DNA from: Gibbula magus
Lineage: Eukaryota; Mollusca; Gastropoda; Trochida; Trochidae
Reading direction: 5' to 3'
Assembly (NCBI GenBank): GCA_936450465.1
Contig: OW388302.1
Coordinates: 18,491,569-18,555,568, forward strand
DNA length: 64,000 nucleotides
A model generated the notes under the pieces. That model saw only the letters and a list, made by a program, of their open reading frames with translations, was not told the origin of the DNA and made no database searches. Shown here in pieces: positions 1 to 64,000 of this stretch. Every line of letters starts with the position of its first letter. Position 1 is the first letter of the stretch. Position numbers and translations under genes: made by a program.

Positions 1-2510
1 GTGTGATATCAGCTGTCGTAACAGACCAGCTCCTCATAACATGCTTCATTGTGTGTGATATCAGCTGTCGTAACAGACCAACTCCTCATAACATGCCTCA
101 TTGTGTGTGATATCTGCTGTCGTAGCATACCAGCTCCTCATAACATGCTTCATTGTGTGTGATATCAGCTGTCGTAACAGACCAGCTCCTCATAACATGC
201 TTCATTGTGTGTGATATCAGCTGTCGTAACAGACCAACTCCTCATAACATGCTTCATTATGTGTGATATCAGCTGTCGTAACAGACCAGCTCCTCATAAC
301 ATGCTTCATTGTGTGTGATATCAGCTGTCGTAACAGACCAGCTCCTCATAACATGCTTCATTGTGTGTGATATCAGCTGTCGTAACAGACCAGCTCCTCA
401 TAACATGCTTCATTGTGTGTGATATCAGCTGTCGTAACAGACCAGCTCCTCATAACATGCTTCATTGTGTGTGATATCAGCTGTCGTAACAGACCAGCTC
501 CTCATAACATGCTTCATTGTGTGTGATATCAGCTGTCGTAACAGACCAGCTCCTCATAACATGCTTCATTGTGTGTGATATCAGCTGTCGTAACAGACCA
601 GCTCCTCATAACATGCCTCATTGTGTGTGATATCAGCTGTCGTAACAGACCAGCTCCTCATAACATGCTTCATTGTGTGTGATATCAGCTGTCGTAACAG
701 ACCAGCTCCTCATAACATGCTTCATTGTGTGTGATATCAGCTGTCGTAACAGACCAGCTCCTCATAACATGCCTCATTGTGTGTGATATCAGCTGTCGTA
801 ACAGACCAGCTCCTCATAACATGCCTCATTGTGTGTGATATCAGCTGTCGTAACAGACCAACTCCTCATAACATGCTTCATTGTGTGTGATATCAGCTGT
901 CGTAACAGACCAGCTCCTCATAACATGCTTCATTGTGTGTGATATCAGCTGTCGTAACAGACCAGCTCCTCATAACATGCTTCATTGTGTGTGATATCAG
1001 CTGTCGTAACAGACCAGCTCCTCATAACAAGCTTCATTGTGTGTGATATCAGCTGTCGTAACAGACCAGCTCCTCATAACATGCTTCATTGTGTGTGATA
1101 TCAGCTGTCGTAACAGACCAGCTCCTCATAACATGCTTCATTGTGTGTGATATCAGCTGTCGTAACAGACCAGCTCCTCATAACATGCTTCATTGTGTGT
1201 GATATCAGCTGTCGTAACAGACCAGCTCCTCATAACATGCTTCATTGTGTGTGATATCAGCTGTCGTAACAGACCAGCTCCTCATAACATGCTTCATTGT
1301 GTGTGATATCAGCTGTCGTAACAGACCAGCTCCTCATAACATGCCTCATTGTGTGTGATATCAGCTGTCGTAACAGACCAGCTCCTCATAACATGCCTCA
1401 TTGTGTGTGATATCAGCTGTCGTAACAGACCAGCTCCTCATAACATGCTTCATTGTGTGTGATATCAGCTGTCGTAACAGACCAGCTCCTCATAACATGC
1501 CTCATTGTGTGTGATATCAGCTGTCGTAACAGACCAGCTCCTCATAACATGCCTCATTGTGTGTGATATCAGCTGTCGTAACAGACCAGCTCCTCATAAC
1601 ATGCTTCATTGTGTGTGATATCAGCTGTCGTAACAGACCAGCTCCTCATAACATGCTTCATTGTGTGTGATATCAGCTGTCGTAACAGACCAGCTCCTCA
1701 TAACATGCTTCATTGTGTGTGATATCAGCTGTCGTAACAGACCAGCTCCTCATAACATGCTTCATTGTGTGTGATATCAGCTGTCGTAACAGACCAGCTC
1801 CTCATAACATGCTTCATTGTGTGTGATATCAGCTGTCGTAACAGACCAGCTCCTCATAACATGCTTCATTGTGTGTGATATCAGCTGTCGTAACAGACCA
1901 GCTCCTCATAACATGCTTCATTGTGTGTGATATCAGCTGTCGTAACAGACCAGCTCCTCATAACATGCTTCATTGTGTGTGATATCAGCTGTCGTAACAG
2001 ACCAGCTCCTCATCACATGCCTCATTGTGTGTGATATCAGCTGTCGTAACAGACCAGCTCCTCATAACATGCCTCATTGTGTGTGATATCAGCTGTCGTA
2101 ACAGACCAACTCCTCATAACATGCCTCATTGTGTGTGATATCAGCTGTCGTAACAGACCAGCTCCTCATAACATGCCTCATTGTGTGTGATATCAGCTGT
2201 CGTAACAGACCAACTCCTCATAACATGCCTTGTTGTGTGTGATATCAGCTGTCGTAACAGACCAACTCCTCATAACATGCCTCATTGTGTGTGATATCAG
2301 CTGTCGTAACAGACCAACTCCTCATAACATGCCTCATTGTGTGTGATATCAGCTGTCGTAACAGACCAACTCCTCATAACATGCCTCATTGTGTGTGATA
2401 TCAGCTGTCGTAACAGACCAACTCCTCATAACATGCCTCATTGTGTGTGATATCATCTGTCGTAACAGACCAACTCCTCATAACATGCCTTGTTGTGTGT
2501 GATATCCGCA
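1..2510. repeat. 52-bp tandem array (about 48 copies, runs off the left edge)
   Basis: The motif GATATCAGCTGTCG recurs every 52 bp. The first GATATC is at 5 and the last at 2501, which is exactly 48 periods with no net insertion or deletion. Units differ only by scattered substitutions such as CAGCTCC/CAACTCC and GCTTCATT/GCCTCATT. The array starts before the window and ends in SINE-like sequence. Because 52 is not a multiple of three, no frame stays open. No coding content is seen. It may lie in the intron upstream of the first visible SDR exon, which is unproven. Confidence 0.97.
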
Positions 2511-2705
2511 TACCAGATACCCAAGCAAACAGCCATTTCGGCTTCGGATCCAGAGATCCGAGGTTCAAATCTGGCCAGGAGATTGGCAACTATGTCTGCA
2601 ACTGTTTGTAAGCTTTTGGGGAAATGCTTCACTCAATTTCACTATGGTATAGTTCCAAGTTCCAGCCAATGCTTGTAGGTTTCACCACAATGCATAGATC
2701 ATGAA
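2511..2705 (+). mobile_element. tRNA-derived SINE, truncated at the 52-bp array
   Basis: The stretch GCTTCGGATCC...GGTTCAAATCTGGCCAGG resembles a tRNA-type box B. It is followed by a body shared with the element at 7575-7830: a TCTGCA segment, a CAATTTCACTATGG-like segment, a TTCCAGCCAATGCTTG segment and a GGTTTCACCACAATGCATAG end. The 5' part (box A) is missing where the minisatellite begins. It is an old, diverged copy. Confidence 0.6.
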
Positions 2706-3049
2706 GTAATTTCGCCACTAATGGATTCATAATTGCCCAAGAAACAATAACTCACTTCTGAAGTGGGACGTCAAGATAGTTGACCCGAGAAGTTGTGGTG
2801 CCACCATCAGAAGCATCCGCCAATTCCCCGTAAAACATAATTCCTGCCTCAGACCATAATCACCTGGAACCACATCCCTGGGAACATAGATCATCCAGCA
2901 TAGTGGAAGCGTTCCAGGCGTCCTTAACAGCAGAGGACCTAGCCGGAAGTCACCACTGGATTGGATTGTTTTTAACATATTAACCTCGTTTTTAATCTGA
3001 TTAGGCATGGGCACTAGTTTTATGGCTGGATCAGCTACACTCGGTTACC

Positions 3050-3200
3050 GGTTAGCTCCTGTCAAGGAAGATGATGAAAATGAGTAATTGTGCCAAGTTC
3101 GTTTTCAGATCAAGAGGTCCTGGGTTCGAATCTTGCTCTGCAATTTGTCAGCTGTAGAGAATTGTTCAAGCTGTAAAGGCCTTACCAGAAATGCAAATTA
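3050..3200 (+). mobile_element. tRNA-derived SINE remnant
   Basis: AGAGGTCCTGGGTTCGAATC matches a tRNA B-box context. It is followed by GTCAGCTGTAGAGAATTGTTC, which aligns with the TCTGCAGTAGAGAACTGTTC body of the SINE at 7575-7830. The ends are diverged and boundaries are approximate. Confidence 0.5.
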
Positions 3201-3209
3201 CCAGATAGA

Positions 3210-5115
3210 AATATAACAGGAAATTATCTGTAAATTACAACAGAGATTGTTTAGTGATTTTCTATATCCTTGTAAGAGCTATCAACCTGCAGTGGTTGTT
3301 TTGGCCTGTAGTATTAAAGAACATCTAGCTCGCTGATTTCAAACCTGCTTTTCTTTAGAGAGAAAGTTTATCTTTTATCAAATAGCCAGACAAACCAACT
3401 TGTCTGTTTTGTCCCTTTGTGGGCTTTTTTTAACAATAATTTTGTGCTCTTTGTTGAACTTGCATAAAAAAAACTCTTGAAGTTGAAATTAAAGTTTGAT
3501 AATATTCATTGTTTTGTTCGTTTGTAAATGCAAGATATTTTCAACATCATGTTTTTGATTTACATTTACAAAGTATTTCAAACACCAAAGACGATTTGTT
3601 AGATATTTCAACTGTCAAAAGCGCTATTCATATGAGGTACAAATGTAAAATCTGACATGGTGGCTTGTCGTGAGCTGTGAGAGGAATAATACCACTATTT
3701 TCTTCAGAGGTAAAAAATTGTTGCATCTGAATGTTAGATAAACAAGGAGGGAGAGGAGGTTCATGGGTAAATATACACTCAGAGTCTTCCAAGTCCGACT
3801 CTATTTGGCCGGGACTCATAACCAAGTTAAACCAAAGAAAAACACCCACGAGAACCTTATAAACCAAACATGTTGAATCTGAAAAACAAACCAAGACAAA
3901 ATATATACAGTAATCGTTGACAGGCTTGATATTGTTTTCATTAATGGACACAGGGCCTTAGGTGTAAGGGGAATTTGTTCCCTATGAAATTTGGGTCCCT
4001 TGGAGTGTTCTTTAGTATTGCAGCTTAAATTGAAGTTGTATATGATTAATGTCTGAGTTTTAGCTATAACTGGAGAATTGTTTTGCATAATTGTGTTGTA
4101 TTAAGATGACATTTCAATGAGATCAACCAAACGAGAGTGAAACATTTCAATAATTTTAATAGATCACTGCGTAAATGCTGTACTTCTTCAGGCCTTATTG
4201 TCAACAAAATAAATAAACCAACCTGAAACAACTTGTTTTAAAGAAAATCAAACATACAAGATTCAACATTCCCCAACAAAATGATGTTGTATCCTTTTAT
4301 TTGACAAACCTGGTGTTAATGAGTATATATATGTTAATGACACACTGCCTGTAGAATCAAGGTGTAGTCCATCGTTTCTTCCTTTCAGGTGTTAATCTCT
4401 CACCTGTTTACACCGGGCTCACCTGTTTGATGTAGCTAAATACTCGTTTACTAATCCTTCACATACCGCTACATTTTACATTTTAACAGATCTGACCACA
4501 TTTTGCACAGAGCTTGATCTTTTGTATGCTTTAAATTGCCAAATTCCATACAAATCTTTTTTCCAGAATTGAAATTGTACAACGCAAGAATGATAAGTTA
4601 AGTTGCTGCCATTTCTTGATGAATGCAAATAAAATAGGCAACCATACCTCGTGCATGCATACCTTGTGACGTCACAATCCATTCGAACAAACCGTCGGGA
4701 CAACCGAAACATTTTTATCGTATCGTCTTCACATCTAAGGCGATTACTTGAACATACATTTCATTTCTGAATGAGACAATTAACTTGACCGGGAACACTT
4801 CATTTAATAGATATAAGAAAGAATGTTCACTCGCTGCGCTTCACAAACAGTAGCCATGTTTGAAGGTCGCGTGATATATGCTAATGAGGGTTAATCCAAA
4901 AATGTGGAATCCAGAAAAACGAACCCTGATTGTATGCATGTGAATGCTTAGAAAACAAAATTAAATCTTCTGCCGTTTCAGATTAAGGATTCATTTATAT
5001 ATAAATTTTGTTTTAGCCATGTATTGTTGCGTGTAACAAGCTGCCGCCTCCTGTGATAAATGACAATTATAATAGATTTGTGTAAATAGTTACAGAAAAA
5101 CTTGTTGATTTTGTA
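3210..5115. other. non-coding stretch, no gene recognised
   Basis: AT-rich sequence with only short unsupported reading frames. I looked here for the missing 5' SDR exon, which should end in a glycine-rich strand with split phase 1, and found no convincing candidate. Confidence 0.5.
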
Positions 5116-5116
5116 A

Positions 5117-5265
5117 TTATAAGGATTGTTTTACATGTTTTGTGCCTCTATCGAATTATAACAGCAATAAATTTTGTATAAAATTGCTGCGCTGCGCTAC
5201 ACGATTTTATAAATTTCTGCTGTTGTACTTCGATAGAGGCACAACACATGAAAAACAATCCTTAA
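5117..5265. mobile_element. near-perfect foldback (palindromic MITE-like) element
   Basis: The left arm begins AAGGATTGTTTTACATG and the right arm ends CATGAAAAACAATCCTT. Arms of roughly 65 nt pair with few mismatches, including TGCCTCTATCGAA with TTCGATAGAGGCA, around a short loop containing CTGCGCTGCGCTAC. It has no coding capacity. It lies 120 nt upstream of an SDR exon. Confidence 0.85.
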
Positions 5266-5386
5266 GTGTACAGAAATGAAAACGGTTTTAAAAATGTATG
5301 TTTCACAAAATCTACAGTCTATCATTTATAAAGAAGGAAAAGATTAAGAAAAAAATAAATAAAAACTATGTCATTATGTCTTTCAG

Positions 5387-5448
5387 GTACCGGATTCATT
5401 GGAAGAAACTTGGTCCACTACCTTGTTGAAAATGAACTCGTATCGAAG
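5387..5448 (+). CDS. SDR visible exon 1 (TGFIGRN exon)
   Basis: Preceded by a TCTTTCAG acceptor and followed by donor GTTGGT. The first two bases complete a split codon (xGT, probably glycine). The next 20 codons read T-G-F-I-G-R-N and end V-S-K in phase 0. This is the nucleotide-binding glycine-rich turn and the following helix. The 30-bp minisatellite starts 10 nt after the donor. Confidence 0.88.
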
Positions 5449-8400
5449 GTTGGTCAACTTTCCTTACATGTCGTCATCCATGTAATCATTCCTTGACATG
5501 TCGTCATCCATGTTAGCATTCCTTGACATGTCGTCATCAACTTTATAATTCCTTGACATGTCTTCATCCATGTAATATGTCCTTGACATGTCATCATCCA
5601 TGTAATAACTCCTTGACATGTCGTCTTCCATGAAATAAGTCCTTGACATGTCGTCATCCATGAAATAAGTCCTTGACATGTCGTCATCCATGTGTCAATT
5701 CCTTGACATGTCGTCATCCATGTAATAAGTCCTTGACATGATGCATACATGTTATCATTCCTTGACATGTCGTCATCCATGTGACAATTCCTTGACATGT
5801 CGTCATCCATGTGACAATTCCTTGACATGTCGTCATCCATGTGATAAGTCCTTGACATGATGCATACATGTAATCATTCCTTGACATGTCGTCAACCATG
5901 TTATACGTCCTTGACATGTCATCCATGTTATAAGTCCTTGACATGTTGTCATCCATGTGATAAATCCTTGACATGTCGTCATCCATGTAATCATTCCTTG
6001 ACATGTCGTCATCCATGTGATAACTCCTTGACATGTTGTCATCCATGTAATCATTCCTTGACATGTTGTCATCCATGTAATCATTCCTTGACATGTCGTC
6101 ATCCATGTTATAAGTCCTTGACATGTCGTCATCCATGTAATACGTCCTTGACATGTCATCCATGTGACAAGTCCTTGACATGTTGTCATCCATGTGATAA
6201 ATCCTTGACATGTCGTCATCCATGTAATCATTCCTTGACATGTCGTCATCCATGTGATAACTCCTTGACATGTTGTCATCCATGTAATCATTCCTTGACA
6301 TGTCGTCATCTATGTGATAACTCCTTGACATGTTGTCATCCATGTAATCATTCCTTGACATGTTGTCATCCATGTAATCATTCCTTGACATGTCGTCATC
6401 CATGTTATAAGTCCTTGACATGTCGTCATCCATGTAATACGTCCTTGACATGTTGTCATCCATGTGACAAGTCCTTGACATGTTGTCATCCATGTGATAA
6501 ATCCTTGACATGTCGTCATCCATGTAATCATTCCTTGACATGTCGTCATCCATGTGATAACTCCTTGACATGTTGTCATCCATGTAATCATTCCTTGACA
6601 TGTCGTCATCCATGTAATCATTCCTTGACATGTCACATCCATGTAATCATTCTTTGACATGGCGTCATCCATGTAATTACTCCTTGACATGTTGTCATTC
6701 ATGTATAATCATTCCTTGACATGTCGTCATCTATGTGATAACTCCTTGACATGTTGTCATCCATGTAATCATTCCTTGACATGTCGTCATCTATGTGATA
6801 ACTCCTTGACATGTCGTCATCTATGTGATAACTCCTTGACATGTTGTCATCCATGTAATCGTTCCTTGACATGTCGTCATCCATGTAATCATTCCTTGAC
6901 ATGTCGTCATCTATGTAATCTGTCCTTGACATGTCGTCATCCATGTGATAATTCCTTGACATGTCGTCATCCATGTTATAACTCCTTGACATGTCGTCAT
7001 CCATTTAATTACTCCTTGACATGTTGTCATTCATGTGTCCCTCTGTCCCTGCATGAATCTCTATGTGACACTGTCTCTGTGTCCCTCAGATCTGCAACCA
7101 ACCTGTTGCAACAGTTTTGATGACACAAACTGAACTTTGACTCATGGCAATGTTTATTTCAGATCCGAGTGGCAGACAAGGTGCCCCCTCAGATGGCCTG
7201 GCTCAACCCTCTCCACACAGTGAGTGTAGTCATAGTATACTGTGCTGTACATAGACAATACTAAACCCGGGCTTGTGGAATACCGTTTCTAAGAAACAAG
7301 TGACTACCACTCAAAAGTTAAGAATTCTTAACTCACACACATAAATCAAGCTAAGTGTAAAAACATTGTGACTAGATGCTAAAATTTATACCTTAACACT
7401 TTAACTTTAATGAATTAACAAGTGCCAATTACCACGAATCACAAGATATTGATAGAACACTGAAGCTGGCTAACCAGGAATGGTCCTGGACTGGCAAGTA
7501 ATGGGTTAACCATTGATATATCATAGCACACAGATTTAGGTCCCTTCATCAAATTTAGTCCATGAATTATTAATTTTAAGGGTGGGATAGCACAGTTGTT
7601 AGCACCTTCTGCTTCGGATAAAGAGGTCCGGGGTTCGAATCCCGCCAGGGGAACTTTGTCTGCAGTAGAGAACTGTTCTACACGTAGTAAGGTTTGGGTG
7701 CAATGCTACACTGAATTTCAGTGCAGTACCATGCATGGTTCGCTAGTTCCAGCCGTTGCTTGCAGGTTTCACCGCAATACATAGCCACATTGTTTTGCAG
7801 GCTCACGCCCTGCAGTAATACTAGAAGCCGTGATATAAGTGAAATACTCTTGAAAGCAGCTTTAAACCTCTAAACCTCATTCTTTTCAAAATGATGCAAC
7901 ACTTTTCTGAATGTTAATTGATTGGTCTTGCAATGTGTGTATTCAGTCAGTCTAGACTTGCTGAATGAGGAGCTAGACTGTATCCAAGGTTCTTATTTTA
8001 TACACAGTCATGATGCAGGACTATATACAGTCAGACCCTGTTTATCCATACAGTTTGGTTACAGTTGAAAATCGTCTGTAAAGCAATTAAGATATGTGGT
8101 TAAGCGAATCATCATTTGTATAGAAATTTGCATAGAAAAGATTTTTAAAAACTTCTCTGTGGATGGCCGGATTTCCGGATAAACAGGGTGCGGGTAAACA
8201 GGGTCTGTAAGAGGAATTTTATGCTGTTGTATTGTTTGCCTCAGCTTGCTAATACTGTTTGATGTGCTGCAGGAAGCGTTCGCTAGTCGCCTGGTGGAGT
8301 TCAAACATTCCAACCTCATCAGTCCAGGTGGGTAAATTCACATCAGCTTCAAAAGCAGTCTGATTAAAATCGACCTTGTTCCGAGGTATAAAATTTGCAA

Positions 8401-11400
8401 AATTATGCATCTACTGGATACGAACAGGTTCTGTAGATTCCTCTCCACAAGGTCTGAGAACACCCCGTAAAGGTGAATGTTCCGAACCAGTTTAGCCCAG
8501 TCAAATGGCTGACCAATCACAACGTAGTTTTTAAATGGTCACTGTTTTGAAAGCATTCGGAACAGACCAAAGGAGAGCTGTTTGGAGTTATCTGCCCCTA
8601 GCTTCTCGCACCGAAAGCATTTGTTGTGCGTTTTGATTGGCTACCTGAATTGCGCTCGAACACGCGAGTCTACAGGCTGTTATCAGACGGTTTGGCGTGG
8701 AACCTACGACTGATATGAGTTCGTATCCCGGTAGATGCACTATTTTGCAATTTTAATTCTACGGAAAACTGTCGATTATAATCAGACTGATCTTAAAAGG
8801 AGAGTTCTATCGGGGTAGTTTTTGTTGAAACAAAATTCGAGATGATATTTCCAAATATTTGCTATTTATACATGATTAAAATTGAAAGATATGTATTAGG
8901 TTAATATTTTGATGACTTTATATTTCACTACTTGAGAAAGACAAGTGCACATTTGTTGATAAATAAAATCAATGATTACTGAAGCCATTCATTGTTGCTG
9001 CGAGTGAGAAAACTTGGCTATTGCCTAACATCATATTGTTTATTAGTTTTATGATATGTTATGTGTTACTATGTGAATATTCTATCAGTGTATATCTTTA
9101 ATTATTAAAAAAAAATAAAAAAATTTGATTAAATATAGCATGGTTTCATTTCACGAAATGTCAAGAAACCAAGATGGTGGATGCTGCTGATAGATCGGTG
9201 ATAGAACTTTCCCTTTAAGATGTGCATGAAAAAACAAAGATGGTGGAACGAGACACTAACTTGTTGAATAATTGTGTTGTTCTTTCAATATTGAGCAGAG
9301 ATTGTTTGCACTGTATTAAAGAAACCTGACGACTAGGCTGAAGGTTAGCAAATGGCAAAATATCTTTAAAAAACTCGAAAAAGCCACCAGAGAAAACGTT
9401 AGAGACTCTCTGAGTGTTATCTCATACATAGTTTGTAATGCATTTCCTCTAAATTCTTTCACATCATTTGAAGCCTGAACAAATTGTTTTTGCTTCCTAA
9501 TCAAGTTGTTTGTTTCCAATATTGCAGCATCTGTTGATGGAGCCTTCTCAGATGACAGTGGCGAGTTTGACTTTGTCATTAATCTCGCTGCAGAAACAAA
9601 ATACGGACAGACAGAACCAGTAAGTTGTTTTAAGTATGTGTTGTAAGACGTATACGCTCCACTCCACTTTCAGCCCCTTTGTTACATCCCCACACAATGC
9701 TTCCAAAAAATATCCCCAAAAAGATTCATTTGATGAAATGCGAATACCATTTCAGAGTAAAATATGGATGATCTGTTGTAATAAACTCAGCCAGATTGCT
9801 AACTTACACTCAGCAAGATTGCTAACTTACACTCAGCCAGATTGCTAACTTATGCTCAGCCAGATTGCTAACTTACACTCAAGCATGATAGGTGGAAAAG
9901 CGAAAGCCGACTGCAGTTTAAAAAGCTCTCTGTGGTTGGCTGAAATTTTATTGAAACCATCTCAATAAAATTATTTGATCAACTGGATCATAGGTCACAG
10001 CAAGAAGCTTTGAGTGGGGTTGTAACCCATTGGATCTTTAGGCCTTAGATTATAAATCATGCAAATTCTGATGGACTACAGAGCCAGTGGCTCTATTTTT
10101 ACTTCATTTGTTATATTTGTTTAATATTACGTCAGACTTATTTGCCGTCAAATGTTTTCTTCTTTTAATTATTGCAGTTATATAGTATAATGTATCTATA
10201 ATATGATATCAACTTTCTTTTGATTGTTAACTTTCAAGTTTTCATGATCCCAGGTTTATAAGGAAGGCATTGTCCGACTCAGTCACAACTGTGCTGTAGC
10301 AGCCGCAAAACACAAAGTCAAAGTCTACATGGAATTTTCTAGTGGACAGATGTACTCATCAGACAAGGTGAGTTATCTCCCTTAGTTATGAGGTTGCGCA
10401 GAAACACTTCTCTAAGCTAAGTCTACTGACCTCCTTTAGTAAGTGATTTTTACTTATTAGCTCATCAGGCCTGAAAGGCCCGATGGGCTTATGGCATGGC
10501 ATGGCGTCCGGCGTCCGTCCGTCCATCCGTCCGTCCATCCGTCCATCCGTCCGTAAACTTTGCACATTTTCGACTTCTTCTCCAGAACCAATGACTCCAC
10601 AGAGCTGAAATTTTATGTGCAGACTCCTTGGCCAATGGGGATTCTAAATTGTAGATTTCGTGACCCCGTGACCCCAAATGGGGTCACAGGGGTCACATCC
10701 TTAAAAACCTATTTTCATCTTCTTCTGCAGTTCCAAAAGGTCTAGAGAGCTGAAAAGTTGTGTACAGACTCCTTGGCCAATGGGGATACTAAATTGTAGA
10801 TTTCGTGACCCCATGACCCCAAATGGGGTCACAGGGGTCACATCCTTAAAAACCTATTTTCATCTTCTTCTCCAGTTCCAAAAGGTCAAGAGAGCTGAAA
10901 AGTTGTGTACAGACTCCTTGGCCAATGGGGATTCTAAATTGTAGAATTCGTGACCCCATGACCCCAAATGGGGTTACCGGGGTCACATCCTTAAAAACCT
11001 ATTTACATCTTTTCCGGTTCCAAAAGGTCAAGAGAGCTGAAAAGTTGTGTGCAGACTCCTTGGCCAATGGGGATACTAAATTGTACATTTCGTGACCCCA
11101 TGACCCCAAATGGGGTCACAGGGGTCACATCCTTAAAAACCTATTTTCATCTTCTTCTCCAGTTCCAAATGGTCTAGAGAGCTGAAAAGTTGTGTGCAGA
11201 CTCCTTGGCCAATGGGGATTCTAAATTGTAGATTTCGTGACCCCTTGACCCCAAATGGGGTCACAGGGGTCACATCCTTAAAAACCTTTTTTCATCTTCT
11301 TCTCCAGTTCCAAAAAGTCAAGAGACTTGAAAAGTTGTGTGCAGACTCCTTGGCCAATGGGGATTCTAAATTGTAGATTTCGTGACCCCTTGACCCCAAA

Positions 11401-14400
11401 TGAGGTCACAGGGGTCACAACCTTAAAAACCTTTTTTCATCTTCTTCTCCAGTTCCAAATGGTCTAGAGAGCTGAAAAGTTGTGTGCAGACTCCTTGGCC
11501 AATGGGGATTCTAAATTGTAGATTTCGTGACCCCTTGACCCCAAATGGGGTCACAGGGGTCACATCCTTAAAAACCTTTTTTCATCTTCTTCTCCAGTTC
11601 CAAAAAGTCAAGAGAGTTGAATAGTTGTGTGCAGACTCCTTGGTCAATGGGGATTCTAAATTGTAGATTTTGTGACCCCATGACCCTAAATGGGGTCACT
11701 GGGGTCACATCCTTAAAAACCTATTTTCATCTTCTTCTCCAGTTCCAAAAGGTCTAGAGAGCTGAAAAGTTGTGTGCAGACTCCTTGGCCAATGGGGGTT
11801 CTAAATTGTAGATTTCGTGACCCCATGACCCCAAATGGGGTCACAGGGGTCACATCCTTAAAAACCTATTTTTATCTTCTTCTCCAGTTCCAAAAAGTCT
11901 AGAGAGCTGAAAAGTTGTGTGCAGACTCCTTGTCCAATGGGGATTCAAAATTGTAGATTTTGTGACCCTGTGACCCCAATCTAGGTCATGGGTCATGACC
12001 AAAATATTTTCATCTTTATCTTAAGTACGTAAAGCTGTAGAAAGGTGAAATTGTAATTGTAGGATTGGTGACCCTGTGACTCCAAAGTTGGGTCACAGGA
12101 GTCATGGTCTAAAAAACCTATTTTTTTCTTGATAACAATGTATTACTTGATATAACTTAGATAGTCAACCTTAGATAATAATCAATGAAATCTTGATGAG
12201 CTACAGAGCCCATGGCTCTATTTTTCTTTATATTTGTTCCTATTAGGTCCAACTGTTTTGTCCAACTTCCAGCAGCTGGACTATTTATTATCCCCCGACA
12301 CAAAGTGGAAGGGGGATATAGGTTTGGGCTCCGTCCGTCTGTGTGTCCGTCCGTCCGAGATAAAGGGGACAGCTTTTCTCAGAAACCGTTTAACCCTTAA
12401 CTTGCAGGTAGCTGAATTATCCGGGAGGGCTATAAGCAATTCACTGGTGCCTGTATACGGATCCCGGATACACGACTTAGAATAATTCAGGGCCGTCTCT
12501 CACTTTGCAAGCCCTGACAACGGGTCCCGAGTCGATTGTTTCCGTGGGTTGCTCCATGAAAATGGCTGTATTTATGCTCCGCGGCCCGCCATGAGAATAA
12601 AGCTTTGTTCAGTGTCTGGTCGGAATGTCCAGCAAAATTCACACCAATTTGCGAGTGCATTGTTGACTCGTAACGCATCGATAATTAGCTTTACAAAAGG
12701 CCAATTTTCTCAGGCTAAGCCCCGAAGCCTAATTTCGCTTGGGGGTAATTACCACCCATGTGTTTGCATTGCCTCGGGTTTGCCTCGCCCGTACCTGCTA
12801 TCTGCCTCGCATCTAGCGAGACGGGAGAAAAAAATCGCTAACTCGCCTTACTCCCGCACTTCATATCATGTGAGCGAATTGTTTGTTTTCAAAAACAAAT
12901 ACGGCAAAATAAAGGGAAAAGAATGGACTACATTCCCATATAAAATTAGCAAATGTCAAAAAAATAATAAAGACACGGCAAGCGCCGTGGAAAAGGGCAC
13001 TTTTACACTTCGACAATCCCTTTAACAATCGGCGATTTTCACAACTTCTTGCACATTTATCATGGCTAAAATACTGAATGCATTTTCATATTTTTTATAT
13101 CACAATAAACCGAAAAGACTAATCTTTTATTCTATATAAAATGCGCATATTTATTCACAGAAATAAAGATACAACTTTACCTTTCTGAGAGGCATGTGAA
13201 ACCAAACGGCACACAAACTAATCAACATATTTTCATCAGTTAAGGTTCGAGATTAGTGTTTATTTGAAAGGTCAAAAAACATTACCATATTTGGTTTGAC
13301 ATGTGCTTATTTGTCAACTGGTTCGACATTATGATTTCTTGGAAAAGTGCGATAAACGACCGTTTGCAATGCCGCATACATGTTGTAAGGATTTACTATT
13401 TTATAGGTGGAAATAAAGACAAGCTTTAAATAGCTATAAAATTATAACCAAAGGTCGCATTCTAATCATTTTTATATCATTGTGAAGCTAGACATCTTGT
13501 CTTCAATTCCGTATATAAATGGAATTTTTTCGTTTCGTATTTATGATGTTACGAGGCCCGAATTAAAGACAATCTTTCGAAAGTAATAGAATAAAAACGA
13601 AAAATCATAGAAAATTCATTCAAAGTTTCGGGTGTGAATTAGCCATTTGTGTACGGGTTTCGCTACTTGAATTTGTATTGAACGCCCGTATATAGTCCTT
13701 ATTCGCCATGTAGATGCGGTATATTTTGTAAAAACGGTACCGGAATCGCCGCCTGTAAATTCCGCCAGCAGAGCTAGTTAGTGCCAAAGCCCAAACTACT
13801 GCTGGGAGCTGCGAGCCTGAATATTCCGCCACAGGAGCTAAAATTGGTAAAATATATATACGCAACGTAAGGGTTAAGATAGGGTTACCAAATTTGATGA
13901 GTTGCTTGAGGGCTTTGTTTTCGCTAAAATATGTCAAAGGTCAAGGTCGCAGTGAGGTAAAAACTTAAGCATGCTTTTGTGAATATGCCGTATTTTAACT
14001 ATGAACACTTTGAGTCATTGCATGATTCTTATACGCGATGAAAAGTGATCATTGATGGTGTGACCTTGAAGGTCAAAGGTCAAGGTCATGAGATATTGGT
14101 TAAGGCCACGTGTATCCTTTGATCAAATTTTGAAAGAAGAAATAGGTTTTAAGAACAAACTTCTGAAAAGTGACCTCAGTGATGATTAGTAATAACTCGA
14201 ATAATGAACAAACTTTTGTTAAAAAGAATTGCCATTTTATTGATGCTGATGAGAAGGCGGAACAGGGAAAGGCGAGACCCTAAGTTTTGAGCTGCTCTGC
14301 TTTTGCGGTGTCCCGCAAACGCTAATCTAGTTATTCATGCTGTTTAATACTTTTGTAAGAGAAGTCTGAATTTTTGGAAATATTATCCAAAAAGTATTTT

Positions 14401-17400
14401 TGAATTTGGGAGCTTAAACTCTTTTTGGCAATTTGGCAATATCGTTTGGACCTCTGTTGCCACATTTGGTCCTCTGGTGCCCACATTTTATCCTTATCTG
14501 CCACATTTCATCCTCTGTTTTCACAAATTAGTCCCTGGAAACAAATGATGATTGAGTGTTGACAAATGTTGCTTTGTTCCACAGCTATAGCACTAAGACC
14601 CAAAAGCTTCTGTCAAATCTAGACCCCGTTTGGACTCTGTTGCCCAAATTTGCTCCTCTTTTGCCAACATTTTGGTCTTCTGTTGCCCACATATGGTCCT
14701 CTGTTGCCCACATCTGGTTCTCGGTTGCCCACATATGATCCTTTGTTGTCCACTTTTGGTACTCTTTTGCTCACATTTGGTCCTCTGTTGCCCACATTTG
14801 GTCCTCTGTTGCTCACATCTGGTCCTTTGTTGCTCACATTTGGTCCTCTGTTGCCCACATCTGGTCCCTGGTTGCCCACATCTGGTCCTCTGTTGCCCAC
14901 ATCTGGTCCTATTGTCCACATTTGGTCCTCTGTTGTCCACATCTGGTCCTCTGTTGCCCACATCTGGTCCTCTTTTGTCCATATTTGGTCCTCTGTTACC
15001 CACATCTGGTCCTCTGTTGCCCACATCTTGTCCTCTGTTGCCCACATCTGGTCCTCTTTTGCCCACAATTGGTCCTCTGTTCTAAAACCTTAGGACCGTG
15101 GAAAGAAATGTTGCTTGAGTGTTGACAAATGTTGCTTTGTTCCACAGCTGAATATAGCACTTTGAGGGAAAGGCCTCTGAGCTATAGAGACTTGATGTCA
15201 TCGGTTAATGAATTTCAATACTTCATTGTTTCTGTCAAAAAAAACTTTTCAAAGATTAACTAATTATTTTGCTGTCTCATAATTTACCCCAAAAGACTGA
15301 TGAGGAAATGGTGAGATGCTTTTGGTGTTTGTTATGAAACAATCCTGCATGATTCTTCAACGTCTTCTCTGCAACATTGGATTTTGTCTTATTTCATTAG
15401 AGTAGAATTAAGAATTGAGAGTTGTATAATTGCAAAAATGTTTATGATAAAAGATCTATGAGAAATATTTAAAATGTTGACAATGATAGCTGTTTGTCCT
15501 CCATGTGTTGTGTTGTGTTGTCTGTTGTGTGTTGTGTGTTGTGTGTATGTTCAAAACTATTTGTGGTATCATACACAGCACCAATTTTTGATTTGCCAAA
15601 ACCTTTATGTACGGAATGAAATGATAATGTATTCACTTCAATTATTTTATCACTAAATTCTTGGTTTCTTGTTTGCAAATGAATCTATACATTTTGCATT
15701 TGATCAATGTTGAATAATCTGATCAAAATCAAAGCAAATCTTGTTGATCAGATTGAGCATGATTCTTTGTGATCTTTAAGGGCATGACTGCAACAACTTC
15801 CATCTGTAAGACAGAACACGTGTCAGTGTCCACCACTGCCTTGCAGCATTTCCTTAACTCTTCCATGCTAATTGTGGAGTGCTGTATGAATTACATAGTG
15901 GGCTCTGATTCCCTAGCACAGAAACCTTAAGGAACTGCAGCAAGACTTAAATTATTCAGTAATTGACACTGGTGTGTTATGCCTTGAAGAGGGAACTGTT
16001 ATTGCATGAGATAAGTAACAACTTTTTAAATGAAGTGAAAACATAAGTGTCCGCAGTAGTCCGAAAAAGAACAAAATACCAATTGCTGATGAATTTGAAG
16101 CAAGTGTGTTTCTGATGCTATTGCAATGTTCAAAGTTTACTTCCTAAAGTGTCAACTATTCACCCTGGTGCATATCTGACAGTGAAAGCACAAACCCACA
16201 AACCCACAAACTAACAAACCCAAACCTACAAACCCACAAACCCACAAACCCACAAACCCACAAACCCCCACAAACTCACAAACCCAAACCCACAAACCCA
16301 CAAAATCACAAACCCACAAACTCACAAACCCACAAACCCACAAAACCACAAACCCACAAACTCACAAACCCACAAACCCACAAACCCACAAACTCACAAA
16401 CCCACAAACCAACAAACCCACAAACCAACAAACCAACAAACCCAAACCCACAAACTCACAAACCCACAAACCCACAAACTCACAAACTCACAAGGACTTT
16501 GGAAATCTGCACAGATTGCTGCCCTTGTTTCTTCATCTTCATTTGTTAAAAGCGCTATAGCACAATTTTCTTACTGAGATAAAGTGCTCTCACAAAAATA
16601 TAAATAAGTGTTACCAATGGCTAAATAACACTCCTAAATCAATAAAAAGAGTTCTAAAACGAATGTACATTGTTTGATTAAGCCATGCAAGTCCATTTTC
16701 CATCAAGCAGCCATTTTAATTTCTGCTCTAAGAAAGTTTGTCTGAACTCTGGAACTCTCATGAGACCTACAAATCTACCTCTCACACTGAAGAGTTCCAC
16801 ACCACTGTCGCTTAATAAGTTGCACCATAGGATAGCCGTTTTCTTTGGCTTCCAATATTTTGTATTAACTTTGAGAAAATTTGAGAAAACATAACCTGCA
16901 AAAACATGCTACAGCGACTTTAACATGGCTGACTTTGAAACAGTCCTGTTAGCTTTGTTTTACATATTTGTTCATATTATTTTGTGTACAGTTGAATGTT
17001 TTCTCGCCAAGGTAATAAAAGATAAGCTTTCTTCTTGACTGGTGGATTAAAGTTTTCAAAGCAGTTCACTGCAAGCAATGGTTTTCATTCCACCTTTCAC
17101 TTTTTCTGCTCACAATACCATAATTCCGTTTCTATTTACAAGATTAATGTAGAGTTCAATTTTTTGTACACAGAGGGAGAGATTTCCTCAGTGCCCACTT
17201 AGTCGTATAAGACGATTTGGTTCTTGTTGTCTAGAAACCCAACACAGAAGACTGCAAGTGTGAAGCCTGGACGCAGATGGCGAGACAGAAGTTAGAGGTG
17301 GAACGGGAGTTGGAGAATATCCCGGACCTCAACTACATCATCGTTAGACCCGCTGTAGTGTACGGACTGGGGGACAGGAATGGACTCAGTGAGTTGATAC

Positions 17401-20400
17401 AGCTCTTTTACAAGTTGCTCATAAATAAACGTAAAATTATTAAAGGTGCTGTAGTACGCCATTCTTAATGGAATAAAATGCTCTCACAAAAAGATAAATA
17501 AGTGTTACCAATGTGAAAATAATACTCCTGAATCAATGAAAAGAGTTCATCATTAAAGGGGAAGTAGCACGTTTTTTGCCAAATTTATTTTTTCAAATTT
17601 TCCATTTATAATGATAGTTTATGTCATTTAAATTAACTTTAGAGGGTAAAATATCTATTACACAAACCAATTATCTGTAGTGGTAAAAAGTATGTTGCGT
17701 ATAAAGCAAAAATTGCATGGCGGCCATTTTATTGTGAACACAATTTATTATTTTGTACTACATAAACGATTCCCATGGCTTTACCGAAACATGAACACAC
17801 ATTTTAAACTTTGTTTTCCGAAGAGAGAAGGATGCTTTACTATTTGGGAACTTATTTTTCAAATACATTTCATCAACTTATTTGAGCGAAAAAACGTGCT
17901 ACTGCCGCTTTAAAAGGGTCACTCGAAGGTAGTTCAAGTGATCTGACTGATGTAGTGATACCTAAACAGAGGAGAGTTCTATTTATGATACAATGGTGGA
18001 ATGGTCAACCATCTTCCTGATTGAAGTCTCAAAATCGAATTAGACATGCAAATCTATCTCTCACACTGATGACTCTAATAAAATTATGCTTTATACGTCG
18101 TACCATTTTCTTCCAATATGGATAACCTTTTTATCCCACTTATCCCACCGGTATGTAATACCGTGGGATATAGTCATCACCCCGGCCGTCTGTCCGTCCG
18201 TCCGTCTGTCCGTCCGTAATCATTTCGTTTCCGGAGCAGAACTTGAAAACCATTCATGATATCTTTCTGAAACTTTGCATGTTTATTACCCACTAACTGA
18301 AGTGGTGCCTTTTGATATTTTCAGGTTTCTGAAAATTTTATTTTTCGTTGTTTCCATAGAAACATGTTGAATTTGGACTTTGTCCAGAGACAGGCTCGTT
18401 TCCGGAGCACAGCTCCAAAACCGTTCATCATATCTTCCTGAAACTTTCCATGTGTATTACCCACTAACTGAAGTGGTGCCTTTTGATATTTTCAGATTTT
18501 TTCTGAAAAATTATTTTTTTTCTGTTTCCATAGAAACATGAGAGGGATGTTGGTTGTTGTTGATTTTGACTGCTTCTGGAGCAGAAGTCTAAAACTTTTA
18601 ACATACCTGAAACTTAGCATCTGTAATATCCACTAACTGAAGTACTGTAGTAGATACACAAATATCTGTCAAAGATGTGTTTTACAAATTTTGTGGAACC
18701 GGTGGGATATGTCATCTTCTGATGACTCTTGTTCTATTGACACATTGGGTCGTGTAATGAGATGTTTTACCCTCTAACATATAATATATGAAAATTAATA
18801 ATAAATGGTAAATTTGAAAAAAAATAATACAGTGTCAGGGTTCCTATGTTCTGAAATCATCTCCTCCAACAGAAATCTTTCTGAAACTTAACACTTGCTT
18901 TTAATATACATTAGTGATACGCATGTGCTTTGTTCGGGCAAACTGGATCAGCATTTTCAGAGTTCTGGAACTTGACTTTGAAGGCTTGGCTTTCCTATTT
19001 GTTATGGACACTACTTGTGTTCTGAAATCTATTCCTCCCATAGTTTGTTATTAATCTTTCTGAAATTGTTCAAGAGATTTTAATATACATCAGTCCACAG
19101 GTTCTTTTTCAATTCAGACCGAGGATTAAACTTTAACCTACGAGGGGCGTTCAATAAGTGTTGCAAGCGGGGCATTGGTGTTTACATAAACAGTGTCACC
19201 TTATAGCAGGTGTTACTATAGTCAAAACATAACATTGACACATGTCAAAACAATTTCTAGACATAACAATTATTTAGATATAATAACTGCGCTGTCCTAG
19301 GGGTCTCCATAATCATAGATTCTCTCAAACATGAACAACGCGCTGTGATCAAGTTCCTTACTAAAGAGGGATGCAAAGCTACAGAAATACATAAACGTAT
19401 GTGTAATGTGATGGGTAAGGATGCTCCTAACTTTTCAACAGTTTGTCGCTGGTCTCTTCAGTTCAAGCGGGGCAGGGAGTCCTTAGACGATGACCCACGG
19501 TCAGGCAGGCAATCTGAAGTCACCCGACCGGAAGTTATTGCCGCTATCGAAAGACGAATTTTAGCTGACCGCCGTGTTAAAGTTTCTGAACTGTCTTTGG
19601 AATTCCAGATATCAGTTGGAAGTGTTGAAAAAATAATTCATGACCATCTTGGTATGTCCAAGGTATCTGCAAGATGGGTACCCAGAAACCTCACAGCACA
19701 AGATCACCAGAAAAGACCCGAAAGTTGCATGGAGCTCCTGGATCGGTTTAATGCGGATGAAGCCAGGTTTTTGTCTCGTCTGGTGACAGGTGACGAAACC
19801 TGGATCCAGCACTGGGACCCGGAAACTAAACTGGAATCCAAGCAATGGAAGCACCCGAAGTTTCGCACTCAACCATCAGCTGGCAAGGTTATGGCGACAA
19901 TCTTTTGGGATGCAAAAGACATATTATTAATTGATTACTTGCCAACCAAAACTACAATGAATGGTCAATATTATGCCACACTAATGCAAAAATTGCGAAA
20001 GACAATTCGACAGAAACGCCGTGGAATGTTGACACGTGGTGTTCTGATTTTGCATGACAACGCTCCAGTCCACAAGTCAAGAGTTGCACAGGCCTCTTTA
20101 CGTGATTGTGGATTCGAACAGCTTAACCACCCACCCTACAGCCCAGACCTAGCCCCCAGTGACTACTTCCTGTTCAGCTGCCACAGAGGCGTGGTTAGGG
20201 GGGCAAACGGAAGACTTCTACAAAAGCGGCATCAAAAGTCTTAAAAGAGAAATGGAATAAGTGTATTGAGGTGAAGGGTAACTATATTGAAAAATAAAAG
20301 TAAAAAATTGACTACGCAAGTTGGTTTTATATTGAAGTTGCAACACTTATTGAACGCCCCTCGTATCATGGCTCTTACTTTTCATTGGTCAATAATATAA

Positions 20401-23400
20401 TTTTCTTTGAAACTTCATATATGTGTTTCCCTTGACATAAGACCATTTAAATAAAGTCGTATTCTTTGACTTTCTAAACTTGACGCAATTTCTCAAATTT
20501 TAACCTTGACTTTGAATTTGTCAGCAAAGACCATGACCAAACCAGACCAGACCTTGTTTCCCATGTCACATACTGAGGTCATAACATTTGACCTTGTGAT
20601 ATTGGTGCAGATGAATCGCAGGGTATGCAGGGTATACAAGTTTCAGCTCAGTTTCATCCGCCAGTTGACGCTAGCCATGTTTGTTGCAGCTCCCAGACTG
20701 ATCATAGGAGCCATCTACAAGTACATGAAGGAGAAGATGAAGGTAGGCTCCCCACGTCCAGCTCCAGTTCACTTTCCTCTCATACAAGCCTCCAGTAGTT
20801 CCACTCACTTATCACTTCCACCAAAGCTCCCAACTGATAACCAATTTAGTTAGCAACCTCTACGAATCAAAAGCCTTTTGTGTAAGAAAAGTTTCAAGCA
20901 ACACAGTTGTTTCCTTCTTCTTTTCATTAACCCCCACCGCGTGTTTAGATAAAGTATTTGGGTGTGTCCGTATGAAAAGGAATAACTCAAATACTATTCA
21001 CTGGATTCTTTTCAATTTTTGCATATGGGTTCATCATAGGACAGTAATTTTCCTACAGAGTTTTGTGACCTTGACCTTTATTTCAAGGTCACAACAAGGC
21101 TTTGTCATTTTACCCTTGTCAGCGGGATATCTCAAGAACCATTCACCAGAATTTCATCATATCTTACACAAAGCACCTCCTAGAGAAGACAAAGGGCTGA
21201 TTAGCTTTTTGTGACCTTGACATTATTCTCAAGGTCACAGTGGAACTTTGAAGTTTTCGACATGATAATGTACATGTAAAGCTTGTCAGCGCAATAGCTC
21301 AAGAACCATTCACTGGAATGTAGTCATATCTTATACAAAGCACCTCCTAGTGAAGACAAGGGGCTGATTAGATATTTGTGACCTTGACTATTCTCATTGA
21401 GTTTGTCGACATGTTAAGCTTGTCAAGGGAAATGATATCACAAGAACTGTACATTTGATTCTCATCATTATCTTACACCAATGGTTCTTTTAGGGAAGAT
21501 TCAAGGCCAAGTTGATTTTGTTTCTCTTGACATTATTTTTCAATTTTGAAGTATTAATTTGCAGCGGTGGATCATGTCACCTTAGTACTGATCTTGTTGA
21601 TGGGATCTGATTGGTTATTTAGAGAGAAATGTGGTAGCTTCTGTAGGCATTTCATATTGATTCAAGACAGACTGAATATAAATGATGTACCAATGTTCAT
21701 GTACAGATGCTATGGACAAAGGACTTGAAGATGAACACAATCCATGTTGAGGACGTGTGTGCGGCCGTGTGGAAACTGTGTCAGAGCGGGAAGAGAGGAC
21801 ATGTGTACAATCTCGTGGACAGGGGCGATACCAGTGAGTTACTGACATTTGATACCAGATTGACAGGGGCGATACCAGTGAGTTACTGACATTTGATACC
21901 AGATTGACAGGGGCGATACCAGTGAGTTACTGACATTTGATACCAGATCGACAGGGGCGATACCAGTGAGTTACTGACATTAGATACCAGATTGACAGGG
22001 GTGATACCAGTGAGTTACTGACATTTGATACCAGATCGACAGGGGCGATACCAGTGAGTTACTGACATTTGATACCAGATCGACAGGGGCGATACCAGTG
22101 AGTTACTGACATTTGATACCAGATCGACAGGGGCGATACCAGTGAGTTACTGACATTTGATACCAGATTGACAGGGGCGATACCAGTGAGTTACTGACAT
22201 TTGATACCAGATCGACAGGGGCGATACCAGTGAGTTACTGACATTAGATACCAGATTGACAGGGGTGATACCAGTGAGTTACTGACATTTGATACCAGAT
22301 CGACAGGGGCGATACCAGTGAGTTACTGACATTTGATACCAGATCGACAGGGGCGATACCAGTGAGTTACTGACATTTGATACCAGATCGACAGGGGCGA
22401 TACCAGTGAGTTACTGACATTTGATACCAGATTGACAGGGGCGATACCAGTGAGTTACTGACATTTGATACCAGATTGACAGGGGCGATACCAGTGAGTT
22501 ACTGACATTTGATACCAGATCGACAGGGGCGATACCAGTGAGTTACTGACATTAGATACCAGATTGACAGGGGTGATACCAGTGAGTTACTGACATTTGA
22601 TACCAGATCGACAGGGGCGATACCAGTGAGTTACTGACATTTGATACCAGATTGACAGGGGCGATACAAGTGAGTTACTGACATTAGATACCAGATTGAC
22701 AGGGGCGATACCAGTGAGTTACTGACATTTGGTACCAGATCGACAGGGGCGATACCAGTGAGTTACTGACATTTGATACCAGATCGACAGGGGTGATACC
22801 AGTGAGTTACTGACATTTGATACCAGATTCACAGGGGTGATACCAGTGAGTTACTGACATTAGATACCAGATTGACAGGGGCGATACAAGTGAGTTACTG
22901 ACATTTGATACCAGATTGACAGTGGTGATACCAGTGAGTTACTGACATTAGATACCAGATTGACAGTGGTGATACCAGTGAGTTACTGACATTTGATACC
23001 AGATCGACAGGGGCGATACCAGTGAGTTACTGACATTTGATACCAGTTTGAAAGGGGCGATACAAGTGAGTTACTGACATTAGATACCAGATTGACAGGG
23101 GCGATACCAGTGAGTTACTGACATTTGGTACCAGATCGACAGGGGCGATACCAGTGAGTTACTGACATTAGATACCAGATCGACAGGGGCGATACCAGTG
23201 AGTTACTGACATTTGATACCAGATTGACAGGGGCGATACCAGTGAGTTACTGACATTTGATACCAGATCGACAGGGGCGATACCAGTGAGTTACTGACAT
23301 TAGATACCAGATTGACAGGGGTGATACCAGTGAGTTACTGACATTTGATACCAGATCGACAGGGGCGATACCAGTGAGTTACTGACATTAGATACCAGAT

Positions 23401-26400
23401 TGACAGGGGTGATACCAGTGAGTTACTGACATTTGATACCAGATCGACAGGGGCGATACCAGTGAGTTACTGACATTTGATACCAGATCGACAGGGGCGA
23501 TACCAGTGAGTTACTGACATTTGATACCAGATCGACAGGGGCGATACCAGTGAGTTACTGACATTAGATACCAGATTGACAGGGGTGATACCAGTGAGTT
23601 ACTGACATTAGATACCAGATCGACAGGGGCGATACCAGTGAGTTACTGACATTAGATACCAGATTGACAGGGGCGATACCAGTGAGTTACTGACATTTGA
23701 TACCAGATCGACAGGGGTGATACCAGTGAGTTACTGACATTTGATACCAGATCGACAGGGGCGATACCAGTGAGTTACTGACATTTGATACCAGATTGAC
23801 AGGGGCGATACAAGTGAGTTACTGACATTAGATACCAGATTGACAGGGGCGATACCAGTGAGTTACTGACATTAGATACCAGATTGACAGGGGTGATACC
23901 AGTGAGTTACTGACATTAGATACCAGATCGACAGGGGCGATACCAGTGAGTTACTGACATTTGATACCAGATTGACAGGGGAGATACCAGTGAGTTACTG
24001 ACATTAGATACCAGATTGACAGGGGCGATACAAGTGAGTTACTGACATTTGATACCAGATTGACAGTGGTGATACCAGTGAGTTACTGACATTAGATACC
24101 AGATTGACAGTGGTGATACCAGTGAGTTACTGACATTTGATACCAGATCGACAGGGGCGATACCAGTGAGTTACTGACATTTGATACCAGATTGACAGGG
24201 GCGATACAAGTGAGTTACTGACATTAGATACCAGATTGACAGGGGCGATACCAGTGAGTTACTGACATTTGGTACCAGATCGACAGGGGCGATACCAGTG
24301 AGTTACTGACATTTGATACCAGATCGACAGGGGTGATACCAGTGAGTTACTGACATTTGATACCAGATTGACAGGGGTGATACCAGTGAGTTACTGACAT
24401 TAGATACCAGATTGACAGGGGCGATACAAGTGAGTTACTGACATTTGATACCAGATTGACAGTGGTGATACCAGTGAGTTACTGACATTAGATACCAGAT
24501 TGACAGTGGTGATACCAGTGAGTTACTGACATTTGATACCAGATCGACAGGGGCGATACCAGTGAGTTACTGACATTTGATACCAGTTTGAAAGGGGCGA
24601 TACAAGTGAGTTACTGACATTAGATACCAGATTGACAGGGGCGATACCAGTGAGTTACTGACATTTGGTACCAGATCGACAGGGGCGATACCAGTGAGTT
24701 ACTGACATTAGATACCAGATCGACAGGGGCGATACCAGTGAGTTACTGACATTTGATACCAGATTGACAGGGGCGATACCAGTGAGTTACTGACATTTGA
24801 TACCAGATCGACAGGGGCGATACCAGTGAGTTACTGACATTAGATACCAGATTGACAGGGGTGATACCAGTGAGTTACTGACATTTGATACCAGATCGAC
24901 AGGGGCGATACCAGTGAGTTACTGACATTTGATACCAGATCGACAGGGGCGATACCAGTGAGTTACTGACATTTGATACCAGATCGACAGGGGCGATACC
25001 AGTGAGTTACTGACATTAGATACCAGATTGACAGGGGTGATACCAGTGAGTTACTGACATTAGATACCAGATCGACAGGGGCGATACCAGTGAGTTACTG
25101 ACATTAGATACCAGATTGACAGGGGCGATACCAGTGAGTTACTGACATTTGATACCAGATCGACAGGGGTGATACCAGTGAGTTACTGACATTTGATACC
25201 AGATCGACAGGGGCGATACCAGTGAGTTACTGACATTTGATACCAGATTGACAGGGGCGATACAAGTGAGTTACTGACATTAGATACCAGATTGACAGGG
25301 GCGATACCAGTGAGTTACTGACATTAGATACCAGATTGACAGGGGTGATACCAGTGAGTTACTGACATTAGATGCCAGATCGACAGGGGCGATACCAGTG
25401 AGTTACTGACATTTGATACCAGATTGACAGGGGAGATACCAGTGAGTTACTGACATTAGATACCAGATTGACAGGGGCGATACAAGTGAGTTACTGACAT
25501 TTGATACCAGATTGACAGTGGTGATACCAGTGAGTTACTGACATTAGATACCAGATTGACAGTGGTGATACCAGTGAGTTACTGACATTTGATACCAGAT
25601 CGACAGGGGCGATACCAGTGAGTTACTGACATTTGATACCAGATTGACAGGGGCGATACAAGTGAGTTACTGACATTAGATACCAGATTGACAGGGGCGA
25701 TACCAGTGAGTTACTGACATTTGGTACCAGATCGACAGGGGCGATACCAGTGAGTTACTGACATTTGATACCAGATCGACAGGGGTGATACCAGTGAGTT
25801 ACTGACATTTGATACCAGATTGACAGGGGTGATACCAGTGAGTTACTGACATTAGATACCAGATTGACAGGGGCGATACAAGTGAGTTACTGACATTTGA
25901 TACCAGATTGACAGTGGTGATACCAGTGAGTTACTGACATTAGATACCAGATTGACAGTGGTGATACCAGTGAGTTACTGACATTTGATACCAGATCGAC
26001 AGGGGCGATACCAGTGAGTTACTGACATTTGATACCAGTTTGAAAGGGGCGATACAAGTGAGTTACTGACATTAGATACCAGATTGACAGGGGCGATACC
26101 AGTGAGTTACTGACATTTGGTACCAGATCGACAGGGGCGATACCAGTGAGTTACTGACATTAGATACCAGATTGACAGGGGCGATACAAGTGAGTTACTG
26201 ACATTTGATACCAGATTGACAGTGGTGATACCAGTGAGTTACTGACATTAGATACCAGATTGACAGTGGTGATACCAGTGAGTTACTGACATTTGATACC
26301 AGATCGACAGGGGCGATACCAGTGAGTTACTGACATTAGATACCAGATTGACAGGGGCGATACAAGTGAGTTACTGACATTTGATACCAGATCGACAGGG

Positions 26401-29400
26401 GCGATACCAGTGAGTTACTGACATTTGATACCAGATCGACAGGGGCGATACCAGTGAGTTACTGACATTAGATACCAGATTGACAGGGGCGATACCAGTG
26501 AGTTACTGACATTAGATACCAGATTGACAGGGGCGATACCAATGAGTTACTGACATTTGATACCAGATTGACAGGGGCGATACCAGTGAGTTACTGACAT
26601 TAGATACCAGATCGACAGGGGTGATACCAGTGAGTTACTGACATTAGATACCAGATCGACAGGGGCGATACCAGTGAGTTACTGACATTAGATACCAGAT
26701 CGACAGGGGTGATACCAGTGAGTTACTGACATTTGCTACCAGATCGACAGGGGCGATACCAGTGAGTTACTGACATTTGATACCAGATCGACAGGGGTGA
26801 TACCAGTGAGTTACTGACATTTGATACCAGATCGACAGGGGTGATACCAGTGAGTTACTGACATTTGATACCAGATTGACAGGGGCGATACCAGTGAGTT
26901 ACTGACATTTGATACCAGATCGACAGGGGTGATACCAGTGAGTTACTGACATTTGATACCAGATCGACAGGGGCGATACCAGTGAGTTACTGACATTAGA
27001 TACCAGATTGACAGGGGCGATACCAATGAGTTACTGACATTTGATACCAGATTGACAGGGGCGATACCAATGAGTTACTGACATTTGATACCAGATCGAC
27101 AGGGGTGATACCAGTGAGTTACTGACATTTGATACCAGATCGACAGGGGCGATACCAGTGAGTTACTGACATTAGATACCAGATTGACAGGGGCGATACC
27201 AGTGAGTTACTGACATTTGATACCAGATTGACAGGGGCGATACCAGTGAGTTACTGACATTTGATACCAGATTGACAGGGGCAATACCAGTGAGTTACTG
27301 ACATTTGATACCAGATCGACAGGGGTGATACCAGTGAGTTACTGACATTTGGTACCAGATTGACAGGGGCGATACCAGTGAGTTACTGACATTTGATACC
27401 AGATCGACAGGGGTGATACCAGTGAGTTACTGACATTTGATACCAGATTGACAGGGGCGATACCAGTGAGTTACTGACATTTGATACCAGATCGACAGGG
27501 GTGATACCAATGAGTTACTGACATTTGATACCAGATCGACAGGGGCGATACCAGTGAGTTACTGACATTAGATACCAGATTGACAGGGGCGATACCAATG
27601 AGTTACTGACATTTGATACCAGATTGACAGGGGCGATACCAGTGAGTTACTGACATTTGATACCAGATTGACAGGGGCGATACCAGTGAGTTACTGACAT
27701 TTGATACCAGATTGACAGGGGCGATACCAGTGAGTTACTGACATTTGATACCAGATCGACAGGGGTGATACCAGTGAGTTACTGACATTAGATACCAGAT
27801 TGACAGGGGCGATACCAATGAGTTGCTGACATTTGATACCAGATTGACAGGGGCGATACCAATGAGTTACTGACATTTGATACCAGATCGACAGGGGTGA
27901 TACCAGTGAGTTACTGACATTTGATACCAGATTGACAGGGGCGATACAAGTGAGTTACTGACATTAGATACCAGATTGACAGGGGTGATACCAGTGAGTT
28001 ACTGACATTTGATACCAGATTGACAGGGGTGATACCAGTGAGTTACTGACATTTGATACCAGAATGACAGTGGTGATACCAGTGAGTTACTGACATTTGA
28101 TACCAGATTGACAGGGGCGATACCAGTGAGTTACTGACATTAGATACCAGATTGACAGGGGCGATACCAGTGAGTTACTGACATTAGATACCAGATTGAC
28201 AGGGGCGATACCAGTGAGTTACTGACATTAGATACCAGATTGACAGGGGCGATACCAGTGAGTTACTGACATTTGATACCAGATTGACAGGGGCGATACC
28301 AGTGAGTTACTGACATTTGATACCAGATCGACAGGGGTGATACCAGTGAGTTACTGACATTTGATACCAGATTGACAGGGGTGATACCAGTGAGTTACTG
28401 ACATTTGATACCAGATTGACAGGGGTGATACCAGTGAGTTACTGACATTTGACACCATATTGACAGGGGCGATACCAGTGAATTACTGACATTTGTTACC
28501 AGATTGACAGGGGCGATACCAGTGAGTTACTGACATTTGATACCAGATTGACAGTGGCCATACCAGTGAGTTACTGACATTTGGTACCAGATTGACAGGG
28601 GTGTTACCAGTGAGTTACTGACATTTGACACCAGATTGACAGTGGTGATACCAGTGAGTTACTGACATTTGATACCAGATTGACAGGGGCGATACCAGTG
28701 AGTTACTGACATTAGATACCAGATTGACAGGGGCGATACCAGTGAGTTACTGACATTAGATACCAGATTGACAGGGGCGATACCAGTGAGTTACTGACAT
28801 TAGATACCAGATTGACAGGGGCGATACCAGTGAGTTACTGACATTTGATACCAGATTGACAGGGGCGATACCAGTGAGTTACTGACATTTGATACCAGAT
28901 TGACAGGGGCGATACCAGTTAGTTACTGACATTTGATACCAGATTGACAGGGGTGATACCAGTGAGTTACTGACATTTGATACCAGATTGACAGGGGTGA
29001 TACCAGTGAGTTACTGACATTTGACACCATATTGACAGGGGCGATACCAGTGAATTACTGACATTTGTTACCAGATTGACAGGGGCGATACCAGTGAGTT
29101 ACTGACATTTGATACCAGATTGACAGTGGCCATACCAGTGAGTTACTGACATTTGGTACCAGATTGACAGGGGTGTTACCAGTGAGTTACTGACATTTGA
29201 CACCAGATTGACAGGGGCGATACCAATGAGTTACTGACATTTGGTACCAGATTGACAGGGGTGTTACCAGTGAGTTACTGACATTTGATACCAGATTGAC
29301 AGGGGCGATACCAGTGAGTTACTGACATTAGATACCAGATTGACAGGGGTGATACCAGTGAGTTACTGACATTTGGTACCAGATTGACAGCAACGATAGC

Positions 29401-32400
29401 AGTGAGTTACTGACATTTGATACCAGATTGACAGGGGCGATACCAGTGAGTTACTGACATTTGGTACAAGATTGATAGGGGCGATACCAGTGAGTTACTG
29501 ACATTAGATACCAGATTGACAGGGGCGATACCAGTGAGTTACTGACATTTGATACCAGATTGACAGGGGCGATACCAGTGAGTTACTGACATTTGATACC
29601 AGATTGACAGGGGCGATACCAGTGAGTTACTGACATTAGATACCAGATTGACAGGGGCGATACCAGTGAGTTACTGACATTAGATACCAGATTGACAGGG
29701 GCGATACCAGTGAGTTACTGACATTAGATACCAGATTGACAGGGGCGATACCAGTGAGTTACTGACATTTGATACCAGATTGACAGGGGCGATACCAGTG
29801 AGTTACTGACATTTGATACCAGATTGACAGGGGCGATACCAGTGAGTTACTGACATTTGATACCAGATTGACAGGGGTGATACCAGTGAGTTACTGACAT
29901 TTGATACCAGATTGACAGGGGTGATACCAGTGAGTTACTGACATTTGACACCATATTGACAGGGGCGATACCAGTGAATTACTGACATTTGTTACCAGAT
30001 TGACAGGGGCGATACCAGTGAGTTACTGACATTTGATACCAGATTGACAGTGGCCATACCAGTGAGTTACTGACATTTGGTACCAGATTGACAGGGGTGT
30101 TACCAGTGAGTTACTGACATTTGACACCAGATTGACAGGGGCGATACCAATGAGTTACTGACATTTGGTACCAGATTGACAGGGGTGTTACCAGTGAGTT
30201 ACTGACATTTGATACCAGATTGACAGGGGCGATACCAGTGAGTTACTGACATTAGATACCAGATTGACAGGGGTGATACCAGTGAGTTACTGACATTTGG
30301 TACCAGATTGACAGCAACGATAGCAGTGAGTTACTGACATTTGATACCAGATTGACAGGGGCGATACCAGTGAGTTACTGACATTTGGTACAAGATTGAT
30401 AGGGGCGATACCAGTGAGTTACTGACATTAGATACCAGATTGACAGGGGCGATACCAGTGAGTTACTGACATTTGATACCAGATTGACAGGGGCGATACC
30501 AGTGAGTTACTGACATTTGATACCAGATTGACAGGGGCGATACCAGTGAGTTACTGACATTTGATACCAGATTGACAGGGGTGATACCAGTGAGTTACTG
30601 ACATTTGATACCAGATTGACAGGGGTGATACCAGTGAGTTACTGACATTTGACACCATATTGACAGGGGCGATACCAGTGAATTACTGACATTTGTTACC
30701 AGATTGACAGGGGCGATACCAGTGAGTTACTGACATTTGATACCAGATTGACAGTGGCCATACCAGTGAGTTACTGACATTTGGTACCAGATTGACAGGG
30801 GTGTTACCAGTGAGTTACTGACATTTGACACCAGATTGACAGGGGCGATACCAATGAGTTACTGACATTTGGTACCAGATTGACAGGGGTGTTACCAGTG
30901 AGTTACTGACATTTGATACCAGATTGACAGGGGCGATACCAGTGAGTTACTGACATTAGATACCAGATTGACAGGGGTGATACCAGTGAGTTACTGACAT
31001 TTGGTACCAGATTGACAGCAACGATAGCAGTGAGTTACTGACATTTGATACCAGATTGACAGGGGCGATACCAGTGAGTTACTGACATTTGGTACAAGAT
31101 TGATAGGGGTGTTTCCAGTGAGTTACTGACATTTGATACCAGATTGACAGGGGCGATACCAGTGAGTTACTGACATTTGACACCAGATTGACAGGGGCGA
31201 TACCAATGAGTTACTGACATTTGATACCAGATTGACAGGGGCGATACCAGTGAGTTACTGACATTTGATACCAGATTGACAGGGGCGATACCAGTGAGTT
31301 ACTGACATTTGGTACAAGATCGACAGGGGCGATACCAGTGAGTTACTGACATTTGATACCAGATTGACAGGGGCGATACCAGTGAGTTACTGACATTTGG
31401 TACAAGATTGATAGGGGTGTTTCCAGTGAGTTACTGACATTTGATACCAGATTGACAGGGGCGATACCAGTGAGTTACTGACATTTGGTACCAGATTGAC
31501 AGGGGCGATACCAGTGAGTTACTGACATTAGATACCAGATTGACAGGGGCGATACCAGTGAGTTACTGACATTTGATACCAGATTGACAGGGGCGATACC
31601 AATGAGTTACTGACATTTGATACCAGATTGACAGGGGCGATACCAGTGAGTTACTGACATTTGATACCAGATTGACAGGGGCGATACCAGTGAGTTACTG
31701 ACATTTGGTACCAGATTGACAGGGGTGATACCAGTGAGTTACTGACATTTGGTACCAGATTGACAGGGGCGATACCAGTGAGTTACTGACATTAGATACC
31801 AGATTGACAGGGGCGATACCAGTGAGTTACTGACATTAGATACCAGATTGACAGGGGCGATACCAATGAGTTACTGACATTTGATACCAGATTGACAGGG
31901 GCGATACCAGTGAGTTACTGACATTTGATACCAGATTGACAGGGGCGATACCAGTGAGTTACTGACATTTGACACCAGATTGACAGGGGCTATACCAATG
32001 AGTTACTGACATTTGATACCAGATTGACAGGGGCGATACCAATGAGTTACTGACATTTGATACCAGATTGACAGGGGTGATACCAGTGAGTTACTGACAT
32101 TTGATACCAGATTGACAGGGGCGATACCAATGAGTTACTGACATTTGATACCAGATTGACAGGGGCGATACCAGTGAGTTACTGACATTTGATACCAGAT
32201 TGACAGGGGCGATACCAGTGAGTTACTGACATTTGACACCAGATTGACAGGGGCTATACCAATGAGTTACTGACATTTGATACCAGATTGACAGGGGTGA
32301 TACCAATGAGTTACTGACATTTGATACCAGATTGACAGGGGCGATACCAATGAGTTACTGACATTTGATACCAGATTGACAGGGGCGATACCAGTGAGTT

Positions 32401-35400
32401 ACTGACATTTGGTACCAGATTGACAGGGGCGATACCAGTGAGTTACTGACATTTGATACCAGATTGACAGGGGTGTTACCAGTGAGTTACTGACATTTGA
32501 TACCAGATTGACAGGGGCGATACCAGTGAGTTACTGACATTTGGTACCAGATCGACAGGGGCGATACCAGTGAGTTACTGACATTTGATACCAGATCGAC
32601 AGGGGCGATACCAGTGAGTTACTGACATTAGATACCAGATTGACAGGGGCGATACCAGTGAGTTACTGACATTTGGTACCAGATTGACAGGGGCGATACC
32701 AGTGAGTTACTGACATTTGATACCAGATTGACAGGGGTGTTACCAGTGAGTTACTGACATTTGATACCAGATTGACAGGGGCGATACCAGTGAGTTACTG
32801 ACATTTGATACCAGATCGACAGGGGCGATACCAGTGAGTTACTGACATTTGATACCAGATCGACAGGGGCGATACCAGTGAGTTACTGACATTAGATACC
32901 AGATTGACAGGGGTGATACCAGTGAGTTACTGACATTTGATACCAGATTGACAGGGGTGATACCAGTGAGTTACTGACATTTGACACCAGATTGACAGGG
33001 GTGATACCAGTGAGTTACTGACATTAGATACCAGATTGACAGGGGTGATACCAGTGAGTTACTGACATTAGATACCAGATCGACAGGGGCGATACCAGTG
33101 AATTACTGACATTTGTTACCAGATCGACAGGGGCGATACCAGTGAGTTACTGATATTTGATACCAGATTGACAGGGGCGATACCAGTGAGTTACTGACAT
33201 TTGATACCAGATCGACAGGGGTGATACCAGTGAGTTACTGACATTAGATACCAGATTGACAAGGGCGATACAAGTGACTTCATCACAATTGATACTAGAA
33301 TGACAGTGATATTTGATATATTGTTATTTGATATATTGTTATTTGATGCCTGATGAATAGTGGGGCAGTAGGGAGTTATAACGATTTGATATTGCTGATA
33401 GGTGATTTAAACAATATTTATTCATGGAAATTGATTGGATTGGTAAACAGACATATAACGCCTATGTAAATACGTCTTCAATACAAAAGAATATATAACA
33501 CAATATCCCTTCATCAATGCTGAGGAACATACAGCATTTGATAACATAATTGTAATATCGGTAGTATGATATTAATTATATCATCAAATTAGAAAGGAAA
33601 TTAATTAAGAGAAACGTTTAGTTTGGGTAAAATACTAATGCAATGAAGTGAAGAAAATGACTTATTTCCATATAAAATCGATTGTAAACCAAAACCATGC
33701 TCTTAGAAGAAACATCTTGACCGGACTTTGACAAAATTTGGACATATAAAGAGATAATGAATGGCATCCTGATAGTGATAGCCACAGTTGAAGTATTTTG
33801 AAGGAAACGGTCAAATTTATTGTCATTTAGGTCACTACAACCCAGTCTCATCTTACAATGGATAATTTGATTGCGTCTTGTGCCCGCGTTTTTAATAATA
33901 TGATGTACCGGTACATTCCAAGATAAAGTTCAGTCGACACGTTTCTTAAATGTAGGAAGAGATAATGCTTATAGGGATGATGTCAGTCCCAGAGATTTTT
34001 TATACAAAGCTTTCAGTAATAATTATACATAAACTAGAGTTAAGTCCTCATATTTCGTCCAGTCCTCATATTTCGTCCACTTTTCAAAAAAGGCGAATTT
34101 ACAGCCTGGCCTACCCTCAAATCGTTGTCTCGTTTGTTATTTTTCTTACTAAGAATAGCAGTCAATCGATATTAGTCACATGATACATACAGCATTGTTG
34201 AATGGTTGATACAACATGACGAAGCTGTTATGTCACGACCTTCCCGCCAGGGAGACTTGAAAACGACAAAAACAGGTGGACGAAATTATAATACAGTGTC
34301 GCCAATGCTTAAATCTGTGTGGACGAAATTACGAGATTGGTGGACCAAATAACACGACGCATACCCTTGCTTTTAAGCTATTTTATTCATTAGAGTTACC
34401 CCCCTTAGAATATCAGCCAATCATTTTTCTTATAACAAAGACTCTTTGCCTCGGGTGATTATTGACCAAGAAGTGCCGAGTGAAGCCAGTGAGGGTTAGA
34501 ATGTCGGCAAGCGAGGTCACCGTAAAAGTGGACGAAATATGAGGACTATACTCTATACATTGGTACTCAGCACTTATTGTCTCTCTTGCAGCACAAGGGA
34601 AGATCAGCGAACTAATATCTGAGATATTTGACATCAACTTCGACTTTGTGGGCTCTGTCATGTCAAACGTGGCTAAGGTCAGTCCCGCATCCGTTTTCTT
34701 GGAACAGTTGCAGCCATAAGATAAATATTGTCAATTTGATTGTACATGTGAGCATATTCAACTTAAAAACAACCAAGTTTGAATAAACAAATCTTAGGTA
34801 TAATCAACCTTTTTCTAAAATGATTGCATTGTGAAACAGATTGAATTTATACTATTTTCAATACTTATGTTTATTTTTAAAATTTTAATTTAATGTTTTA
34901 TTTATTTAAATGATGTATTTCTGCATTTTATAAACAGTGACGTAATGTTTTAATGTGGTTTATATTAATTTGAAACAAAAAACAGGCAAGCGCTTAAAAC
35001 CCTCATTGGGAAGGAAAACCCCCCTTTTTCCTAGGGATGTGCAATATTATCGATATACCGGTATATATCAGTACAAAGTGTGTATTGCAATAATTGCATT
35101 TGATTTGTGATATCGCAATATATCGCACCAATGCATTTCAAGTAAAATTAAGTTTAAAATCTTGCTTTAAGGCACAGACACATGGTTTAATTCTCCAAAA
35201 AATGTTTGATGTGCAGAAATATGTGTTGGATAAATGATGGGAGACATTTTTTTATGTAAATATCATTAGAATTTGCTTACATATTTACCTTATAACTTGT
35301 TGTATATAGTTTGTTAGATCTGAAAGGCATTTTATCAAATATTTCGTATTTAAATCGCATAATGATGTATAAAAGCTTAATGGAGAAATCATTCAATATA

Positions 35401-38400
35401 TCGCAGTATTATTGCAATATGTGTGCTGTATATCGCAATATATCGCAATATGAATTTTGCCACAATATCCAGCCTTACTTTTTCCTAAAACCCTTATTTC
35501 CACTAAAACCCTAAAACCCTCATTGCCACTAAAACCCTAAAACCCTCATTGCCACTCCAGGGTAATACTCTGTATAAGTCGGAACCAGGTTCATGCTTCA
35601 CCCAAGGTGCAATAGGTTATGTATCTGTTATCCAAACCGGGGATGTAGCGCAGTTGGTAGAGCGTCCGCTCATCACCCGGGAGGTCAGGGTACGATTCCT
35701 GGCCGCGTCATACCAAAAGACGTTAAAAGATGGGAGTTGTTGCTTCCTTGCTTGGCGCTCAGCATTTAGAGGGTAGAACAACGATTGAACTGGCGCTGCA
35801 CTGTGGCTGTCGGGTGCCAAGGGCACAACAAGAATTTCCGATTTCGTTGTAATGAGGACAATAAAGTGTTATTATTATTATTATTATATTATTCCTTGTC
35901 CATTTTGGAAGTTGCTCAAAAACAGTATAATCCACCTCGTCGATGATTAACAAATAGTCATGAAGATTGGATCAGCAGCTATCTATAGGTCGCTGGTCCA
36001 GTGAGAGAGGGGCTTCCAAGTACACACTGAAATTATCTCTTTTTATCATGAAATAGCACAAAATATTTTACAATTTTTAGTACAAACATTCACTCTGGAT
36101 TAAGATTCACTTTTCCTTGGCTGCAAAGTTAAAATTGAGAAAGAAAACATCAATATTTTGTAGTGGTCTACAGTTTTCTCTCCAGAGTTACCTCCTCCTG
36201 GTCATGTGACCTACAAGTTGTTTTCATATAATAATTTCCTGTTTTCAATTTGATCTTCTGTTTCCTCCCTCCAGCTGAACATGAGTAATGTAGTCGAGGA
36301 CATCAACGACAAACACATGGCTCCCTGGGCGGACGCCTGCCAGCGCGATAAGATAGTCAACACCCCCCTCAATCCCTTCATAGATCAGGTACAGTATATA
36401 TGTGTCTTCTGTGCAAGAATTTGTCAAATGTGGAATATAAAGTGCAGCACTGACAACAACTTCTGGAAAAATTTAGTTTCAACCTTACGTTATGTAAGAG
36501 ATATTTGGTGTTGGTAGACACTGTAAGTCTATCACACCCAGATAACGAAGATTGTTTAACCCTGCAATGTCTCATCTCCAGGAACTGTTATACAACAAGC
36601 ACCTGTTTCTGGACGCTGGCAGGCTGGAGGAACTGAACTTCTCCTGGAAGTACCCCTCGCTTTCTGTCGCGACGCTTCGAGAGGTATGTGATAGTCTCTA
36701 GATATTCTCAATGTCTGCTCTAGCTTTCCGTGGAGACGCCTCAAGAGGTCAGAGATAGTCTCTATATATTCTCAATGTTTTCTCTAGCTGTCTGAAATTC
36801 ACTGGTACACATACCTGAGGCCCCTTACACAAAGAAGCCTTTAGTTAGTTAAGCGTAACTTCCATTATTTAAAATTGCACTATGGTAACCAGTCTTTGTG
36901 TTCAAGAAAAAAATATGTGTGGATATGAATGCATTTTCCCCGACAGAATTCCAATATTTAAATTCTTCCTTATGAGGGTCGTTGTATTTAGACATTGATG
37001 TTAACTTGCGGCTCCCGGGATCGTCCGGGATGGCCATAAACAATTCCTGTAACCCGTACCGGGTCCCGGTTACTAGATTAAGAATTTAAATCGGCTGTCT
37101 ACCAGGGAGCTAGCCCTCCCTTCAATCTGCGAGTCGAGTTGTCTCTGGGAGTCGCTCCATGAGAAGATCTGTATTATGCCTCGCAGTTCGGCACGATAAC
37201 GAGTCTGTGTCAATGTCCGGTCGAAATGTCCAGCAAAAATCACACCAAATTGCGTATTCATTGTTGACCCGTAACGCATTGTTAATTAGCTTTACACAAG
37301 GCCAATTTTGTTGGGCTTCGCCCCAAAGGCTAATCTCCCTGGGGCTAATTATCACCCACATGTTTGCATTTCCCCTGGCAAAAAGGCCGTACATACTATC
37401 TGCCTCAAAGTGTCCCTATTACGGGAACATAAATTGATAACCTGCCTTACTCGCGCACTTCATATCATGTGAACCAATTGGTTGTTTTCAAAACTTTTTA
37501 TGCCAAAAAAACGGGGAAAGAATAGCCTACAATCCCACAAATGTCAAAAAATAATAGACACAAAGGTCAGGTTTACACTTCATAAATTTTTAAACAATCA
37601 GCGCTTTTCACAACTTCTTGCACAAAGCTTGAGCTCCCTGTCATGCATTTTCATAATTTTATATCACAATAAACCAAATAGAATAATCTTTTATTCTATA
37701 TAAAATGCGCATATTTACTCACAGAAATAAAAATACAACTTTACCCTTTTGAGAGGCATGTAAAGCCAAACGATACTCAAACTAATCAACATATTTACAT
37801 AAGATATGGTTCGAGGTAAGCATTTATTGGAAAGGTCAAACAACATGACCATATTTGGGTTGACATGTGCTTATTTGTCAATTGGTTCGAGATTATAATT
37901 TCTTGGATTTCTTGCAATGCCACATAAATGTTGTAAGTATTTACGATTTTATAGGTGGAAATAAAGACAAACTTTACATAGCTATAGAATTATAACCAAA
38001 GATCGCATTCTGATAATTTTTATATCATTGTGAAGCCAAACATCTTGTCTTCAATTCCGTATATAAATTGAATTTTTTCGTTTCATATTTATGATATTAT
38101 GAGGCCTGAATTAAAGACAATCTTTCGAAAATAATAGAATAAAAACAAAAAATCGTAGAAAATTCATTCAAAGTCACGGGTATGAATTAACCGTTTGTGT
38201 ACGGGTGCCGCGACTTGAATTTGTATTGAACGGCCGTATATAGTCCATTTCCGCGATGTAGATGCAATATATTTCGTAAAACAGTACGAGAATCGCCATC
38301 TGGAATATTCCGCCAGCAGAGCTTATTAGTGCCTAAGCCAAAATACTGCTGCGAGCTGGTGGGTCTGTAAATTCCGCCACGGGGGCTAAAAATGGGTAAA

Positions 38401-39258
38401 ATAGAAATGCGCAACTTGAGGGTTAAAGGGGCAGTAGCACATTTTTCGCTCCAATAGATTGATGAAATGTATTTGAAAAATAATGTCACCAAAAGTCAAG
38501 CACCCTTCTCTCTTCGGAAAATCAAGTTAAAAAATGAGTGTACATGGTTCGGTAAAGCCATGGAAATCGTTTTTGTTATTCGAAATAATAAAATGTGTTC
38601 ACAATTTTTGCTTTATACACAACACAGTTATTACCACTACAGATAATTGGTATGTGTAATAAGATTTGTTACTCTCTGAAGTAAAGTAAATGACAATAAT
38701 GGAAAAATGTTAATGAATTATATGGCAGTTATGTAAATCATTATCTCTTGAACAGGATTGGATATTTTCGATATTCAACACTCACGAGTTATGTAATCTC
38801 TATTTATTAATGGAAAATAAAATTTGAAAAAAAATGTGCTACAGCCCCTTTAATGCAGTAAATCATTATCTCTTGAACAGGATGGGATTAACCCCTAAAT
38901 ATGATTCCTGTACCTCAAATACACAGGTTTTGCCCTTGTTAATTCAGCAGACTAGGAGTTAAGTTATAAAATCAACATATTTATGTACACTGTCAATTGA
39001 AAACATTGAGAAAAATATTACCTCTTCAAGGTTTTAAAAATAAACTTTCAAAATCAATTTTATATGTCATTGTTAATGTAACCTTTCATCCTCTTGGGTT
39101 TAGAAGATAAAATCTGATCATACATTTTGTCAAATATTTTATATTTGCAGGTGTTAGAAGATTACCTGAAGATGGGTTTGTTCCCGACATCTCTGCTGTC
39201 AGATGAAGTGTTCTTCGTGCCGCCACCTGACCATGGCTTCGAGGAAAATGCAGCTTGA
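5387..39258 (+). CDS. extended short-chain dehydrogenase/reductase (NAD-dependent epimerase/dehydratase-like), 12 visible exons, 5' end missing
   Basis: Joining 5387-5448, 7163-7219, 8273-8327, 9528-9619, 10254-10367, 17235-17388, 20690-20742, 21707-21833, 34592-34677, 36275-36388, 36582-36683 and 39151-39258 gives about 373 codons in one frame; every junction is GT-AG with matching phase. Rossmann signals appear in order: TGFIGRN at the start (dinucleotide-binding glycine motif), NLAAET (the extended-SDR N-A-A segment), FSSGQMYS (active-site serine region), a MARQK segment where YxxxK is expected, RPAVVYGLGDR and NTIHVEDVCAA. This order is diagnostic of extended SDRs. The C-terminal ~110 residues (NPFIDQ, HLFLDAGRL, WKYPSL, GLFPTSLL) form a family-specific tail. 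Substrate is unknown. The usual catalytic tyrosine is replaced by methionine, so a non-classical or non-catalytic role is possible. The first coding exon (about 10 residues) was not found. Introns are inflated by minisatellites and transposons. Confidence 0.9.
5459..7038. repeat. 30-bp tandem array filling SDR intron
   Basis: The unit is TCCTTGACATG followed by TCGTCATCCATGTAATCAT with many variants, repeated about 52 times with a few short deletions. Because 30 is a multiple of three and the unit lacks stops in several frames, long repetitive reading frames appear on both strands, but they lack any non-repeat protein context. The array occupies almost the entire intron from 10 nt after the donor to about 125 nt before the next exon. 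Confidence 0.96.
7163..7219 (+). CDS. SDR visible exon 2
   Basis: Acceptor TTTATTTCAG, donor GTGAGTG. The 19 codons read I-R-V-A-D-K-V-P-P-Q-M-A-W-L-N-P-L-H-T. I-R-V-A-D fits the second beta strand of the Rossmann fold with its terminal acidic residue for NAD(P) ribose binding. Phase 0 on both sides. Confidence 0.88.
7575..7830 (+). mobile_element. tRNA-derived SINE (best-preserved copy)
   Basis: The head has a box-A-like TAGCACAGTTGTTAGCACC and a perfect box B GGTTCGAATCCC about 45 nt further on. The body and end (TTCCAGCCGTTGCTTGCAGG, TTTCACCGCAATACATAG) recur in the copy at 2511. RNA polymerase III promoter boxes are intact. It lies in an SDR intron. Confidence 0.75.
8273..8327 (+). CDS. 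SDR visible exon 3
   Basis: Acceptor TGTGCTGCAG, donor GTGGGTAA. It encodes E-A-F-A-S-R-L-V-E-F-K-H-S-N-L-I-S-P plus one base of the next codon (G), completed by CA of the following exon. The small amphipathic segment fits the region between strand 2 and strand 4 of an extended SDR. Confidence 0.85.
8357..8788. mobile_element. MITE-like element, 432 bp, terminal inverted repeats
   Basis: The left end AGTCTGATTAAAATCGAC mirrors the right end GTCGATTATAATCAGACT. Inversion continues inward: AAAATTTGCAAAA...GCATCTAC on the left and GTAGATGCA...TTTTGCAATTTT on the right. No open frame. It begins 29 nt after the end of the preceding SDR exon. Confidence 0.75.
8789..9527. other. intron sequence, nothing recognised
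   Basis: AT-rich intronic DNA with A-rich tracts near 9105-9125. No repeats or exons recognised. Confidence 0.5.
9528..9619 (+). CDS. SDR visible exon 4 (NLAAET exon)
   Basis: Acceptor CAATATTGCAG, donor GTAAGTTG. After completing a split alanine codon it reads S-V-D-G-A-F-S-D-D-S-G-E-F-D-F-V-I-N-L-A-A-E-T-K-Y-G-Q-T-E-P. The F-V-I-N-L-A-A-E-T segment is the extended-SDR strand-4 motif that supports the nicotinamide cofactor. Ends in phase 0. Confidence 0.9.
9785..9882. repeat. 23-bp short tandem repeat, about 4 copies
   Basis: CAGCCAGATTGCTAACTTAC followed by ACT is repeated about four times with small variants (CAGCAAG, TATGCT). It is intronic. Confidence 0.85.
10254..10367 (+). CDS. SDR visible exon 5 (active-site serine exon)
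   Basis: Acceptor GATCCCAG, donor GTGAGTTA. The 38 codons run V-Y-K-E-G-I-V-R-L-S-H-N-C-A-V-A-A-A-K and finish V-Y-M-E-F-S-S-G-Q-M-Y-S-S-D-K. The long helix with N-C-A-V-A-A-A followed by F-S-S-G is the usual helix 4 and strand 5 of the family; the serine pair corresponds to the catalytic serine position. Confidence 0.9.
10458..12225 (+). mobile_element. Helitron-like interspersed element (HINE), family 1, with internal 145-bp tandem repeats
   Basis: Left subterminal repeat TAGCTCATCA (10458-10467) is inverted at the right as TGATGAGCTA (12194-12203). A hairpin CATC-GGCC...GGCC-GATG follows the left end. A second hairpin AGAGCCCATGGCTCT (12205-12219) sits at the right end before a T run. A CCGT-rich stretch (10507-10555) precedes about nine 145-bp units containing TGACCCCAAATGGGGTCA. 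Subterminal inverted repeats, central tandem array and 3' hairpin match the published architecture of Helentron-derived HINEs and the bivalve pearl-type elements; that assignment is inferred. No transposase is encoded. Reverse copies lie at 51615, 57137 and 59855. Confidence 0.8.
10580..11995. repeat. 145-bp tandem units inside HINE-1
   Basis: TTCCAAAAGG recurs at 10731 and 10876 (145 bp) and onward to about 11990; some units are 142 bp. Each unit holds a palindromic TGACCCCAAATGGGGTCA and the phrase CTCCTTGGCCAATGGGG. Short open frames here are repeat artefacts. Confidence 0.93.
12289..14332 (+). mobile_element. HINE-type element, family 3, split by a piggyBac-like insertion
   Basis: The left end carries TATCCCCC (12289-12296) that pairs with GGGGGATA shortly after, then CCGT runs. 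The right end has a perfect 7-bp hairpin TTTGCGG/CCGCAAA with a 4-nt loop (14302-14319) followed by CTAATCTAG. The body has GACCTTGAAGGTCAAAGGTC phrases. A 1480-bp element occupies 12394-13873; removing it with one TTAA restores a continuous ~560-bp element. Confidence 0.65.
12394..13873 (+). mobile_element. piggyBac-like non-autonomous element, copy A (1480 bp)
   Basis: TTAA duplications flank it at 12390-12393 and 13874-13877. The ends are CCCTTAACTTGC on the left and GCAACGTAAGGG on the right, an imperfect terminal inverted repeat starting CCC, as in the piggyBac superfamily. It has no transposase. Related copies are at 37001-38422 (diverged) and 39817-41295 (inverted). Reading frames of up to 158 codons here are not consistently conserved among copies. 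Confidence 0.85.
14450..15090. repeat. 21-bp tandem array (about 30 units)
   Basis: CTCTGTTGCCCACATCTGGTC is the typical 21-nt unit, so every frame yields heptad peptides and open frames on both strands; these are artefacts. The tract is bracketed by near-identical direct repeats containing GAGTGTTGACAAATGTTGC (near 14555 and 15116), one inside and one at the end of the block. Confidence 0.93.
15166..15788. other. intron sequence with a short GTTGTGT microsatellite
   Basis: AT-rich intron. The only structure seen is a GTTGTGT-type microsatellite at about 15505-15548. Confidence 0.5.
15789..16012. mobile_element. foldback MITE family D, copy 1
   Basis: Left part CAACTTCC...GTGTCAGTGTCC and CTTGCAGCATTTCCTTAA; right part TTAAGGAACTGCAGCAAG and GACACTGGTG...GGGAACTG are inverted relative to each other. 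The central AGCACAGAAACCTTAAGG and AAATTATTCAGTAATTG segments match the copy at 47172-47395. No coding content. Confidence 0.6.
16189..16495. repeat. CACAAACC octamer microsatellite
   Basis: ACAAACCC/ACAAACTC octamers are repeated about 38 times with variants (AACCAACA, CACAAAATC). It is intronic. Confidence 0.95.
16545..16924. mobile_element. MITE family E, copy 1 (~380 bp)
   Basis: The left end GTTAAAAGCGCTATAGCA is mirrored at the right by TGCTACAGCGACTTTAAC, consistent with TTAA target choice. Inner sequence (AAGTGCTCTCACAAAAATA, AGTGTTACCAATG, ACTGAAGAGTTCC) recurs at 17440-18125. Confidence 0.75.
17235..17388 (+). CDS. SDR visible exon 6 (YxxxK-position exon)
   Basis: Acceptor TTGTTGTCTAG, donor GTGAGTTG. 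It reads K-P-N-T-E-D-C-K-C-E-A-W-T-Q-M-A-R-Q-K-L-E-V-E and later I-I-V-R-P-A-V-V-Y-G-L-G-D-R. The second segment is the substrate-side RPxxVYGxGD motif. In the first, M-A-R-Q-K sits where Y-x-x-x-K is expected: lysine present, tyrosine absent. Ends one base into a threonine codon. Confidence 0.92.
17440..18130. mobile_element. MITE family E, copy 2, interrupted by nested insertions
   Basis: It starts TTAAAGGTGCTGTAGTACG and shares the inner segments AATGCTCTCACAAAAAGAT and AGTGTTACCAATGT with the copy at 16545. A family-C MITE is inserted at 17553-17913, after which the family-E body resumes (ACATGCAAATCTATCTCTC, ACACTGATGACTC). The right end is lost where HINE-2 begins. Confidence 0.6.
17553..17913. 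mobile_element. MITE family C, copy 1 (361 bp, TTAA-flanked)
   Basis: TTAAAGGGGAAGTAGCACG at the left is mirrored by CGTGCTACTGCCGCTTTAA at the right. Inner AATTATCTGTAGTGGTAAAA and GCATGGCGGCCATTTTATTG are shared with copies at 38423, 46735 and 63712. Non-coding. Confidence 0.85.
18141..18735 (+). mobile_element. HINE-type element, family 2 (~595 bp)
   Basis: A perfect 12-bp inverted repeat, TATCCCACCGGT (18141-18152) and ACCGGTGGGATA (18698-18709), bounds it. The left end folds through GGTAT/ATACC. The right end has the perfect hairpin GTCATCTTCTGATGAC (18711-18726). CCGT runs follow the left end, and two related inner segments each contain ACCCACTAACTGAAGTGGTG. A reverse copy lies at 59059-59616. 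Assignment to Helentron-type elements is by architecture only. Confidence 0.75.
18740..19138. repeat. MITE-C fragment and a two-unit ~150-bp repeat remnant
   Basis: 18750-18830 (TTTTACCCTCTAACATA, ATAAATGGTAAATTTG) resembles the right half of MITE family C. 18840-19138 holds two related ~150-bp units (TCTGAAATC...CTCC, AATCTTTCTGAAA, TTTTAATATACAT). No genes. Confidence 0.5.
19141..20363 (+). mobile_element. mariner transposon, 1223 bp, with perfect inverted repeats
   Basis: Terminal inverted repeats begin CGAGGGGCGTTCAATAAG and match exactly over 26 bp (19141-19166 against 20338-20363). The flanking TA duplications are at 19139-19140 and 20364-20365, as expected for the Tc1/mariner superfamily. 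The single transposase frame is damaged. It lies in an SDR intron, in the same orientation as the gene. Confidence 0.95.
19345..20304 (+). pseudogene. mariner transposase, frameshifted and lacking an in-frame ATG
   Basis: An open frame to 20244 encodes most of a mariner transposase. It has an N-terminal helix-turn-helix half (IKFLTKEGCKATEIHKRM, then a second helical domain with RRVKVSEL), the linker motif RWVPRNLT, VTGDETW (first catalytic Asp), LILHDNAPVH (second Asp) and PPYSPDLAPSDYFLF with the third Asp 34 residues after the second, giving D,D34D. After DYFLF the frame is lost: about 15-20 expected codons are missing, TEAW and QTEDFYKSGIKSLK continue in another frame, and a further shift is needed for the usual ending KCIEVKGNYIEK before TAA at 20304. 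The frame is open upstream (EQRAV before IKFL) but no ATG starts it; the expected start may have mutated. It is probably inactive although the termini could still be mobilised. Confidence 0.93.
20690..20742 (+). CDS. SDR visible exon 7
   Basis: Acceptor TTTGTTGCAG, donor GTAGGCTC. Completes a threonine codon and reads P-R-L-I-I-G-A-I-Y-K-Y-M-K-E-K-M-K, ending in phase 0. This is the substrate-domain helix after RPAVVYGLGDRNGL. Confidence 0.87.
20930..21560. repeat. diverged HINE-like repeat with ~165-bp internal units
   Basis: ACCCCCACCGCG starts the block. CAAGAACCATTCAC...AAAGCACCTCCTAG...GGGCTGATTAG...GTGACCTTGAC then recurs two to three times between 21060 and 21540. A related fragment (TTGACATTATTTTTAAATTT, GGGGATCATGTGAC) is at 42950-43020. 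Boundaries uncertain. Confidence 0.5.
21707..21833 (+). CDS. SDR visible exon 8, whose donor region seeds the 44-bp array
   Basis: Acceptor ATGTACAG, donor GTGAGTTA. It reads M-L-W-T-K-D-L-K-M-N-T-I-H-V-E-D-V-C-A-A-V-W-K-L-C-Q-S-G-K and ends V-Y-N-L-V-D-R-G-D-T plus one base. N-T-I-H-V-E-D-V is the extended-SDR FIHVDDV motif. The last 16 exon bases and the first 28 intron bases form the unit of the array that follows. Confidence 0.92.
21818..33280 (+). repeat. 44-bp tandem array of an exon-intron junction, 260 periods (11.4 kb)
   Basis: The unit is GACAGGGGCGATACCA (last 16 nt of the SDR exon ending at 21833) followed by 28 nt of intron starting GTGAGTTACTGACATTTG. The donor GT is at 21834 and the last recognisable copy is at 33274, exactly 260 x 44 bp, so there is no net indel in 11.4 kb. 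Variants include ATCGAC/ATTGAC, ATTTGATACC/ATTAGATACC, GGGGTGATACC and CCAATGAG, which destroys the GT. Rare variants recur at fixed spacings, showing block duplications. The array fills about 90% of a 12.8-kb SDR intron. Confidence 0.98.
33281..34042. other. intron sequence after the array, nothing recognised
   Basis: AT-rich sequence starting with a decayed end of the array and short TTGATATATTGTTAT duplications (33309-33345). No genes. Confidence 0.5.
34043..34547. mobile_element. ~505-bp element with AGTCCTCATATTTCGTCC inverted ends
   Basis: AGTCCTCATATTTCGTCC occurs twice at the left (34043 and 34061, the second followed by ACTTTT) and inverted at the right (34524-34547). Internal GTGGACGAAAT phrases occur at 34276 and 34318. 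No open frame. Its right end is 44 nt from the next SDR exon. Family not recognised. Confidence 0.65.
34592..34677 (+). CDS. SDR visible exon 9
   Basis: Acceptor GTCTCTCTTGCAG, donor GTCAGTCC. Completes a threonine codon (phase match with the exon at 21707-21833 across the array) and reads Q-G-K-I-S-E-L-I-S-E-I-F-D-I-N-F-D-F-V-G-S-V-M-S-N-V-A-K, a C-terminal substrate-domain helix and strand. Phase 0 at the end. Confidence 0.9.
34678..35028. other. intron sequence, nothing recognised
   Basis: AT-rich intron with no repeat or exon seen. Confidence 0.5.
35030..35478. mobile_element. hAT-like MITE candidate
   Basis: It begins CTAGGGATGTGCAATATTATCG and ends with CACAATATCCAGCC; the ends are imperfectly inverted. 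The interior carries ATATCGCAATATATCGCA near both ends. Ends of this AGGGATGTGC type are common in hAT-derived MITEs; family assignment is tentative. Confidence 0.45.
35479..35562. repeat. AAAACCCT-rich 26-bp repeat, about three copies
   Basis: CACTAAAACCCTAAAACCCT followed by CATTGC repeats, with a related AAAACCCTCATTGGG at 34997. It resembles telomere-type heptamers only superficially. Confidence 0.7.
35640..35892 (+). mobile_element. tRNA-derived SINE with ATT-repeat tail
   Basis: The head GGATGTAGCGCAGTTGGTAG (box A) and GGTACGATTCC (box B) resembles a tRNA, followed by a unique body with GCTTGGCGCTCAGCATTTAG and a tail AATAAAGTG(TTA)n. The non-tRNA body and the tail show it is a SINE, not a tRNA gene. 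Confidence 0.8.
36275..36388 (+). CDS. SDR visible exon 10
   Basis: Acceptor TTTCCTCCCTCCAG, donor GTACAGTA. The 38 codons read L-N-M-S-N-V-V-E-D-I-N-D-K-H-M-A-P-W and end N-T-P-L-N-P-F-I-D-Q. Phase 0 both sides. Family-specific C-terminal tail. Confidence 0.9.
36582..36683 (+). CDS. SDR visible exon 11 (with a duplicated exon end downstream)
   Basis: Acceptor GTCTCATCTCCAG, donor GTATGTGA. The 34 codons read E-L-L-Y-N-K-H-L-F-L-D-A-G-R-L-E-E-L-N-F and end W-K-Y-P-S-L-S-V-A-T-L-R-E. Phase 0 both sides. The last 24 bases are duplicated, with the donor, 64 nt downstream. Confidence 0.9.
36660..36795 (+). repeat. two-copy 64-bp duplication across an exon-intron junction
   Basis: Unit 1 starts at 36660 (CTTTCTGTCGCGACG) and contains the last 24 nt of the exon plus its intron start. 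Unit 2 starts at 36724 (CTTTCCGTGGAGACG) and keeps GAGGTCAG, ATAGTCTCTA.ATATTCTC and CTCTAG. A degenerate third start is at 36788. Unit 2 holds an AG-bounded, GT-bounded 24-nt pseudo-exon (36724-36747) open in the gene's frame. Confidence 0.85.
37001..38422 (+). mobile_element. piggyBac-like non-autonomous element, copy B (diverged)
   Basis: TTAACTTGCGGCTCC at the left corresponds to the inner left end of copy A, with the outer CCC lost. The right end GCAACTTGAGGG is followed by TTAA (38423-38426). The interior aligns with copy A (CGGTCGAAATGTCCAGCAAA, CACACCAAATTGCG, CTTCATATCATGTGA) with many substitutions. Non-coding. Confidence 0.75.
38423..38854. mobile_element. MITE family C, copy 2
   Basis: TTAAAGGGGCAGTAGCAC at the left mirrors GTGCTACAGCCCCTTTAA at the right. 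Its left TTAA is also the right TTAA of piggyBac-like copy B. It is about 70 bp longer than other copies because of extra AT-rich sequence. Confidence 0.82.
39151..39258 (+). CDS. SDR terminal exon
   Basis: Acceptor TTTATATTTGCAG. It reads V-L-E-D-Y-L-K-M-G-L-F-P-T-S-L-L and ends G-F-E-E-N-A-A before TGA at 39256-39258. Confidence 0.92.
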   Translation: MLEDYLKMGLFPTSLLSDEVFFVPPPDHGFEENAA

Positions 39259-39547
39259 GGTCACTGGAGAAGATGTTTGCCGATTTCTTCAGTTTGATAA
39301 CATGTGTTCAGTTTCACATTGTGTCCATGAGGTGTGTGACTCGCTACAAAGACAAGCTGCTACTTGCTGAGAGCTGTGTGCCAGTAGCACAATATATCCA
39401 CAAGTGTTCGCAACTGTTACCCTTTCATAAATAGATATTATTATCGTCTGTTGTATGACCTTTACAAAACAAATGTTAAGTTTTGTATTATCTGTGCAAA
39501 AGAGAAGATTATACGCGAATTTGCACATATTGCACATTTTCGTGTGT

Positions 39548-39553
39548 AATAAA
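39548..39553 (+). terminator. SDR polyadenylation signal
   Basis: Canonical AATAAA 290 nt after the stop codon, followed by a T/GT-rich stretch (TTTGTTCTCGTTCC). The 3' UTR would end near 39570. Confidence 0.7.
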
Positions 39554-39816
39554 TTTGTTCTCGTTCCATTCCATTGAACTGATAAAATTAGCGACAGGTT
39601 ACTACATTGACGTCACAAATAATTGTTCGATGAGCTAACATACGACAAATACTGGAACTTGTGCAAAGACAACGGTTGGTAAGCCTACGTGATATGTGCA
39701 GTGTTTGTGCAGTTTTTGCTTCACCATATCAGTAACCTAGGAAACACAGCATGATACCGACACACAGCTGAGGTAAACTGAAACAAGTTTACTTCAAAGA
39801 TACCCCTCCTTATTAA

Positions 39817-41295
39817 CCCTTACGTTGCGTATATATATTTTACCATTTTTAGCCCCTGTGGCGGAATTTACAGGCTCGCAGCTCGCAGCAGTAGTTTGGG
39901 CTTTGGCACTAACTAGCTCTGCTGGCGGAATTTCCAGGCGGCGATTCCGGTACCGTTTTTACAAAATATACCGCATCTACATGGCGAATAAGGACTATAT
40001 ACGGGCGTTCAATACAAATTCAAGTAGCGAAACCCGTACACAAATGGCTAATTCACACTCGAAACTTTGAATGAATTTTCTATGTTTTTTCGTTTTTATT
40101 CTATTACTTTCGAAAGATTGTCTTTTATTCGGGCCTCGTAACATCATAAATACGAAACGAAAAAAATTCCATTTATATACGGAATTGAAGACAAGATGTC
40201 TTGCTTCACAATGATATAAAAATTATTAGAATGCGACCTTTGGTTATAATTCTATAGCTATGTAAAGTTTGTCTTTATTCCCACCTATAAAATCGTCAAT
40301 ACTTACAACATGTATGCGGCATTGCAAACGGTCGTTCATCGCACTTTTCCAAGAAATCATAATCTCGAACCAGTTGACAAATAAGCACATGTCAACCCAA
40401 ATATGGTTATGTTGTTTGACTTTTCAAATAAACGCTAACCTCGAACCATAACTGATGAAAATATGTTGATTAGTTTGTGTGCCGTTTGGTTTCACATGCC
40501 TCTCAGAAAGGTAAAATTGTATCTTTATTTCTGTGAATAAATCTGCGCATTTTATATAGAATAAAAGATTATTCTTTTCGGTTTATTGTGATATAAAAAT
40601 TATGAAAATGCATTCAGTATTTTAGCCTTGATAAATGTTTTAGAAGTTGTGAAAATCGCCGATTGTTTCCAAATTTATGAAGTGTAAACATGACCTTTTT
40701 CACGGCGCTTGCTGTGTCTTTATTATTTTTTTGAGATTTTCTAATTTTATATGGGAATGTAGTCCATTGTTTCCCCTTTATTTTGCCGTATTTTTTTTTG
40801 AAAACAAACAATTCGCTCACATGATATGAAGTGCGGGAGTAAGGCGAGTTAGCGATTTTTTTCCCCGTCTCGCGAGATGCGAGGCAGATAGCAGTCTCGG
40901 GCGAGGCAAAGCCGAGGCAATACAAACACGTGGGTGAAAATAGCCTCAAGCGAATTAATGCTTCGGGGGCTAAGCCCGACATAATTGGCCTTTTGTAAAG
41001 CTAATTATCGATGCGTTACGGGTCAACAATGCACACGCAAATTGGTGTGAATTTTGCTTGCTATTCCGACCACACACTGAACAAAGCTTTATTCTCATGT
41101 CGGGTCGCGATGCGTAAATACAGCCATTCTCATGGGTCGGGTCGCGGACACAATCGACTCGTGACCCGGTATGGGTGATAGAGTATACTTAGACAGCCGT
41201 GAATTATTCTAAGTCTTGTATCCGGGATCCGTATACAGACACCTAGGAATCGCTTATAGCCCGCCCGGATAATTCCGTCGCCTGCATGTTAAGGG
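39817..41295 (-). mobile_element. piggyBac-like non-autonomous element, copy C (1479 bp, inverted)
   Basis: TTAA duplications at 39813-39816 and 41296-41299. The ends are CCCTTACGTTGCGT on the left and GCATGTTAAGGG on the right. The interior is the reverse complement of copy A with high similarity over its whole length. Length differs from copy A by one base. It lies just beyond the SDR poly(A) signal. No transposase. Confidence 0.87.
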
Positions 41296-41299
41296 TTAA

Positions 41300-41655
41300 C
41301 TTTAGAAATGTCAGTCATTTTGTTTTGCAATGAATGAAGATTTGAAGGGGAACCTTTCACTCCAGCTTTGTGGCGAACAGTGAACATGTTCATCAGCTTG
41401 TAAGAAGGAACTGGAACAATATGGAATGAGGAAAATGGCGTCTATTTTCAATGTCCTCGGCACTCAGAGGATTTAGAGCAAGACTTGATACTGTGGAAAC
41501 GTGATTTAGCTTTTTCTAGGAATTAAGGAATCAATATTATGTTAGAAATGTTCATCCTCGCTTTTCTGACAGAAAAATCTTTGTGAATCTGAGTTCAACA
41601 GCTTAAGGTTTAATCTTTAAAAGACAACCAGATGCTGAAATCATGCTCGAATTCT
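41300..41655. other. intergenic sequence, nothing recognised
   Basis: No reading frames or repeats recognised between piggyBac-like copy C and the 72-bp repeat. Confidence 0.5.
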
Positions 41656-41658
41656 TAA

Positions 41659-41910
41659 CATTGGGTTAAGATCACCTTAGAGCTAAGGGCACCCTTATAC
41701 CATAGTTATAACACTTAACCATGGCTATAACACTGGGTTAAGATCACCTTAGAGCTTAGGGCACCCTTATACCATAGTTATAACACCTACTCATAGTTAT
41801 ACCAATGGGTTAAGATCACCTTAGAGCTAAGTAGGCACCCTTATCCCATAGTTATAACACTTACCCATAGCTATAACATTGGGTTAAGATCACTTTAGAG
41901 CTATGGGAGT
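41659..41910. repeat. ~72-bp tandem repeat, about 3.5 copies
   Basis: GGGTTAAGATCACCTTAGAG recurs at about 41662, 41733, 41805 and 41880, separated by GCACCCTTATACCATAGTTA and ATAACACTTA phrases. Confidence 0.9.
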
Positions 41911-43319
41911 TCTGTGCAAATGGCCGCTCTGTTTCAAACACAAACTGTAAGGGATCAAAGTGTGGCTGGTTTACTATCAAACTTGTTGTATATTTATGTG
42001 ATAAACTGCTTCACAGCAAATGGGAGTAACAAATGCTATTTGTCTTCCCTGTGTTGTATTTAGCATGTTCAGTTTGCATTACAAATTAGATTTGCCTTTG
42101 TAACATGCCATAGTGCTGGGCTTCCATTTGTGCATGCTCAAGGGGAGAGAACTCTGATATAACTCAATAAAGGGAGATAACTTATCACCAAATGAAAATT
42201 TAAAAATTGATTTATGTGTCAATTTCGTTGAACCATGTTTTTAAGCATTCCATGTATTCAGATTATTTTTTTATTATTATTTTGAAACAAATTTTACCAA
42301 ACTAAACTTGTTTGTAAGACTTCTTGTTTCACAGTTGACATATGCATGTGTAGCTATGTGGTCTCGTAATTTGTGTTCGTCATCAAAGTAAAATCAGAGC
42401 ATATTTGTCCTCTTTTGATAAACGGTCTAGAAATGCTTTATTATAAATCTATGCGATCTTTGCATCAAACCATTGTTGAGAACTTTAAAGGATTGATGTT
42501 CCTTGATCGGGAATTTCTCTACAATTCTCTTTCACGACAGTTCACTGAAGACAAGTCGATTTTACTTCAAAAATAATTGACTTTGTAAATAATTAAAATG
42601 TTCTAGTTCCAAACAGCACATGCAATTATATAAACTCAAAACATCAGCATCACTGTTGCATGTTCCTTTGCATAATGTAAAAATACTCTCAAACCGATTG
42701 ATGTGTATCTTAATGAGCGTATGGTTCGAGGGTATCCTGTGGCTTCAGAGTCTATCAGCAGTATCAGGCTTGTTGTTTTTGTGTATTTCATGAAATGAAA
42801 TGAAAAACATGCAGTATTTGTGCTAATTTTACAACTTTTAAGTAATAAAACACGTAACGAGGCAGATAGAATAACCACACTATAATAATACTTTAACGTA
42901 AGACTAATAAACAATGTACTATTATGACGTAGAAGATTCAGGGCCCTGTCAATTTTGCTGACCTTGACATTATTTTTAAATTTTGTTTTATTAATTTGCG
43001 ACTGGGGATCATGTGACAAATGTCCATTTTATTTTGTAATGGATGTGCACTAGTTTTGTAAAACTACTAAAAAATAAAGTCATCAAAATATGTGCCCCAC
43101 TAATATGTTTCAACTGGAATCTGTTATATAATCATGTATTAATAACTAATTAAAATATATGTAAATAGAAATGTCCCCTTAAATTTTCGTTTCCATAAAA
43201 AAAACCTAGATAGAACCCTCTCTTTAAGAAGCCTTGTCTTTGCTTGTATCTTTAGTACATCTTTAGTTATAGTCTAGTTGTATTGTTTACACCATGATGA
43301 ATGTTCCTGTATTTCCCCA
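41911..43319. other. intergenic sequence between the two convergent genes
   Basis: AT-rich. The only recognisable pieces are AAAGGGAGATAACT-type words near 42170 and a fragment at 42950-43020 related to the repeat block at 21500. Short reading frames here are not supported. Confidence 0.5.
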
Positions 43320-43475
43320 GCGAGGGATGTACAGACAACTGTTTGAGAGGCATTCTATAAGTCGGTGTTATGAAGAAGATATTTATGGATGATGAACTTC
43401 TTTATATAATGATTGTGACGTTTCAGTATAGATTCTTGTACCATTATCAAGCACATGCTGTAGTACATCTTATAC
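43320..43475 (-). mobile_element. Penelope-like element remnant with hammerhead-like motif
   Basis: It shares AACTGTTTGAGAGGCATTCTA, ATTTATGGATGATGAACTTC and GACGTTTC.GTATAGAT with the remnant at 52485-52596. Read on the - strand it contains GCTTGATAATGGTAC...GAAACGTC, which resembles the hammerhead motifs reported in Penelope-like elements. Strand and family are inferred. Confidence 0.5.
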
Positions 43476-44045
43476 CATTATCAAGCACATGCTGTAGTAC
43501 ATCTTATACAGTTATCAAGCACATGCTGTAGTACATCTTATACAGTTATCAAGCACATGCTGTAGTACATCTTATACCGTTATCAAGCACATGCTGTAGT
43601 ACATCTTATACCGTTATCAAGCACATGCTCTAGTTCATCTTATACCATTATCAAGCACATGCTATAGTACATCTTATACCGTTATCAAGCACATGCTGTA
43701 GTACATCTTATACCGTTATCAAGCACATGCTGTAGAACATCTTATACCGTTATCAAGCACATGCTGTAGTACATCTTATACCGTTATCAAGCACATGCTG
43801 TAGTACATCTTATACCGATATCAAGCACATGCTGTAGTACATCTTATACCGATATCAAGCACATGCTGTAGTACATCTTATACCGTTGTCAAGCACATGC
43901 TGTAGTACATCTTATACCGTTATCAAGCACATGCTGTAGTACATCTTATACCGTTATCAAGCACATGCTGTAGTACATCTTATACCGTTATCAAGCACAT
44001 GCTGTAGTACATCTTATACAGTTATCAAGCACATGCTGTAGTACC
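43440..44045. repeat. 34-bp tandem array (18 copies)
   Basis: CATTATCAAGCACATGCTGT followed by AGTACATCTTATAC repeats with exact 34-bp spacing from 43441 to 44019 (17 periods). The unit continues directly from the hammerhead-like motif at 43430-43452 and contains its CTTGATAA half in inverted orientation. Confidence 0.95.
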
Positions 44046-44129
44046 TTGTGTTCTATTTATTACAGAAATTGTGCATTGGAGAGAAATACTCCAAAATCTG
44101 CATTCCTCTAATTTAGAACCATTGTTAGA

Positions 44130-44275
44130 GATGCCATGTGGCATAGCATGTGGCATAGCATGTGGCATAGCTTGTTATACTATGTGGCATAGCATGTGGC
44201 ATAGCTTGTGATAGCATGTGGCATAGCTTGTTATACTATGTGGCATAGCATGTGGCATAGCATGTGATAGCATTC
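44130..44275. repeat. 12-bp GTGGCATAGCAT microsatellite
   Basis: GTGGCATAGCAT repeats about nine times, interrupted twice by AGCTTGTTATACTAT. Confidence 0.93.
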
Positions 44276-44279
44276 TTCA

Positions 44280-45485
44280 TGCTCAAGGCCATGGATTGAA
44301 AACTGTGAATGTCAAAATGTTTGTCCTAAAAAAAAAAGTTTAAAAAAAGTTTCTCATAGGTAATAAAAGCAACTTTAAGTTTAGAGAGGACATCGAAGTG
44401 GTTACTGAGAAGGTAGAAATGAGGTTTGATTTGGTTCTGACTTCATTTCCTCTTGCTCCAAGCACTTTCCTATTGCCTTCACATATCATCGCAACTTCAC
44501 AGTGGTGCCGTGTTATACAACAAATCGAGGTCATTAAATTTGTAGATGGCTGGCTGGGTCATAGTGACATGTTTCAAGGTTTTTATATACATCTTTGTGG
44601 GGAATACTTCACTGTCTTCTTAGAATTATTGTAATTATCCTGTCAATTTATGTATAAATGATAATCATATTTTGAGATTCATATAGTATCATTGCCTGGA
44701 AGTGATTCTGCTTGATAAGATTTCAGGTTTTACCTTCATGTTAAGCTTTTATATTTATGATAAACTAAAATCAGCGTTTTTGAGGAAATAACGTGATCTT
44801 AGAAACAACATTGTAAGAGAATCTTTTTAATCTATTATTTTATTTTTGTTGCTAAGCAATCAAATAAATGTACTGTATAAACATCCCTGACATATAAATA
44901 CAAGTTATACGATCAATGACTTGTAATCATAGAGGATGTTATTATCAAGACAACTGATTGTCATTAAAACAAACTAGAAAAGTTTTTAAGTGTTGAGAGT
45001 AACATTTGGAAAATGACTCCTAATTACTTAAGTTTCATATATAATTATGTTTATGATATAGAAACTAACTTATTACTTATGTCCAAGTTATGGTATATAG
45101 TATATGACTTACAACTTATTGAACATCTAGACTATGTTGAATACCTTTTGGCAGGTCCAACCCTAAAGAATTTCCAGAAATTTGTTTATAATATTGTATA
45201 TTTGTGTCGTTTTGTGTTTATTTTGCATAATTCTACTCATTGTATGTGCTGTATTATTTTTGAACTGCCATTAAAAGTCTTATTCAGGGACATCTGTATA
45301 TTGTGACTCAAGAGATTTATTTATTATTGGCACTTCCTTTAAAGTACATATATATCTACCTGCATATTCCAAGACATATCTTTAAACTAAAAGATGCACA
45401 CAGTAATATTTGTTTATGAATATGTGTGAGTCAGCCCCATATAAATTGGATTTAACACAACACTCGTACCTTGTTCGTCGATTGG
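44280..45485. other. intergenic sequence, nothing recognised
   Basis: AT-rich. Open stretches of 78 and 97 codons (near 44400 and 45010) have composition expected of chance frames in AT-rich DNA and no recognisable motif. Confidence 0.5.
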
Positions 45486-45680
45486 AGTACTTCCCTGCTT
45501 AGGTCATGTCAGGTGACCTTTCACCTTCAATAAATTCAGCCAATAAGAGTTCTTCTTAGATATGGCATTGAATATGATATATATAGTGTGTCAACTCGAG
45601 TAGGTCCGATGCCTCCCTAACCTTGATGTTTATTGGCTGGAGTAAAAAGTCACCTGACTTGACATGTATGGTGCAGTACT
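45486..45680. mobile_element. 195-bp foldback element
   Basis: The left arm AGTACTTCCCTG...CATGTCAGGTGAC pairs with the right arm GTCACCTGACTTGACATG...GCAGTACT. The inner ATTCAGCCAATAA pairs with TTATTGGCTG. Non-coding. Confidence 0.65.
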
Positions 45681-45957
45681 CAGATCAGAAACCCAGCGAG
45701 CTACGAATGTTTAGAATGTTCAATCTGATTTAATGAGATTGATGTGAGGGTCATGTTTCTGTTTGACAACCAAATGTTTTAATCAGAATGCATTTGAAAT
45801 TTCTCAAATAAAAAATTGTATTGTACTTTTATCCTTATTTTGATCGCCAAATTTGTGAAATATAAAACTGTGTAATATTCAATGTATGTTCTAATAAGGC
45901 AAACCCTTTGAAACGTTTTGCATGCAAATCTTATGGTCCCCAAAGGTGAATCTTTCT

Positions 45958-45981
45958 CCCCCCCCCCCCCCCCCCCCCCCC
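45958..45981. repeat. 24-nt poly-C tract
   Basis: Uninterrupted C run in intergenic DNA; length may be affected by sequencing error. Confidence 0.95.
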
Positions 45982-46734
45982 TCCTCCCTTATACGTATAT
46001 TTCTTTAAAACAATATTTTGCCAGTCTTATTTGTAAGCACACTATGATGTGTAATTCTATGAATTTAAAGAATATGAAGGATTATATACTATAGGAATAT
46101 ACTATTCATTGAGGTTCATTATAAATATGTTAGTATAGAGTCTTTGTTTAAACTCTGTCTCTACAAGAAACTGCATTTAATGGACAGGGGGCTTCAATAT
46201 TTCCCATTTACAAATGTAGGCCATCAAATTATTTTTTTCAAATGTTTAGAATTATGGTACATATTTATGTATTTTTTTATTTCACAGGAATAAATAAATG
46301 ATAAATAAATAGAATGTCGATTTAAATTCATAATAAAACATATTTTGTTGATTTTTTTGAGGGGTTGAAGGTCTTCTGAACTAGCTTCCATGTTTGATAA
46401 TCAAATGCGGCTTTAGCCAACTGACTTTCCAGCAGTTTGGAGGCCTGTCTTATAATTCATACAATTTGTTCACATATCTGCTTTGTTGATTACTCTGATG
46501 TCATCATATCATTTTGTTTTGCCCTTATCAACAAGTATATTTTGTTCAGGCAAATAAATGTTTTATGTACATGTATGGTTGTTATTGATTTACTGTAATT
46601 GTGTCATTGCTGCAGAGCCGATGCCTCTATTTTTATCATTTGGTCATAAGCTGGTTCTCTTTTTATTATGAAAAGTTAAAAGACTTGGAATGACCATAAA
46701 AATTGAAAAGGAGGCATGGTTCCCAATAAAAGTT
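45982..46734. other. intergenic sequence, nothing recognised
   Basis: AT-rich. GCAGAGCCGATGCCTCTATTTTT at 46614-46636 weakly recalls a HINE-1 right-end hairpin (GAGCC...GCTCTATTTT) and could be a decayed element. Confidence 0.4.
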
Positions 46735-47096
46735 TTAAAGGGGCAGTAGCACGTTTTTCGCTCAAATAAGTCGATGAAATGTATTTGAAAAATAATGTCA
46801 CCAACAGTAAAACACCATTCTCTCTTCGGAAAATCAGGTTATAAATGAGTGTACATGGTTCCGTAAAGCCATGTCAATCGTTTTTGTCATTAGAAATAAT
46901 AAAATGTGTTCACAATAAAATGGCCGCCATGCAATTTTTGCTTTATACACAACACCGTTATTACCACTAAGGATAATTGGTTTGTGTAATAAGACGTTGT
47001 ACCCTCTAAAGTAAATATGAATGATATAAACCATTATTCTAAATGGGAAATTTAAAAAGATAAAATTTGCAAAAAAACGTGCTACCGCCCCTTTAA
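46735..47096. mobile_element. MITE family C, copy 3 (362 bp)
   Basis: TTAAAGGGGCAGTAGCACG at the left mirrors CGTGCTACCGCCCCTTTAA at the right, with TTAA at both ends. Interior GCCGCCATGCAATTTTTGC and TACCACTAAGGATAATTGG match the other copies in inverted orientation. A 90-codon frame crossing it is an artefact. Confidence 0.88.
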
Positions 47097-47171
47097 AGTG
47101 ATACATGCATATATTCCTCTTCCCTCAAGGTCACCAATATCTATTGGTGTAACCGATGTCTGTTATCACAA

Positions 47172-47395
47172 AATACTGCAACTTCCCTATGCAAGGCATA
47201 ACTCTTGCCAGTCTCCATCACTGGCTGATTTAAGCTTTGCCGCATAAATTTTCCTTAAGGTTTATCGGAGTCCACTATGCATTTCAGGTGCAATGCTCCA
47301 CTATCTTAGCACAGAAATCGAGGGAAATACTGCAAGGCTTAAATCAACCAATTATGGAGACTGGCAAGAGTTACCAGTGCGTAGGGAAATATTGA
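47172..47395. mobile_element. foldback MITE family D, copy 2
   Basis: ACTCTTGCCAGTCTCCAT on the left mirrors ATGGAGACTGGCAAGAGT on the right, exact over 18 bp. Central TTAGCACAGAAATCGAGG and GGCTTAAATCA match copy 1 at 15789. It lies about 130 nt from the ALG13 stop codon, probably in or just beyond its 3' UTR. Confidence 0.8.
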
Positions 47396-47528
47396 TGCAT
47401 CGCGTGCAAGGTTCATTAGATTCTGTGGTGAGAAGAATTTGAGCATCTCTGAGCCAATCACCAGGACGCTTCACAAGAGAAAAAAGACCAAGTGAACATA
47501 CATTATCCAAATTTTAATTTCACAAATA

Positions 47529-47640
47529 TCACGAGAAACCCATCACTCGATCAAGAAACATTGCAAATCTTTCTGGTTGTCCCGGTGGAAATGGTTGCAG
47601 CTTAGTAAAGTCAGAGCTTTGTAGTGTTTCCGGCAGCATT
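47529..47640 (-). CDS. ALG13: ALG13 exon 4 (C-terminal exon)
   Basis: On the - strand the acceptor is TTTCAATTTCAG. The first base completes the AG|A arginine codon, then M-L-P-E-T-L-Q-S-S-D-F-T-K-L-Q-P-F-P-P-G-Q-P-E-R-F and a final F-L-D-R-V-M-G-F-S before TGA (47531-47529). The P-F-P-P-G segment is the conserved ALG13 C-terminus that contacts ALG14. Confidence 0.93.
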
Positions 47641-50600
47641 CTGAAATTGAAAACACACAAATCACTAAATAGACGGTGAGAGATCAGTCTCCATGTTTTT
47701 CTTTCAAAAATCTTATCAAATAAATTAAATAGTATTAACTTAGAATCACATATCTAGTGTACATTTCAACAGCATACAATTTATGCCCTACATTTCATCA
47801 GATTACAATCTGTGCCCTACATTTCAACAGGATAAAATCTGTGCCCTACATTTCAGCAGGATACAATATATGCCCTACATTTCAACAGGATACAATATAT
47901 GGCCTTCATTTCAACAGAATGCAATCTTTGCCCTACATATCAACAGTATACAATCTGTGCCCTACATTTCAACAGTATACAATCTATGGCCTTCATTTCA
48001 ACAGAATGCAATCTTTGCCCTACATTTCAACAGGATACAATTCATGCCCTACATTTCAGCAGGATACAATCTATGCCCTACATTTCAACAGGATACAATC
48101 TATAGCCTACATTTCAACAGGATACAATCTATGGCCTACATTTCAACAGAATGCAATCTATGCCCTACATTTCAACAGGATACAATCTATAGCCTACATT
48201 TCAACAGGATACAATCTATGTCCAACATTTCAACAGAATGCAATCTATGCCCTACATTTCAACAGAATGCAATCTATGCCCTACATATCAACAGGATACA
48301 ATCTATAGCCTACATTTCAACAGGATACAATCTATGCCCTACATATCAACAGGATACAATCTATGCCCTACATATCAACAGGATACAATCTATGCCCTAC
48401 ATATCAACAGGATACAATCTATAGCCTACATTTCAACAGGATACAATATATGCCCTACATATCAACAGAATGCAATCTATGCCCTACATATCAACAGGAT
48501 ACAATCTATGCCCTACATATCAACAGGATACAATCTATGCCCTACATATCAACAGGATACAATCTATGCCCTACATATCAACAGGATACAATCTATAGCC
48601 TACATTTCAACAGGATACAATCTATGCCCTACATATCAACAGAATGCAATCTATGCCCTACATATCAACAGGATACAATATATGCCCTACATATCAACAG
48701 GATACAATCTATAGCCTACATTTCAACAGGATACAATATATGCCCTACATATCAACAGGATACAATCTATGCCCTACATATCAACAGGATACAATCTATG
48801 CCCTACATATCAACAGGATACAATCTATGCCCTACATTTCAACAGGATACAATCTATAGCCTACATTTCAACAGGATACAATCTATGTCCTAAATATCAA
48901 CAGGATACAATCTATAGCCTACATTTCAACAGGATACAATCTATGGCCTACATTTCAACAGAATGCAATCTATGCCCTACATTTCAACAGGATACAATCT
49001 ATAGCCTACATTTCAACAGGATACAATCTATGTCCAACATTTCAACAGAATGCAATCTATGCCCTACATATCAACAGGATACAATATTATAAGAATAATC
49101 AACGAGTTGCGAGGACTTACGGATTATCTGTCCCGAGTTAATTATTGTGATAAACTCCGAGCTTTAGCGAGGAGTTTGACATAATAATTCACGAGGGACC
49201 GATAATTCGTAATTCCGAGCACCGAGTTGGTTATTCTTTTTCTTACCCAAGATCATGTTAATGCTTAAAAATCGAAAAATAAGACCCAAATTCACGATCT
49301 TTGATAAGACTGTAAAATACAAATTGTAGTCATACGCCATTCATAAACTCTTTCACACCTTCAGGATGCGCATATCTAAATAGTTTCCACCTTGCTCTAT
49401 TTTTTCAGAACTATTCTAAAGTAACTGTTGAATTTTATTGCCAAAACGGTTTACTGACATAGTAAACAACTCGTTTATATTGTAAACTATGTCGCAGAAT
49501 GAGAGTAAATTAGTGAAAACGTGAACTAACAATCGCACTGTTGGAATGCAAGATAGGAATGTAATTACGTCACCAAATGACGTCATGGTTAATGACGTCA
49601 CAAAGCAATGACGTCACGGCAGTGCAGCCGGTGACTCTTGCATGCTGCTTCGCCTTGCATGTTTAGTACTGTAATTACAGTCTCGGAAACTTAGGTTGAA
49701 CATGATTTTATATTTAATATATTTTACTGACGTGCGACTTCAATTAGGTATGCTCAAAATTGTTCAATTATGTGATTTAGCTTATACAGGATAGCTAAGG
49801 AATTCATGAATGAGCACAAAGTAGTTCCGTCAACCAATCAAAACGCAAGTTATATTTAGAAAAACTGTAATTCCCATGACCATTATGAAAACTTTAATAC
49901 CCGGCATATCTGTGCCCGCTTGGGTAAGAAATGCCCTACATATCAACAGAATGCAATCTATGCCCTATATATCAACAGAATGCAATCTATGCCCTACATA
50001 TCAACAGGATACAATCTATGCCCTACATATCAACAGGATACAATCTTTGCCCTACATTTCAACAGGATACAATCTATAGCCTACATTTCAACAGGATACA
50101 ATCTATAGCCTACATATCAACAGGATACAATATATGCCCTACCGGTACATATCAACAGGATGCAATCTATGCCCTACATATCAACAGGATACAATCTATG
50201 CCCTACATATCAACAGGATACAATCTATGCCCTACATTTCAACAGGATACAATCTATAGCCTACATATCAACAGGATACAATATATGCCCTACATATCAA
50301 CAGAATGCAATCTATGCCCTACATATCAACAGAATGCAATCTATGCCCTACATATCAACAGGATACAATCTATGCCCTACATATCAACAGGATACAATCT
50401 ATGCCCTACATATCAACAGGATACAATCTATGCCCTACATATCAACAGGATACAATCTATGCCCTACATTTCAACAGGATACAATCTATAGCCTACATTT
50501 CAACAGGATACAATATATATATTGTAAGAAGAAAGGGTAGTTTGTTTAAATCTCTGTATTAAAATGTAAGAAGAAAGGGTAGTTTGTTTAAATCTCTGTA

Positions 50601-53600
50601 TTAAAATGTAAGAAGAAAGGGTAGTTTGTTTAAATCTCTGTATTAAAATGTAAGAAGAAAGGGTAGTTTGTTTAAATCTCTGTATTAAAATGTAAGAAGA
50701 AAGGGTAGTTTGTTTAAATCTCTGTATTAAAATGTAAGAAGAAAGGGTAGTTTGTTTAAATCTCTGTATTAAAATGTAAGAAGAAAGGGTAGTTTGTTTA
50801 AATCTCTGTATTAAAATGTAAGAAGAAAGGGTAGTTTGTTTAAATCTCTGTATTAAAATGTAAGAAGAAAGGGTAGTTTGTTTAAATCTCTGTATTAAAA
50901 TGTAAGAAGAAAGGGTAGTTTGTTTAAATCTCTGTATTAAAATGTAAGAAGAAAGGGTAGTTTGTTTAAATCTCTGTATTAAAATGTAAGAAGAAAGGGT
51001 AGTTTGTTTAAATCTCTGTATTAATATGCACTCACTGACACTTGACAGTTATAATGATCTTTGTTTTCAAGTTATGGCAAGGGTTTGTGTTTTATCAGAG
51101 AGTGATTTATTTTACTCTATATATAATGAATTTATTTTCTATCGTAAATGTGTTTTTATTTTAAGAGAACTGAAATTGACCTTTTTTTTTATCTTAAAAG
51201 CCGCTGTAGCACACCATTCTTAGGCCACCCTTTTTTTATTACTTGGATTACGGATTTTTTCAGCCAAACCCTGGAGTTGGAGGAGGGAAAAAAATAAATA
51301 AAAAATTCACCCCAATTTGTTTTTTCAGAACCCTTCTTGTTCACATTCAATTCTTTGGGGTAGGAGGGGAAAAAAAGACTTTTGTTCAACTTTATTTGTC
51401 AATTTAATACTTTTACAAGCTACAGTGAGTCAATCCCTGGATCCTGGGTAAATTCCCATCAAATTATGACTTGTACAGTTTTTGTTATTGGCTGTCTTCA
51501 AAGACTGTTTCAGTAAAATATTGTCATGTTGCATACAATATTCAAGCTAAGATCATTCTCAATAATCTGGAACTAATTTAGTTTTGATTGATAAACAATT
51601 TATTTTGATTTCAGGAAAAAATAGAGCCATGGGCTCTGTAGCTCATCAGAGAGAACAGGCAATGTGATGAATCTCATGGTACATAGTACAATTTAGAATC
51701 ACCTTGGCTAAATAATCTCTTCACAATTTTAACGGTTCTAAGCCTTTTCATCCGAACATCTAAACATTCTGAACGCAATATTCCTTCTGGTTTGTTCTGG
51801 AGAAGAAGATAGAGATAGATAAGAAATAGATTTTATGTTTTGAACTGTGAGGGCCTTTTTTTTAATAATATCCACAATATTCAGTTCAAAAGCTATTCAA
51901 TGGTTTCATTTCACATTGATTACATCAATTTGACAAACATGTCCACAATGGAGACTTGATCATCGACATATATTTCACATTCCTACTGAATAAGATTAAC
52001 TGCAAAGTTACTTTTTTTCTCAATTCTGCATTTCTCAAACCCAAGTTAGGACTCACATATCTAAATAATGAGATGACTCTCCCTCAGGTATTTTATTAGG
52101 GATAAACTAAATAGTGATTGAAGTGCCATAAAATATCAGTTCAAAATTCATTTTCAAAGGTTTTTTAGGCTGTGGCCCATATGTTGGGTCACAGGGTCAC
52201 CAAATTTACAAGTTAGAATCCCCATTGGCTAAAGAGTTTACACACAATATTACAACCTTGTATGTCTTTTTGTTCCTGAGAAAACGATGAAAACAGGATT
52301 TTAGGTAGTGGCCTGTGAGGCCCTTATTTGGGGCCACAGGGTCACCAAATCTACAATTTAGAATCTCCATAATCTAAAGCCTCTTTACACAACATGACAG
52401 CCTTCAAGGTCTTTTTGTTCTGGAGAAGAAGATGAAATAATTTTATCTTATCATTTCATCACCAGTCATATGCAGAAGACAAATATTTTATGGATGATCA
52501 ACTTCTTAATTAACAATAGCGACGTTTCGGTATAGATCCTTATACCATTATCAAGCATCACACCAACTTCTAGAATGCCTCTCAAACAGTTTTCAGTCAT
52601 ATGCAGTTCACATATCTCATGTAAAATAAAAGAATTCTAAACTCCTCTTCAATTTATTCCTTTGTGGCTTGTCACAATTTTCAGATCATAGGCTATTCAA
52701 TAGTTCTCATTTCACATTGATTACATCAATTTGACAAACAATGTGCACAATGTAGATTGTTATCTCAAGTCACATATATTTCACATTCCTACTGATTAGG
52801 ATTAACTGCAAAGTTACTTTTTTTCTCAATTCTGCATTTCTCAAACCTAAGTTAGGACTCACATATCTAAAAGATGAGATGACTCTCCCTCAGGTCTGTG
52901 AGATTGTACAAACCTGCATGAGCAATAGTAGAGGTATTCCGCAGAGGCGAGTTGGTGAGCTGGCTGAGGTCTGTGAGATTGTACAAACCTGCATGAGCAA
53001 TAGTAGAGGTATTCCGCAGAGGCGAGTTGGTGAGCTGGCTGAGGTCTGTGAGATTGTACAAACCTGCATGAGCAATAGTAGAGGTATTCCGCAGAGGCGA
53101 GTTGGTGAGCTGGCTGAGGTCTGTGAGATTGTACAAACCTGCATGAGCAATAGTAGAGGTATTCCGCAGAGGCGAGTTGGTGAGCTAGCTGAGGTCTGTG
53201 AGATTGTACAAACCTGCATGAGCAATAGTAGAGGTATTCCGCAGAGGCGAGTTGGTGAGCTGGCTGAGGTCTGTGAGATTGTACAAACCTGCATGAGCAA
53301 TAGTAGAGGTATTCCGCAGAGGCGAGTTGGTGAGCTGGCTGAGGTCTGTGAGATTGTACAAACCTGCATGAGCAATAGTAGAGGTATTCCGCAGAGGCGA
53401 GTTGGTGAGCTGGCTGAGGTCTGTGAGATTGTACAAACCTGCATGAGCAATAGTAGAGGTATTCCGCAGAGGCGAGTTGGTGAGCTGGCTGAGGTCTGTG
53501 AGATTGTACAAACCTGCATGAGCAATAGTAGAGGTATTCCGCAGAGGCGAGTTGGTGAGCTGGCTGAGGTCTGTGAGATTGTACAAACCTGCATGAGCAA

Positions 53601-56600
53601 TAGTAGAGGTATTCTGCAGAGGCGAGTTGGTGAGCTGGCTGAGGTCTGTGAGATTGTACAAACCTGCATGAGCAATAGTAGAGGTATTCCGCAGAGGCGA
53701 GTTGGTGAGCTGGCTGAGGTCTGTGAGATTGTACAAACCTGCATGAGCAATAGTAGAGGTATTCCGCAGAGGCGAGTTGGTGAGCTGGCTGAGGTCTGTG
53801 AGATTGTACAAACCTGCATGAGCAATAGTAGAGGTATTCCGCAGAGGCGAGTTGGTGAGCTGGCTGAGGTCTGTGAGATTGTACAAACCTGCATGAGCAA
53901 TAGTAGAGGTATTCCGCAGAGGCGAGTTGGTGAGCTGGCTGAGGTCTGTGAGATTGTACAAACCTGCATGAGCAATAGTAGAGGTATTCCGCAGAGGCGA
54001 GTTGGTGAGCTGGCTGAGGTCTGTGAGATTGTACAAACCTGCATGAGCAATAGTAGAGGTATTCCGCAGAGGCGAGTTGGTGAGCTGGCTGAGGTCTGTG
54101 AGATTGTACAAACCTGCATGAGCAATAGTAGAGGTATTCCGCAGAGGCGAGTTGGTGAGCTGGCTGAGGTCTGTGAGATTGTACAAACCTGCATGAGCAA
54201 TAGTAGAGGTATTCCGCAGAGGTGAGTTGGTGAGCTGGCTGAGGTCTGTGAGATTGTACAAACCTGCATGAGCAATAGTAGAGGTATTCCGCAGAGGCGA
54301 GTTGGTGAGCTGGCTGAGGTCTGTGAGATTGTACAAACCTGCATGAGCAATAGTAGAGGTATTCCACAGAGGCGAGTTGGTGAGCTGGCTGAGGTCTGTG
54401 AGATTGTACAAACCTGCGTAAGCAATAGTAGAGGTATTCCGCAGAGGCGAGTTGGTGAGCTGGCTGAGGTCTGTGAGATTGTACAAACCTGCATGAGCAA
54501 TAGTAGAGGTATTCCGCAGAGGCGAGTTGGTGAGCTGGCTGAGGTCTGTGAGATTGTACAAACCTGCATGAGCAATAGTAGAGGTATTCCGCAGAGGCGA
54601 GTTGGTGAGCTGGCTGAGGTCTGTGAGATTGTACAAACCTGCATGAGCAATAGTAGAGGTATTCCGCAGAGGCGAGTTGGTGAGCTGGCTGAGGTCTGTG
54701 AGATTGTACAAACCTGCATGAGCAATAGTAGAGGTATTTTGCAGAGGCGAGTTGGTGAGCTGGCTGAGGTCTGTGAGATTGTACAAACCTGCATGAGCAA
54801 TAGTAGAGGTATTCCGCAGAGGCGAGTTGGTGAGCTGGCTGAGGTCTGTGAGATTGTACAAACCTGCATGAGCAATAGTAGAGGTATTCCGCAGAGGCGA
54901 GTTGGTGAGCTGGCTGAGGTCTGTGAGATTGTACAAACCTGCATGAGCAATAGTAGAGGTATTCCGCAGAGGCGAGTTGGTGAGCTGGCTGAGGTCTGTG
55001 AGATTGTACAAACCTGCATGAGCAATAGTAGAGGTATTCCGCAGAGGCGAGTTGGTGAGCTAGCTGAGGTCTGTGAGATTGTACAAACCTGCATGAGCAA
55101 TAGTAGAGGTATTCTGCAGAGGTGAGTTGGTGAGCTGGCTGAGGTCTGTGAGATTGTACAAACCTGCATGAGCAATAGTAGAGGTATTCTGCAGAGGTGA
55201 GTTGGTGAGCTGGCTGAGGTCTGTGAGATTGTACAAACCTGCATGAGCAATAGTAGAGGTATTCCACAGAGGTGAGTTGGTGAGCTGGCTGAGGTCTGTG
55301 AGATTGTACAAACCTGCATGAGCAATAGTAGAGGTATTCCGCAGAGGCGAGTTGGTGAGCTGGCTGAGGTCTGTGAGATTGTACAAACCTGCATGAGCAA
55401 TAGTAGAGGTATTCCGCAGAGGCGAGTTGGTGAGCTGGCTGAGGTCTGTGAGATTGTACAAACCTGCATGAGCAATAGTAGAGGTATTCCGCAGAGGCGA
55501 GTTGGTGAGCTGGCTGAGGTCTGTGAGATTGTACAAACCTGCATGAGCAATAGTAGAGGTATTCTGCAGAGGCGAGTTGGTGAGCTGGCTGAGGTCTGTG
55601 AGATTGTACAAACCTGCATGAGCAATAGTAGAGGTATTCCGCAGAGGCGAGTTGGTGAGCTGGCTGAGGTCTGTGAGATTGTACAAACCTGCATGAGCAA
55701 TAGTAGAGGTATTCCACAGAGGCGAGTTGGTGAGCTGGCTGAGGTCTGTGAGATTGTACAAACCTGCATGAGCAATAGTAGAGGTATTCCACAGAGGTGA
55801 GTTGGTGAGCTGGCTGAGGTCTGTGAGATTGTACAAACCTGCATAAGCAATAGTAGAGGTATTCCGCAGAGGCGAGTTGGTGAGCTGGCTGAGGTCTGTG
55901 AGATTGTACAAACCTGCATGAGCAATAGTAGAGGTATTCCACAGAGGTGAGTTGGTGAGCTGGCTGAGGTCTGTGAGATTGTACAAACCTGCATGAGCAA
56001 TAGTAGAGGTATTCCGCAGAGGCGAGTTGGTGAGCTGGCTGAGGTCTGTGAGATTGTACAAACCTGCATGAGCAATAGTAGAGGTATTCCGCAGAGGCGA
56101 GTTGGTGAGCTGGCTGAGGTCTGTGAGATTGTACAAACCTGCATGAGCAATAGTAGAGGTATTCCGCAGAGGCGAGTTGGTGAGCTGGCTGAGGTCTGTG
56201 AGATTGTACAAACCTGCATGAGCAATAGTAGAGGTATTCCGCAGAGGCGAGTTGGTGAGCTGGCTGAGGTCTGTGAGATTGTACAAACCTGCATGAGCAA
56301 TAGTAGAGGTATTCCGCAGAGGCGAGTTGGTGAGCTGGCTGAGGTCTGTGAGATTGTACAAACCTGCATGAGCAATAGTAGAGGTATTCCGCAGAGGCGA
56401 GTTGGTGAGCTGGCTGAGGTCTGTGAGATTGTACAAACCTGCATGAGCAATAGTAGAGGTATTCTGCAGAGGTGAGTTGGTGAGCTGGCTGAGGTCTGTG
56501 AGATTGTACAAACCTGCATGAGCAATAGTAGAGGTATTCCACAGAGGTGAGTTGGTGAGCTGGCTGAGGTCTGTGAGATTGTACAAACCTGCATGAGCAA

Positions 56601-59600
56601 TAGTAGAGGTATTCCGCAGAGGCGAGTTGGTGAGCTAGCTCCACCTGGTGGTTTCCCTGCAGCTCATCATTAATAACAACCAGCAGCGACTTCTCCTGAC
56701 CAAGGACGTCGAGCACACTCCCTGCTCCTGTAATATGGATAACAAAGAGTTTTAGTAAGACCATTAGTAAGACAAGTACTGGTTTCTTATAATTAGCCAC
56801 TCCAGCACCTAGAGCTGCAAAGCTGTAATGGTGCCAATGTGATTGTATGGCATTTGACTATCTTAGATCTAAGAGAGCTTCAAAAGCCAGGCTCTAAATT
56901 TTTTAAGCTGTCTGTGCAATATGATTGTTATAACACCATCATACATTAGACTGGCTTATGGGTATCTCAGCACTTATACAGGTTGGAAAATCGGACCATC
57001 TTATTTTCCTCGTTTGACTTTATAAAGATGTCTTGGGTACATGCTCTCATTTTACTCTGATGCAAGAAAGGAGGTTTGCTACACCACTAAGAATAGTAAC
57101 CCAATAGATGTTGAGCACTTGTTATTAGGAGAATAAAAAAAATAGAGCCATGGGCTCTGTAGCTCAAAAGGATTTATATTGTTATAATAAATTTTCTCAG
57201 CTTGTTCTAGAGCTTTTCAGACTGAAGAAGAAGATGAAAATAGGTTTTTAAGGTCCTAACCCCTGTGACCCCATTACGGTCCCAAGGGCACCAAATCTAC
57301 AATTTAGAATCCCAATTAACCAAGGAGTCTGCACACAACTTTTCAGCTGTCTACACCTTTTGGAACTGGAGAAGAAGATGAAAATAGGTTTTTAAGGTCC
57401 TAACCCCTGTGACCCCATTACGGTCCCAAGGGCACCAAATCTACAATTTAGAATCCCAATTAACCAAGGAGTCTTCACACAACTTTTCAGCTGTCTACAC
57501 CTTTTGGAACTGGAGAAGAAGATGAAAATAGGTTTTTAAGGTCCTAACCCCTGTGACCCCATTAAGGTCACAAGGGCACCAAATCTACAATTTAGAATCC
57601 CAATTAACCAAGGAGTCTGCACACAACTTTTCAGCTGTCTACACCTTTTGGAACTGGAGAAGAAGATGAAAATAGGTTTTTAAGGTTGTGACCCCTTGTG
57701 ACCCCAGTGGATTTCACAGCCAGTACATAATATATAGAACATCATACTTGTGCATTTGGATCGTTTGAATGAGAAGATGGCATGGAAGCAGAGGAACAAC
57801 GAGTTCGAAGACATGACAGCTTCAAGTTCAATAAAAACGATAGAAAGTATGATGTTCTACATTTATTACATATCCCTTTTTATTAGCAAATTGGTAAACA
57901 AATAAAGTTGGATAAATCTACTGGGACGACGTGCACAGTTGCTTGACCAGCACGACTCACGATTTGATATCTTTATTTTCTCATTTGTCAGCCCAATAGA
58001 GCTTTAAGTGAAATTTTCTTCTGTGTGTTAACATAATTAAACCATCCAATTTTGAATGACGTAACAATAGATGTTAGGACGGACCCCCTGCCATTTCCAT
58101 ATTTGAGGGTAGTCAGGACCAAATGTACAAACTTAAGTCTCCATGTAATAAAACTGTTAATCTGAAACTTTCAGCTTCCTATGTCAATTAGTTTAGGAGA
58201 AGAAGTCGTTTAAAGGTTTCACTTATAATGCTTGCCATGCCCATATTTGAGAGGGGAGTGGAGGATCAAATGAACAAACTTTGATACCCGTTCTGCAAGG
58301 TACGTCCCAACAAAATATCAAGTTTGTGGGTCAGCAGCGGTTCTGGTGGAGAAGTCGAAATGTGTAAAGTTTACGGATGACGGAGGATGTCACAAGCCTA
58401 TCTTTAGTTCGGGCATGATGAGTTAAAAGTTGTTTACCAAGCGGCAAGCACGTATCACCTGCATGACTGATGACAAGCGAAGCCTCTCTGATATCAGCTG
58501 CAATTGAGTTCTTGTAGTCGAAGTGAGCTACTTCAAACCCTGCAATCTCACATTTCGGTACATCAAAGTCTATTGCTCCTGTCTGTAGAACAAGCTTTGA
58601 GTATCCTAGGCTCTTGAAAATCTAGGGAAAAAAACAGCACAACGTAAAAATACTAAACTCTGTAATCAACACATTCCATGTATCCAAAGGCCTAAATCAT
58701 TAAAAGATCGACCATTTGTTTTCCATGAGTGGACCAAGCAGATATTTATATTTATTTCATCCTTTATTCTTTTACCACCCTGGTTAGTTGCAGTCCGGAC
58801 CTTGGCTAAATCTCCAAACCACAATCATCAGGTGACTCTCTTACATGCAAAAAGTATTCGGATGATGACGTTATTTCCATAGACTTGTATGTTAATTTAG
58901 TCTAGGATAAATAATTTTAACAGAATAGATTCTCGTTGGATTGATGTCAAATGTTTCAGCTTGATTTAAAATCATTTCTGCTTGAAGTCCATTATTTTTA
59001 TGACAACAATTTTATATATGTCATTCAATTTACCTACACGTGTACATTAAATAAAAGAGAAGATGACATATCCCACCGGTTCAACAAAATTTGTAAAACA
59101 CATCTTTTACAGATACTTGTGTATCTACTACCGTACTTCAGTTAGTGGGTATTACAGATGCTGAGTTTCAGGTATGTTAAAGGTTTTAGACTTCTGCTCC
59201 AGAAGCAGTCAAAATCAACAACAACCAACATCCCTCTCATGTTTCTATGGAAGATGAAAAAAATCTGAAAATATCAAAAGGCACCACTTCAGTTAGTGGG
59301 TAATACACATGCAAAGTTTCAGGAAGATATGATGAACGGTGTTTGAGCTGTGCACAAGAAACGAACCTGTCTCTGAACAAAGTCCAACTTCAACATGTTT
59401 CTATGGAAACGACCAAAAATAAAATGTTTAGAAATCTGAAAATATCAAAAGGCACCCCTTCAGTTGGTGGGTAATACACATGGAAAGTTTCAGAAAGATA
59501 TCATAAACGGTTTTAGAGTTCTGCTCCGGAAACGAAATGATTACGGACGGACGGACGGACGGACGGACGGGCGGGGTGATGACTATATCCCAAGGTATTA

Positions 59601-62600
59601 CATACCGGTGGGATGAAAAAGGAAAATTAAACATAAATTATGAGAATAATATTGTCTCAATATAATGCACAATCCATTGCCCTGAAAAATCTTAGTCTTG
59701 AAATTGAGAGAGAGCACTCAGCAAGGTCAACACACAGGAGATTATGCAATATGCTTGGCTCTGGTTACAAGCCAGCTGTGCTTTTACAGCCAAATTATGT
59801 AATAGCCTCTGTCTTGCACTAAACACTGGCAGCACTGATCTAACTGTATAAGGCTTAGAGAGAACAGGCAATGTGATGAATCTCATGGTACATATTACAA
59901 TTTAGAATCCCCTTGGCTAAACAATCTATGCACAATTTTTAACAGTTCTTAGCCTTTTCATCTAAACATCTAAACATTCTGAACGCAATATTCCTTCTAG
60001 TTTGTTCTGGAGAAGGAGATGAAAAAAGATTTTTATGTTTTGACCTGTGAGGGCCTTTTTTTTTATATAATATCCACAATATTCAGTTCATAGGCTATTC
60101 AGATTGTAATCTTAAGTTGACATGTATTTCACATTCCTACTGAATAAGATTAACTGCAAAGTTACTTTTTTTCTCAATTCTGCATTTATTAAACCCAAGT
60201 TAGGACTCACATATCTAAAAGATAAGATGACTCTCCCTCAGGTATTTTATTAGGGATCACTAAATACTGAATGAAGTGCACATAAAATATCAGTTCAAAA
60301 TTTAATTTCAACAGGTTTTTCAGCCTGTGGCCCATATTTGGGACCACAGGGTCACCAAATCTACAATTTAGAATCTCCATTGGCTAATGACTCTGTACAC
60401 ACTATTACAGCCTTCTAGGTCTTTTCATTCTGGAGAAGAAGATGAAAATAGGATTTTAGGTCATGGCCTGTGAGGCCCTTATTTGAGGCCACAGGGTCAC
60501 CAGATCTACAATTTAGAATCTCCATTGGCTTAAGAGTCTGTACACAGCATTTCAGCCTTCTAGGTCTTTTCGTTCTGAAAAAGAAGATGAAAATAGGTTT
60601 TTAGGTTATGGCCTGTGAGGCCCTTATTTGGGGTCACTGGATCACCAAATCTAGATTTACAAAAAAACAAATTTAGAATCCCCATTGGCCAAGGAGCCTG
60701 TATACAAAATTTCAGCTCCCTAGACCCACTGGTTCTGGAGAAGAAGTCGAAAAAGCGAAAAGTTTACAGACGGAGGGATGGATGCCATGCCATGCCATAA
60801 ACCCATCGGGCCTTTCAGGCCTGATGAGCTAAAAATCTTTATTTAAATCATAAACAAACTATGTAATGGAAGTAAAGATCATAATAACAGCAGTGCACTC
60901 GATCTTTCTCGTATCCCCTAGAGTTTCTGCAAAAGTTTAGCAGGCGGTGGGAATGGTTAGTGGCAGGATTCTGTAAGCACTACGAAGGAGGAAGTCCAAG
61001 ATGCGCAGATAACCTGCGTGAAGGATAGGTAAACAGAGGCTCTTTCAAGGCCACAGTCATGTGGTCTAGCGTCAGCTTGTTGAAAATCACCATTGAGAAA
61101 TTGAAGTTATTGAATTGAATATATTTTTTAAGGTATTCAATTAAGATTGGTCCAAAAGTGCACTATGTAAGATTACAATATATTTTCATTACTGAAGTGT
61201 GTAGTTGAGCTGATTAATGAAATAGTGATGATTTGCTGCTTTGATCAAGGCAGAACAACTGATTGATAAGATAGGTTCTCACTGACATGCTACAGTGAGC
61301 AGAAAGGAAGAAATAATGTCATATGTAAATACCACGAAAATCGGTGACCCAGTAAAACAGGTAACTCAAGGGTAGAAAGGCCAGGCCCCCCTAAGTAATT
61401 GAAGGAAATGTGTCAATTTTGAAGAAGATCAATCCAAACTTGAAAGAAAAGCGCCCATTACGGAAGAAAATGCTTCTTTTCTCGAAACAATATCGGTGAA
61501 TCCACGGTAATTACTGAAACAATCATTCCAATTTCGGAAAGAACAACGTCTCAATCGGATACGACTTCGTCCTTTTCCGTGAATTCTCGGTCGATGACGG
61601 AAATGCACACATCACAAAATTGTGTCCGAAGAAGGTTCTCCTGTTTCGGTGAGTAATGTTTTTACTGTAACAGCTAGTCTGTACTTTACATGAATCGAAG
61701 TTAAAATACTTTTGTTGAATGCGTCTAGGTATAAGGAATCGACAAGACTATAGGTTATTGTCATGAAAATGAGTAATTACGGTGCTAATGTTGAAACAGC
61801 TCACGATTCGCCGATTGTTTACATCGAAGACAGGTGAAGCTGTATCACTAACAGAAGCATAGATGATTGCATCCTCCAAGCAGCGGTGTGCGCATGTTAA
61901 GTCAAGCTTACACACCCCTGCCGTTAGGTCATTTGCATATGACCTTTGCCCTCTGACCGTAAGCTCCGTACAGCGTTTGATGTCCTTCACCCCGGATGTA
62001 AACAAAATGGCGGCTCTGAGATGACTGCATCAACGCCAAGGTTTTTTCATGAGATCATTTGTTTTTGTTGTTTAAAGTAAACAAAACTAGTACATATTTA
62101 TAAAATAAATAGTTGTGTTTGTAATATTTCCATGTATCATCATTTTTCTACACACGCAAATTTTGTTGAAAATCAACGTTGACAAGCAAACCGATGAATT
62201 ACTCGGCAACGGACGACAAACGCTGTACAAAAAAACACCAACTATAATCGTAATGTTTTGAAGCTTTGTTCACCTTATACTTACTAAAGTTGATATATTT
62301 TGAAAAACTTTTATTTCTAAACGAACTATTAAAATAACAACATTGCACTCGATCTTGCTCGTATCCCCTATTTTGAAGTTTCTGCTAAATTTTAACGGGC
62401 GGAGGGAACGGCTAGTGGCAGGGGTCTATAAGCACTATGAAGGAGGAAGTCCGAGGTGCGCAGAGGATGGAGGATGAGATGATTGTTTCAGTAATCCACC
62501 GATATTGCTGCTTTTGTTTCGAGGAAAGAAGCATTTTCTTCCATGATGGGCGCTTTTCTTTCAATTTTGGATGGATTTTCCTCAAAATTGACGCATTTCC

Positions 62601-62855
62601 TTCAATTACTTAGGGGGCCTGAAGGCTATGAAAATAACGTCACTGTCCGAATACTTTTTGCATGACTCTGTAAACAAAAAGGTTGAGATTAATTTGCAAT
62701 GCATATTTGCTTATCTGCTGCAAAAATAACTAGAATTGGTAAAATGCAGTCTATAGTAGATATCTAGTAACCTCGCATAGTTTAGTTGATGACGTAGTTT
62801 TAATTAGATCATCAAATGTTGTTGTTCCTACTGTCACGAAAACAGAACGTGACAT
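47529..62855 (-). CDS. ALG13: ALG13, UDP-GlcNAc:dolichyl-PP-GlcNAc transferase catalytic subunit (165 aa, 4 exons)
   Basis: Exons on the - strand are 62855-62772, 58621-58459, 56727-56589 and 47640-47529; all junctions are GT-AG and phases match, giving exactly 165 residues, the length of the short ALG13 form. Family signatures in order: FVTVGTT.FDDLI at residues 5-16, SLGYSKLVLQTG, an acidic substrate-site segment, VISHAGAGS (about 78-86, the UDP-GlcNAc-binding loop of GT28 C-terminal domains), VVINDELQGNHQVELA, EYLYYCSC and the C-terminal FTKLQPFPPGQPERF. ALG13 pairs with membrane-anchored ALG14 on the cytosolic face of the ER to add the second GlcNAc of the N-glycan precursor. There is no signal peptide or membrane segment, as expected. 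No OTU/Tudor extension is visible. Introns of 4.1, 1.7 and 8.9 kb are loaded with repeats. The donor end of exon 3 is amplified about 50-fold. Confidence 0.95.
47757..49085. repeat. 29-bp tandem array, part 1
   Basis: GCCCTACATATCAACAGGAT followed by ACAATCTAT repeats about 46 times with CATATC/CATTTC, GGATAC/GAATGC and GCCCTAC/AGCCTAC variants. It lies in ALG13 intron 3, starting about 115 nt from exon 4. Absence of stops makes long repetitive open frames in several frames; none connects to exon sequence. Confidence 0.97.
49089..49243. repeat. long imperfect palindrome
   Basis: The left arm AGAATAATCAACGAGTTGCG pairs with the right arm CCGAGTTGGTTATTCT; inward, GATTATCTGTCCC pairs with GGGACCGATAATTC and AAACTCC with GGAGTTT. 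Arms are about 67 nt with a ~12-nt loop (GAGCTTTAGCGA). Confidence 0.88.
49578..49616. promoter_or_regulatory. cluster of three TGACGTCA (CRE-type) palindromes
   Basis: Exact TGACGTCA octamers at 49578-49585, 49593-49600 and 49609-49616, with a half-site ACGTCA at 49567-49572. Spacings are 15 and 16 bp. The octamer is the consensus site for CREB/ATF bZIP factors; whether it functions here is unknown. It lies within the inserted element in ALG13 intron 3. Confidence 0.6.
49930..50518. repeat. 29-bp tandem array, part 2
   Basis: Same unit and phase style as 47757-49085, about 20 copies. One unit carries an extra CCGGTAC (near 50141). Confidence 0.97.
50523..51028. repeat. 42-bp tandem array, 12 near-identical copies
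   Basis: TGTAAGAAGAAAGGGTAGTT followed by TGTTTAAATCTCTGTATTAAAA repeats from 50525 to the last start at 50987, exactly 11 periods of 42 bp, with essentially no variation until the final unit. It directly follows the 29-bp array. Confidence 0.97.
51029..51610. other. ALG13 intron sequence with a solo MITE-E end
   Basis: TTAAAAGCCGCTGTAGCAC at 51195-51213 matches a terminus of MITE family E, with no partner end. The rest is unremarkable AT-rich intron. Confidence 0.5.
51615..52893 (-). mobile_element. HINE-1, reverse copy X, 5' part lost at the 75-bp array
   Basis: Starts with the inverted right-end hairpin AGAGCCATGGGCTCT (51623-51637) and TAGCTCATCA (51639-51648). Inner repeats such as ACTGCAAAGTTACTTTTTTT and GATGACTCTCCCTCAGG occur twice within it (near 52000-52090 and 52810-52893) and again near 60160-60241. 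It ends abruptly at CCCTCAGGT, where the 75-bp array begins. Confidence 0.72.
52485..52596 (-). mobile_element. Penelope-like element remnant with hammerhead-like fold
   Basis: On the - strand: GAGAGGCATTCTAGAAGT, then GCTTGATAATGGTATA, a 6-nt loop, TATACCGAAACGTC. GGTATA/TATACC (52541-52546 with 52529-52534) forms a perfect stem II followed by GAAAC, as in hammerhead ribozymes, but the first core strand is TTGATAA instead of CTGATGA. Shares flanks with 43320-43475. Confidence 0.5.
52893..56636 (-). repeat. 75-bp tandem array of the ALG13 exon 3 donor junction, about 50 copies
   Basis: Read on the - strand, each unit contains the last 47-51 nt of ALG13 exon 3 (GCTCACCAACTCGCCTCTGC through CTCATGCAG) followed by 24-28 nt of intron starting at the donor (GTTTGTACAATCTCACAG). 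From the exon-3 copy (AG at 56589-56590) to the last copy (52914-52915) is exactly 49 x 75 bp, with no indels and few substitutions. The ALG13 frame runs open through the whole array because 75 is a multiple of three. Confidence 0.98.
56589..56727 (-). CDS. ALG13: ALG13 exon 3 (nucleotide-sugar loop exon)
   Basis: On the - strand the acceptor is CATATTACAG and the donor GTTTGTAC. It completes the glycine of H-A-G and reads A-G-S-V-L-D-V-L-G-Q-E-K-S-L-L-V-V-I-N-D-E-L-Q and E-Y-L-Y-Y-C-S-C plus AG. Using this first donor gives phase agreement with exon 4. The same donor sequence recurs in the downstream units. Confidence 0.93.
57137..58427 (-). mobile_element. HINE-1, reverse copy in ALG13 intron 2
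   Basis: Begins AATAGAGCCATGGGCTCTGT (inverted 3' hairpin) with TAGCTCA, then about 3.5 inverted 145-bp units (57200-57700; GAACTGGAGAAGAAGATG at ~144-145-bp spacing). It ends near GGGCATGATGAGTTA (58411-58425), a mutated left end only about 33 nt from exon 2. A small foldback is embedded at 57735-57862. Confidence 0.65.
57735..57862. mobile_element. small foldback element, ~128 bp
   Basis: TAGAACATCATACTT at the left is mirrored exactly by AAGTATGATGTTCTA at the right. It sits inside the HINE-1 copy. Non-coding. Confidence 0.55.
58459..58621 (-). CDS. ALG13: ALG13 exon 2
   Basis: On the - strand the acceptor is TTTTTTTCCCTAG and the donor GTGATACG. Reads I-F-K-S-L-G-Y-S-K-L-V-L-Q-T-G-A and ends E-A-S-L-V-I-S-H-A plus one base of glycine. 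S-L-G-Y-x-x-L-x-L-Q-x-G and L-V-I-S-H-A are hallmark ALG13 segments. Confidence 0.94.
58622..59058. other. ALG13 intron 1 sequence, nothing recognised
   Basis: AT-rich intron between exon 2 and the HINE-2 copy; no repeat recognised. Confidence 0.5.
59059..59616 (-). mobile_element. HINE-2, reverse copy
   Basis: TATCCCACCGGT (59069-59080) and ACCGGTGGGAT (59604-59614) are the inverted ends. A CGGA run (59545-59570) and three ACTTCAGTTAGTGGGTA-type phrases correspond to the forward copy at 18141. The outer half of the 3' hairpin is lost. Confidence 0.75.
59855..60834 (-). mobile_element. HINE-1, reverse copy Y, 3' part missing
   Basis: Starts inside the element at AGAGAGAACAGGCAATGTG (shared with 51648 of copy X), continues through about three inverted 145-bp-like units (GGTCACCAAATCTACAATTT), and ends with the intact left end: GGATGGATGCCATGCC, CGGGCCTTTCAGGCCTGATG and TGATGAGCTA (60822-60831). 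Confidence 0.75.
60835..61380. other. ALG13 intron 1 sequence with one repeat copy
   Basis: 60893-61020 (GCACTCGATCTTTCTCGTAT to AGTCCAAGATGCGCAG) is a direct repeat of 62344-62466. The rest is unremarkable. Confidence 0.6.
61382..62621. mobile_element. 1.24-kb element with ~150-bp terminal inverted repeats
   Basis: The left end CAGGCCCCCCTAAGTAATTG mirrors the right end CAATTACTTAGGGGGCCTG. The inversion extends about 150 bp: GAAAAGCGCCCAT..GGAAGAAAATGCTTC against GAAGCATTTTCTTCC..ATGGGCGCTTTTC. AAGGC flanks both sides as a possible 5-bp target duplication. No long frame. It lies in ALG13 intron 1, about 150 nt from exon 1. Family not assigned. Confidence 0.78.
62772..62855 (-). CDS. ALG13: ALG13 exon 1 with start codon
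   Basis: ATG at 62855-62853 has A at -3. Reads M-S-R-S-V-F-V-T-V-G-T-T-T-F-D-D-L-I-K and ends K-L-C-E before donor GTTACTAG, phase 0. F-V-T-V-G-T-T-x-F-D-D-L-I is the N-terminal signature of ALG13. The start fits the family: the strand begins 3-4 residues after Met. Confidence 0.95.
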
Positions 62856-63711
62856 TCTTCCACGCGGACATACGACTTTACTTCCAACTGACATCTGACT
62901 GACAACAATCATATTGTTCATGTTGTCGAATTGATGCAAATGGCATGCCATCAATTGACTTATAACCACAGTTAGGTATGTCCATTAATTGATAGCTTAC
63001 TGTTAACAATTAACTTATTACCAAAATAATTATTTGAATAATTTCCTCTAAATGTGACTACTAATATAAATAGTTGTATGCCTATACGACAACCATTTCC
63101 GCAGCAAAGAGAAAACAAAATATTTGTTTCCCTGAAAATCCACATAAAAAACTTACATGATTCAAAGTACAATTTCAAACCCCTTAAAGATATTTAGTTT
63201 ACGAAAAGTATAATATTATATTTATTAGAATCAGTCGCTTTAGCCGAAAATGTGCCAATGAACGCACGCCATACACTCAGATGCGTTGCAAGAATGGCTG
63301 TCAATTCGCTGTTAGAAGAGAAGAAAACAACATAAAATATTTTGTTCAAGGTAAGCTGAAGAACGAAAATAATTTGTTAAGATTCCGCTGATCGCATTTG
63401 CAGGTCATAAGTTTTAATAAATGCTTCTAAAATGTCCGCCTGTTTGACGAAGAAGATGAAAATTCAAGGTGAAGAACTCGCCGCACCCACCCAATATTGC
63501 ACGTTATGTTAGATCTGAGATCCATGATAAATTTGTTTTTATTTACGTTACGCAGAAGGAGAAGATAAATGTGGTGTGTGTGGCTTTTTTAAAATTTATT
63601 TTAAAAATCAATGATTCTATTACACGGTGTTATCATCTTTAACTGAAAACGATGTAAGAAAGTATTCTATCATTTGACAAATGATTCCTGTGAAAATAAA
63701 TGAAACGAATT
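62856..63711. promoter_or_regulatory. ALG13 upstream region
   Basis: AT-rich sequence upstream of the ALG13 start. No TATA box or obvious CpG island recognised. Transcription start unknown. Confidence 0.3.
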
Positions 63712-63887
63712 TTAAAGGGGCAGTAGCACGTTTTTTGCAAATTTTATTTTTTCAAATTTCTCATTTATAATGATAGTTTATATCATTCATATTTACTTTA
63801 GAGGGTAAAACATCTTATTACAAAAACCAATTATCAGTAGTGGTAAAAACGATGTTGTGTATATAGCAAAAATTGCATGGCGGCTAG
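63712..63887. mobile_element. MITE family C, copy 4, truncated
   Basis: TTAAAGGGGCAGTAGCACG (63712-63730) starts the element. It follows the family (CCAATTATCAGTAGTGGTAA, GCATGGCGGC) and stops about halfway at 63887, where other sequence begins. Confidence 0.82.
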
Positions 63888-64000
63888 TGTTGGGAATCGA
63901 CCCCTAACACCCTAATCGATTATCGAAGTCATCTGGCGATCAATTATCGATAAATGATCGACTAGATATATAAATCACCAAGTGGAATTCATGAAGACAA
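63888..64000. mobile_element. start of a TAGTGTTGGGAATCG element, runs off the window
   Basis: CTAGTGTTGGGAATCGACCC followed by repeated ATCGATTATCGA words resembles the terminus of hAT-type elements. Only the left part is visible and the assignment is tentative. Confidence 0.4.

Follow-up and report, generated by a model that had tools for sequence, protein, structure and literature searches.

A 261-unit minisatellite across an exon-intron junction of an extended SDR gene in the mollusc Gibbula magus

The gene and its array

The window, the whole 64-kb stretch of DNA analysed from contig OW388302.1 of Gibbula magus, contains a gene for a 373-aa extended SDR, or NAD-dependent epimerase-like, product from 12 coding exons, together with an array of 44-bp units that begins in the tail of one of these exons and occupies most of the intron behind it.

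5389-5448, 7163-7219, 8273-8327, 9528-9619, 10254-10367, 17235-17388, + strand: coding exons 1-6 found of the extended SDR gene (whole gene 5389..39258; exon 5389-5448 given from its first whole codon)
20690-20742, 21707-21833, 34592-34677, 36275-36388, 36582-36683, 39151-39258, + strand: coding exons 7-12 found of the extended SDR gene
21707..21833, + strand: array-bearing exon (8th of the 12 found), 127 nt, encodes MLWTKDLKMNTIHVEDV...NLVDRGDT; last 16 nt in the unit
21818..33301, + strand: junction-spanning array, 261 x 44 bp, GT in 242/261 units (TRF and unit count)
21834..21839, + strand: authentic donor GTGAGT, in unit 1, inferred from homology and phase
21834..34591, + strand: intron holding the array, 12,758 nt, of which 11,468 nt are array
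33258..33306, + strand: diverged last unit, 9/44 differences, then GACAG
34592..34677, + strand: next coding exon, T-QGKISELISEIFDINFDFVGSVMSNVAK, after ...cttgcag
36659..36786, + strand: second junction duplication in the SDR gene, 64 bp x 2, 53/64 identical, across donor 36683/36684 (25 nt exon tail and 39 nt intron)

The predicted protein matches PF01370 (E 2.2e-23) and is 82% identical over 97% to a protein of Haliotis cracherodii; when it was used to search the genome all 8 matches at E 0.001 fell within the host locus, with no other copy matched. The frame stays open across the 12 exons, whose borders are AG/GT and whose phases match, and the threonine codon that the initial annotation had placed across 21833/34592 is indeed split there as A|CA, with the gene reading through. 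The array-bearing exon has the borders ...tacag|ATG at its acceptor and CCA|gtgagt at its donor and lies between introns of 964 nt upstream and 12,758 nt downstream. No exon with the start codon was found in the 64-kb window, and the earlier label of "exon 8" therefore holds as a rank among the 12 coding exons found, whilst its number in the gene may differ.

Each unit of the array consists of the 16 nt exon tail (21818-21833) and the first 28 nt of the intron including the donor, as had been proposed, and is repeated head-to-tail and in register 261 times without an indel, close to the 260 or so copies first estimated; TRF calls the array at 21818-33306 with a period of 44, 261.1 copies, 94% matches and 0% indels. 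An array of such length and fidelity is far beyond chance. The description of a GTGAGT donor in nearly every unit also stands, as GT at +1/+2 is kept in 242/261 units (the other 19 have AT) and CCAGTGAGT is found in 216/261 units, unit 1 included. The original interval of 21707..33280 does cover the array, but 21707 is the exon start and the array starts at 21818, whilst the proposed end is 21 nt short of that of the diverged last unit. The GACAG that follows this last unit is likely the 3' end of the ancestral 44-bp stretch.

No other place in the 1.47-Gb genome was found to carry the unit: its 31-base core, allowing up to 3 mismatches, has 255 forward and 0 reverse matches genome-wide, and all 255 are in the window. 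An unrelated satellite inserted beside the exon is ruled out because no match to the unit was found away from this locus and because its exonic portion is coding sequence conserved among homologues; a coding expansion is likewise ruled out, as the 44-bp period is not divisible by 3 and all three frames from the array start reach a stop by 21887, within two units. The unit itself contains GATACCAG twice (p 0.001), which is no more than suggestive of an older duplication inside it.

The exon end had been claimed to be ancestral, and it was aligned to homologues in 26 rows (25 homologues, ranging from molluscs to Hydra, and the query). Within the block VDRGDTTQG the first D, the Q and the last G are invariant, with the residues of the intervening GDTT kept in 19 (G), 17 (D), 23 (T) and 22 (T) of the rows; the R of Gibbula magus is usually K among the homologues. 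This conservation of the tail as coding sequence supports the view that the exon end repeated in the array is ancestral, and with it the proposed origin of the array from a real exon-intron junction, where the junction is placed by homology and phase.

Unit variation and other junction-spanning repeats

The units appear to have been homogenised, with an identical-unit fraction of 0.189 at lag 33 against a median of 0.061 and a longest exact repeat of 798 nt. There are 48 distinct sequences among the 261 units. Unit 261 differs from the consensus at 9/44 positions whereas the preceding 20-unit bins average 0.9-2.0 differences; unit 1, at the 5' edge, equals the consensus, so exclusion of the edge from homogenisation is confined to the 3' side.

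In a one-sided comparison the donor positions proved no less variable than unit positions drawn at random (p 0.39 for variant copies and 0.34 for distinct alleles), and detectable purifying selection on the array donors is rejected on these values. GTRAGT reaches 20.5 per kb in the array, compared to 0.31 per kb elsewhere in the gene, and the array contains no AATAAA or ATTAAA.

Of the 260 units downstream of the first, 19 lack GT and 241 are GT-keeping decoys, all of which would yield a premature stop (240 in the extension and 1 in the downstream exons), in every case 278 nt or more ahead of the last junction. GT is retained in all of the first 107 units; the near decoys are thus not disabled and discrimination must be positional. 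The idea that acceptors in the array make microexons is weakly ruled out, with 0 AGs preceded by at least 11/16 pyrimidines in the array compared to 9 in the remaining 1.3 kb of the intron, by a crude test that 6 of the SDR gene's own 12 acceptors fail.

The initial annotation called the array unusual, but a view of it as a lone oddity is not supported. A second donor of the SDR gene lies in a repeat (2/11 donors and 0/12 acceptors have spanning repeats), and 200 kb sampled from the contig of the window contain a donor-spanning array in a VPS72-like gene and an acceptor-spanning array in an M14 carboxypeptidase gene. Several genes, on both donor and acceptor sides, are therefore involved in what is a small sample, surveyed partly by eye (131 edge-straddling frames, window included). 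Furthermore, such junction-spanning tandem repeats have already been named "mirages" in amphioxus (PMC3087553). A further candidate is a 100-bp x 54 array at C14:1507211-1512612 (minus strand), which lies behind an open frame and has a repeated GTAAGT site; it is unconfirmed as a junction array, homology searches having given no convincing match. Among 35 arrays with a period of at least 20 and at least 4 copies (24 in the sample and 11 in the window), GTRAGT is in the unit of 4 against a shuffled expectation of 2.3 (p 0.17), which does not show a broad derivation of this genome's arrays from donors.

Origin and persistence of the array

Our preferred reading, to which we give a probability of about 0.75, is that the array is an extremely large mirage, a minisatellite that arose from an exon-intron junction and persists since splicing mostly uses unit 1. 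It would have started as a 44-bp stretch between two GACAG words, one exonic and one at intron +29, first duplicated by slippage or microhomology-mediated repair and later enlarged and homogenised by unequal exchange or replication slippage. Tolerance of the array may come from exon definition, under which the donor closest to the exon's acceptor wins over competitors of equal strength, and with an exon of 127 nt between introns of 964 and 12,758 nt this would be unit 1, whose use we infer from sequence. An exon-centric proximity rule for competing donors has been described from human data and minigenes with two sites, not hundreds (PMC9225289); classical in vitro work described in the same source favoured the intron-proximal donor, a preference under which the last GT unit of the array would be favoured. 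Were unit 1 mostly used, a minor ladder of +44n-nt transcripts would be predicted, falling off most steeply across the first few units and cleared by nonsense-mediated decay.

It seems unlikely, although it deserves some weight, that the array instead works as a length-dependent rheostat in which decoys are often used and more units give more frameshifted, degraded transcripts and less protein. The decoys do match the authentic donor in most units, every GT-keeping one leads to a predicted stop, and downstream repeat units serve as donors in human IFI6 (PMC4526556); however, there is no sign of donor positions being kept, amphioxus mirages are reported to leave normal splicing undisturbed (PMC3087553, PMC3902484) and far decoys would be disfavoured by exon definition (PMC9225289).

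A false expansion during assembly is considerably more doubtful. Long tandem arrays are error-prone, exact repeats inside this one reach 798 nt and one amphioxus mirage seemed to be aberrantly assembled in a draft genome (PMC3087553), yet the 48 unit types occur in a non-trivial order with no indel in 261 units, no exact repeat at unit lags exceeds 798 nt and the array is within a 70.8-Mb contig. The copy number in the assembly may nevertheless be off. That the array expanded within a pseudogene, the host gene being dead, is very improbable: a gene might be destroyed by 11.5 kb of repeats at one of its splice sites, and no start-codon exon was found in the window, but the intact exon chain, the identity to the Haliotis protein and the lack of any other matching copy in the genome speak against it. 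Least credible is a selected function in which the 242 donors sequester U1 snRNP, a question that had been raised, or shield the long intron from premature polyadenylation, for despite the GTRAGT density and the missing poly(A) signals (expected where one unit is repeated) the donor positions are not significantly less variable than random ones, which leaves the titration claim unsupported, GT is lost in 19/261 units and an snRNP as abundant as U1 could hardly be titrated by one locus.

One natural intron here offers 242 near-identical donors at an exact 44-nt spacing after a conserved exon, with only the first predicted to be productive. To our knowledge, work on how the spliceosome chooses among equal donors has largely dealt with two or a few competitors, and RNA from the SDR gene would read out donor choice against distance from the acceptor. 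Such minisatellites can reach 11.5 kb with the reading frame of the gene unbroken, a point of relevance to models of how introns grow and are gained. More tentatively, and with rather less than even odds, the genome may routinely make splice-junction minisatellites, on donor and acceptor sides and of up to hundreds of units, with correct splicing of many genes in the midst of large arrays of nearly identical rival sites; the array of 261 units would then test exon definition at a natural limit, and the length of an allele at such loci might adjust expression by way of a ladder of decoy transcripts that are degraded.

Comparison with known systems

The human gene IFI6 (6-16, G1P3) reportedly contains a minisatellite with multiple splice donor sites (Turri et al. 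1995). As in Gibbula, the minisatellite is at an exon end with donors in its repeat units, and two downstream units act as donors and give isoforms (PMC4526556), whereas in Gibbula extension to any other GT unit leads to a predicted premature stop. Internal tandem repeats that alter exon-intron borders are also described in human segmental-duplication genes, where they average around 4 units of 30 bp and are proposed to form introns (PMC2812944); in Gibbula the predicted protein is unchanged. Among molluscs, intron 3 of an abalone TSSK1-like gene holds a large and individually variable 27 bp minisatellite, given 62 repeats in a figure legend, and the passages that describe it mention neither the exon sequence nor the splice site that the Gibbula unit has (PMC6905558).

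The closest resemblance is to the amphioxus mirages, as described in PMC3087553 and PMC3902484. In both, the unit spans a splice junction with splice signals in many but not all units, there is concerted evolution with a diverged edge unit (in Gibbula at the 3' edge only), and donor and acceptor sides of several genes per genome are affected. They differ in host, a lancelet against a mollusc, and in copy number: compared on BflGb6 and PGBD5, with Adh3 left out, the amphioxus repeats have 6 and 3 units in two BflGb6 haplotypes and 3 x 108 bp in PGBD5, against 261 units here. With this array, minisatellites derived from splice junctions reach beyond amphioxus to a mollusc, and the novelty of the array is its size and its phylum.

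The host gene and the array

The twelve exons of the SDR gene (5389-39258) have AG/GT borders and compatible phases and give a single, stop-terminated open frame of 373 aa, no exon carrying the start codon having been found within the window. The product matches the Pfam family Epimerase (PF01370, E 2.2e-23), and its top homologue, among the best 120 of 733 matching proteins listed, is a Haliotis cracherodii "dTDP-glucose 4,6-dehydratase-like" protein (82% identity over 97%); solved structures gave no match at E 0.001. When the Haliotis protein was searched against the Gibbula genome (1.47 Gb, 140 contigs) at E 0.001 there were eight matches, all within the SDR locus, in a search that short exons may escape. 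The intron preceding the exon at 20690 holds a 325-codon open frame (19267-20244), which we take to resemble a mariner-type transposase. Two further arrays lie in the window: one of 30 bp x 53 (5460-7036), which leaves out the donor at the exon end 5448 and starts 11 nt beyond it, and one of 75 bp x 50 (52892-56640, 98% matches), whose unit is open in several frames, with one minus-strand frame of 1332 aa, and which is not tied to a gene.

Each unit of the junction array joins the 16-nt tail of the coding exon 21707-21833 to the 28-nt head of its intron. TRF reports the array at 21818-33306, with a period of 44 bp, 261.1 copies, 94% matches and 0% indels; counted in register there are 261 units (21818-33301) with 48 distinct sequences, 242 of which units retain the donor GT and 216 the exact sequence CCAGTGAGT. 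Unit 1, the authentic junction, is identical to the consensus, the last unit differs from it at 9 of 44 positions, and GACAG, the five bases that open the unit, directly follows the last one. The consensus unit (21818-21861) contains GATACCAG twice, once in its exonic and once in its intronic portion (shuffle p 0.001), a hint that an earlier duplication took place within the unit.

Within the block VDRGDTTQG, the residues DRGDT come from the exon tail. In an alignment of the query and 25 chosen homologues (26 rows), every row has the first D and the closing QG, and the G before the second D is shared by 19 rows, the second D by 17, the first T by 23 and the T after it by 22; the R is found in the query alone, K being usual. 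The initial annotation depended on the exon end being truly exonic, and as the tail is conserved in homologues that premise holds.

A 31-base core of the unit, allowing up to three mismatches, was found 255 times on the forward strand and never on the reverse strand of the whole genome, with 255 in the window. The genome count is given as complete by a search whose counts may in general be lower bounds, and it misses units more than three mismatches away such as 6 of the 261 in the array. At a lag of 33, 18.9% of unit pairs are identical, where the median across lags 1-130 is 6.1%, and exact repeats reach at most 798 nt; together these are the pattern given by block duplication in a live minisatellite. 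The same pattern argues against a simple assembly duplication, though the precise number of copies may be wrong.

Decoy donors and splicing

Downstream of unit 1 lie 260 units, 241 with a GT and 19 without. Use of a decoy would lead to a stop inside the extension for 240 of the 241, and in the downstream exons for the remaining one (unit 2), in every case at least 278 nt upstream of the last exon junction. A premature stop well before the last exon junction sends a transcript to decay, and from the position of these stops decoy-spliced transcripts are expected to be subject to it. The first 107 units consecutively keep their GT, all 19 losses falling within units 108-240, and these losses look like one change spread through array turnover. 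Variability at donor positions +1 to +6 was not significantly below that of six randomly chosen positions of the unit (p 0.39 for variant copies, p 0.34 for distinct alleles). Given this test and the distribution of the losses, nothing shows that decoys are kept for use or that near decoys are selected away.

Among equal donors, human data and minigenes indicate that exons flanked by long introns favour the donor closest to their own acceptor (PMC9225289). Here the exon measures 127 nt and the introns before and after it 964 and 12,758 nt, and such a nearest-donor rule would select unit 1, the sole productive choice; units 2, 3, 4 and so on would be predicted to be used at low and steeply declining levels. 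Since no strong pyrimidine tract was seen next to any AG of the array, it seems, as judged from sequence, to offer donors and no acceptors.

Junction-spanning repeats elsewhere and known systems

A second donor of the SDR gene, at 36683, lies within a 64-bp x 2 duplication (53/64 identical). When the 11 donors and 12 acceptors of the gene were tested for local similarity, this donor and that of the array were each reached in 0 of 300 shuffles; none of the remaining sites gave p <0.05, the closest being two acceptors (0.06 and 0.09). In a sample drawn from the initial 20 Mb of the 70.8-Mb contig that carries the window (C14), 20 stretches each 10 kb long, tandem arrays occupy 37.8 of 200 kb, and long arrays are therefore ordinary here. 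Two of 24 sample arrays (period at least 20, at least 4 copies) span a junction, the rest having been assessed by eye; these two and a candidate are as follows.

Junction-spanning arrays and a candidate on contig C14 (L010, L018 and L037 are stretches of it)
G000:C14:1500775-1501955, minus strand: VPS72-like donor array (L010), 95 bp x about 12 (12.5), exon end and GTGAGC donor
G000:C14:9500787-9501457: M14 acceptor array (L018), 63 bp x about 10 (10.9), acceptor TTGTTACCAG and exon start
G000:C14:1507211-1512612, minus strand: candidate donor array (L010/L037), 100 bp x 54, after an open frame, repeating a GTAAGT site

The exon of the first matches a VPS72 homologue in PDB (8qr1_S, residues 40-90, E 5.4e-7) and scores 0.012 against Pfam YL1, under the family cut-off; that of the second matches Peptidase_M14 (zinc carboxypeptidase, E 4.2e-12), and the authentic acceptor copy is the last of its array. 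The exact exon borders of both are putative, as read from the sequence. The 100-bp array is possibly donor-spanning; no homologue and no tie to a known protein was found for it. Across 35 arrays GTRAGT was not significantly enriched in the unit (4 against 2.3 expected, p 0.17). Elsewhere in the genome, eight of 14 scored AMP-binding (PF00501) matches form a cluster within 130 kb (G000:C8:12129157-12256449), with unbroken frames of 544-562 aa.

Junction-spanning minisatellites are known as mirages from amphioxus, including BflGb6 with 3 to 6 units (PMC3087553), and further mirage genes are TnC and PGBD5 (PMC3902484); in human IFI6 two downstream repeat units serve as donors (PMC4526556). In molluscs, an abalone gene has an intronic, length-polymorphic 27-bp minisatellite which is not placed at a splice site in the excerpted text (PMC6905558), and for Conus intronic simple repeats alone are mentioned in the portion consulted (PMC3862624); no junction-spanning repeat in a mollusc came up in searches of the open-licence literature. 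With the amphioxus and IFI6 precedents, and no mollusc case found, the 44-bp array therefore belongs to the known mirage kind, and is remarkable for its phylum and for its 261 units, against the 3 to 6 of BflGb6.
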